This document shows, in pieces, positions 1-29,847 of a stretch of 29,847 nucleotides of DNA. A program made the position numbers and the translations under genes. The notes beneath the pieces are model-generated. The model saw nothing but the letters and a program-made list of their open reading frames with translations, was not told the origin of the DNA and did no database searches. The stretch covers positions 1 through 29,847 of IMG/VR virus record IMGVR_UViG_3300032271_000427; one strand, 5' to 3'. This DNA comes from a virus. Each line of letters opens with the position of its first letter. The stretch's first letter is position 1.

Positions 1-273
1 ATTGATTTTATCAAGAATTATAACGATACTGTATCGAAACAACCGGGTGGGTTTCGCAATGGCGGACCCGCGGAGAAATATGTACAAGTAAATCATTATT
101 GGTATCACGAGCATTATTCTGGTGTTGCTAAAAAGTTCTTGGGCGAGTTGATTCAGGCAATGAAGGGTCCTGATTTCTTCGATCATACTGATGCTCAGAT
201 TGATTACTTTCATGTGTCACATTACTTTGATATTAATATTGGTCGTTGGAATAAACCATACGAGTTAGTATAA
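1..273 (+). CDS. C-terminal part of an unidentified protein (5' truncated)
   Basis: The frame is open from base 1 and ends in TAA, giving 90 residues. The piece is rich in Tyr, His and Phe, for example YFHVSHYFDINIGRW near the end. I do not recognise the family. The stop overlaps the next start (TAATG), so the two are probably translationally coupled. The real start lies upstream of the window. Confidence 0.75.
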   Translation: MDFIKNYNDTVSKQPGGFRNGGPAEKYVQVNHYWYHEHYSGVAKKFLGELIQAMKGPDFFDHTDAQIDYFHVSHYFDINIGRWNKPYELV

Positions 274-473
274 TGTTATTTTTTACTAATTTCTTCTTTG
301 CCATACTCTTTACAGTATTGGCGTTTGATGCTAGTAAATGGACAGGTCGAACCGGTGCCGTGATATTCTATCTAGTGATAGCGTGTATGTGCTGGTTCTC
401 GTGTGTATACTCTATCATGAATCATGATTCTGAACCAGTCAAGCCAGTAATTGATAAGTTTTTACTTATATGA
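273..473 (+). CDS. Small two-helix membrane protein
   Basis: 66 residues with two hydrophobic stretches (about residues 2-18 and 29-46) separated by a short polar loop (DASKWTGRTG), so probably an inner-membrane hairpin with a short charged C-terminus. Its start overlaps the preceding stop (TAATG) and its stop overlaps the start of a 22-codon ORF (ATGA), as in a coupled phage operon. No function can be assigned. Confidence 0.6.
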   Translation: MLFFTNFFFAILFTVLAFDASKWTGRTGAVIFYLVIACMCWFSCVYSIMNHDSEPVKPVIDKFLLI

Positions 474-538
474 GTTACTTTGACGTAATTATAGTATCAA
501 TTGGATTTGTGATATACTTAATATCTTGTTATATTTAA
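470..538 (+). CDS. Tiny single-helix membrane peptide
   Basis: 22 residues (MSYFDVIIVSIGFVIYLISC plus YI). Almost all of it is one hydrophobic helix after a short polar start. The ATG overlaps the previous stop by ATGA, which is the main support for translation. Coding status is uncertain because the ORF is so short. Confidence 0.35.
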   Translation: MSYFDVIIVSIGFVIYLISCYI

Positions 539-552
539 ATTGGAAAATTGCA

Positions 553-828
553 ATGAATCATAAACACTACAATGAAATTATTGCTTTTGCCAAAGGCAAG
601 AAGATTCAATATTTTGATCATAGTATGGAGGATTGGGCAGATTGCTATGGCGCTCCTCAATGGTCAGAACGTACTCTATATCGTGTAAAGCCAGAGCGTA
701 AAGAAAATGCTGTAAGAATCGTTGGGCTGTATGAGCCAGATGGTTACGAGTGGAATTACTTGGGTCAGTTTTGTGTAATCACTGACGGTGACACAAAGAA
801 AGTAATCAGCATAGAGATGTTGAAATGA
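553..828 (+). CDS. Hypothetical phage protein, 91 aa
   Basis: The ATG at 553 (MNHKHYNEI) is preferred to the in-frame start at 526 because it begins a normal soluble sequence; the upstream extension is hydrophobic and overlaps the small ORF before it. The protein is soluble with alternating Trp/Tyr and charged residues (MEDWADCYGAPQWSERTLYR), like the small conserved proteins of T4-like genomes. A 9-codon ORF (825-854, MTDRKNTKK) follows with an ATGA overlap and may be a remnant. Function unknown. Confidence 0.65.
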   Translation: MNHKHYNEIIAFAKGKKIQYFDHSMEDWADCYGAPQWSERTLYRVKPERKENAVRIVGLYEPDGYEWNYLGQFCVITDGDTKKVISIEMLK

Positions 829-881
829 CAGATCGTAAAAACACTAAAAAATAGTACTTATTATAGCATTTGGTAAACAAA

Positions 882-890
882 AGATAAATA
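882..890 (+). promoter_or_regulatory. AGATAAATA motif, possible late-type promoter box
   Basis: AGATAAATA resembles the T4-type late -10 box TATAAATA. The same 9-mer occurs at 3911-3919 (+) and 2932-2940 (-). Here it lies just upstream of a sigma70-like promoter. Functional status is only inferred. Confidence 0.2.
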
Positions 891-905
891 ACTATAAGAA
901 AGCGC

Positions 906-934
906 TTGACAATTAACCTAACTTAATATACAAT
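906..934 (+). promoter_or_regulatory. sigma70-type promoter giving a leaderless start
   Basis: TTGACA at 906-911, 17-bp spacer, TACAAT at 929-934. The next ATG (941) starts 6 nt after the -10, which is the expected +1 base. Confidence 0.75.
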
Positions 935-940
935 ACTAAC

Positions 941-1144
941 ATGAACTCGAAACTTACTCAGACAATTAATTCTTTCTCGATGCTACAACTAGCATCAGCG
1001 GGATCATATTGGCTCGGGCATGATGCGAGTTTAGCCACAATCGTCCCGACAATACGCCAAATTAATAATTCAGCGAATTTTATGGGCACAGTGTGTGGCA
1101 ATGAGTATAAGAGTATTGAGGTTTTTGAAGGGCAAGATAGTTAG
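941..1144 (+). CDS. Hypothetical protein, 67 aa, from a leaderless mRNA
   Basis: 67 residues beginning MNSKLTQTINSF, with no recognised domain, transmembrane segment or signal peptide. It has its own promoter and a strong terminator directly downstream, so it is a monocistronic unit. There is no room for a ribosome-binding site: the A of ATG coincides with the predicted transcription start. Leaderless mRNAs are translated by intact 70S ribosomes in bacteria, so expression is plausible. Function unknown. Confidence 0.6.
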   Translation: MNSKLTQTINSFSMLQLASAGSYWLGHDASLATIVPTIRQINNSANFMGTVCGNEYKSIEVFEGQDS

Positions 1145-1169
1145 AAGTATAACTTTCTAATCAATTCAA

Positions 1170-1205
1170 AAAACCTCAGACCCAAAAGCTCTGAGGTTTT
1201 TCTTT
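1170..1205 (+). terminator. Intrinsic terminator
   Basis: AAAACCTCAGA and TCTGAGGTTTT form an 11-bp perfect stem with a 9-nt loop, followed by a T-rich tail (TTTTTCTTTTTG). Confidence 0.9.
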
Positions 1206-1346
1206 TTGTAGTAAGTGGATGTAGACAACGCGAGTCGTGTGACCACTATAAAATAAGCACTTAATGGGCGGACAGAATACATGAATGTGTGGCGATAACA
1301 TACATAGTAAGACTTCTGGTATGGGTTAAACCCATATAGAAAAGAA
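1206..1346. other. Intergenic region with no recognised gene
   Basis: About 140 bp between the terminator and the end of the - strand endonuclease gene. A hairpin TATGGGT-TAA-ACCCATA near 1320-1336 is the only visible structure. It lacks a U-tract on either strand, so it is not a clear terminator. Confidence 0.4.
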
Positions 1347-1970
1347 TTAGTTTCTTTTCTTATATTTACTATATTTTTTACCGTAATACCAATCGTTGAT
1401 CAAATAATCATCTATATTATATTTAGATACATATTTGGTTTCTTTAAGATCATCATTTGATATCCATTTGTGATATGTTGCTGGATTTATGGCACGACCG
1501 GATTTTATTGCTGCTTTCATATCTCTAGATCGATTATCGCTAAATTGTTTTTTAAATTCTATATCAGTTTCTAATTTATGTTTAAATGCTAAATTTCCTG
1601 CTTCTGATATGTCTTTTTGTTGATTTAAACGATGACCTTGATTTGGTAAAGAGTTAATATAAGAAAATGAACCACCCCCACCCCCACCCCCGCATTCAAT
1701 CACCTTATTTGCCCATATTTTATTTCCAAAATCATCAGACGCAGTTACGATATTCCATAATCTACTATAATATCGACCCCATTTATTTCGTTCTTCAATT
1801 GATGATGTTTGTAAGATTATTTCGGTATTAACTTTATTTCCAAATTGTTTTATGTGACGAGTCCAATCTATTCCGGACCCTTTGTATTTAAATGGATTTT
1901 GTTTTGTTTGACCCAGATATTTTAGACCTGTTTTTGTGTGAGTCTTTACATAAAGATAATAAATAGTCAT
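1347..1970 (-). CDS. GIY-YIG homing endonuclease (Seg-like, free-standing)
   Basis: 207 residues. The N-terminus has the GIY-YIG core: YYLYVKTHTKTGLKYLGQT (the usual GIY is replaced by LYV and YIG by YLG), followed by the YKGSGIDWTRHIKQFG segment typical of phage Seg/Mob-type GIY-YIG proteins. The C-terminal half is basic and probably DNA-binding. An unusual run of seven glycines sits at about residues 94-100, encoded by a C-rich repeat on the + strand. The start has a good RBS (AGGAG, 7 nt from ATG) and lies under a structured leader that is repeated at 3213-3268. It should cut an intronless target and spread itself by homing, like T4 SegA-G. Opposite orientation to nearly all neighbours marks it as an independent insertion. 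Confidence 0.85.
   Translation of the reverse strand: MTIYYLYVKTHTKTGLKYLGQTKQNPFKYKGSGIDWTRHIKQFGNKVNTEIILQTSSIEERNKWGRYYSRLWNIVTASDDFGNKIWANKVIECGGGGGGGSFSYINSLPNQGHRLNQQKDISEAGNLAFKHKLETDIEFKKQFSDNRSRDMKAAIKSGRAINPATYHKWISNDDLKETKYVSKYNIDDYLINDWYYGKKYSKYKKRN
1673..1693 (-). repeat. G-rich slippage tract inside the GIY-YIG gene
   Basis: On the + strand this reads as runs of C broken by single A (CCACCCCCACCCCCACCCCC). On the - strand it encodes seven consecutive Gly codons. Runs of five G are prone to replication slippage and could switch the gene in or out of frame. Confidence 0.6.
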
Positions 1971-2026
1971 GCTGATGCTCCTATAAGCGTTAGAGTAGTT
2001 GGATATTGTCAGTATCGCGAACTACA
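1968..2026 (-). promoter_or_regulatory. Structured 5' leader (copy 1) of the GIY-YIG gene
   Basis: Reading the - strand there is a hairpin (GTAGTT/AACTAC closing pair, GATA/TATC inner pair), then CTAACGCTT, then AGGAG and the ATG. The same order recurs at 3211-3268 with different but still complementary stem bases, which supports a conserved RNA structure. A TAAATATA box just upstream could be a late-type promoter. Confidence 0.5.
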
Positions 2027-2061
2027 TATATTTAGCCAAACTACTATAAAACACAATTTTT

Positions 2062-2079
2062 GTATGCTACAATATTTGA
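2062..2079 (+). promoter_or_regulatory. Possible extended -10 promoter, leaderless start
   Basis: TGCTACAAT (extended TGn plus TACAAT at 2068-2073) lies 6 nt before the ATG at 2080, the same spacing as at 941, 26224 and 26494. No convincing -35 is visible. Confidence 0.4.
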
Positions 2080-2280
2080 ATGAAAACAAGAGAACAAATT
2101 ATATATGGAATGTGTATGACATTCAGACATGACTATGGGCTAGAAAAACCTACTGGAGATAACTTTGCTAGTAAGTTATCGGCAGGCACAACACAGGCTG
2201 AACGTGAGTTTCTGTGGAAGCAAATGGCGCAGATATTTGATAACGATATATTACCTTATATGGAATTTAAAAATGAGTAA
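2080..2280 (+). CDS. Hypothetical protein, 66 aa
   Basis: MKTREQIIYGMCMTFRHDYG and onward: a small soluble protein with a helical, charged profile. No RBS is visible. The start is 6 nt after an extended -10 box, so it may be leaderless. Its 3' end overlaps the start of a queE-like remnant (ATGAGTAA), suggesting that it once preceded an intact queE-like gene in an operon. Similar short proteins are common in T4-like phages. Function not known. Confidence 0.6.
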   Translation: MKTREQIIYGMCMTFRHDYGLEKPTGDNFASKLSAGTTQAEREFLWKQMAQIFDNDILPYMEFKNE

Positions 2281-2344
2281 ACTAAAAGTAGCAGAGTTGT
2301 TTTATAGTATTCAAGGAGTTCATTTTATTAAACAATTCGGTTAG
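2273..2344 (+). pseudogene. queE-like N-terminal remnant (7-carboxy-7-deazaguanine synthase)
   Basis: The 23-codon ORF MSKLKVAELFYSIQGVHFIK (then QFG, stop) matches the characteristic start of QueE enzymes (roughly K-V-x-E-x-F-Y-S-I-Q-G-E-G). The match ends right after IQG, where a stop-containing sequence and the convergent oxygenase gene begin. QueE is normally around 200 residues with a CxxxCxxC radical-SAM motif, all absent here. The likely history is loss of most of a queE gene by insertion or replacement. The window also holds a QueC-like gene (20116-20766), another step of the same preQ0 pathway, which makes the assignment more believable. The identity rests on about 12 residues. Confidence 0.5.
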
Positions 2345-2366
2345 TTATCTAAGTGTTTAATAAAAT
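2322..2366. terminator. Bidirectional hairpin between convergent genes
   Basis: ATTTTATTAAACA (2322-2334) and TGTTTAATAAAAT (2354-2366) are perfect 13-bp complements with a 19-nt loop. They sit between the + strand queE remnant and the end of the - strand oxygenase. The A/T-rich flanks suit termination in both directions. Confidence 0.6.
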
Positions 2367-2926
2367 TAACGCAACCAAAGAGTGGCAATACGTTTAACGC
2401 CGCTTATAACTGGTTCGCCTGCATGAAAGGTTAAATCTTTAGTTGGACTGTCTGGTGGATATGTAAAATACAAACAAGCTCCTTGGCGTGGATTTACTTT
2501 GATACCTAATTTGCTGAATCCAGTTTCACCGCCGGTGAAATCGTCATTGAGATAAAGTATAAAAGTTCCACGTCTGTTGGGTTTACCTTTTAATCGTGCT
2601 TCATTATGAAAATAGTCGTAATGTGATTTATAAAATTGATCAGGTGCGTATTGTGTTAACTGCCAGGATTCTGCTAAATTTATATCATATACATGATTAT
2701 ATTGTCGTTCTAGAAAATCTAAGGCAAACTTTGTAGCATAGTTAAATTTACCGCGAGTTTGATGCGTAGAACTTGTTCTTATGTCGGTGATGCTAATAGT
2801 ACCGTCGGGTTTTGTACCGTTACTTCTTGCAAAATCATCATTGGGAACATTTTTCATTTCTTCAATTATTGAGCTGGGAATGACTCCGTCAATAATAGCT
2901 ATAAAAGGATCTTGATGTATTATCAT
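2366..2926 (-). CDS. 2-oxoglutarate/Fe(II)-dependent dioxygenase (prolyl-4-hydroxylase-like)
   Basis: 186 residues from the ATG at 2926; an upstream in-frame TTG is less likely. The double-stranded beta-helix core is clear: the HxD iron motif is H102-Y-D104 (FYKSHYDYFHNEARLKG), followed by RRGTFILYLNDDFTGGET, a distal iron His at H168 (LTFHAGEP) and a 2OG-binding basic residue near K178 (SGVKRIATLWLR). P4H-type dioxygenases are frequent in large phages; substrates are usually unknown and may be a peptidyl proline or a nucleic-acid base. An AGATAAATA box lies 5 nt before the ATG. It converges on the queE remnant and may have replaced the rest of that gene. Confidence 0.88.
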   Translation of the reverse strand: MIIHQDPFIAIIDGVIPSSIIEEMKNVPNDDFARSNGTKPDGTISITDIRTSSTHQTRGKFNYATKFALDFLERQYNHVYDINLAESWQLTQYAPDQFYKSHYDYFHNEARLKGKPNRRGTFILYLNDDFTGGETGFSKLGIKVNPRQGACLYFTYPPDSPTKDLTFHAGEPVISGVKRIATLWLR

Positions 2927-2931
2927 GCAAA

Positions 2932-2940
2932 TATTTATCT
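2932..2940 (-). promoter_or_regulatory. AGATAAATA box upstream of the oxygenase gene
   Basis: Reads AGATAAATA on the - strand, 5 nt before the ATG at 2926. It resembles a T4-type late -10 element. No Shine-Dalgarno is obvious between it and the start. Confidence 0.25.
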
Positions 2941-3023
2941 TGCTCAAATATTTTTTATTAACTACCAAATTATAAAGTAGTATCAACTATTAAATATTGG
3001 TAATATTCTATTTAGGAGCTACT

Positions 3024-3218
3024 ATGGCAGAAGAAAAAAAACCGTTATCCCGCAGTGAACGCGAAGCAAAAATTAAAGATAAAGCCGGCTGGGTTATTAC
3101 AGTATTAGCATTGATGTTGGCCATCAATACGTACATTTCCAATGGCTTTAGTGGCAAAGTATTAACCAATACTATCGCTGCCAATAATATGGCGTGCCGC
3201 AGTAAATACACATGCTGA
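3024..3218 (+). CDS. Small single-pass membrane protein, 64 aa
   Basis: A good RBS (AGGAG, spacing about 5) precedes the ATG at 3024. The protein has a charged N-terminal segment (MAEEKKPLSRSEREAKIKDK) and then one transmembrane helix (about residues 23-40, WVITVLALMLAINTYI), so probably N-in with a short external tail containing two Cys. The last seven or so codons overlap, on the opposite strand, the start region of a repeated leader element, so the C-terminus may have been altered by a rearrangement there. Function unknown. Confidence 0.65.
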   Translation: MAEEKKPLSRSEREAKIKDKAGWVITVLALMLAINTYISNGFSGKVLTNTIAANNMACRSKYTC

Positions 3219-3268
3219 TGCTCCTTTTAAGCGTTAGAGTGAGTGGGAATTCCAGTTCCGTGACTCAC
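3172..3268 (-). promoter_or_regulatory. Structured 5' leader (copy 2) with a 13-codon relic ORF
   Basis: The - strand repeats the leader of the GIY-YIG gene: hairpin (GTGAGT/ACTCAC with inner GGAA/TTCC), CTAACGCTT, AGGAG, GCATCAGC, ATG. The ATG at 3213 opens only MCIYCGTPYYWQR before a stop. Its second to fourth codons resemble the MTIYY start of the 1347-1970 gene. It probably marks a deleted homing endonuclease gene. TGATAAATA just upstream could be its late-type promoter. Read on the + strand, the hairpin is followed by ATCTTTATTT and could instead terminate transcription of 3024-3218. Confidence 0.45.
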
Positions 3269-3356
3269 ATCTTTATTTATCATTTTTAAGCGCATTGTCT
3301 TCGGAGATCGATCACGAGTTTATTGATGTGATAGTGTGTTTAAAAATTGTAAATAT

Positions 3357-3431
3357 GCTCGGTTAGCTGAAATGGATTAGCAGCGTCTTGATAAGGCGCA
3401 GATATTGGATCGTTACCAATACCGAGTACCA
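3357..3431 (+). tRNA. tRNA-Ile(GAT)
   Basis: Acceptor GCTCGGT/ACCGAGT with A73 and encoded CCA; anticodon loop TTGATAA. The T-arm stem is perfect (ATTGG/CCAAT) but its loop is ATCGTTA instead of TTCGAAT, swapping the 54-58 pair from T-A to A-T. First gene of cluster A. Confidence 0.9.
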
Positions 3432-3432
3432 A

Positions 3433-3510
3433 GCCCTGTTGGACAAATTGGCAAAGTCATCTCTCTCAAAAGGAGAAATTCTCTCAGTTCAAATCTGAGA
3501 CAGGGTACCA
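3433..3510 (+). tRNA. tRNA-Leu(CAA)-like, atypical
   Basis: Acceptor GCCCTGT/ACAGGGT, A73, CCA. The D-arm TGGACAAATTGGCAAAGTCA matches phage Leu tRNAs. Stem TCTCT/GGAGA encloses CTCAAAA, giving CAA. The variable region is only about 6 nt, or a small GAGA-AAT-TCTC hairpin competing with the anticodon stem, which is odd for Leu. Confidence 0.65.
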
Positions 3511-3517
3511 AAATAAT

Positions 3518-3593
3518 GCGGGATTAGCTCATCTGGTAGAGCGTCAAGTTGCCAACCTGAAGGTAGTCGGTTCGAACCCGATATCCCGCTCCA
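3518..3593 (+). tRNA. tRNA-Gly(GCC)
   Basis: Acceptor GCGGGAT/ATCCCGC, T73, CCA; loop TTGCCAA; T-loop TTCGAAC. Confidence 0.95.
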
Positions 3594-3666
3594 GAGTACT
3601 CCTTATTAGTCTACTGTTCATTGACGATAAGGGAAGGGAAAAAGAACAGTTCTCTCGAGAGTTTAT
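3594..3666 (+). ncRNA. Structured spacer between tRNAs
   Basis: ACTGTTC and GAACAGT can pair (7 bp), or alternatively CCTTAT with ATAAGG. A CTCTCGAGAG palindrome follows. There is no CDS or tRNA here; it may be a tRNA processing spacer or a decayed tRNA. Confidence 0.25.
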
Positions 3667-3741
3667 GGGCTGTTAGTGATAGTGGTAGCACATGTGCTTT
3701 GCAAGCATGAGGCAAGGGTTCGATTCCCTTACGGTCCACCA
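3667..3741 (+). tRNA. tRNA-Ala(TGC)
   Basis: Acceptor GGGCTGT/ACGGTCC with two G-U pairs, A73, CCA; anticodon loop TTTGCAA; T-loop TTCGATT. Confidence 0.9.
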
Positions 3742-3747
3742 AATTAG

Positions 3748-3776
3748 TTGACATTTAATTCATGATGAGTTATAAT
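3748..3776 (+). promoter_or_regulatory. sigma70-type promoter inside cluster A
   Basis: TTGACA (3748-3753), 17-bp spacer, TATAAT (3771-3776). It drives tRNA-Asn and genes beyond. Confidence 0.8.
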
Positions 3777-3807
3777 GTGTAAATAGTAGTAGAAATTAAA
3801 GTTTAAT

Positions 3808-3884
3808 TGCCTTGTAGCACAGTTGGTAGTTGCGCCTGACTGTTAATCAGGATGTCGGTGGTTCGAACCCACCCGAGGCAGCCA
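3808..3884 (+). tRNA. tRNA-Asn(GTT)
   Basis: Acceptor TGCCTTG/CGAGGCA, G73, CCA; anticodon stem CCTGA/TCAGG around CTGTTAA; T-loop TTCGAAC. Confidence 0.95.
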
Positions 3885-3918
3885 GTTTTAGTAATCTTAG
3901 TTAACATAAAAGATAAAT

Positions 3919-4113
3919 ATGAAAACAATTCTAGTAGATAATGATGGCTTTAATACTAAAGTAGAATTACGAGAAGTTCTTAGCCCTCAAGGCTCAGTAC
4001 AACTTCGCTTTCTTACTGAATGGGATAAAGCAAAACGAGATGTAGGTGATCATGTTCAATATGAAGTTGTATTGACTGTCGCTCAACTCAAGAATCTGAA
4101 AGATTTACTGTAA
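3919..4113 (+). CDS. Hypothetical protein, 64 aa
   Basis: 64 residues (MKTILVDNDGFNTKVELREV and onward), mixed alpha/beta with charged surface and no transmembrane helix, lying between tRNA-Asn and an initiator-like tRNA-Met. There is no clear Shine-Dalgarno; an AGATAAATA motif overlaps the ATG. No family recognised. Confidence 0.6.
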   Translation: MKTILVDNDGFNTKVELREVLSPQGSVQLRFLTEWDKAKRDVGDHVQYEVVLTVAQLKNLKDLL

Positions 4114-4120
4114 AGTACAT

Positions 4121-4200
4121 GGCGGAGTAGGGGAGTCTGGTCGTCCCCGCTAGTCTCATAAGCTAGAGATCGTGTGGTTCGAATCCCACTTCCGCAACCA
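4121..4200 (+). tRNA. tRNA-Met(CAT), initiator-like
   Basis: Stem CTAGT/GCTAG around CTCATAA. The acceptor GGCGGAG/TTCCGCA leaves a G1-A72 mismatch and ends CCGCAACCA like E. coli tRNA-fMet. A mismatched 1-72 pair is a hallmark of bacterial initiators, but the three G-C pairs of the initiator anticodon stem are missing. The T-stem has a one-base bulge. Confidence 0.7.
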
Positions 4201-4221
4201 AATATATGACAAGGAGTCATT

Positions 4222-4440
4222 ATGAAAACAGTATTAGCGATTATTGTAGCAACAGCAGCACTTAGTGGATGTGTAGTAACTGATCCGTATTATGTTCAGA
4301 CTAGACCAGTGTATGTTCAATCAGCTCCAGTCTATGTACAGCCTAGACATGTTTATGTAGTTCCACAGGTTCGTTGTGGTTATGTACAACAGTGGAATAA
4401 TTACTACAGAACATATCAAAGCATAAGAGTCTGTCGTTAA
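4222..4440 (+). CDS. Small lipoprotein with PVYVQ repeats
   Basis: 72 residues. Signal peptide MKTVLAIIVATAALSGC with a lipobox LSGC (Cys17 would be lipidated) followed by VVTDP. Three or four short repeats (RPVYVQ, APVYVQ, RHVYVV) make a Tyr/Val/Pro-rich mature part of about 55 residues. A strong RBS (AAGGAG, 7 nt) precedes ATG 4222. It probably sits in the inner or outer membrane of a Gram-negative host. Small phage lipoproteins can act in lysis (spanins) or superinfection exclusion, but there is no evidence to choose. The stop overlaps the start of the next gene (TAATG). Confidence 0.8.
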   Translation: MKTVLAIIVATAALSGCVVTDPYYVQTRPVYVQSAPVYVQPRHVYVVPQVRCGYVQQWNNYYRTYQSIRVCR

Positions 4441-5078
4441 TGAAATGTGAGACCTGTGATCATGATCATATCGGAATTTACGGTTCTGGTAGATTTTGTT
4501 CAACAAAATGTGCTCGTTCATTTAGTACAAAACTTAAACGAAAAGAAATAAATTTGGCAGTAAGTAAAAAACTAAAAATTTCAGAGTCTTCTTTAAAACA
4601 CAGAGAATGTAATTATTGTAAAACATTGTTTATTCCATTTAGCAAGGGTAATAGAGTGTGTTCCAACGAATGTGCTATTGAAATAAAAAAGAAAGCTGGA
4701 AAAAAAGCATACATCACTATGATTCAAAATAATAATCATAATGGTTGGAAAGCTAGAACCGGAAAATTGCCTAGTTACCCAGAGCAGTATTTTATTGATT
4801 TATTCAGCAATGAAAACATCGTTGAATATATTAGAGAAATGCCGTTTTGTGGATTTTTTATAGATTTTGCATTTACTGATAAGATGATTGCGTTAGAAAT
4901 AGACGGAAAACAACATTGTCTACCAGAAAGAAAAAAGAAAGATGAAGTAAAAGATCGACTACTTATAAACAATGGGTGGACTGTTTTTAGAATAAAATGG
5001 TTTAACCCAAGAACACAAAAAGGAAAAGATAAGCTCTATCCTCAAATAGAGAATTTTAAAAAGTTAATCAGTTCGTAG
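4440..5078 (+). CDS. Homing endonuclease, zinc-finger plus EDxHD (Vsr-like) nuclease
   Basis: 212 residues. The N-terminus has two Cys-rich finger-like motifs: CETCDHDH...FCSTKC (residues 3-24) and CNYCKTLF...VCSNEC (about 57-78). The C-terminus carries a Vsr/EDxHD-type core: PEQYFIDLF, then FIDFAF, then MIALEIDGKQHC and INNGWTVFRIKWF. This is the organisation of intronless phage homing endonucleases related to I-Bth0305I. It starts on the lipoprotein stop (TAATG). Its final codons AGT TCG TAG lie inside the 5' acceptor strand of tRNA-Pro, so gene and tRNA share 10 bases. It presumably entered a tRNA cluster site. Confidence 0.85.
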   Translation: MKCETCDHDHIGIYGSGRFCSTKCARSFSTKLKRKEINLAVSKKLKISESSLKHRECNYCKTLFIPFSKGNRVCSNECAIEIKKKAGKKAYITMIQNNNHNGWKARTGKLPSYPEQYFIDLFSNENIVEYIREMPFCGFFIDFAFTDKMIALEIDGKQHCLPERKKKDEVKDRLLINNGWTVFRIKWFNPRTQKGKDKLYPQIENFKKLISS

Positions 5079-5145
5079 CTCAAGTAGGCAGAGTACTCCG
5101 TTTGGGGCGGAGAGGTTGGAGAATCGTGGTCTCCCGAACTGACCA
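5069..5145 (+). tRNA. tRNA-Pro(TGG)
   Basis: Acceptor CAGTTCG/CGAACTG, A73, CCA; CTCCG/CGGAG around TTTGGGG. The 5' end overlaps the stop of the preceding endonuclease gene. Confidence 0.9.
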
Positions 5146-5152
5146 TTTTTAT

Positions 5153-5229
5153 ATCCGCGTAGCTCAATTGGATAGAGCAACAGTTTACGAAACTGTAGGT
5201 TGGGGGCTCGTATCCCTCCGTGGGTACCA
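5153..5229 (+). tRNA. tRNA-Arg(ACG)
   Basis: Acceptor ATCCGCG/CGTGGGT, A73, CCA; anticodon loop TTACGAA. The T-loop is CTCGTAT (C54, T58) instead of TTCRANY, on a GGGGG/CCCTC stem, another departure at the 54-58 pair. A34 would need deamination to inosine for wide decoding. Confidence 0.9.
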
Positions 5230-5230
5230 A

Positions 5231-5307
5231 GTCGCCTTAACTCAACTGGATAGAGTGTCAGTCTTCGAAACTGAAAGTTGTGGGTTCAAGTCCCTCAGGC
5301 GGCACCA
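5231..5307 (+). tRNA. tRNA-Arg(TCG)
   Basis: Acceptor GTCGCCT/AGGCGGC, A73, CCA; TCAGT/ACTGA around CTTCGAA; T-loop TTCAAGT. It follows tRNA-Arg(ACG) after one base. Confidence 0.93.
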
Positions 5308-5323
5308 TTAGAGAAACTTAACT

Positions 5324-5824
5324 ATGAAAAAAATATTTCTAGATACTGAATTTACAGATTTTATTGACTGTGAGCTGATTAGTATTGGCGCAGTTGATGA
5401 AGCTGGCTTTGAATTTTATGCTGAAGTTACTGACTTTAGACGAGAAGCCTGTAGTTCATTTGTCAAAGAAACAGTTATTCCATTATTGGGTCAATATCCC
5501 GCATCGTATGTAAACACAAAACAACTAGTGGCTAAAGTATTTTATGAATGGTTAGAATCATATCGTCATGATGGGTGTATACTATGTGTTGACTATCATG
5601 CTGATTGGGATTTAACTTTAGATTTACTAAGTTTAGTATCTAATGCTGATATTAGTTTTGTTCAAGGTAGAATGATATGGACTGATTTAGATCATCAGAA
5701 AATTGAACAGTTTTGGGTAGATAGTCAATTACCACGACACATGGCGTTATATGATGCTCGTGCTAATCGTATAGGTTATGATGAAGAGAATGGTTATCGA
5801 GGAAATAATGAAGAATCGTTATAA
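5324..5824 (+). CDS. DEDDh 3'-5' exoribonuclease, Rv2179c/RNase AS-like
   Basis: 166 residues. The start MKKIFLDTEFTDF gives the DxE motif (D7, E9). A second Asp lies in CVDYHADWDLTL (about 84-95), and the C-terminal HMALYDARANRIGY supplies the catalytic His and Asp (HxxxxD). This matches the Rv2179c-like DEDDh group, small 3'-5' exoribonucleases; RNase AS trims poly(A). In a tRNA-rich phage region it may process or degrade RNA. It lies in the tRNA cluster, and its 3' end overlaps the next gene, whose RBS (GAGGAAAT) is inside it. Confidence 0.85.
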   Translation: MKKIFLDTEFTDFIDCELISIGAVDEAGFEFYAEVTDFRREACSSFVKETVIPLLGQYPASYVNTKQLVAKVFYEWLESYRHDGCILCVDYHADWDLTLDLLSLVSNADISFVQGRMIWTDLDHQKIEQFWVDSQLPRHMALYDARANRIGYDEENGYRGNNEESL

Positions 5825-6206
5825 GAAAATATCGCCTGTTACTGTGTGGCTGATGTATGATAAGAAACAAGATACGTATACTCATCATCATATTGAAGAT
5901 GGGCATTGTGTCAATGATATTCCTACACCGAAAGAATCAGTTCATTCGTCGTGGGCAAATCAAAAATGGATAAAAGAATTCAAGTGGATTCGTACCGATT
6001 ATGTAGTACAAGATGATAGAAAGCACAAATATGCCGAATTGATACACGCATGGGCAAATGGTGCTACAATACAAGTATATTGGACCGGTAGTGGTATGAC
6101 TCAATACGATTGGATCGATGTTGAATACCCTATTTGGAACATGGACGACTGTAAGACTCTCGAAGGTGAGAGCATTACATGGCGATTTAGAATTAAACCC
6201 GAATAA
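5808..6206 (+). CDS. Hypothetical protein, 132 aa
   Basis: The ATG at 5808 (MKNRYKKISPVTVW) has a good RBS (GAGGA, 4-5 nt) and overlaps the exoribonuclease by 17 bases; the upstream in-frame ATGs lie inside that gene. The sequence is rich in Trp, Tyr and His with no transmembrane segment. The second half (WIRTDYVVQDDRKHKYAELI and later WRFRIKPE) resembles small phage proteins with repeated aromatic strands, but I cannot name a family. Probably cotranscribed with 5324-5824. Confidence 0.7.
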   Translation: MKNRYKKISPVTVWLMYDKKQDTYTHHHIEDGHCVNDIPTPKESVHSSWANQKWIKEFKWIRTDYVVQDDRKHKYAELIHAWANGATIQVYWTGSGMTQYDWIDVEYPIWNMDDCKTLEGESITWRFRIKPE

Positions 6207-6225
6207 TAGAGAAAAAAGAAAATAG

Positions 6226-6453
6226 ATGTATAAAGTATATTGGACTTCAGAAGATGGAGCAGCTAGAAGTGAAGATTATTTAGAAATGGTAACAGCATTG
6301 ACTGAAGCCAATCGTCTTCGTTCCGTAGGTTTTGCTTACGTTGCAATGATAGGAGAAAATCCAAACCAAGTTGGTAAGATGGGAGTGGATAGTGTAGTAG
6401 ACGGTAAATTGCCAAGTGGGGAAGATTACACTTGGAAGATGCGAAGAATTTAA
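6226..6453 (+). CDS. Hypothetical protein, 75 aa
   Basis: Starts MYKVYWTSEDGAARSEDY after an A/G-rich upstream stretch (AGAAAAAAGAAAATAG). It has a short beta-strand start, a helical middle (ALTEANRLRSVGF) and ends WKMRRI. This pattern (xxYxVYWTxEDG...MxxALxxxxxLR) is seen in many short phage proteins of unknown role. Soluble. Directly upstream of a tRNA run. Confidence 0.6.
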   Translation: MYKVYWTSEDGAARSEDYLEMVTALTEANRLRSVGFAYVAMIGENPNQVGKMGVDSVVDGKLPSGEDYTWKMRRI

Positions 6454-6462
6454 AAGTTTTAT

Positions 6463-6538
6463 CTCCGTGTGGCGTAATCTGGTAGCGTAGCTGGTCTGGA
6501 GCCAGGCGGTCCAAGTTCAAATCTTGGCATGAAGACCA
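6463..6538 (+). tRNA. tRNA-Pro(TGG)-like with C33
   Basis: Aligns with Pro tRNAs (GCTGG-TCTGGAG-CCAGG), anticodon TGG, ending GAAGACCA. Position 33 is C instead of the near-universal U, pair 27-43 is G-G and acceptor pair 3-70 is C-A. It may be a decaying second Pro tRNA or a reassigned one. Confidence 0.6.
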
Positions 6539-6543
6539 TTTTT

Positions 6544-6621
6544 GCAGGGTGAGCTAGTTTGGTAATTCAGCGACGGTTTGAAGAACCGTAGAACTCAGTT
6601 CGATTCTGAGACCCTGTACCA
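6544..6621 (+). tRNA. tRNA-Phe(GAA)
   Basis: Acceptor GCAGGGT/ACCCTGT, A73, CCA; ACGGT/ACCGT around TTGAAGA; T-loop TTCGATT. Confidence 0.92.
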
Positions 6622-6630
6622 AAGTTTTAT

Positions 6631-6706
6631 GGGTAAGTAGTTCAATTGGCAGAATAGCGGTCTCCAAAACCGTTGGTTGTAGGTTCGAGTCCTACCTTGC
6701 CCGCCA
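6631..6706 (+). tRNA. tRNA-Trp(CCA)
   Basis: Acceptor GGGTAAG/CTTGCCC, G73, CCA; GCGGT/ACCGT around CTCCAAA; T-loop TTCGAGT. Confidence 0.95.
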
Positions 6707-6715
6707 AATAGTAAT

Positions 6716-6790
6716 GCTGATATAGCGTAGTGGTAGCGCACTCCCTTGGTAAGGGAGAGGTCATGAGTTCAATCCTCATTATCAGCACCA
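6716..6790 (+). tRNA. tRNA-Thr(GGT)
   Basis: Acceptor GCTGATA/TATCAGC, A73, CCA; CTCCC/GGGAG around TTGGTAA; T-loop TTCAATC. Confidence 0.95.
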
Positions 6791-6819
6791 ATGAGTAACA
6801 CAATTTAAAGGAGACGTAA

Positions 6820-7035
6820 ATGAGTATCAAGGATATGGTTGCTGGAAAAACTGTAAAGTTTGTTAAATACCAACGTAGTGAACTGTGGTATGTGACTGAG
6901 TGCGGATTTGAATTTCCTGTTCCTCTAGATGAAACAGGTGACGCTGCATTTCTTGATACTGATAAGGCTATGATGTTTATGCGATGGATTCGCAAGTACA
7001 TGGAATTTCTAGAAGCAGCAAAGCAAGAAAGTTAA
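6820..7035 (+). CDS. Hypothetical protein, 71 aa, inside the tRNA cluster
   Basis: A strong RBS (AAAGGAG, 6-7 nt) precedes ATG 6820. The protein MSIKDMVAGKTVKFVKYQRS...LWYVTECGFEFPVPLDETG looks like a small beta-barrel N-terminus (VKFVKYQRSELWYVT, FEFPVP), followed by a helix (DTDKAMMFMRWIRKYMEFLEA). This organisation is seen in phage proteins of unknown function. It sits between tRNA-Thr and tRNA-Leu and is probably cotranscribed with them. Confidence 0.7.
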   Translation: MSIKDMVAGKTVKFVKYQRSELWYVTECGFEFPVPLDETGDAAFLDTDKAMMFMRWIRKYMEFLEAAKQES

Positions 7036-7041
7036 TTTAAT

Positions 7042-7125
7042 GCCCTGGTGGTGGAATGGCAGACACTCTAGTCTTAGGAACTAGTGCCGCAAGGCGTATC
7101 GGTTCGAGTCCGATCTGGGGTACCA
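7042..7125 (+). tRNA. tRNA-Leu(TAG)
   Basis: Acceptor GCCCTGG/CTGGGGT, A73, CCA; CTAGT/ACTAG around CTTAGGA; long variable arm (TGCCGCAAGGCGT); T-loop TTCGAGT. Confidence 0.93.
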
Positions 7126-7132
7126 AATATTT

Positions 7133-7206
7133 AGATTCTTAGTTCAATGGTAGAATGGCTGGTCGACATCCAGCGGACAAAAGTTCGATTCTTTTAGAAT
7201 CTACCA
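7133..7206 (+). tRNA. tRNA-Val(GAC) with C33
   Basis: Acceptor AGATTCT/AGAATCT, A73, CCA; GCTGG/CCAGC around TCGACAT, giving GAC if the loop is symmetric. Base 33 is C rather than U, as in the Pro-like tRNA at 6463. Confidence 0.8.
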
Positions 7207-7212
7207 AACAAT

Positions 7213-7305
7213 GGGTAGTAATGCAGCGGGGTTGGTCCTGCGACTGGCCTTGAAAACCAGGTTCTCTGTAATGGGGATGGGGTTCGACTCCTCTGCTACC
7301 CGCCA
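7213..7305 (+). tRNA. tRNA-Ser(TGA)
   Basis: Acceptor GGGTAGT/GCTACCC, G73, CCA; CTGGC/ACCAG around CTTGAAA; long variable arm; T-loop TTCGACT. Confidence 0.92.
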
Positions 7306-7320
7306 ATTTTAGGAGCAGTT

Positions 7321-7362
7321 ATGTTTAAATTTACAGAAAGATACTTTTTCCGAATGCGTTAG
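7321..7362 (+). CDS. 13-residue peptide ORF
   Basis: AGGAG precedes ATG 7321 by 5 nt; the product is MFKFTERYFFRMR. It lies just before the 7384 gene and may be a leader peptide or a remnant. The good RBS is the only support. Confidence 0.3.
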   Translation: MFKFTERYFFRMR

Positions 7363-7383
7363 TTTACGCAAAAGGAGAAAGAC

Positions 7384-7701
7384 ATGAGTAGAACATATCG
7401 TTTTAAGCACGACGAGTACATGATACAAGATGAACTTTATGAATGGGTAAGATTGGAAAATCATCTATACGCTTATAATAAAGTTAAATTAGATTCAAAG
7501 AGTAAAGAAGGTCAACGTAAAATTGCAGTTACTCGCTCAGGAAAGCATATTATGCAATATAATGGGCCAAGTTGGTTCAGACGTGAATTTGCACAAGTGC
7601 CGTATCGAAGACGTGCAAAAAGATTGATACATAATTATATGTATGGTAAAGCAGAAGATGTTATAATTGAATCTAAGCCACACAGAGATTATTGGTACTA
7701 A
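7384..7701 (+). CDS. Basic hypothetical protein, 105 aa
   Basis: RBS AAAGGAGAAAGAC before ATG 7384. The protein is strongly basic, especially near the end (WFRREFAQVPYRRRAKRLIH), and may bind nucleic acid. The N-terminal half (YRFKHDEYMIQDELYEWVRL) is charged. It closes a transcription unit, with an intrinsic terminator directly after it. Similar basic proteins occur among conserved phage hypotheticals; no specific role can be claimed. Confidence 0.7.
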   Translation: MSRTYRFKHDEYMIQDELYEWVRLENHLYAYNKVKLDSKSKEGQRKIAVTRSGKHIMQYNGPSWFRREFAQVPYRRRAKRLIHNYMYGKAEDVIIESKPHRDYWY

Positions 7702-7732
7702 AATATCACGCTTTTGGGCGTGATATTTTTTA
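7701..7732 (+). terminator. Intrinsic terminator
   Basis: AAATATCACGC and GCGTGATATTT form an 11-bp stem with a 6-nt loop, followed by TTT. It separates the tRNA cluster unit from the next genes. Confidence 0.88.
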
Positions 7733-7754
7733 TGAATATTAAAGGTAAAATAAA

Positions 7755-8120
7755 ATGAGAAATTATGATTCAAAGATAGAAGATATGATAGGAAAAGTAT
7801 TCACTTCAGTGACATCAGATCATGACACAATGACGTTCAAAAATGACACAGAATCGTTTACATTTTTTCATGATCAAAGTTGCTGTGAGAGTGTAGAGAT
7901 CAATGACATTGTTGGTGATTTATCTGACTTGGTCGGAACTCCATTATTAATGGCAGAAGAAGTATCGGGTAGTGGTCCAGATTCAAATGATTTGTCGAAT
8001 TCGCGTACTTGGACATTTTACAAATTTGCCACTATTCACGGATACGTAGATGTACGCTGGCTGGGCGAGTCAAATGGATACTATAGCGAGAGTGTCGATT
8101 TAGATCATCAAATGTTGTAA
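7755..8120 (+). CDS. DUF7448-type phage protein, 121 aa
   Basis: The central segment FFHDQSCCESVEINDIVGDLS and the C-terminal WTFYKFATIHGYVDVRWLGE plus SNGYYSESV are the conserved features of a widespread phage family annotated as DUF7448 (assigned from memory). Soluble alpha/beta; the two adjacent Cys are typical of the family. Biochemical role unknown. The stop codon lies inside a palindrome (TGTTGTAAAAATACAACA) that precedes the promoter of the next gene, the first of a series of such cassettes. Confidence 0.75.
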   Translation: MRNYDSKIEDMIGKVFTSVTSDHDTMTFKNDTESFTFFHDQSCCESVEINDIVGDLSDLVGTPLLMAEEVSGSGPDSNDLSNSRTWTFYKFATIHGYVDVRWLGESNGYYSESVDLDHQML

Positions 8121-8130
8121 AAATACAACA
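8113..8130 (+). promoter_or_regulatory. TGTTGTA-AAAA-TACAACA palindrome (cassette 1)
   Basis: 18-bp perfect dyad overlapping the stop codon of 7755-8120 and ending 7 bp before the -35 of the next promoter. It could be an operator or an RNA hairpin. Near-identical copies are at 8410, 8768, 22030, 22394, 26163 and 26435. Confidence 0.65.
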
Positions 8131-8137
8131 CTATTAT

Positions 8138-8166
8138 TTGACGATAATTCAATTTTAGTGTAAAAT
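8138..8166 (+). promoter_or_regulatory. sigma70-type promoter
   Basis: TTGACG (8138-8143), 17-bp spacer, TAAAAT (8161-8166). It is followed by a leader ACACATACACTAGAGAAAAGGA that recurs before the next two genes. Confidence 0.75.
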
Positions 8167-8196
8167 ATACACATACACTAGAGAAAAGGACAGAAA

Positions 8197-8409
8197 ATGA
8201 GCGAATTAGCAGCGTGTTCTAAAGAGGCAAAAGCCATAGTAGAATTCGAAAATCGTATTAAATATATGATTATCATGAGCAATGGCTATCATGATCGGTT
8301 AAGTGCTATTCGCTGGATTGCTAAACGAGAAGGCGCTGTTAAAAACCCAAAATCTCTGTGTCTTTTGTTGGGTCTCCCCCAAGATTACTTTGCCGGTGAT
8401 TTTTTCTAA
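8197..8409 (+). CDS. Hypothetical protein, 70 aa
   Basis: RBS in AGAGAAAAGGAC. MSELAACSKEAKAIVEFENR, then an amphipathic helical middle, then SLCLLLGLPQDYFAGDFF. Fully helical prediction by eye, no transmembrane helix. Expressed from its own promoter in a cassette with a leader shared with 8495 and 8849. Function unknown. Confidence 0.65.
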   Translation: MSELAACSKEAKAIVEFENRIKYMIIMSNGYHDRLSAIRWIAKREGAVKNPKSLCLLLGLPQDYFAGDFF

Positions 8410-8427
8410 TGTTGTAAAAATACAACA
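8410..8427 (+). promoter_or_regulatory. TGTTGTA-AAAA-TACAACA palindrome (cassette 2)
   Basis: Begins directly after the stop of 8197-8409 and ends 8 bp before the next -35. Confidence 0.65.
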
Positions 8428-8435
8428 CTATTTGA

Positions 8436-8464
8436 TTGACAGTAAATCAGTATTATTGTACAAT
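8436..8464 (+). promoter_or_regulatory. sigma70-type promoter with TAAATC block
   Basis: TTGACAGTAAATC, 17-bp spacer in total, TACAAT (8459-8464). Confidence 0.85.
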
Positions 8465-8494
8465 ACACACATACACTAGAGAAAAGGAAGTACA

Positions 8495-8764
8495 ATGTCT
8501 AAAAAGAATGTCGCAGTTGTCAATATGAAAACCCACGGGTCGCACGGCGGCACTGATGTCAATTTCTTTGTCACTAAGAATTCTCAGATTAACATTACTG
8601 AGTATGCACATCCAAGTCATCGACGTGATGACAAGCCAATACGCTATATTTGCGTAGATGATGGGCGTCATGGCAACGGTGGGTGGTTATTTGAAACAGA
8701 TCGAGACTATAAACTCGCTGACGTATTAAAAGTGTTTGAAGCCGCTTTCAATAGTTTGGACTAA
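8495..8764 (+). CDS. Hypothetical protein, 89 aa
   Basis: RBS GAAAAGGAAG before ATG 8495. The sequence has many His and Gly (KTHGSHGGTDVNFFVTKN, AHPSHRRDD) and an RYICVDDGRHGNGGWLFETD segment, ending in a helix (DVLKVFEAAFNSLD). A small alpha/beta protein, possibly metal binding because of the His content, which is only a guess. Monocistronic in the cassette array. Confidence 0.65.
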   Translation: MSKKNVAVVNMKTHGSHGGTDVNFFVTKNSQINITEYAHPSHRRDDKPIRYICVDDGRHGNGGWLFETDRDYKLADVLKVFEAAFNSLD

Positions 8765-8767
8765 ATT

Positions 8768-8783
8768 GTTGTAAAAATACAAC
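8768..8783 (+). promoter_or_regulatory. GTTGTA-AAAA-TACAAC palindrome (cassette 3)
   Basis: Same dyad, ending 5 bp before the -35 of the next promoter. Confidence 0.6.
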
Positions 8784-8788
8784 TGATC

Positions 8789-8817
8789 TTGACAGTAAAT
8801 CGATATTTTGATATAAT
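8789..8817 (+). promoter_or_regulatory. sigma70-type promoter with TAAATC block
   Basis: TTGACAGTAAATC, 17-bp spacer, TATAAT (8812-8817); leader ACACATACACTAGAGAAAAGG shared with the two previous units. Confidence 0.88.
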
Positions 8818-8848
8818 ATACACATACACTAGAGAAAAGGAAGTAAAC

Positions 8849-9040
8849 ATGAATTTACTAAATCAGATGGCATGTGCTGAAGAAAAATTTTGTGATAAAT
8901 TAGATGCCGAAGGTCCCGTTGTTATTCACGGAAAGTCGTTTGATCGTAGCTTTATTTTGCGAGTAATGGAAGAAGATTATTACGCTGATGCTCTTGACGC
9001 TTATATGATTGAACTCGGTATTGATATTGATGGCGAATAA
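8849..9040 (+). CDS. Acidic hypothetical protein, 63 aa
   Basis: The ATG at 8849 follows the GAGAAAAGGAAG RBS; an upstream in-frame start at 8789 would lie within the promoter. MNLLNQMACAEEKFCDKLDA, then VVIHGKSFDRSFILRVMEED and an acidic end (ELGIDIDGE). Its end almost touches the next ATG (9042), so the two are probably translated from one mRNA. Confidence 0.65.
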   Translation: MNLLNQMACAEEKFCDKLDAEGPVVIHGKSFDRSFILRVMEEDYYADALDAYMIELGIDIDGE

Positions 9041-9041
9041 T

Positions 9042-9269
9042 ATGAGCATCGACAAAGTTATTGAGTTGGTCGAACAGGCAGCAATTTATTCCCCAGCAAC
9101 GGGCGAGTCAATTCGTATCGACTATTGGGATACTCCTGATGAGGATCCACAAGAAATGTTTTATGGGACTGGCGAAGAATCAGGCGAAGAATATGGAATT
9201 CGTTTTGATGAAGTCGATCTAGATTTAGATTTGTTTTACAAATTAGTTTTAATTAATCCTAAGGATTAA
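9042..9269 (+). CDS. Highly acidic protein, 75 aa
   Basis: MSIDKVIELVEQAAIYSPAT, then DYWDTPDEDPQEMFYGTGEE and a tail dominated by D/E (FDEVDLDLDLFYK). Net charge is strongly negative. Small acidic phage proteins sometimes mimic DNA to block host nucleases or polymerases; this is only a possibility here. No separate RBS is visible. In-frame ATGs at 9009 and 9030 lie inside the preceding gene, so 9042 is the preferred start. Confidence 0.6.
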   Translation: MSIDKVIELVEQAAIYSPATGESIRIDYWDTPDEDPQEMFYGTGEESGEEYGIRFDEVDLDLDLFYKLVLINPKD

Positions 9270-9289
9270 TCAGAAAAAGGAAAAGTAGT

Positions 9290-9487
9290 ATGAAACCTAT
9301 CACTGTAGCTAAAATGAATAACAAGATTGTTGAAATTCTTAGAGTTGCTAGGGTAGTTGAGTTTTCTGATGAACTTGGTTGGGTTTGTATTTGTCATGAT
9401 ATCAATGATGTAAACTCCAGCGCGGTTCGTTGGGTACGACTCAAAGATCAATACTTTGAATGGGTCAGGGAATTTAACAGAATTTAA
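9290..9487 (+). CDS. Hypothetical protein, 65 aa
   Basis: RBS AAAAAGGAAAAG before ATG 9290. The protein MKPITVAKMNNKIVEILRVA...VVEFSDELGWVCICHDI...VRWVRLKDQYFEWV looks like a small beta-rich fold. It is the last gene before the tRNA/ncRNA cluster B promoter. Function unknown. Confidence 0.6.
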   Translation: MKPITVAKMNNKIVEILRVARVVEFSDELGWVCICHDINDVNSSAVRWVRLKDQYFEWVREFNRI

Positions 9488-9510
9488 TTTTTTAAAGTAG
9501 TTAAATTCTC

Positions 9511-9539
9511 TTGACAATAAATCAGTACTACGCTATAAT
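9511..9539 (+). promoter_or_regulatory. sigma70-type promoter of cluster B
   Basis: TTGACAATAAATC, 17-bp spacer, TATAAT (9534-9539). It should transcribe the first inverted-repeat RNA elements and the tRNA-Glu/Asp genes. Confidence 0.88.
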
Positions 9540-9578
9540 AGAAGTTCAGTAAGTAAATCGTTCTTTAAAAATCAGACG

Positions 9579-9659
9579 CAATATTGAAGTACTCTTAAAC
9601 ATTGGTCTTGGTCGTTACCAGCCTAATGCAAAAACGGCGACGAGAGTATTTCAATATTG
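9579..9659 (+). ncRNA. Inverted-repeat RNA element 1
   Basis: Left arm CAATATTGAAGTACTCT (9579-9595) pairs over 17 bp, one G-U, with right arm AGAGTATTTCAATATTG (9643-9659). The 47-nt insert is unique. First of nine elements in the window with this arm family, starting about 33 nt after the predicted transcription start. Confidence 0.7.
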
Positions 9660-9683
9660 TGTTAATCACAATAGTAGTACGTT

Positions 9684-9735
9684 GACTCTATGATACTGGG
9701 AAGTATCGACCTGCTGGGAAGCACTTCCGAGAGTC
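9684..9735 (+). ncRNA. Three-way-junction RNA candidate
   Basis: GACTCT (9684-9689) pairs with AGAGTC (9730-9735) and encloses two hairpins: GATACT/AGTATC (9692-9707) and GGAAG-CA-CTTCC (9717-9728). No ORF. It is bounded by inverted-repeat elements 1 and 2, so it is part of the same structured transcript. Confidence 0.5.
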
Positions 9736-9816
9736 ATCATTATGAAGTACATTTGCACTCCTTTTCTCAAAGATCCGATTGGCGCATAATCAGAGCGAGT
9801 GTACTTCATTATGATG
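9735..9816 (+). ncRNA. Inverted-repeat RNA element 2
   Basis: Left arm CATCATTATGAAGTACA (9735-9751) pairs with TGTACTTCATTATGATG (9800-9816) with one T-T mismatch. CACTC/GAGTG can extend the helix after a short bulge. The outer sequence differs from the other elements while pairing is kept. Confidence 0.65.
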
Positions 9817-9830
9817 ATTAATAGTACAAT

Positions 9831-9905
9831 ACAGCTATCGTCTATCGGTTAGGACGCTAGGTTTTCATCCTAGTAAGCGGGGTTCGATTCCCCGTAGCTG
9901 TACCA
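9831..9905 (+). tRNA. tRNA-Glu(TTC)
   Basis: Acceptor ACAGCTA/TAGCTGT, A73, CCA; CTAGG/CCTAG around TTTTCAT; T-loop TTCGATT. Confidence 0.92.
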
Positions 9906-9921
9906 GTAACGATAGTATAAT

Positions 9922-9996
9922 GCCGTGGTAGCTCTCTGGGAGAGTAACTCGTTGTCTGCGAGACTTAGGCGGGTTCGATTCCCGTCTACGGCGCCA
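9922..9996 (+). tRNA. tRNA-Asp(GTC)
   Basis: Acceptor GCCGTGG/CTACGGC, G73, CCA; stem CTCG/CGAG around TTGTCTG, giving GTC; T-loop TTCGATT. A second GTC tRNA is at 12399. Confidence 0.82.
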
Positions 9997-10074
9997 GAGC
10001 AAATGACATATTAGCAGTAGTATGTCCAACGGTTGTAAGTGACGATGGGTTATCGGAACTTAGAAGATTTCAAT
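9997..10074 (+). ncRNA. Structured spacer before tRNA-Glu 2
   Basis: Hairpin GACATA/TATGTC (10005-10026), then CGAT-GGGTT-ATCG. No ORF or tRNA. Possibly a small stable RNA or tRNA-processing spacer. Confidence 0.3.
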
Positions 10075-10149
10075 GCTGCATTCGACTTCTGATGAGGTCA
10101 TCAGACTTTCAATCTGGTCAGAGGGGATCGTAACCCCTATGCAGTACCA
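10075..10149 (+). tRNA. tRNA-Glu(TTC), second copy, swapped T-loop
   Basis: Acceptor GCTGCAT/ATGCAGT, A73, CCA; TCAGA/TCTGG around CTTTCAA. T-stem AGGGG/CCCCT is perfect but the loop is ATCGTAA, so the 54-58 pair is A-T instead of T-A. Confidence 0.85.
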
Positions 10150-10166
10150 AGTTTTATAGAGATAAT

Positions 10167-10751
10167 ATGAATAGTTGTTTATTCTGTAATAGACCGTGTA
10201 AAAGAAAATATTGTTCAAGACAATGTGGCGGAAAAGCATCTAACGGCGGGTATCGTGAAGGCTCTGGAAAATCAAAGTCTGGATACTACAAGGGTATATA
10301 TTGTGGTTCAACCTACGAACTGTGCTGGGTCATATATCAATTGGATAATAATATTCCATTCAAAAGATTTCCTATCACGTTGTCCTATGAAAATAGGAAA
10401 TATGTTCCCGACTTTCTTCAATTCGACAAGATTGTTGAGATAAAGGGATATGAGTCTCCAGAATCGGTTGCGATCAAAACGAATATCGCAAACAAAAATG
10501 GATATGACGTTATTGTTCTTAGAAAAGATCAACTCGTAAAAGAATTTAACTGGGTTAAAAATAATTATACATACAAACAAGTTTATGAACTTTATGATGA
10601 CTATCGTCCGAAGTTCTCATACACTTGTGAAAATTGTGGAAATTTATTTTCCCGTTTACGAGAAAATAAATCAAAGCGAATGGCATGCTCCAGATCCTGC
10701 TCGTTAACATTGAATAGAAAAGTGTCTGGACATAATCAATATACAAAATAA
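10167..10751 (+). CDS. PD-(D/E)xK-type homing endonuclease with zinc-finger ends
   Basis: 194 residues. N-terminal finger CLFCNRPCKRKYCSRQCGGK (Cys at 4, 7, 11, 16, 20), then GYYKGIYCGSTYELCWVIYQ and the nuclease core FKRFPITLSYENRKYVPDFL followed by KIVEIKGYE, which fits PD-x(n)-ExK (P-D-F ... V-E-I-K). The C-terminus has another C-x2-C ... C-x3-C finger (CENCGNLF ... ACSRSC). This arrangement is typical of free-standing phage endonucleases of the F-TflIV-like or related PD-(D/E)xK group. Inserted between tRNA-Glu and tRNA-His, in the same niche as the 4440 endonuclease. Confidence 0.8.
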   Translation: MNSCLFCNRPCKRKYCSRQCGGKASNGGYREGSGKSKSGYYKGIYCGSTYELCWVIYQLDNNIPFKRFPITLSYENRKYVPDFLQFDKIVEIKGYESPESVAIKTNIANKNGYDVIVLRKDQLVKEFNWVKNNYTYKQVYELYDDYRPKFSYTCENCGNLFSRLRENKSKRMACSRSCSLTLNRKVSGHNQYTK

Positions 10752-10762
10752 CAAGTTTCAAT

Positions 10763-10839
10763 GGTGTAGATAGCTTAATTGGTAAAGCCCCGGATTGTGA
10801 AGCCGGCGGATGCGGATTCAAATTCCGTTCTACACCCCA
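10763..10839 (+). tRNA. tRNA-His(GTG)
   Basis: Extended acceptor with G-1 pairing C73 (GGTGTAG ... CTACACC followed by CCA), the hallmark of tRNA-His; anticodon loop TTGTGAA; T-loop TTCAAAT. Confidence 0.93.
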
Positions 10840-10940
10840 AGTACATAAGATAGCGACAAGTAAGGCACGTGACTGAAAAATCGCCGTATCGTCGAGGTTG
10901 GCAGGAGATAATCTCGTTAAACCCCTGTCAGAAATTTTGC
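10840..10940 (+). other. Structured intergenic stretch
   Basis: No ORF. The last part (GGCAGGAGATAATCTCGTTAAACCCCTGTC) can form a hairpin with the inner pair GAGAT/ATCTC. It may be the 3' trailer of the tRNA-His transcript or another small RNA. Confidence 0.25.
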
Positions 10941-10969
10941 TTGACTAAAAATATTAGTTGAGTTATAAT
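10941..10969 (+). promoter_or_regulatory. sigma70-type promoter
   Basis: TTGACT (10941-10946), 17-bp spacer, TATAAT (10964-10969). It drives the 44-aa gene and probably the downstream RNA array. Confidence 0.85.
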
Positions 10970-10992
10970 AGTAAACGAATTGGAGAGAAAAA

Positions 10993-11127
10993 ATGAAAGC
11001 ATTTGGATCTAAGCGTTGCTATCATGACTGTCGTGTTGTTCGTGCTGGTCGTGGTAAAAAGATTCTCTTTACTGTCGGCGTGAAGAATCGTAAAGCTGGT
11101 CGTAAGGTTGTAAAAGAATATGAGTAA
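10993..11127 (+). CDS. Small basic protein, 44 aa
   Basis: ATG 10993 follows TTGGAGAGAAAAA (RBS GGAG) and a strong promoter. The protein MKAFGSKRCYHDCRVVRAGR...KKILFTVGVKNRKAGRKVVK is very basic (many R/K, two Cys), so it could bind RNA or DNA. It stands directly in front of the inverted-repeat RNA array, 1 nt before element 3, so it shares that transcript and might bind or process those RNAs. That link is inferred only from position and charge. Confidence 0.65.
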   Translation: MKAFGSKRCYHDCRVVRAGRGKKILFTVGVKNRKAGRKVVKEYE

Positions 11128-11128
11128 T

Positions 11129-11248
11129 CATATTGAAGTACATTCAGTATAAGGCAACTTTTATTATTATAAAATATGATAAATCCGTGAACGACCGCAA
11201 CAAGAGGTTGTGCCGATAAACTTGTTTAAAGAGTGTATTTCAATATGG
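11129..11248 (+). ncRNA. Inverted-repeat RNA element 3
   Basis: CATATTGAAGTACATTC (11129-11145) pairs with GAGTGTATTTCAATATG (11231-11247). The insert of about 85 nt includes GGCAAC/GTTGTGCC-like pairing. It begins 1 nt after the stop of the 44-aa gene. Confidence 0.7.
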
Positions 11249-11382
11249 TAACCAATCCAGAAGGGAAAGATGGGCGTGAGTCTATAACATCGTTCCTTAC
11301 TACGTTGACAGTTGATTACGATATCACTTCGTATGAAATGGGCGGGTTCAACGCAGGATAGTGAAGAGCCTAGACTATCCAT
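11249..11382 (+). other. Spacer between elements 3 and 4, structured
   Basis: 134 nt without a convincing ORF. Local hairpins ATAGT/ACTAT near the end (about 11359-11379) and GATATCACTTCGTAT. The last bases before element 4 read ATCCA, like a CCA end. Confidence 0.3.
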
Positions 11383-11466
11383 CATATTGAAGTGTATTGT
11401 ACGAACTAGTCCCGAATCAGCAATAGTATTGCTGAGGTCATATCGTATAGTATATTTCAATATTGT
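11383..11466 (+). ncRNA. Inverted-repeat RNA element 4
   Basis: CATATTGAAGTGTATTGTACG pairs with CGTATAGTATATTTCAATATTG. The insert contains ACTAGTCCC and a perfect hairpin TCAGCAAT-AGT-ATTGCTGA. ACTAGTCCC also occurs in element 7. Confidence 0.65.
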
Positions 11467-11690
11467 GTTTGTTATTAGTAGTGCCATTTTGGAAAATGCC
11501 TGTGTTCACCAGGCCAATGCACAGTCAATGTCCGCTCTGTCTAGCTAGCATCCGATACACTGTTGACTGAAACGAAAGCTGGATCTGCAGTGGCCACTGC
11601 TCCGGTATAAGCGTTCAGCGATAAAAGCAAACGACATCAGGGCGATTGTTGTCCATAACAAGATGGTACTACTAATAGCAACACGATACT
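11467..11690 (+). other. 224-bp spacer between elements 4 and 5, no gene seen
   Basis: No CDS with an RBS and no canonical tRNA. It contains a perfect 14-bp palindrome GCAGTGGCCACTGC (11587-11600) and a hairpin CCTG/CAGG around TGTTCACC. Probably part of the same structured transcript. Confidence 0.3.
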
Positions 11691-11766
11691 ATATTGAAGT
11701 ACATTCACTCATAGTACTGATGCACGGCGCAGATGATGGAAATTGATTGAGTGTATTTCAATATGG
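11691..11766 (+). ncRNA. Inverted-repeat RNA element 5
   Basis: ATATTGAAGTACATTCACTCA pairs with TGAGTGTATTTCAATAT, the inner CACTCA/TGAGTG being an element-specific extension. The insert is about 35 nt, the shortest. Confidence 0.68.
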
Positions 11767-11835
11767 CAATAAGGGATTGACCCACACATAACCCCGCGAG
11801 GGATACCCGCCGATGACGGTTAAAGCAGTCGGCTG
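11767..11835 (+). other. Structured spacer between elements 5 and 6
   Basis: Contains CCCGCGAGGG and CCGCCGATGACGG-type local hairpins. No ORF. Confidence 0.25.
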
Positions 11836-11929
11836 CCATATTCAAGTACATTCGCCCGACCTCCAACGTTGGGTCCTGTTAAACCGTATCCGGACGCTGG
11901 GATATTGACAAGAGTGTATTTCAATATGG
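11836..11929 (+). ncRNA. Inverted-repeat RNA element 6
   Basis: CCATATTCAAGTACATTC (one change, TTCAAG, in the left arm) pairs with GAGTGTATTTCAATATGG. The insert holds the palindrome CCAACGTTGG. Confidence 0.65.
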
Positions 11930-11932
11930 TAA

Positions 11933-12041
11933 TCACATAATGGTGAGGCAGGAGACAAGGTGAGATTAACTTCTCAGTGAGCGTATCTCTCTATCCAACG
12001 CAGATAGGTTGGTCAAGTTCGATTCTTGACAGTGATAACCA
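11933..12041 (+). pseudogene. tRNA-like remnant
   Basis: The 3' part has a perfect T-arm (TCAAG-TTCGATT-CTTGA, about 12014-12030), then CAGTGATAACCA ending in CCA. ATCAC near 11934 can pair with GTGAT. No normal anticodon arm can be fitted; TGAGA-TTAACT-TCTCA gives a 6-nt loop and an additional arm (TATCT/AGATA) follows. A degenerate or highly unusual tRNA. Confidence 0.4.
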
Positions 12042-12128
12042 TAGTCGGCCCGTGTTCCCACCGTGCGGCAACCGAGTTTAAAAAAGCCGATAGCTATATG
12101 TGACGAGCGGGCAGCGATCAACGGTGGG
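12042..12128 (+). other. Structured spacer with tRNA-like long acceptor
   Basis: TCCCACCGT and ACGGTGGGA are exact 9-bp complements enclosing about 60 nt and followed by CCA at the edge of element 7. There is no T-loop consensus, so it is not a normal tRNA. Confidence 0.35.
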
Positions 12129-12208
12129 ACCATATTGAAGTACACTTGCGGGTATTCTGAAAGGACTAGTCCCTAACAATGTGACGACCAAGTGTGTTTC
12201 AATATGGT
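12129..12208 (+). ncRNA. Inverted-repeat RNA element 7
   Basis: ACCATATTGAAGTACACTTG pairs with CAAGTGTGTTTCAATATGGT over 20 bp with one A-G-type mismatch or wobble. The inner ACTTG/CAAGT is specific to this element. The insert contains GGACTAGTCC. Confidence 0.7.
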
Positions 12209-12266
12209 AGGTTAAGTTTTACCGGCGTGTAACTTCGGGATAAGCGCAGTTCAGAGAAGACTCTGA

Positions 12267-12387
12267 TACCATATTGAAGTACATCAAGGTGATCATCGCG
12301 ATCACTGATATGTGTGGTCATAGCCGGGTCCTTGTGGCCTTGAAGGTTGGCAGGTTCAAGTCCTGTGTAGTGTACTTCAATATGGTA
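12267..12387 (+). ncRNA. Inverted-repeat RNA element 8 with tRNA-type T-arm
   Basis: TACCATATTGAAGTACATCA pairs with TAGTGTACTTCAATATGGTA (here the AAGTACA/TGTACTT core is fully Watson-Crick). The insert has hairpin GTGATC-ATCGC-GATCAC and a canonical T-arm GCAGG-TTCAAGT-CCTGT just before the right arm. It looks like a tRNA-like fold whose acceptor is the long repeat helix. Confidence 0.68.
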
Positions 12388-12398
12388 ATAAAGAATAT

Positions 12399-12475
12399 GG
12401 ACTGTTAGCTCAGTTGGTTAGATCGCTTGCCTGTCACGCAAGAGGCCACGGGTTCGAGTCCCGTACAGTCCGCCA
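12399..12475 (+). tRNA. tRNA-Asp(GTC), second copy
   Basis: Acceptor GGACTGT/ACAGTCC, G73, CCA; CTTGC/GCAAG around CTGTCAC; T-loop TTCGAGT. Canonical, better than the Asp copy at 9922. Confidence 0.95.
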
Positions 12476-12478
12476 AGT

Positions 12479-12657
12479 TTTGTTGTAAGTAGATGTTGAG
12501 AAAGCAAAGCCTCGAAAACTTTGTGAAAGAGTTCTCTCCGCAATGAGGCTAAACTAGCGACTCTGTTATCGACTAGCTCTACGTACCTCTAACCCAGCCG
12601 GCCTAGTATTAATGGGTAAAATGGTTTCGAATAAAGGAGGCGAAACGTTACAACAAA
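12479..12657 (+). ncRNA. Candidate structured RNA, about 180 nt, closed by a 10-bp helix
   Basis: TTTGTTGTAA (12479-12488) is the exact complement of TTACAACAAA (12648-12657). Inside, AGCCTC/GAGGCT closes a sub-domain and CTAG repeats may form another helix. There is no ORF and no tRNA signature. It starts 3 nt after tRNA-Asp and ends about 60 nt before the histone-like gene. Not recognised as RNase P, tmRNA or 6S. Phages can carry ornate RNAs near tRNAs, but no known family can be claimed. Confidence 0.4.
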
Positions 12658-12716
12658 TTCATTTTATATACTACTGTTAATAACATAGTAAATAAGTACT
12701 CATATAAGGAATTACA

Positions 12717-12914
12717 ATGTCAGACACTATTAAATTGATCAATGAACAGATCGAAACGTGGCAAGAAGAAGATACAAAATTCATCACAGGAAATTCTGCT
12801 GCTGGCACTCGTGCTCGTAAAGCATTGAATGAATTAGCAAAATTAATTAAAGTTCGTCGTAATGAAATTACTGCTGAAAAACTAGCTCGTAAAGAAGCCA
12901 AAGCAGTTAAGTAA
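12717..12914 (+). CDS. Histone H1/Hc1-like small protein, 65 aa
   Basis: RBS AAGGAATTACA before ATG 12717. MSDTIKLINEQIETWQEEDT, then GNSAAGTRARKALNELAKLI and a Lys/Arg-rich end. The AAGTRARKALxEL segment is the conserved core of bacterial histone-H1-like (Hc1) proteins, which bind nucleic acid. Phage copies are common near tRNA clusters; they may coat DNA or RNA. The name rests on this motif alone. Located between a structured RNA and tRNA-Tyr. Confidence 0.7.
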   Translation: MSDTIKLINEQIETWQEEDTKFITGNSAAGTRARKALNELAKLIKVRRNEITAEKLARKEAKAVK

Positions 12915-12921
12915 AGTTTTG

Positions 12922-13006
12922 GAGTAGAAGCATCAATGGTGATGCAGTGGATTGTAAATCCGCCGCCCTTCGGGCACGACTGGTTCGATCCCAGTATACT
13001 CCACCA
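12922..13006 (+). tRNA. tRNA-Tyr(GTA)
   Basis: Acceptor GGAGTAG/ATACTCC (pair 7-66 mismatched), A73, CCA; GTGGA/TCCGC around TTGTAAA; long variable arm GCCCTTCGGGC; T-loop TTCGATC. Confidence 0.9.
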
Positions 13007-13074
13007 AGTTTGCAAACGTCAGCAATCGGCGTGACTAGTTGGGGAGAGACCCTTCACAGATTAATTTTTAAAAT

Positions 13075-13169
13075 GCTAGATAGCACTGGTGTGCGGCTGA
13101 ATCTTATAAGTTCGGGAGAGTGGTCAGATGGGCTGCAACGGATAGGTTCGAATCCTATATCTAGTACCA
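13075..13169 (+). tRNA. Unusual tRNA, anticodon uncertain (possibly TAT)
   Basis: Acceptor GCTAGAT/ATCTAGT, A73, CCA and T-arm ATAGG-TTCGAAT-CCTAT are normal. The D-arm GCAC-TGGT-GTGC is very short. Stem TGAAT/GTTCG around CTTATAA would read TAT (Ile). The region after it is about 27 nt, far longer than an Ile variable loop, so the assignment is weak. Confidence 0.55.
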
Positions 13170-13175
13170 AACAAC

Positions 13176-13253
13176 GGTGGGATGGCCGAGTGACCAAAGG
13201 CAAGTGACTGCAAATCTCTACAATCGTCGGTTTGAATCCGACTCCCACTTCCA
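13176..13253 (+). tRNA. tRNA-Cys(GCA)
   Basis: Acceptor GGTGGGA/TCCCACT, U73 as expected for Cys, CCA; loop CTGCAAA on an imperfect stem (29-41 T-T). Confidence 0.88.
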
Positions 13254-13262
13254 ATAAACTAC

Positions 13263-13291
13263 TTGACAGTAAATCAAGTTTGCGCTATAAT
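13263..13291 (+). promoter_or_regulatory. sigma70-type promoter with TAAATC block
   Basis: TTGACAGTAAATC, 17-bp spacer, TATAAT (13286-13291). Confidence 0.88.
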
Positions 13292-13314
13292 GTTTTATCA
13301 ATAGGAGAAGTACA

Positions 13315-13521
13315 ATGAAGTCTAAGATGACCGTACCCAAACGTAACCCCTTCGTTTGTTTGGTACTAAAAAAGACAGGGGCAGGTAGTCATCGTAAGTC
13401 TAACAAGGCTGTACGAAAGCAAGACAAGCAACGGGGGTATAGCTCAATGGTAGAGCATCCGGCTTTTAACCGGTCGACCACGGATCGTTACCGTGTGCCC
13501 CCACCAATGTTGTCATATTGA
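13315..13521 (+). CDS. Small basic protein whose frame runs through tRNA-Lys
   Basis: RBS TAGGAGAAG before ATG 13315. The first 40 or so residues (MKSKMTVPKRNPFVCLVLKK, then GSHRKSNKAVRKQDKQ) resemble a family of very short phage proteins sharing the VPKRNPFV start. No stop occurs before tRNA-Lys begins at 13433. The frame continues through the tRNA (GYSSMVEHPAFN is simply tRNA sequence translated) and stops at 13519-13521. Normal 5' cleavage of tRNA-Lys by RNase P would leave a stop-less mRNA. The biologically meaningful part is probably residues 1-40. Confidence 0.6.
   Translation: MKSKMTVPKRNPFVCLVLKKTGAGSHRKSNKAVRKQDKQRGYSSMVEHPAFNRSTTDRYRVPPPMLSY
13433..13506 (+). tRNA. tRNA-Lys(TTT), swapped T-loop
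   Basis: Acceptor GGGGGTA/TGCCCCC, A73, CCA; TCCGG/CCGGT around CTTTTAA. T-stem CACGG/CCGTG is perfect but the loop is ATCGTTA, as in tRNA-Ile(GAT). It overlaps the end of the 13315 ORF. Confidence 0.9.
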
Positions 13522-13623
13522 AGTACATTCAAAGGCGTAGCGCACGCTGAGTGATGGACATAGCAGCGTGTTAGGTTACGGTGTAGGCAGGTTCGATTCC
13601 TGCGTAGAGTGTATTTCAATATG
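13514..13623 (+). ncRNA. Inverted-repeat RNA element 9 with tRNA-type T-arm
   Basis: CATATTGAAGTACATTC pairs with GAGTGTATTTCAATATG. The insert has stem CACGCTG/CAGCGTG and a T-arm GCAGG-TTCGATT-CCTGC directly before the right arm. It lies between tRNA-Lys and tRNA-Met, away from the other elements. Confidence 0.7.
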
Positions 13624-13628
13624 ATAAT

Positions 13629-13705
13629 GGTGATGTAGCTCAGTTGGTTAGAGCAGGTGACTCATATTCACAAGGTCAGTGGTTCGAATCCACTCTTCAC
13701 TACCA
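13629..13705 (+). tRNA. tRNA-Met(CAT)
   Basis: Acceptor GGTGATG/CTTCACT with one T-T mismatch, A73, CCA; loop CTCATAT; T-loop TTCGAAT. An elongator Met or, if lysidine-modified, Ile2. Confidence 0.85.
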
Positions 13706-13715
13706 TAAGTTCAGT

Positions 13716-13791
13716 TGGGGATTAGCCAAGATGGTAAGGCAACGGATTTTGATTCCGTCATACACAGGTTCGATCCCTGTATCCCCTGCCA
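13716..13791 (+). tRNA. tRNA-Gln(TTG)
   Basis: TGGGGAT/ATCCCCT (1-72 unpaired T-T, near the weak U1-A72 of normal Gln), G73, CCA; ACGGA/TCCGT around TTTTGAT; T-loop TTCGATC. Confidence 0.93.
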
Positions 13792-13810
13792 AAATATAAA
13801 AGGAAATAAA

Positions 13811-14368
13811 ATGAATACTTGGATTACATCTGATCTTCATTTTAGTCACGCGAACATTATGAAATTTTGTCCAGAGTCACGGGCACGATTTAAAGATGAC
13901 GTAGACTATATGAACGAAACGATGATTAAAGAATGGAATGAACTAATTGACCCAAATGACTTGACGTATATACTGGGCGATTTTGCGTTTTGTAACGCTC
14001 AAAAAGCAACTGAGATTGCTCGCAGACTAAATGGCACTAAGATTTTGGTCGAAGGAAATCATGATCGTAAATCACTAAACGATCCTACATTTCGTAAATG
14101 TTTCAAAGAAGTTCACAAATATCTAGATATCAATTATAATGGTACTAAGATTGTGATGCTTCATTATCCGATTGCCGAATGGGATCAGATGCATCGTGGA
14201 AGTGTTCATTTTCATGGTCATCTTCACGGTGGTATTAGCGGAATGGAAAAGTATCGTTGTCGTGATATGGGAATGGATGCCACTAATCGTATTGCCATTA
14301 GTATTGAAGAAGCTATTGCAGATGCACTGACTGGTGAAATCAAGGGACATCATACTAAGGAAATGTAA
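13811..14368 (+). CDS. Calcineurin-like metallophosphoesterase
   Basis: 185 residues from ATG 13811 (RBS AAAAGGAAAT). The full metal-binding set is present: D8-x-H10 (SDLHFSH), GDF with D57, GNHD (N83-H84), H118 (MLHYP) and GHLH (H137, H139). Such phage enzymes hydrolyse phosphomonoesters or diesters, including RNA 2',3'-cyclic phosphate; the actual substrate is not shown by sequence. The stop overlaps the start of an Rnl1-type RNA ligase (TAATG). This tight coupling suggests that it prepares RNA ends (removing a cyclic or 3' phosphate) for ligation, a role split differently from T4 Pnkp plus Rnl1. Confidence 0.88.
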   Translation: MNTWITSDLHFSHANIMKFCPESRARFKDDVDYMNETMIKEWNELIDPNDLTYILGDFAFCNAQKATEIARRLNGTKILVEGNHDRKSLNDPTFRKCFKEVHKYLDINYNGTKIVMLHYPIAEWDQMHRGSVHFHGHLHGGISGMEKYRCRDMGMDATNRIAISIEEAIADALTGEIKGHHTKEM

Positions 14369-15258
14369 TGAATAAGCAAGCATTAAAAGAATTCGTAGAG
14401 TCTAATCCACGCTTGGTTTCTAAGAAATCTTGTGGCGATGGAATCTACGTACTGAAATACAAACGTCGAGTATTCTATGACAAATTGTGGAATGAATTTC
14501 TAGAAGAATGTCGTGGAACTATCATTGATGAAGATTTCAATATCGTGTCGTATCCATTCACAAAAATCTATAACTATGGAATCGAAGACAAAGCACCAAA
14601 GTTAACATCGGATACTGTCGTGACTATGTTTCGTAAAGTCAATGGATTTATGGCTGCTATCACTTGGCATAACAACGATCTGTTAATATCTACCACTGGG
14701 TCTACTGACTCACCATATGTTGATATGATTCGTGAGCTGATTGATGTTGAACGCTATCGTTCTGTATGCTCTCGATATTCAACCAAGACCTTTATGTTTG
14801 AGTGTGTTCACAAGAACGATCCACACATTATCCCAGAAGTTGAGGGAATGTACTTGTTAGGGTGGCGTGAGAAGTGTTGGAACTCTGAGATTGAAACTGA
14901 TATTGACACCGCTGCTCTTGATGGAGTTATTGCTGATCAATTTGAATGTCATCCAGTACTAGGTTACCGAGTAAACTTAGACGTAGTGTTGGACGTCGTT
15001 AAGCGAGTCAAACACGAGGGCTTCGTTTTTTACACAGATAACAAAGTGTCGGCAAAGATCAAATCGCCATACTATTTGATCAAAAAGTTTGTAGCTCGTA
15101 ATCCACGTACTGACAAGTTGATGAGAGCAGATATCAAACAATCAATAGATGAAGAATACTATCCATTGATTGATCATATTCAATCAAACATTGTTGAGTA
15201 TACTGCTCTAGACGAACAGTCACGATTAAAATGGGTTAGTGAGTTTTTGGAGCGATAG
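14368..15258 (+). CDS. T4 Rnl1-type RNA ligase
   Basis: 296 residues. Nucleotidyl-transferase motifs: upstream Arg motif ECRGTIID (residues 47-54), motif I K90-V-N-G (usual KxDG has N here), motif III FMFECVHKND (142-151), motif IV EGFVFYT (217-223), motif V K230-I-K232 (SAKIKSPYYLIKK). The C-terminal domain of about 60 residues matches the short Rnl1 group; T4 Rnl1 has 374 residues. The family seals 5'-phosphate and 3'-OH RNA ends in tRNA repair against anticodon nucleases. It is coupled to the metallophosphoesterase upstream and near about 34 tRNAs. The frame looks complete. Confidence 0.88.
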   Translation: MNKQALKEFVESNPRLVSKKSCGDGIYVLKYKRRVFYDKLWNEFLEECRGTIIDEDFNIVSYPFTKIYNYGIEDKAPKLTSDTVVTMFRKVNGFMAAITWHNNDLLISTTGSTDSPYVDMIRELIDVERYRSVCSRYSTKTFMFECVHKNDPHIIPEVEGMYLLGWREKCWNSEIETDIDTAALDGVIADQFECHPVLGYRVNLDVVLDVVKRVKHEGFVFYTDNKVSAKIKSPYYLIKKFVARNPRTDKLMRADIKQSIDEEYYPLIDHIQSNIVEYTALDEQSRLKWVSEFLER

Positions 15259-15498
15259 ATGAAAAAGAATAAGGCTAACATTGAACATCAGATCCAATTA
15301 AAAAAGGACGAGATTATTAAGTATGAAGAGGTAATTAAAAATTATCCCCCAGATCGTATGAAAAAATACGGTCAGCCCTATCTTCAACAGTTACACAATG
15401 ATCTTCAGATTCTACACAATGAATTAGAAGATCGAGAAGGTCGACGTGAGATTAAAACAAAATTAGGCTATAGTAGAATAGGACTAAACAATATATGA
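15259..15498 (+). CDS. Coiled-coil hypothetical protein, 79 aa
   Basis: Starts immediately after the ligase stop. Residues 5-65 are a charged heptad-type helix (IQLKKDEIIKYEEVIKNY, LHNDLQILHNELEDREGR), so a dimeric coiled coil is likely. It overlaps the next gene by ATGA. No family recognised. Cotranscribed with the RNA ligase. Confidence 0.65.
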   Translation: MKKNKANIEHQIQLKKDEIIKYEEVIKNYPPDRMKKYGQPYLQQLHNDLQILHNELEDREGRREIKTKLGYSRIGLNNI

Positions 15499-16181
15499 AA
15501 ATAAAAAGTAACTTTAAAGATTACTATGATCATGTAGCTCATGTATACGGTGGAGGAGACCCCAAATTCGTATATGCTCGTTTACCCATTCAGTCAGAAC
15601 GTTGTACATTAGAACTTAATGACAATCAAATGACTGAACTACGAATGAATAGATTGTATAATCATGACTTTGATCATCAATATAACTATCAATATAAGTA
15701 TTTGGTTATTGCTGGTCGTCGTTATCTCACGGCTTGTAAATGGGCAAAGAATGAATTGGTTCCCGTTGATTATAAGTTATGGACAGAAAAGAATTTTCCA
15801 GAAGAATATGAACATGCTCGTAATGGACGTAGTTTTTGGTCCAGACGTATTAACTATGAAACGGAACTAGGAGGAGAATTTCCCGTTTTAACTGAGATTG
15901 CTCATATGATCAATGCTCCGGTATATTCTGTAAATATGGTAAATCGCAATATTGGTAGAAACAAAAATCTAATTACAGTAGATAGCAATATACCAGTGTT
16001 ATCTAATTATGAAATACCCACTATTATTACAGCAGAACAATTGTATCAAGATTTGTCTTACTACGTATCAAACAAGATGCACGTTTCTCCTGATTTAGTA
16101 GTAAATGACAACCAAACTAACAAAGAAAAAATTGCTGGACATGGTTTTGATGTTAAGCAAAGTTTTAGACATAGGAAATAA
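15495..16181 (+). CDS. Conserved phage hypothetical protein, 228 aa
   Basis: MKIKSNFKDYYDHVAHVYGG and onward, ending AGHGFDVKQSFRHRK. A start of the type MKIxSxFxDYYD...GGGDPxxxY and a GHGFDxKxSFR end are typical of a family found widely in large phages, with no known function. The middle has many Tyr, Arg and Asn and no transmembrane helix. It follows a coiled-coil gene with an ATGA overlap. The C-terminal GFD/SFR motif may be the active or binding site, but that is a guess. Confidence 0.75.
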   Translation: MKIKSNFKDYYDHVAHVYGGGDPKFVYARLPIQSERCTLELNDNQMTELRMNRLYNHDFDHQYNYQYKYLVIAGRRYLTACKWAKNELVPVDYKLWTEKNFPEEYEHARNGRSFWSRRINYETELGGEFPVLTEIAHMINAPVYSVNMVNRNIGRNKNLITVDSNIPVLSNYEIPTIITAEQLYQDLSYYVSNKMHVSPDLVVNDNQTNKEKIAGHGFDVKQSFRHRK

Positions 16182-16182
16182 T

Positions 16183-16428
16183 ATGAACGAAGAAGACTTA
16201 GAATATCGCTTGAGAAAACGTGCTGAGATTCGTAGACAGATATTAACTCGTAAGAGTGTTATGGAAGGTACGCCAGATCGAATAGCAGATTTACTTGAAG
16301 AAGCGGCTGCTGAACTTAATCGTTTAAAGATAGAGATCGAACGACTTGGTAATCCAACTGAAGAAGTTAGACGTTTGACTGAAGAAGTTGAACGATTGAA
16401 TAATCTTCCAGGTCCAGCTTTTGCATAA
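16183..16428 (+). CDS. Coiled-coil hypothetical protein, 81 aa
   Basis: ATG 16183 has an RBS (ATAGGAAATA); an in-frame start at 16105 would overlap the preceding gene by 77 bases. Long Leu/Glu/Arg helix with heptads (LEEAAAELNRLKIEIERLG, VRRLTEEVERLNNLPG). No other domain. Probably a small oligomer or adaptor. Confidence 0.65.
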   Translation: MNEEDLEYRLRKRAEIRRQILTRKSVMEGTPDRIADLLEEAAAELNRLKIEIERLGNPTEEVRRLTEEVERLNNLPGPAFA

Positions 16429-16447
16429 TTAACTTTGGACAAATAGT

Positions 16448-17224
16448 ATGAAATTTTTAGTGCAGTTTAATTTGATTCACGAAATGGGTCTAGCTCAAGT
16501 TCGTGAAGCCATCAGTTCTTATCCACATCAATATGTAAGTGTTATTCCATTCTCTAATGAGATTATCTCTGATGAGCCAATTGAAGGCACTGACTATCTT
16601 GGTTATGGCAGTACTCTGTTTATCAAACTCGGTCATGAACGTGGATGGCAGGGTGTTTATTTTGACTACGAAAATTTCAATTATGAAACCGCAGTTAAAC
16701 ATCGCACTGATATGCTCAACAATGACGTTATACTGTCTGCAATCGACGTAATTCCATTTCTTGAAGAATCTACAGCAGATACATGGTTCGTTCGCCCTGC
16801 GCTTGATCTAAAGCATTTTAGTGGTCAAGTGATTGACAGAGTAGAATGTATTACATGGTTGAAAGACGCTATGAAGTGTGCTTCTAGTGGATCGTATCAG
16901 ATAAACAATGACTTGAAGATTGTATTGGCGCAACCAAAAAACATTCAAGCTGAATGGCGTTGGTTTATTGTCAATGGAAAAATAGTATCAGGCGCAATGT
17001 ATCGCTGTCGTGGTCAATTAGTTAAGATTCGTGAACTGGACAAAGCAGTAATTGACGAGGCTCAGAAATTGTCTGATGGTTGGTTACCACATCGTAATTG
17101 TGTCATGGATACAGCATTGGTAGATGATAAATTATCAGTTGTTGAGTTCAATTGTATTAACGGTAGCGGATTTTATGGACATGATGTTAATATTATTTTC
17201 AAAGAATTGTACGAAAACTGTTGA
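16448..17224 (+). CDS. ATP-grasp protein, R2K-type
   Basis: 258 residues. The N-terminal half is a mixed alpha/beta pre-ATP-grasp region. The C-terminal half carries WFVRPALDLKHFSGQVID, then IQAEWRWFIVNGKIVSGAMY and VVEFNCINGSGFYGHD; the E-F-N near the end is the Mg-ATP-binding E-x-N motif. This matches the R2K group of ATP-grasp ligases found in phages, which join a carboxylate to an amine. The substrate is unknown. It sits alone, followed by a promoter for a tRNA pair. Confidence 0.78.
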   Translation: MKFLVQFNLIHEMGLAQVREAISSYPHQYVSVIPFSNEIISDEPIEGTDYLGYGSTLFIKLGHERGWQGVYFDYENFNYETAVKHRTDMLNNDVILSAIDVIPFLEESTADTWFVRPALDLKHFSGQVIDRVECITWLKDAMKCASSGSYQINNDLKIVLAQPKNIQAEWRWFIVNGKIVSGAMYRCRGQLVKIRELDKAVIDEAQKLSDGWLPHRNCVMDTALVDDKLSVVEFNCINGSGFYGHDVNIIFKELYENC

Positions 17225-17249
17225 CTTTTATTTTAATGTCGTGTATAAT
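17221..17249 (+). promoter_or_regulatory. sigma70-type promoter of tRNA cluster C
   Basis: TTGACT (17221-17226) overlapping the ATP-grasp stop, 17-bp spacer, TATAAT (17244-17249). Confidence 0.82.
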
Positions 17250-17273
17250 AGTTAAATAGTAGAGTAAGTAAAC

Positions 17274-17359
17274 GGGTAGTTGCCTGAGTGGTTAAAGGAG
17301 CGGCTTGCTAAGCCGTCATCGGAAACGGTGCGTTGGTTCGAATCCAACACTACCCGCCA
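17274..17359 (+). tRNA. tRNA-Ser(GCT)
   Basis: Acceptor GGGTAGT/ACTACCC, G73, CCA; GCGGC/GCCGT around TTGCTAA; long variable arm; T-loop TTCGAAT. Confidence 0.95.
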
Positions 17360-17376
17360 CTAATTTGTAGTACATC

Positions 17377-17450
17377 GCAGGGTTGGCATATTGGTTGTGT
17401 CCTAGCCTTCCAAGCTAGTCAAAGGAGTTCGATTCTCCTACCCTGCTCCA
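17377..17450 (+). tRNA. tRNA-Gly(TCC)
   Basis: Acceptor GCAGGGT/ACCCTGC, T73, CCA; CTAGC/GCTAG around CTTCCAA; T-loop TTCGATT. Confidence 0.94.
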
Positions 17451-17468
17451 ATTTTTATAGGAAGTAAA

Positions 17469-17726
17469 ATGGCTGTAATAACTGAAGATCGTTTAAAACA
17501 ATTAATGATTGAGGCAAATGGATCTACTGATGAAAAATCGTGGACAATTGCTAGAAAATTTGCCAGCTTAGTATTACAAGAGAATATAACTATTAATTCC
17601 CCACTTAAAAATTTATCACAAGATGAAATACTAGAATTATGGGATTATAATAGTGGTGAACTTCTAGAGATAAACATTTTAGATTTTGCTAATGCTCATT
17701 GGAGAGCTTTATTAGGACTTATTTAG
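17469..17726 (+). CDS. Hypothetical protein, 85 aa
   Basis: RBS TATAGGAAG before ATG 17469. MAVITEDRLKQLMIEANGST, then helix-rich, ending NILDFANAHWRALLGLI. No transmembrane helix or known motif. It probably shares the tRNA transcript and leads directly into the next gene (9 bp gap). Confidence 0.65.
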   Translation: MAVITEDRLKQLMIEANGSTDEKSWTIARKFASLVLQENITINSPLKNLSQDEILELWDYNSGELLEINILDFANAHWRALLGLI

Positions 17727-17735
17727 GAGAAGTAA

Positions 17736-17942
17736 ATGGCACAACGTAATCAAGTAAGAGATCCAAACAAAACCAAAACTGGTAAACCCAGATTAGGTGG
17801 ATTAACAGTAAGTCAACTCACTACTATGGTTGATAAAGAAGGTAAGAAGAAAATTAAGGCAAAGATTCTTAATCAGATTCGTATTGTAACTAGTCGTAAA
17901 GACTATGTAGCACCAGTTGTAGTAGAATCTACAGTAGAATAA
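17736..17942 (+). CDS. Basic hypothetical protein, 68 aa
   Basis: A good RBS (TAGGAGAAG) precedes ATG 17736. MAQRNQVRDPNKTKTGKPRL, then Lys-rich (DKEGKKKIKAKILNQIRIV). The basic N-terminal half suggests nucleic-acid binding. Followed 11 bp later by tRNA-Thr(TGT). No family recognised. Confidence 0.65.
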   Translation: MAQRNQVRDPNKTKTGKPRLGGLTVSQLTTMVDKEGKKKIKAKILNQIRIVTSRKDYVAPVVVESTVE

Positions 17943-17953
17943 GCAGTATCAAT

Positions 17954-18029
17954 GCCCTTATAGCTCATTTGGCAGAGCACCGCACTTGTAATGCGGGGGT
18001 GGTCAGTTCGAATCCGACTGAGGGCACCA
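17954..18029 (+). tRNA. tRNA-Thr(TGT)
   Basis: Acceptor GCCCTTA/TGAGGGC, A73, CCA; CCGCA/TGCGG around CTTGTAA; T-loop TTCGAAT. Confidence 0.95.
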
Positions 18030-18033
18030 AGTA

Positions 18034-19185
18034 TCAAATCTTGAATAACTTCAAGTGATTGTGAATACGTTCTAGTGGTTCATCCCAATTGCCAATAGTT
18101 GGCTGTCTGAAAATACGACACGATGGATACCACGGACTGTCTTCACGATGTAGTAACCATCTCCAACAATTTCCAAATTGATTTAATGGTAGTAGCAATG
18201 GTTGACCCATAGCGCCAGTTAAGTGTGCTACGGCTGTATCTATCGCTACTACTACGTCACAATTGTGAATTAACCCAGCAGTATCGTCCCAATTAGTAAT
18301 TGATGCTGGATATGTTTTTAATCCAAGATTGATTAATGTTGTATTCTGCTCTTGACTGCAATCTGCTTGTAAATTAATCCATTCGTATTCTGGATTACGC
18401 TTAATCAATTCTATCATATTCTCAAATGGAATAGACTTGTGTTGATTAATCCAACTATCACGACGACCAGACCAACAAAATCCAACTCTGAGTTTAGTCT
18501 TAGTATCTAATTTTGTTTGCCAACGTTGAATTGATTGTTTACTAGCATTGATATACTGTATTTCTCTTGGCAAATTCTCATAAGTAATTTTTAAAATACC
18601 AGGAATACTCATTATGGAAATCCAATAATCAAATTCTGGCAATGGATCTACTGTAGACACAACGGTAACAGATTTTCTAAATGAATTTTCAATCAGTGAT
18701 TTAAGTACTGGCTCTACTGAAATAATTACATGAGTACCAAGAGCTTCTAATTGAGTAATAAAACGAGAAAATTGAATGTTGTCACCGTGTCCCTGTTCTC
18801 CAGAAATGAATAGTCGTTTACCATGTAAATTTTCCCCAGACCAACGTGGTTGTTTAAATTTTGGACTAAGACCATTTAGATGTTCGAATTGCCAACGCTT
18901 TTCATATTGAGGCCAGCCACGAGTTAAATCACCTGATAATAGATAAGCAACTGCCAAATTAAATTGAGCCACGGTATCATCTGGGTCAATATCAATGGCA
19001 CATTGTAAAAATCTAATTGCTCTTTCTGGAAAACCCATTTCTCTAATAACGTTTCCGTAGTTGGTATACGCCGCCCCCAAATCTGGAAATTTAATAAATG
19101 CTTGAGCATATAATTCAATGGCCTGATCTGGTCTGGATGTGGATCTAAAATGAGCAGCTTGCTCGAAAAGTTCTATTAATGTCAT
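18034..19185 (-). CDS. TPR-repeat protein with glycosyltransferase (GT9/heptosyltransferase-like) domain
   Basis: 383 residues. Residues 1-105 hold about three TPR units (PDQAIELYAQAFIKFPDLGA, AAYTNYGNVIREMGFPERAI, AQFNLAVAYLLSGD). The rest is a GT-B-type domain: WSGENLHGKRLFISGEQGHG, then VVAIDTAVAHLTGAMGQPLL and WRWLLHREDSPWYPSCRIFR. The same TPR plus glycosyltransferase layout is common in proteobacteria. It may modify phage or host glycans, blocking superinfection or protecting the phage surface. On the - strand, convergent with tRNA-Thr and without a clear RBS, it looks like a transferred accessory (moron) gene. Confidence 0.85.
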   Translation of the reverse strand: MTLIELFEQAAHFRSTSRPDQAIELYAQAFIKFPDLGAAYTNYGNVIREMGFPERAIRFLQCAIDIDPDDTVAQFNLAVAYLLSGDLTRGWPQYEKRWQFEHLNGLSPKFKQPRWSGENLHGKRLFISGEQGHGDNIQFSRFITQLEALGTHVIISVEPVLKSLIENSFRKSVTVVSTVDPLPEFDYWISIMSIPGILKITYENLPREIQYINASKQSIQRWQTKLDTKTKLRVGFCWSGRRDSWINQHKSIPFENMIELIKRNPEYEWINLQADCSQEQNTTLINLGLKTYPASITNWDDTAGLIHNCDVVVAIDTAVAHLTGAMGQPLLLPLNQFGNCWRWLLHREDSPWYPSCRIFRQPTIGNWDEPLERIHNHLKLFKI

Positions 19186-19244
19186 TACAATATTTAACAG
19201 TATTAATGAATCATTAATATTTTTATCAGTTTGTCCAAATTACA
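19186..19244. other. Divergent intergenic region
   Basis: A/T-rich with TAATGAATCATTA (an imperfect palindrome). It separates the - strand glycosyltransferase from the + strand promoter at 19245. No gene. Confidence 0.3.
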
Positions 19245-19273
19245 TTGACAATATCATAGTTATACAGTATAAT
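19245..19273 (+). promoter_or_regulatory. sigma70-type promoter
   Basis: TTGACA (19245-19250), 17-bp spacer, TATAAT (19268-19273). Confidence 0.85.
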
Positions 19274-19281
19274 AGTTTTAT

Positions 19282-19415
19282 TGATTGAGAAGCAATTCTT
19301 AAATCAATCGTGTAGTAAAAGGTAGACGAGAATAGACACACAAGTCTCTTGAAAAAGACTGATCCTAATCTTAGCGTCATGTGTCGTGATCTGGATCGCT
19401 GATCCACCAAATTGT
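19282..19415 (+). ncRNA. Structured leader RNA or atypical tRNA-like RNA
   Basis: From the predicted start: hairpin GATTGA/TCAATC with inner AGAA-GCAA-TTCT; then a larger unit with GACACA/TGTGTC enclosing AGTCT-CTTGAAAA-AGACT, and a hairpin GGATC-GCT-GATCC followed by ACCA. The CCA end suggests a tRNA relative, but no T-arm or acceptor pairing fits. No CDS begins until 19543. Confidence 0.35.
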
Positions 19416-19542
19416 TTATTGCTGATCATGAATATATGAACCCATGTTTATTGTACTTTGAACATTGTATAATGTTTATTGTCCGGTCTATTACTTGACC
19501 TTTTGCCACGTTAAATTTACTAATCATCTAAAAAGAGAAAAT

Positions 19543-20115
19543 ATGAACATTACACTACGTAAAGCATCAGCATTACAAAATCGTATCAATGAAACAATCA
19601 ATGATATTAGAATCGAAACATATGTGGACTTGAATGAGTTTCAAGACGCGAAAGAAGTATTAGCAACTGCAAATCAAACGCTATTTGATAACGATGCTCG
19701 TCGTCAGCAATTGTTATTAACATTATACACTGTTCGTAGCTTAGTGGCAGCAGCTAACTCAGCTAGTGGTGTTGATTTAAAATTAGCAACTGCCGCGTTT
19801 ATTGACAAGCGAATTGCTCAATTGGATCCAATCGCTCATTTGCCAGAACGTGAATCGTTGGACATTATTAATGGCCGTCTTGCTAAAATCAAAGCACAAG
19901 AGCCAAGCTCACGTAGTCGTTTGTACGGTGATCAAGATTCAGTAAAGACTTCAGTAGTTGATAGTGATCAAATTAAATTAATTAAACAAGAAATTTTGTC
20001 TTTGAAAAAACAAAAACAAACAATTAACGATGAAGTTCTTGAGTTGAATATCAAGACTGAGATACCACTAAGTGATGAATCAGTAGCTATTTTGACAGCA
20101 GAAGGAATTTTGTAA
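19543..20115 (+). CDS. Coiled-coil phage protein, 190 aa
   Basis: ATG 19543 (MNITLRKASALQNRINETIN) is preceded by AAAAGAGAAA; the longer in-frame start at 19465 lacks an RBS. Mostly helical, with heptad-like regions near both ends (NDIRIETYVDLNEFQDAKEV; IKLIKQEILSLKKQKQTIND). The start MNITLRKAxALQNxIN is common to a conserved T4-like phage family without known function. Long 5' leader of about 260 nt. It ends tail-to-tail with the QueC-like gene, with no gap. Confidence 0.75.
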   Translation: MNITLRKASALQNRINETINDIRIETYVDLNEFQDAKEVLATANQTLFDNDARRQQLLLTLYTVRSLVAAANSASGVDLKLATAAFIDKRIAQLDPIAHLPERESLDIINGRLAKIKAQEPSSRSRLYGDQDSVKTSVVDSDQIKLIKQEILSLKKQKQTINDEVLELNIKTEIPLSDESVAILTAEGIL

Positions 20116-20766
20116 TTAGATAGTTCCTGGGTCAGTTAAATTTAACTGTTGAAATCCCCAGGATCTTTCGTTACAACCATTACAACTGTTACATCTACTA
20201 ATCTCATGTATATCACAGCTATGAGTGATATAAAATAATGCTGATTGATCAAGTTTTATAATCAGATCAACTACATGACTTTTATTCAAGTGACAAAACG
20301 GAGCTTTAAATCGTTGAGTTTGTTGATATGGAATAGAACTCCATCCTATCATGTGTTCGGGTAATTGTTGTATCAAACCAGTGTATGCTCTGTCAAATTT
20401 TAATTTCCAAACATCTTGAAGACCAGATTTGACTTGTTCTGTTTCTGGCAATGTGTTGTCACCAACTATAATTGGATCCACGTATGGAAGTTTATAGTGT
20501 GAATTTACATGAGCTACAACTGGTTTGGCAAAGTGTCTGGATCCTTCTTTTCTTAGTACGGTGAACGGAACGATTTCGTGTATATTTTCTAATTCTTCAT
20601 TGACTTTCAACAACATATAATAAAGTATAGCACTGTCAATTCCACCGCTTATAAAAACGGCAATTTTTAATTTTCTAGAAGATGGAAGTAACAATGTTAC
20701 AGTTCGTTGATCATCTACTGGTCCGCACGTAATTTTCATCTTGTATTTATTGGATACATTACTCAT
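20116..20766 (-). CDS. QueC-like ATP-pyrophosphatase (7-cyano-7-deazaguanine synthase-like)
   Basis: 216 residues from ATG 20766; an in-frame ATG at 20739 is an alternative and neither has a good RBS. N-terminal PP-loop S40-G-G-I-D-S45 (AVFISGGIDSAILYYML), and a C-terminal four-Cys zinc site C184-x7-C192-x2-C195-x2-C198 followed by ERSWGF, as in QueC. QueC turns 7-carboxy-7-deazaguanine into preQ0. Phages use preQ0 to make 7-deazaguanine DNA modifications or queuosine tRNA. The middle diverges from host QueC and there are no intact QueD/QueE in this window, only a queE remnant at 2273. The start overlaps the divergent tRNA promoter. Confidence 0.8.
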   Translation of the reverse strand: MSNVSNKYKMKITCGPVDDQRTVTLLLPSSRKLKIAVFISGGIDSAILYYMLLKVNEELENIHEIVPFTVLRKEGSRHFAKPVVAHVNSHYKLPYVDPIIVGDNTLPETEQVKSGLQDVWKLKFDRAYTGLIQQLPEHMIGWSSIPYQQTQRFKAPFCHLNKSHVVDLIIKLDQSALFYITHSCDIHEISRCNSCNGCNERSWGFQQLNLTDPGTI

Positions 20767-20794
20767 TGACAATAAATATATCGTAGTGTATAAT
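20766..20794 (+). promoter_or_regulatory. sigma70-type promoter of tRNA cluster D
   Basis: TTGACAATAAAT, 17-bp spacer, TATAAT (20789-20794). The -35 overlaps the start codon of the divergent QueC-like gene. Confidence 0.87.
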
Positions 20795-20812
20795 AGTTTT
20801 ATAGTAAGAAAT

Positions 20813-20888
20813 GCTCCTCTAGCTCATCGGTCAGAGCAGGAAACTCATAATTTCTTGGTACCGTGTTCGATTCACGGGGGGAGTACCA
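20813..20888 (+). tRNA. tRNA-Met or tRNA-Ile2 (CAT), third copy
   Basis: Acceptor GCTCCTC/GGGGAGT, A73, CCA; GGAAA/TTTCT around CTCATAA; T-loop TTCGATT. With three CAT tRNAs in the window, one is likely Ile2 (lysidine-modified) or an elongator. Confidence 0.88.
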
Positions 20889-20905
20889 GATTTTTTGTTG
20901 TACAT

Positions 20906-20987
20906 GCGGGGGTATCTCATCCGGCTTCTACCCGGACGTTAATCGAGTAATTGGAGTATGCAGGTTCGAGTCCTGTCCTCCGCGCCA
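20906..20987 (+). tRNA. tRNA-Arg(TCT) without a normal D-arm
   Basis: Acceptor GCGGGGG/CCTCCGC, G73, CCA; perfect anticodon arm TCCGG-CTTCTAC-CCGGA; T-arm GCAGG-TTCGAGT-CCTGT. Only TATCTCA lies between acceptor and anticodon arm, so there is no D-arm. About 23 nt, with two GAG candidates to pair with CTC, follow the anticodon arm. Confidence 0.75.
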
Positions 20988-21088
20988 AAAATTTTAGGAA
21001 TTTCTTTTCAAAAATCTGCTATATGGATGAAAAGATATTTCCCAGAGATACACGAAGCTGTTTGTTTTAAAGTAAACAGAAATAAAAA
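20988..21088 (+). other. Spacer between tRNAs with hairpin
   Basis: A 15-codon ORF near 21023 (MDEKIFPRDTRSCLF) lacks convincing RBS spacing. A hairpin CTGTTT/AAACAG with a 10-nt A/T loop lies shortly before tRNA-Val. Nothing else recognised. Confidence 0.25.
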
Positions 21089-21162
21089 GGGTCGTTAGTT
21101 TAATGGTAAAACCTCGCTTTTACATGGCGATGACGGCAGTTCAATTCTGTCACGACCTACCA
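21089..21162 (+). tRNA. tRNA-Val(TAC)
   Basis: Acceptor GGGTCGT/ACGACCT, A73, CCA; TCGCT/GGCGA around TTTACAT; T-loop TTCAATT. Confidence 0.92.
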
Positions 21163-21168
21163 AGTTTT

Positions 21169-21253
21169 GCGAGAGTGGTGGAATTGGTATACACTATGGG
21201 CTTAAAACCCATCGCCGCAAGGATTACGGGTTCAAGTCCCGTCTCTCGTACCA
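21169..21253 (+). tRNA. tRNA-Leu(TAA)
   Basis: Acceptor GCGAGAG/CTCTCGT, A73, CCA; ATGGG/CCCAT around CTTAAAA; long variable arm; T-loop TTCAAGT. Confidence 0.95.
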
Positions 21254-21274
21254 AATTTAGTTAAAAGGAAAGTT

Positions 21275-21529
21275 ATGAAACGAGAATTAAATAACATATA
21301 TGAACGAGTATTAGCAACGTCTGCGCGAGTTAGAGAAATTAAAGAAGTTCGTGCTGCTGCCATTGAGATCGGACATTATGAATTAAATCAGTATAAAAAA
21401 CACGAAACACCGGCGCAGATAGTAGATAGAGAAATCGAAGCTGGGGTGATTGGCCGAGATTATCTCATGAAAGCGGTATCAAAAACCAATAAACGTAATA
21501 AGGATTACAACAAAACTAAACGAAGGTAA
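21275..21529 (+). CDS. RNA polymerase omega (RpoZ)-like protein, 84 aa
   Basis: RBS AAAAGGAAAG before ATG 21275. The layout resembles RpoZ: an N-terminal helix with NNIYERVLATSARVREIKEV (compare NRFDLVLVAARRARQ of omega), a spacer, then PAQIVDREIEAGVIG (compare VIALREIEEGLI) and a basic tail ending NKTKRR. If real, it would bind the host RNAP beta' subunit to alter transcription. The match is short and by eye only; a small unrelated helical protein is the alternative. Confidence 0.5.
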   Translation: MKRELNNIYERVLATSARVREIKEVRAAAIEIGHYELNQYKKHETPAQIVDREIEAGVIGRDYLMKAVSKTNKRNKDYNKTKRR

Positions 21530-21534
21530 CAATC

Positions 21535-22029
21535 ATGTATAAGAAACAAATCGACATAAACGATGTAGTAGAATTTCTGGAAACCTGTGACACCAATACC
21601 AAAGTATATATTGGCTGTGACTCAGAACGATTTCAAATAAATCAAGTATGGTATGCCGATTATATTACTGCTGTGGTAGTTCACATTAACGGTAACAACG
21701 GTTGTAAGATTTTCGGAGCAGTTGATCGTGAGCGAGACTATGAACAAAATGTTAACAAGCCTCGTCATCGTCTTATGTCAGAAGTCTATCGTGTGGCTGA
21801 TTTGTATCTTAAATTAAGTGAAGTGGTAGCACATGATATTGAAGTACATTTGGACATAAATCCAAACGAAATCCACAATAGTTCAATTGTGGTTAATGAA
21901 GCAGTTGGTTATATTAAGGGAATGTGTGGAGTGGTTCCTTTCGTTAAACCAGAGGCTTTTGCTGCTAGTTATGCTGCTGATCGTTGGAAATCTGTTATGG
22001 AATATCAGCGTCATATGACTGGAACGTAA
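21535..22029 (+). CDS. YkuK/DUF458-type RNase H-fold protein
   Basis: 164 residues, starting 6 nt after the previous stop. Motifs: YIGCDSERF (D29) near the N-terminus, EVHLDINPNEIHNSS in the middle and VPFVKPEAFAASYAADRWKS at the end. These acidic and Asn positions match the YkuK-type (DUF458) RNase H-like family. Function in phage is unknown; it could cleave RNA or RNA/DNA. The codons for HDIEVHLD contain a 15-nt exact copy of the left arm of the inverted-repeat RNA elements. The gene ends in a palindrome and a terminator. Confidence 0.75.
   Translation: MYKKQIDINDVVEFLETCDTNTKVYIGCDSERFQINQVWYADYITAVVVHINGNNGCKIFGAVDRERDYEQNVNKPRHRLMSEVYRVADLYLKLSEVVAHDIEVHLDINPNEIHNSSIVVNEAVGYIKGMCGVVPFVKPEAFAASYAADRWKSVMEYQRHMTGT
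21836..21850 (+). repeat. 15-nt copy of the inverted-repeat arm inside a gene
   Basis: ATATTGAAGTACATT in the YkuK-like gene is identical to the left arms of elements 3, 5 and 9. Right arms of the elements are nearly complementary to it, with one G-U wobble. Confidence 0.6.
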
Positions 22030-22047
22030 TGTTGTAAAAAAACAACA
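22030..22047 (+). promoter_or_regulatory. TGTTGT/ACAACA palindrome (cassette 4)
   Basis: Directly after the stop of 21535-22029; the loop is six A. Unlike the other copies it is followed by a strong terminator before the next promoter. Confidence 0.55.
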
Positions 22048-22053
22048 CTTTTG

Positions 22054-22088
22054 CCCCCTTAGTCTTTCGAGACTTTGGGGGTTTTTTA
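22054..22088 (+). terminator. Intrinsic terminator
   Basis: CCCCCTTAGTCT-TTCG-AGACTTTGGGGG with two internal T-T mismatches, followed by TTTTTT. Confidence 0.9.
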
Positions 22089-22103
22089 TTGCTCCGAAAA
22101 TGC

Positions 22104-22132
22104 TTGACATTAAATCAAAAACAGTCTATAAT
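22104..22132 (+). promoter_or_regulatory. sigma70-type promoter with TAAATC block
   Basis: TTGACATTAAATC, 17-bp spacer, TATAAT (22127-22132). From the -35 through the leader (GTATCATAAACTGAAAAAAC) it is nearly identical to the promoter at 22419. Confidence 0.88.
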
Positions 22133-22160
22133 GTATCATAAACTGAAAAAACGGAAGAAA

Positions 22161-22403
22161 ATGAATATTACTACTGAACCTTTTAAAATCACAAAGCGTG
22201 AGTTTTTTCGTCGTGTTTGCCCAAAATTTAATCCTAAACTCGATACGTTCGATGTTTATCCCACTACTCAACACGATCTGAACATTGTTAAAACCATTTT
22301 AGTACTTCCCGAGGGTACGGCGTATTCTGTGGGTTTTGTATTCGATGGCGTTCAGTATCATCTGGAAAGTGAAATGAAATTCGTTCCAAGCGTTGTTGCA
22401 TAA
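22161..22403 (+). CDS. Hypothetical protein, 80 aa
   Basis: ATG 22161 follows GGAAGAAA; the longer in-frame ORF would start inside the terminator. MNITTEPFKITKREFFRRVC, then PKFNPKLDTFDVYPTTQHDL, ILVLPEGTAYSVGFVFDG. Soluble beta-type prediction. Its promoter and leader duplicate those of 22478, although the proteins are different. Function unknown. Confidence 0.65.
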   Translation: MNITTEPFKITKREFFRRVCPKFNPKLDTFDVYPTTQHDLNIVKTILVLPEGTAYSVGFVFDGVQYHLESEMKFVPSVVA

Positions 22404-22411
22404 AAGCAACA
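22394..22411 (+). promoter_or_regulatory. TGTTGC/GCAACA palindrome (cassette 5)
   Basis: Overlaps the stop region of 22161-22403 and ends 7 bp before the -35. The stem base changes T-A to C-G relative to other copies with pairing kept. Confidence 0.55.
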
Positions 22412-22418
22412 CTATCGC

Positions 22419-22447
22419 TTGACGATAAATCAAAAACAGTCTATAAT
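22419..22447 (+). promoter_or_regulatory. sigma70-type promoter with TAAATC block
   Basis: TTGACGATAAATC, 17-bp spacer, TATAAT (22442-22447); duplicate of the 22104 promoter. Confidence 0.86.
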
Positions 22448-22477
22448 GTATCATAAACTGAAAAAACGGAAGAAAAG

Positions 22478-22747
22478 ATGATTACAGCAGAAAAATTAGA
22501 ACAGTTGCAGAATATTGGTGCCGATCAAATGACTGACATGATGTCAGACGCTGGCTATCCTGTCGCTGACGAGCCGTATCTCAACACTCATTTCGAGGGC
22601 ATGAACGTTTCTACCGATAATAAAGTAAACTTTCTTTACTGCGGTATGTATTACGACACTCATGTTACTTGTGCTATTCAGTACGCTCATTTGATCGTGT
22701 CATTCGATTTGATGACTGGCAAAACTTCAGTAGACTACTCAGCTTAA
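22478..22747 (+). CDS. Hypothetical protein, 89 aa
   Basis: RBS CGGAAGAAAAG before ATG 22478. MITAEKLEQLQNIGADQMTD, DMMSDAGYPVADEPYLNTHF, then beta-rich (VNFLYCGMYYDTHVTCAIQY). No motif recognised. Lies 12 bp before the Prs-like gene and probably belongs to the same transcript. Confidence 0.65.
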   Translation: MITAEKLEQLQNIGADQMTDMMSDAGYPVADEPYLNTHFEGMNVSTDNKVNFLYCGMYYDTHVTCAIQYAHLIVSFDLMTGKTSVDYSA

Positions 22748-22759
22748 AAGGAAAAAATT

Positions 22760-23632
22760 ATGATCACAGTACGCGGCTTTGAAGATAAATTCTGGACATT
22801 TCCCGGTGGGGAACGTTCAGTCAAATTAACACTGAATGAAAAACAAATTGCTGTGCAACGAGTTTTTGATGCCACGCCCGCCGGCGAATGGCCTGTATTT
22901 GAAATGCGTATGGACTTCAGGGGTTCAGACGATTTAGTGGATATGATGCTGGCAGTAAACGCTCTACGCAATGCGTACGGGCATGAAATTAAAATATCTC
23001 TGGATGTTCCATATTTCCCATTTAGTCGGCAAGATCGTGTGATGACTGAGGGCGAGTCATTTGGACTTCAAGTGGCTGCCGATATGATTAAACTGTGCAA
23101 TTTCAAAAGTGTTACTACGCTTGATATTCATAGTGATGTAGCTGCCGCACTTTTCCCAGCAGGTGTATTTGGAAATGTTTCGCAAGACACAGTGTGGGCT
23201 AATCGCATCAAAGATTTGGCACACTTGGCAGAGTTGGAACTCAACGGAAAAACCGTTATTGTGTCGCCTGATGCCGGCGCACTCAAGAAAATTTACAAAG
23301 TAGCCGCTGCTACAGGATTGCCAGTAGTAGAGGCTAAAAAGATTCGTGACGTTGCCACAGGGCACATTGTCAAGACTGAAATTGATGGCTCACAACTTAG
23401 TGAGTTTGAACAAGTAGTTATCGTTGACGATATTTGTGACGGTGGACGTACATTCGTAGAACTTGGTAAAGTCATTCGTGATAGCGGGTTTCGAGGTAGA
23501 TTAGTACTGTGTGTAACTCACGGTATTTTCTCGAAAGGTCTGGATGTGTTTACTGAGTACTTTGATGAAATCCACACAGTAAACAATATCGGTGGGGTTG
23601 ATCTGGTCGCATTTAACGGCTCAACACGATAA
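22760..23632 (+). CDS. PRPP-synthetase-like enzyme (candidate Adps of NARP1)
   Basis: 290 residues against about 315 for host Prs. RBS AAAAGGAAAA. Family motifs: catalytic-loop RQDR (90-93) but followed by VMTEGESFGLQ rather than the host loop, LDIH (121-124), PDAG (170-173), EAKKIRD (191-197), PRPP-binding loop DDICDGGRT (223-231) and THGIFSKGL (253-261). It is paired with a Nampt-like gene. In the NARP1 phage pathway the Prs-like member (Adps) pyrophosphorylates ADP-ribose and the Nampt-like member (Namat) joins the product to nicotinamide, giving NAD+. Classical PRPP plus Nampt salvage is the alternative; sequence alone does not settle it. Confidence 0.88.
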   Translation: MITVRGFEDKFWTFPGGERSVKLTLNEKQIAVQRVFDATPAGEWPVFEMRMDFRGSDDLVDMMLAVNALRNAYGHEIKISLDVPYFPFSRQDRVMTEGESFGLQVAADMIKLCNFKSVTTLDIHSDVAAALFPAGVFGNVSQDTVWANRIKDLAHLAELELNGKTVIVSPDAGALKKIYKVAAATGLPVVEAKKIRDVATGHIVKTEIDGSQLSEFEQVVIVDDICDGGRTFVELGKVIRDSGFRGRLVLCVTHGIFSKGLDVFTEYFDEIHTVNNIGGVDLVAFNGSTR

Positions 23633-23637
23633 AAAGC

Positions 23638-23666
23638 TTGACAGTAAATTGGAACTTTGATATAAT
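23638..23666 (+). promoter_or_regulatory. sigma70-type promoter with TAAATT block
   Basis: TTGACAGTAAATT, 17-bp spacer, TATAAT (23661-23666). It gives the Nampt-like gene its own start; the leader has AAAGAAAAGG repeats. Confidence 0.86.
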
Positions 23667-23703
23667 ATTTACATAGACTAAAGAAAAGGAAAAGGAAAAG
23701 AAA

Positions 23704-25203
23704 ATGAAAATTACAGCACTCACTTCAATGGACTCGTACAAACTGGGTCACGGGGAAATGTACCCTGAAGGCACTACTAAAGTTTACTCAAACTTTACTC
23801 CACGTTCGCTCAAGCATTTGAACATGCCTGATCACTGGAAAGCAGATAACAAAATTGTGTGGTTCGGATTACAGGGCTTTCTTCACGAACTCAATTCAGT
23901 TTGGAAAGAGACATTTTTCGATTTACCCGAAGATGAAATTTGTGACGAGTTTCTTGAATTCGTAGCACCATTTGTCGGGCCCAACGGTTTCAATATCGAA
24001 CGTATTCGTGAATTACATCGTATTGGATACTTGCCGCTTGAAATCAAAGCTCTGCCAGAAGGATCACGAGTGCCGATTGGTGTGCCAGTATTGACAGTTA
24101 CTAACACTGTAGCATCAGCATTTTGGTTGCCTAACTTTCTTGAAACATGGCTTTCTGCTGAGTTGTGGAAATCATCGACTTCTGCCACAATGGCACGAGT
24201 GTATCGTAAAATTATCGACTCATACGCTGACGCTACAGGCGGAAGTAAAGAGTTTGTCGTATGGCAAGGTCATGACTTCTCAATGCGTGGCATGTCTGGT
24301 ATTGCTGATGGTGCAAAATCGGGTGCTGGTCATTTGTTGAGTTTTCTTGGAACTGACGTACTATCAGCAGTCAAGTATGTCAACGACTACTATCATGGCA
24401 AATCAACTTTTGTTGGTGGCTCGGTGCCTGCTAGTGAGCATAGCGTAATGAGTTCTTCTAGTCGTGATGCTGAGTTGGATACATATCGCTACATCTTGAG
24501 CAAATACCCAAGTGGTGTTGTCTCACTGGTTTCAGATACATACGACTTTTTCCAAGTGATCACAACATACGCCGCGATTCTGAAAGATGATATTTTGAAT
24601 CGTACTCCTGACTCACTTGGCTTGGCTAAAGTTGTGTTTCGTCCTGATTCGGGTGATCCAGTCAAGATTATCACTGGCGATCCAGAGGCATCAGCGGGTT
24701 CACCTGAACATAAGGGTGCTGTTGAATGTTTGTGGGAAATCTTTGGTGGTACAGTAAACGATAAAGGGTACAAAACTCTGAATCAACGTGTTGGTCTTAT
24801 CTACGGAGATTCGATTACCATTGAGCGTTGTAAAGATATCTTGTTTATGTTAGCCGCTAAAGGATTCGCAAGTGACAACATTGTATTTGGTATCGGTTCG
24901 TACACATACCAGTTTGCTACTCGTGACTCGCTTGGGTTTGCTATGAAAGCTACTCATCGTGTTACTAACGGCGAAGGTGTTGCTATCTTTAAGGATCCTA
25001 AGACTGATTCTGGTACTAAGAAATCTGCTCGTGGTTTACTGTGTGTACATCGTAGCCCACTCTCAGGTGACTATGTATTAGTTGATGGAGTGTCGAAATC
25101 GGCAGAACGTACAGGTGAGTTGAAAACTGTGTTTCTTGACGGTAAGATTCTTGTCAACGATACTTTCGAGGCGATTCGTAATCGTCTAGTTGCTGAGAAA
25201 TGA
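23704..25203 (+). CDS. Nicotinamide phosphoribosyltransferase-like enzyme (Nampt/NadV; candidate Namat of NARP1)
   Basis: 499 residues, full length. Motifs: DSYKLGHGEMYPEGTTKVYS (10-29), GHDFSMRGM (189-197) with D191 of the nicotinamide-type enzymes, SVPASEHSVM with the phospho-acceptor His at H246, VFRPDSGDP (311-319) and YGDS/GIGSYTYQ further on. Nampt makes nicotinamide mononucleotide from nicotinamide and PRPP. Next to the Prs-like gene it forms either a PRPP-based NAD salvage pair or the NARP1 pair that rebuilds NAD+ directly from ADP-ribose and nicotinamide after Sir2/TIR-type host defence. It has a separate promoter and RBS (AAAAGGAAAAGG). The next gene overlaps its stop (ATGA). Confidence 0.93.
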   Translation: MKITALTSMDSYKLGHGEMYPEGTTKVYSNFTPRSLKHLNMPDHWKADNKIVWFGLQGFLHELNSVWKETFFDLPEDEICDEFLEFVAPFVGPNGFNIERIRELHRIGYLPLEIKALPEGSRVPIGVPVLTVTNTVASAFWLPNFLETWLSAELWKSSTSATMARVYRKIIDSYADATGGSKEFVVWQGHDFSMRGMSGIADGAKSGAGHLLSFLGTDVLSAVKYVNDYYHGKSTFVGGSVPASEHSVMSSSSRDAELDTYRYILSKYPSGVVSLVSDTYDFFQVITTYAAILKDDILNRTPDSLGLAKVVFRPDSGDPVKIITGDPEASAGSPEHKGAVECLWEIFGGTVNDKGYKTLNQRVGLIYGDSITIERCKDILFMLAAKGFASDNIVFGIGSYTYQFATRDSLGFAMKATHRVTNGEGVAIFKDPKTDSGTKKSARGLLCVHRSPLSGDYVLVDGVSKSAERTGELKTVFLDGKILVNDTFEAIRNRLVAEK

Positions 25204-25535
25204 TCTGGTTTATTTTGCCACTAGTGATGTATATCATCGCTATCTCTGCCCAGTTGTTGTTCACCACTATTCCAGTTTTTCTGGTAGTGGTTCTAACAGC
25301 ACTGGGCATAGCGACGATTACACTTATTATATACATAGCACGAGTGATATTTAAAGCAACTAGACCACACAGTGATCGATCATACAGAGGTGTATTTTTT
25401 GGTGAATCATATTCTCGTAACTCAGATTCAGGCATAAGTTCGTTTCTTTCTGGATATATAGTTGGAAGTTCATCCAGTGATTCAAGTAGTTCATGTAGTT
25501 CAAGTTCAGACAGTAGTTCAGGAGGTAGTGACTAA
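25200..25535 (+). CDS. Membrane protein with Ser-rich tail, 111 aa
   Basis: Starts on the Nampt stop (ATGA). Two hydrophobic helices (residues 2-20 and 25-50: MIWFILPLVMYIIAISA; VFLVVVLTALGIATITLI) are followed by a polar region and a C-terminal tail almost entirely of Ser with some Asp and Gly (SSSSDSSSSCSSSSDSSSGG). Low-complexity Ser/Asp tails may be flexible linkers or phosphorylation targets. Function unknown; linked to the NAD genes only by position and coupling. Confidence 0.65.
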   Translation: MIWFILPLVMYIIAISAQLLFTTIPVFLVVVLTALGIATITLIIYIARVIFKATRPHSDRSYRGVFFGESYSRNSDSGISSFLSGYIVGSSSSDSSSSCSSSSDSSSGGSD

Positions 25536-25536
25536 A

Positions 25537-25704
25537 ATGACATTTATCGATATTGTAATGATGATATTATCTATTATTGGGTCTTTAGCACTCATTGGAT
25601 TAGTAATAGTATTTGCTTATATATTTAATAAAGTTGTGTTAACTTCAGTAGTGAGTGTCTACACAGAATTATATAATCAATCAAAACCTAAGGTTAAAAA
25701 ATGA
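25537..25704 (+). CDS. Small single-helix membrane protein, 55 aa
   Basis: ATG 25537 (MTFIDIVMMILSIIGSLALI) has an RBS-like CAGGAGG about 16 nt upstream; the in-frame start at 25462 would be inside the preceding gene. One long hydrophobic helix (about residues 4-30), then a polar end with Lys (KPKVKK). The stop overlaps the macrodomain start (ATGA), so the two are coupled. Confidence 0.6.
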   Translation: MTFIDIVMMILSIIGSLALIGLVIVFAYIFNKVVLTSVVSVYTELYNQSKPKVKK

Positions 25705-26159
25705 ATATTGTAAAAGGTAATTTATTAACATTGGCCGTAAACGGAAAGTTTGATGTTATTGTACAGGGCTGTAATTGCTTTTGTGCAATGGGTGGTGGTA
25801 TCGCTCGTGAAATCGCTGAACGTTTTCCTGAAGCCGTATTAGAAGATAATAAAACTATCAAGGGCGACTACAACAAGTTAGGTAATTACACACAAGTTGA
25901 AATTGACGATACGTTTATTTTGATTAATGCCTACACTCAATACGCATTAAGTAACGGAAATGATGTATTTGAATACGATGCTTTTAAATTGATTCTACAG
26001 AAATTAGCACGAGAATTTCCAGCCGCTCGTTTTGGTTTTCCATTAATTGGAATGGGATTGGCTAATGGAAACAAAACTCGTATTATGGGTATGCTGGCTG
26101 AATTTTCAGAAAAAATTACTGAGTTTGGCGGTACATTTACACTAGTAGAATTTGAATAA
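25701..26159 (+). CDS. Macrodomain protein (ADP-ribose binding/processing)
   Basis: 152 residues, a single macrodomain: N-terminal MNIVKGNLLTLAVNGKFDVI, the ADP-ribose loop VQGCNCFCAMGGGIAREIAE (21-40) and the second loop FGFPLIGMGLANGNKTRI. The NxF and GGG-I-A signature fits the Poa1p/ALC1-like class, which can hydrolyse ADP-ribose-1''-phosphate or remove ADP-ribose from targets. Encoded two genes after the Prs/Nampt pair, it plausibly recycles or releases ADP-ribose. It could also counter ADP-ribosylation by a host defence or by the phage itself. Catalytic class not certain. Confidence 0.88.
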   Translation: MNIVKGNLLTLAVNGKFDVIVQGCNCFCAMGGGIAREIAERFPEAVLEDNKTIKGDYNKLGNYTQVEIDDTFILINAYTQYALSNGNDVFEYDAFKLILQKLAREFPAARFGFPLIGMGLANGNKTRIMGMLAEFSEKITEFGGTFTLVEFE

Positions 26160-26162
26160 AAG

Positions 26163-26180
26163 TGTTGTTTTTATACAACA
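26163..26180 (+). promoter_or_regulatory. TGTTGT/ACAACA palindrome (cassette 6)
   Basis: TGTTGTTTTTATACAACA, just after the macrodomain stop and 8 bp before the next -35. Confidence 0.55.
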
Positions 26181-26188
26181 GTCGTAAG

Positions 26189-26217
26189 TTGACAATAAAT
26201 CGATAATCAACTATAAT
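26189..26217 (+). promoter_or_regulatory. sigma70-type promoter giving a leaderless start
   Basis: TTGACAATAAATC, 17-bp spacer, TATAAT (26212-26217). ATG at 26224 is 6 nt after the -10. Confidence 0.88.
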
Positions 26218-26223
26218 GTAGTT

Positions 26224-26442
26224 ATGATAAATTCAATACTTAAATGGTCAGCAACGCTTCTCACGATTCTGGGAGCGTTAGCTATTACATATGGGCTGGA
26301 CCCGCTCAATATCTACTTGCTAAATTTAGCTAGTATTCTATGGATTATTTGGGCACTAAGAATAGGTGAGCGTTCTATTATCGTTGTAAATGCGGCAATG
26401 CTAGTAATTTACGGATATGGTCTGATTATCAGACTGTTGTAA
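26224..26442 (+). CDS. Small integral membrane protein, 72 aa, leaderless
   Basis: MINSILKWSATLLTILGALA, then three hydrophobic stretches (about 8-24, 28-45, 51-70) with the conserved-looking NIYLLNLASILWIIWALRIG. Small three-helix proteins of this kind (W-x-A-T-L-L-T-I-L-G start) are found in many phages. Its position near NAD genes raises the possibility of a metabolite transporter fragment, which is not supported by motif. No RBS: the start lies at the predicted +1. The stop codon is inside the next palindrome. Confidence 0.65.
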   Translation: MINSILKWSATLLTILGALAITYGLDPLNIYLLNLASILWIIWALRIGERSIIVVNAAMLVIYGYGLIIRLL

Positions 26443-26452
26443 AAATACAACA
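26435..26452 (+). promoter_or_regulatory. TGTTGTA-AAAA-TACAACA palindrome (cassette 7)
   Basis: Overlaps the stop codon of 26224-26442 and ends 6 bp before the next -35. Identical to cassettes 1 and 2. Confidence 0.65.
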
Positions 26453-26458
26453 AATCTA

Positions 26459-26487
26459 TTGACAATAAATCAAAAATCGTCTATAAT
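26459..26487 (+). promoter_or_regulatory. sigma70-type promoter giving a leaderless start
   Basis: TTGACAATAAATC, 17-bp spacer, TATAAT (26482-26487). ATG at 26494 is 6 nt after the -10. Confidence 0.88.
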
Positions 26488-26493
26488 AGTTAC

Positions 26494-26814
26494 ATGATGA
26501 CAAAACGCAAACGCCGCAACGACTGTACCCACTTGATCTACGTGATTCAAAACACGGTGACGGGTGAACAGTACGTGGGTATCACTGTCAAGAACGTGGG
26601 TGGGATTCAAAAGACTCTCAAGCGCCGCATTCAAAAGCACGTGCAACGTGCGCTGGCTGAAGACAAGGGCTGGGCACTGTCACGCTCAATTCGTGAATAT
26701 GGCTCTGAGTCATTCACTTACGGCTTGCTCGAAACAGTACGTGGTCGTTCTGCCGCACATACTCGTGAGCGTGAGTTGATCAACGGTCAACGCCCAGCAT
26801 TGAACACATTTTAA
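26494..26814 (+). CDS. Small GIY-YIG nuclease, leaderless
   Basis: 106 residues. LIYVIQNTVTGEQYVGITVK contains the Y ... YVG core with spacing typical of GIY-YIG. A following RIQKHVQRALAED, an SREYG-like IREYGSESF and ERELINGQRPALNTF complete a compact catalytic domain. There is no DNA-binding extension, so it may be a minimal nuclease rather than a homing endonuclease. The codons are more G/C-rich than the neighbours, hinting at separate ancestry. It starts MM at the predicted transcription start with no RBS. Confidence 0.8.
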   Translation: MMTKRKRRNDCTHLIYVIQNTVTGEQYVGITVKNVGGIQKTLKRRIQKHVQRALAEDKGWALSRSIREYGSESFTYGLLETVRGRSAAHTRERELINGQRPALNTF

Positions 26815-26823
26815 GGGTATACA

Positions 26824-27012
26824 ATGAACGAACAAATCGAGAAAATATACGGCGAGGCATGTATTGCTGCCGGAAATTTGGACGAAAGAGATTTCTGTGA
26901 ACATTTTGCTAAATTGTTGATCAAACAATGTGCTGAATTGTGTGCTAACATCGATGGTGGTGAGAATATGTTTTCTCGTACTATCCGTAAAAATTTCGGA
27001 GTTAAAGAATGA
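26824..27012 (+). CDS. Hypothetical protein, 62 aa
   Basis: MNEQIEKIYGEACIAAGNLD, ending FSRTIRKNFGVKE. ATG 26824 is 9 nt after the GIY-YIG stop, with AGGGTATACA as a weak RBS. Helical, three Cys. It resembles the first part of many small phage proteins that carry a LIxxCAExC motif (LLIKQCAELCANI). Overlaps the next gene (ATGA). Confidence 0.6.
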   Translation: MNEQIEKIYGEACIAAGNLDERDFCEHFAKLLIKQCAELCANIDGGENMFSRTIRKNFGVKE

Positions 27013-27347
27013 TTAGCGCAAAACAAGCTGTCGAATTGGTCGAAAACAGCGAGACATTAATTAAAGAACGATTAGAGAAAATTGGTAAATTAATCGAGGT
27101 TGAAGCTAATCTCGGCAAACGTGAATTGACACTGAAAGAATACGACTCAGACTTATATAAAGTCAAGAAAAGTCCATACTATTCGCCTAATTTTACTCCT
27201 ATTCAACGCTTGATTGCTCTAAGACTTGAGACGCATGGGTATAGAGTAAAAATTGAATCATACGAATATGATGCGTCTAAAGGTCTTTCAAGTATGGAAA
27301 CTGAACCTCGTATTGAAACATCATACGATATTGTGATAAGATGGTAA
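27009..27347 (+). CDS. Hypothetical protein, 112 aa
   Basis: MISAKQAVELVENSETLIKE, a helical N-terminal half and a second half with mixed strands (LETHGYRVKIESYEYDASKG ... YDIVIRW). The MISAKxA start and the coupling by ATGA suggest a phage small-gene operon. No known domain. Confidence 0.65.
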   Translation: MISAKQAVELVENSETLIKERLEKIGKLIEVEANLGKRELTLKEYDSDLYKVKKSPYYSPNFTPIQRLIALRLETHGYRVKIESYEYDASKGLSSMETEPRIETSYDIVIRW

Positions 27348-27386
27348 ATCAATAAAGTTAACTGACACAACGAAAACGGAATCAAA

Positions 27387-27563
27387 ATGACAGAACGTGA
27401 AGAAATTCAAACATACTACAGCGGAGTAGCAGAGGGCATTTGCAAATACGCACATTGGAAAGACGGCGTACAGTATGTGGGCACTACTGGTAAAACCTTG
27501 AAAGAGGCGCTTGAAGACCTTAAAGCCGAACGTAAGTATCAATTGGCAGGAGCATTCAATTGA
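27387..27563 (+). CDS. Hypothetical protein, 58 aa
   Basis: MTEREEIQTYYSGVAEGICK, then WKDGVQYVGTTGKTLKEALE and a helical basic end. QYVGTTG echoes the QYVGIT of the nearby GIY-YIG protein, but the rest is unlike it. RBS-like ACGGAATCA precedes the start. A TTG-started hydrophobic 14-codon ORF (27560, KYIVAIIVTMMVI) overlaps its stop and may or may not be translated. Confidence 0.55.
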   Translation: MTEREEIQTYYSGVAEGICKYAHWKDGVQYVGTTGKTLKEALEDLKAERKYQLAGAFN

Positions 27564-27619
27564 AATATATTGTAGCTATCATAGTTACTATGATGGTTAT
27601 TTAAAATTAAGGAAATATT

Positions 27620-28651
27620 ATGAGAAAGATGGCAACTATTCGTCGTATTGACGAACTAAACCCTATTGAGGGTGCTGATAAAATTGAAGTGGCTACCGTT
27701 GGTGGCTGGAAAGTCGTATGTCAAAAAGGATTATATGTAGTTGGCGATTTAGTAGTATACTGTGAAATTGATAGTTTCATTCCCACTACTATTGCTCCAT
27801 TTCTGACTCGTGACGGGCACTATCCAAAGACGTATAAGGGTGTTGAGGGCGAACGTCTGCGCACAATTAAGCTACGTGGGCAAATCTCTCAAGGATTGTT
27901 ACTGCCCTTGAGTGTTCTTGCTGTTAATACTTCTTCAGGTGATTATCTTGGTGACTGGGAACAGTTTGAGAACGAAGATGTAAGTGAGAATCTTGGCATC
28001 GTGAAATGGGATCCACCTGTATCAGCACAACTTGCTGGTGTCGCTCGTGGTAATTTCCCGAGCCAGATTCCAAAGACTGATCAAGAACGTTGTCAGAATT
28101 TGAAGCGTGAGATTTCTCAAGCTGGTAATACAATGTTTGAGGTCACTGAAAAATTAGACGGTTCTTCAATGACTGTATATCTGATTGATGGTGTCTTTGG
28201 TGTATGTAGTCGTAATCTTGATCTGAAAGAAAGTGAAGATAATACTTTCTGGCGTGTTGCTCGTGAGTTGGATCTTGAAACTAAAATGCGAGCTATGGGT
28301 GATAACTTTGCCGTTCAGGGTGAACTGATTGGCGAAGGAATTCAAAAGAATATCTATGAGATCAAAGGTCATAAATTCATGGTATTTGATATGTATGATA
28401 TTGTCGAGGGCGCATACTTGAAGCCAAACGATTGTCAAACTAAAACTCAAATACTGGGTCTACAACATTGTCCTATTATTCATCGTTGTGGTTCAGTAAA
28501 TCATACTATTGATGAATTGCTTGAATTAGCCGAGTGCAAGTCTATGTTGAATGTCAAGACCGAGCGTGAAGGTTTGGTATTCAAGGCATTGGATGGTGGT
28601 TTTACATTCAAGGCTATTTCAAATAAATTTTTATTAAAGCACGGGGATTAA
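27620..28651 (+). CDS. DraRnl-type (Rnl5) RNA ligase
   Basis: 343 residues, RBS AAGGAAAT. The N-terminal module (about 1-130; MATIRRIDELNPIEGADKIE, VGGWKVVCQK) is the OB-fold-like domain of the Deinococcus DRB0094 family. It is followed by a nucleotidyl-transferase domain with motif I K178-L-D-G-S-S (VTEKLDGSSM), motif Ia CSRN, motif III FAVQGELIGEG (E235), motif IIIa FMVFDMYD, motif IV EGLVFKALDG (E317) and motif V FKAISNKFLLK. The family seals nicks in RNA or RNA/DNA duplexes. It is a second RNA ligase, distinct from the Rnl1 type at 14368, near the 3' end of the NAD/RNA region. Confidence 0.88.
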   Translation: MRKMATIRRIDELNPIEGADKIEVATVGGWKVVCQKGLYVVGDLVVYCEIDSFIPTTIAPFLTRDGHYPKTYKGVEGERLRTIKLRGQISQGLLLPLSVLAVNTSSGDYLGDWEQFENEDVSENLGIVKWDPPVSAQLAGVARGNFPSQIPKTDQERCQNLKREISQAGNTMFEVTEKLDGSSMTVYLIDGVFGVCSRNLDLKESEDNTFWRVARELDLETKMRAMGDNFAVQGELIGEGIQKNIYEIKGHKFMVFDMYDIVEGAYLKPNDCQTKTQILGLQHCPIIHRCGSVNHTIDELLELAECKSMLNVKTEREGLVFKALDGGFTFKAISNKFLLKHGD

Positions 28652-28652
28652 C

Positions 28653-28910
28653 ATGAAAGATCACATGGAAAAAGAAACAGAGGAGCTTAGTAAACTTCTT
28701 ATGGAGTGGTACAACAAAGGGTTTTCGGATTGTCAAGAAGCGACGATTAACGCAGCAGAATCTGCAATTGATATGGCTATTTTGCTAGAGCGTGAGGCTT
28801 GTGCCAAGTTGTGCGATGCAATGGCTGAAGATGTTGTTAGGTTTGAATTTAATCAAATTATTGCACTTGAGCGTTGTGCCGAGGCAATCAGAGCAAGAGG
28901 TGAAAAATGA
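28653..28910 (+). CDS. Small repeated-motif protein A, 85 aa
   Basis: MKDHMEKETEELSKLLMEWY, ending with the core EREACAKLCDAM ... CAEAIRARGEK. The motif EREACAxxCE ... AxAIRARG also appears in the next two genes, so these are tandem paralogues. Such motifs occur in many phage small proteins; function unknown. It starts 1 nt after the RNA ligase stop. Confidence 0.7.
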   Translation: MKDHMEKETEELSKLLMEWYNKGFSDCQEATINAAESAIDMAILLEREACAKLCDAMAEDVVRFEFNQIIALERCAEAIRARGEK

Positions 28911-29134
28911 CACCGAAAGATAACGAACTGCGTATGCAAGTTGGTTTGGTTATAACGCACACCGATGACGAACTTCTTTTTGTTCGATCAGAAAATATTA
29001 ATACTCTTGATGCGCTGCAAGCGTTTGCTGATTTAGTGCGCCAAGATGAACGTGAGGCTTGTGCGAAGTTGTGTGAGGAAACGACTAATCTTGGTTGGTT
29101 TGCCAAAGAAATCAGAGCGAGGGGTGAGAAATGA
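28907..29134 (+). CDS. Small repeated-motif protein B, 75 aa
   Basis: MTPKDNELRMQVGLVITHTD, then FADLVRQDEREACAKLCEE and FAKEIRARGEK. Paralogue of the genes before and after; overlaps the previous by ATGA. The N-terminal half differs among the three, the C-terminal half is conserved. Confidence 0.7.
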   Translation: MTPKDNELRMQVGLVITHTDDELLFVRSENINTLDALQAFADLVRQDEREACAKLCEETTNLGWFAKEIRARGEK

Positions 29135-29343
29135 AAGATTACACAAAAGAAAACAATTGGGTACATGACATGGTGATAGCGTGTAAACAAGACCCAAACA
29201 GCACAGACATAAACGGAGTCGCTCTGTACCATGTCATTGACCTAATCAGGCGGGACGAGCGTGAGGCTTGTGCTGCGATTTGCGAACCAGCACCAAGTGG
29301 TGATTATTTTGCAGCAGCAATCAGAGCAAGGGGAAACGAATGA
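29131..29343 (+). CDS. Small repeated-motif protein C, 70 aa
   Basis: MKDYTKENNWVHDMVIACKQ, then IDLIRRDEREACAAICEPA and FAAAIRARGNE. Third of the tandem paralogues, overlapping the previous gene (ATGA) and the next gene (ATGA). Confidence 0.7.
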   Translation: MKDYTKENNWVHDMVIACKQDPNSTDINGVALYHVIDLIRRDEREACAAICEPAPSGDYFAAAIRARGNE

Positions 29344-29510
29344 TTATATTTAAAAAAGAATATGACGATGAATCTCTTTATGATTTGGACAGAGATGTTT
29401 CAGAAGCAATTGATGACGATTTCAATTCCAAGTTGAAATCAATTCCAACAGATGAACATGGTTTTCGATTGGGTAAATTCACAGTAACTATTGAATGGAG
29501 CGAAGAATGA
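29340..29510 (+). CDS. Acidic hypothetical protein, 56 aa
   Basis: Starts on the previous stop (ATGA): MIIFKKEYDDESLYDLDRDV, then SEAIDDDFNSKLKSIPTDEH and FRLGKFTVTIEWSEE. Acidic, soluble, no transmembrane helix. Coupled on both sides by ATGA overlaps, which supports translation despite its size. Confidence 0.6.
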   Translation: MIIFKKEYDDESLYDLDRDVSEAIDDDFNSKLKSIPTDEHGFRLGKFTVTIEWSEE

Positions 29511-29680
29511 ATTGGATATTAATTATTTTTGTATGGGGCAGCGGTATGCAGACGATACCTGCACTAACTAGCATCTCTGTTGATACTGAAGCAGCGTGTC
29601 AAGCAGCAGGGGTAAAGGTTGTGAAAGACTTTTCTGCCCAATATCACGGCGTTAAATTTTCTTGCGTAAAGAAGAATTAA
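29507..29680 (+). CDS. Probable secreted or membrane-anchored small protein, 57 aa
   Basis: ATG 29507 overlaps the preceding stop (ATGA); an in-frame ATG at 29495 is less likely. MNWILIIFVWGSGMQTIPAL is hydrophobic, like a signal peptide or signal anchor. It is followed by SISVDTEAACQAAGVKVVKD with two Cys in the exported part (AACQ and FSCVKK). A disulphide in the periplasm is plausible. Function unknown. Confidence 0.6.
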   Translation: MNWILIIFVWGSGMQTIPALTSISVDTEAACQAAGVKVVKDFSAQYHGVKFSCVKKN

Positions 29681-29691
29681 ATATTATTCTC

Positions 29692-29720
29692 TTGACTTTA
29701 AATGTAACTTGTGTTACACT
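29692..29720 (+). promoter_or_regulatory. sigma70-type promoter with TAAAT block
   Basis: TTGACTTTAAAT, 17-bp spacer, TACACT (29715-29720). Confidence 0.78.
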
Positions 29721-29748
29721 ACTTACTTAAACTTAATAAGGCATTAAA

Positions 29749-29847
29749 ATGATTATTCTTTATGGATTGTTGACAGTCGTATATTTAGTGGGTATCGCTC
29801 TATTCACCACTGTGTGGGCAGATTTTGATCGTTCTAGCACTAGACAA
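29749..29847 (+). CDS. N-terminus of a small membrane protein (3' truncated)
   Basis: ATG 29749 after TAAGGCATTAAA. MIILYGLLTVVYLVGIALFT is one transmembrane helix followed by TVWADFDRSSTRQ at the window edge. The gene continues past the window, so size and function cannot be judged. Confidence 0.6.
   Translation, partial: MIILYGLLTVVYLVGIALFTTVWADFDRSSTRQ

Follow-up and report, generated by a model that had tools for sequence, protein, structure and literature searches.

Our analysis indicates that the window, a 29,847-base fragment from a virus of bacteria, very probably carries a NARP1 locus of a phage, to which a macrodomain gene is added as an accessory (probability about 0.85). This figure covers the NARP1 assignment; the action of the macrodomain is much less certain. 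NARP1 has been known since 2024 and is common in phages. A sequence-only reading had proposed a locus of this type here, and the proposal is borne out by the signature motif of Namat, the loop signatures of Adps, the tree placement and the gene order. The pathway would act once a host defence has cleaved NAD+ to ADP-ribose and nicotinamide: Adps would add pyrophosphate to the ADP-ribose, and Namat would join the Adps product to nicotinamide, rebuilding NAD+ in two steps in total. The chemistry of both steps was shown for other phages and is assigned here from the signatures.

Judged on its sequence, the ORF at 23704-25203 is Namat and not an ordinary Nampt. Indeed, it carries the selectivity-clamp helix found only in Namat, GSYTYQFATRD (24895-24927, aa 398-408), in agreement with the consensus GSX(phi)X(phi)X(phi)TRD from the literature, with an aromatic at positions 3 and 7 (PMC12774641); the third phi is Ala, the usual residue being Asn or Val. 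The clamp motif was present in 80/80 viral Namat loci and in 0/89 Nampt loci. The protein scored 475 bits against the solved phage Namat (PDB 9w5x) and 237 against human Nampt, and it fell in the Namat clade of a tree where 71 Namat split cleanly from 34 phage Nampt (support 0.956). The Nampt-like catalytic core (Asp, Tyr, Phe, Arg, His, Asp and RPDSGDP) is intact in the alignment to 9w5x, and its residues are invariant in A4. The gene had been described as a full-length Nampt-like enzyme; it is present, with 499 aa, but the clamp motif and the tree make it a Namat rather than an ordinary Nampt.

Its upstream neighbour, the ORF at 22760-23632, is Adps by its loop signatures and family tree. 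The two diagnostic loops, KKIRDVATGHI (23336-23368) and DDICDGGRTF (23426-23455), correspond to the signatures KxRDxxTG and DDICDGGxTF that we found in 61/65 Adps and in 0/19 Prs, and the Adps/Prs split in the tree had a support of 1.0. Conversely, the ribose-5-phosphate loop of Prs, DDMxDT[GA]GT[LI], was seen in 18/19 Prs and 0/65 Adps, and it is replaced by DDICDGGRTF in the present ORF, which scored 109 bits against TIGR01251, below the cut-off of 113. The altered catalytic loop noticed earlier in this Prs-like enzyme is present, but it is common to nearly all Adps, and the catalytic Lys and Arg are kept. Furthermore, an Adps-like neighbour accompanied 76/80 viral Namat loci and 0/89 Nampt loci.

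Could the pair instead follow the ordinary PRPP route, in which Prs and Nampt yield PRPP and nicotinamide mononucleotide, with NAD+ completed by an adenylyltransferase of the host or the phage? Both proteins lie within the Prs and Nampt superfamilies, and in vitro a purified Namat accepts PRPP as well (PMC12774641). However, the Namat clamp is in place, the phosphate loop of Prs type (DTGGT) has become DGGRT as in nearly all Adps, and a Prs-like neighbour occurs in 0/89 phage Nampt loci, so that we regard this route as very improbable.

The genes of the locus all lie on the + strand, at the positions given in the sequence-only reading, and their Pfam, PHROG and NCBIfam matches agree with their families. 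The adps gene (22760..23632, 290 aa, Prs family; phrog_619, E 2e-70) is located 71 bases upstream of namat (23704..25203; phrog_448, E 2e-180). Directly upstream of adps is an 89-aa ORF (22478..22747; phrog_22754, E 0.001), which is found 5′ of adps only in the closest relatives, L003 and L011. Downstream of namat come a 111-aa ORF with one membrane segment and a Ser-rich tail (25200..25535), a 55-aa membrane ORF (25537..25704) and the 152-aa macrodomain of the phrog_335 family (25701..26159; E 6e-38). The TTG start listed at 25462 for the 55-aa ORF is probably not used, translation beginning instead at the ATG at 25537. The coupling reported for these last four genes holds: 4-base ATGA overlaps join namat to the 111-aa ORF and the 55-aa ORF to the macrodomain, with a gap of 1 base between the two membrane ORFs.

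Two promoter-like sites on the + strand frame this arrangement. The first, TTGACG-N17-TATAAT (22419..22447, 11/12 consensus positions), lies upstream of the 89-aa ORF and adps; in all, the window holds 16 such sites against an expectation of 0.65. The second, a perfect sigma-70-type site (TTGACA-N17-TATAAT, 23638..23666, 12/12 positions), lies between adps and namat; it occupies the same place in L003, L009, L010 and L014 and is degenerate in L011. Its conservation suggests that adps on the one hand, and namat, the two membrane ORFs and the macrodomain on the other, are probably separate transcription units.

The two membrane proteins had been put forward as partners of the system, which our results do not support. 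We found no relatives of the 111-aa and 55-aa ORFs among the viral_contigs loci beyond an identical copy. Relatives with an 88-97% identical Namat carry unrelated ORFs at this position, and the same gap is filled by unrelated genes in both L003 (97% identical) and L011. We thus rejected a role as conserved NARP1 partners; these ORFs would rather be passengers in a variable stretch.

A search for nucleotide-level relatives of the window among cultured phages returned none. As far as the NARP1 of SPbetaL1 and its relatives (Osterman et al. 2024) is recounted in PMC12774641, the likeness lies in Adps upstream of Namat, the clamp motif and the loop signatures of phage Adps, whereas the present locus adds a probable separate promoter between adps and namat, extra downstream ORFs and the macrodomain. 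The Adps-Namat-macrodomain order has already been reported in Pseudomonas phage Adele (PMC12846349). Adele and PAK_P1 (Pakpunavirus) share this trio of genes and its order with our locus, and their macrodomain belongs to the same family. However, the identity to the PAK_P1 macrodomain is low (34%), PAK_P1 has one other small ORF between each gene pair, and the Adele macrodomain keeps more Poa1p residues than ours. By its published description, Rheinheimera phage Barba19A (PMC6715854) also has Nampt-like, Prs-like and macrodomain genes consecutively, but in the order Nampt-Prs-macrodomain. The RyDEP-NARP1 of mycobacteriophage DyoEdafos (PMC13232231) likewise holds an ADP-ribose-releasing accessory enzyme inside the operon, such release being predicted for our macrodomain; there, however, a RyR-domain glycosidase acting on cADPR signals takes the accessory place rather than a macrodomain.

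Is the macrodomain a dedicated part of NARP1? A macrodomain gene lay at most 6 kb from Namat in 12 of the 20 records having both (3.1 expected, P 2e-6), and this proximity occurs in three gene orders. The controls gave weaker associations (RNA ligase 4/21, P 0.45; PhoH 4/13, P 0.045). However, the macrodomain was as frequent and as strongly clustered beside canonical Nampt. The canonical Nampt pathway uses no ADP-ribose and makes no ADPR-pyrophosphate. Because of this equal link, supplying Adps with freed ADP-ribose cannot by itself explain why the macrodomain is there, and we rejected a NARP1-specific helper as the sole explanation. A macrodomain was near 13/80 viral but 3/80 bacterial NARP1 loci; 67/80 viral Namat loci have none within the fetched flanks, and in L009, with a 91% identical Namat, it is 30 kb distant. 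Being phage-biased and linked to Namat and Nampt alike, the macrodomain appears to be a phage accessory to NAD+ rebuilding as a whole. The earlier suggestion that the macrodomain feeds or senses ADP-ribose is plausible and has been proposed in print for Adele (PMC12846349), but the clustering with Nampt and the near absence from bacterial NARP1 loci mean that it is not tied to NARP1.

A full-length profile match places the macrodomain in the ALC1-like class (DarG/TARG1/SCO6735), while the ORF scored 19.5 bits with Pfam Macro, under the cut-off of 22. The phrog_335 family profile matches Bt_1257 (E 5e-22), SCO6735 (E 4e-19), Poa1p (E 1e-17), TARG1 (E 2e-14) and DarG (E 8e-13). The closest characterised relatives strip ADP-ribose off DNA and protein, and SCO6735 neutralises DarT (PMC9411070). 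The macrodomain could thus be a separate counter-defence enzyme of the DarG/SCO6735 type, clearing DNA or protein of the ADP-ribose put there by ADP-ribosyltransferases of the host, DarT for example; it would have no functional tie to NARP1, the two clustering as answers to NAD+-consuming defences. The equal clustering with Nampt fits this possibility, as does the occurrence of the family in phages such as T4 (Tk.4), where no NARP1 gene was seen in the flanks inspected. We take it as a serious possibility, at somewhat below even odds, since the recurrent adjacency to Namat and the probable co-transcription argue for some joint use.

The residues point in more than one direction. Poa1p is the top single-sequence PDB match, and PHROGs gives the family the annotation 'phosphatase', a label often carried by the 2,358 phage records with a relative. 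A Poa1p-type ADP-ribose-1''-phosphate phosphatase could recycle a dead-end product of decayed ADPR-pyrophosphate or a related intermediate. This seems quite unlikely: of Poa1p His23, Asn26, Ser30 and Gly33, our macrodomain keeps the Asn and Gly but has Gln for His23 and Ala for Ser30, and the family is equally common beside Nampt, where ADPR-pyrophosphate is not made, and rare in bacterial NARP1 loci, which make the same intermediate. TARG1 Lys84 and Asp125 and DarG Lys80 are also missing, and the protein might therefore only bind, soaking up ADP-ribose-derived signals (e.g. the cADPR isomers of Thoeris) and leaving them uncleaved; sponges of this kind have been described in phages (PMC13232231). 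However, Gln80, which aligns with SCO6735 Gln85, whose mutation abolishes activity, is invariant in 18/18 family members, which suggests catalysis and makes a sponge unlikely. The SCO6735/Bt_1257 subclass is matched over its full length with its catalytic Gln aligned, although our protein has Gly for Val25 and is a phage protein under a phage promoter.

Our own proposal for the macrodomain is tentative. Translated together with Namat, it would act on ADP-ribose attached to DNA, protein or small molecules by NAD+-consuming defences and set the ADP-ribose free, so that the attack would be undone, Adps being incidentally fed. A wider form of this proposal we hold possible but doubtful: the phrog_335 protein may be a third component that viruses alone bring to NAD+ rebuilding, common to the NARP1 and Nampt routes and gained independently several times. 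As a hydrolase of the adducts or signals of such defences, it would let the phage remove the damage and recover NAD+ at once.

In conclusion, the known distribution of NARP1 gains a divergent phage with this locus, and KxRDxxTG with DDICDGGxTF offers a simple sequence test telling Adps and Prs apart. Of more use as a lead is the macrodomain: it clusters with two different NAD+ routes and is rare beside bacterial NARP1 pairs, which makes a counter-defence role directly testable.

The window, a virus fragment of 29,847 bases, holds at 22760-26159 on the + strand all five genes of the sequence-only reading: a Prs-like gene (22760-23632), a Nampt-like gene (23704-25203), two small ORFs for membrane proteins and a macrodomain gene (25701-26159). 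That reading's assignment of the locus to NARP1, the pathway in which Adps and Namat remake NAD+ from ADP-ribose and nicotinamide (established by Osterman et al. 2024, as cited in PMC12774641), agrees with the Namat clamp, the Adps loop patterns, the tree splits and the Adps-like neighbours. It is a well-supported addition to NARP1 of the ordinary kind, an assignment to which we give a probability of about 85%.

Motif and tree position identify the Nampt-like protein as Namat. At residues 398-408 it has GSYTYQFATRD, which fits GSX(phi)X(phi)X(phi)TRD, the clamp that Lan et al. 2026 (PMC12774641) define as exclusive to Namat. The motif is present in 80/80 viral loci, a count partly expected as they were retrieved using this Namat as query, versus 0/89 loci retrieved with canonical phage Nampt. 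Phylogenetically, 71 Namat separate cleanly from 34 Nampt (support 0.96). The top solved-structure match is 9w5x/9w5w (475 bits; human Nampt, 237 bits), titled only Nampt in the PDB, which we take to be the SPbetaL1 Namat because Asp13, Tyr15 and Arg40 of PMC12774641 match in position.

The Prs-like protein is likewise, on sequence comparison, an Adps. We set 65 Adps, from the window, viral loci and five named phages, against 19 canonical Prs. The Adps retain the catalytic Lys and Arg, in a loop pattern, KxRDxxTGxI, one residue longer than the canonical one. In 61 of these 65, and in 0/19 Prs, DDICDGGxTF stands in for the 5'-phosphate loop DDMIDTGGTL, and the two groups separate with a support of 1.0. 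We infer that the altered loop gives space for the ADP half of ADP-ribose. An Adps-like gene lies near 76/80 Namat loci versus 0/89 Nampt loci. The order is reversed, Namat-Adps, in four viral loci (L064, L069, L077 and L079). The phrog_12872 profile (547 positions) matches Adps with its N-terminal half and Namat with its C-terminal part (22760-25203), which suggests fused or chimeric proteins in some phages.

From namat to the macrodomain the genes are translationally coupled: neighbours share a 4-base ATGA at 25200 and again at 25701, and a single base separates the two membrane ORFs ahead of 25537. A perfect TTGACA-N17-TATAAT site occupies the adps/namat intergenic region (23638-23666). Across the window we counted 16 sites of this promoter-like type (906-26487) against 0.65 expected, all on the + strand and frequently running on into TTGACAnTAAATC. 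Since the intergenic site is perfect, is of a recurrent type and occupies the corresponding position in four relatives, adps and the namat-to-macrodomain genes probably have separate promoters. The window also holds 31 predicted + strand tRNA genes (3357-21253) covering most amino acids, a QueC-like protein (20116-20772, -; Pfam model matched mainly in its C-terminal part), an RNA ligase with a PHA02142 OB-fold domain (27620-28651; PF09414, E 9e-28) and, directly downstream of the macrodomain, a GIY-YIG homing-endonuclease-like ORF (26494-26814).

The proposal that the membrane ORFs, of 111 aa (25200-25535) and 55 aa (25537-25704), are partners of the pathway found no support: apart from one identical contig, neither has relatives among the collected loci. 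In viral locus L003 (Namat 97% identical) the gap is taken up by an ORF of 58 aa, a lipoprotein-like gene and further ones, and the macrodomain is 4.7 kb distant. In L011 (88%) another membrane ORF stands there together with one resembling homing endonucleases. Both look like passengers in a variable stretch.

The macrodomain is an already known accessory of NARP1, of putative function. Adps-Namat-macrodomain sets like this one were described in Pseudomonas phage Adele, where the macrodomain was proposed to free ADP-ribose for NARP1 (PMC12846349), and the three genes occur together in Rheinheimera phage Barba19A (PMC6715854). Macrodomains and NadV are treated broadly in a survey of viral NAD+/ADP-ribose systems, which also reports NADAR domains adjoining NAD+ salvage genes (PMC9503650). 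RyDEP, in a mycobacteriophage NARP1 operon, is an ADP-ribose-releasing accessory of a different kind (PMC13232231).

The window macrodomain belongs to PHROG 335 (E 6e-38), and its 18-relative profile matches Bt_1257 and SCO6735 over their full length, then Poa1p, TARG1 and DarG. SCO6735 strips ADP-ribose off thymidine in DNA and neutralises DarT, Gln85 being essential (PMC9411070). Gln80, invariant in 18/18, aligns with this Gln85 in the profile alignment (register checked by counting along the 5e3b chain to match the numbering in print, on the assumption of a 20-residue tag). The TARG1 Lys/Asp and DarG Lys are absent, and Poa1p His23 and Ser30 are replaced by Gln and Ala. The matched Gln85 and the two replacements make a SCO6735-kind hydrolase more likely than a Poa1p-type phosphatase. 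The protein may instead be a binder; a DarG/SCO6735-like hydrolase is the most likely predicted action.

Among whole records that hold both genes and are 25 kb or longer, the macrodomain is no further than 6 kb from Namat in 12/20 (3.1 expected from random position, P 2e-6) and from canonical Nampt in 15/22 (3.7 expected, P 1e-8). These P values are guides only, as the random-position model is crude and the records are related, most of all in the Nampt set. The controls in Namat records gave 4/21 for RNA ligase (P 0.45) and 4/13 for PhoH (P 0.045). Better evidence than these values is that the macrodomain takes three alternative positions: it precedes adps in L017, L044 and L067, sits between the two enzyme genes in L021, L063, L070 and phage BBMuffin, and follows namat in the window, L011, L034 and phage PAK_P1. 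Even so, no more than 13/80 viral Namat loci carry it in the fetched flanks. Its equal frequency beside Nampt argues against a role restricted to ADPR-pyrophosphate. In the limited literature searched, we found no published measurement of its association with both enzymes.

At least 571 Namat relatives were found in bacterial genomes by a scan with the Namat alignment. The best 80, spanning Acinetobacter, Marinomonas, Bacteroidota and others, carry the Namat motif in 78 cases and an Adps-type gene within 8 kb in 77. Such signature pairs (L207-L286) are widespread in bacterial chromosomes, including many Acinetobacter species; according to PMC12774641, Namat is restricted to few bacterial genomes. 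A macrodomain is nearby in only 3 of these best 80, versus 13/80 viral Namat loci within the fetched flanks (Fisher P 0.015) or 11/65 after deduplication (P 0.010), a comparison between an Acinetobacter-rich bacterial set and often incomplete viral flanks. That so few of these bacterial pairs adjoin one suggests that the NARP1 enzymes work without a macrodomain, and that the macrodomain serves the phage in its conflict with the host.
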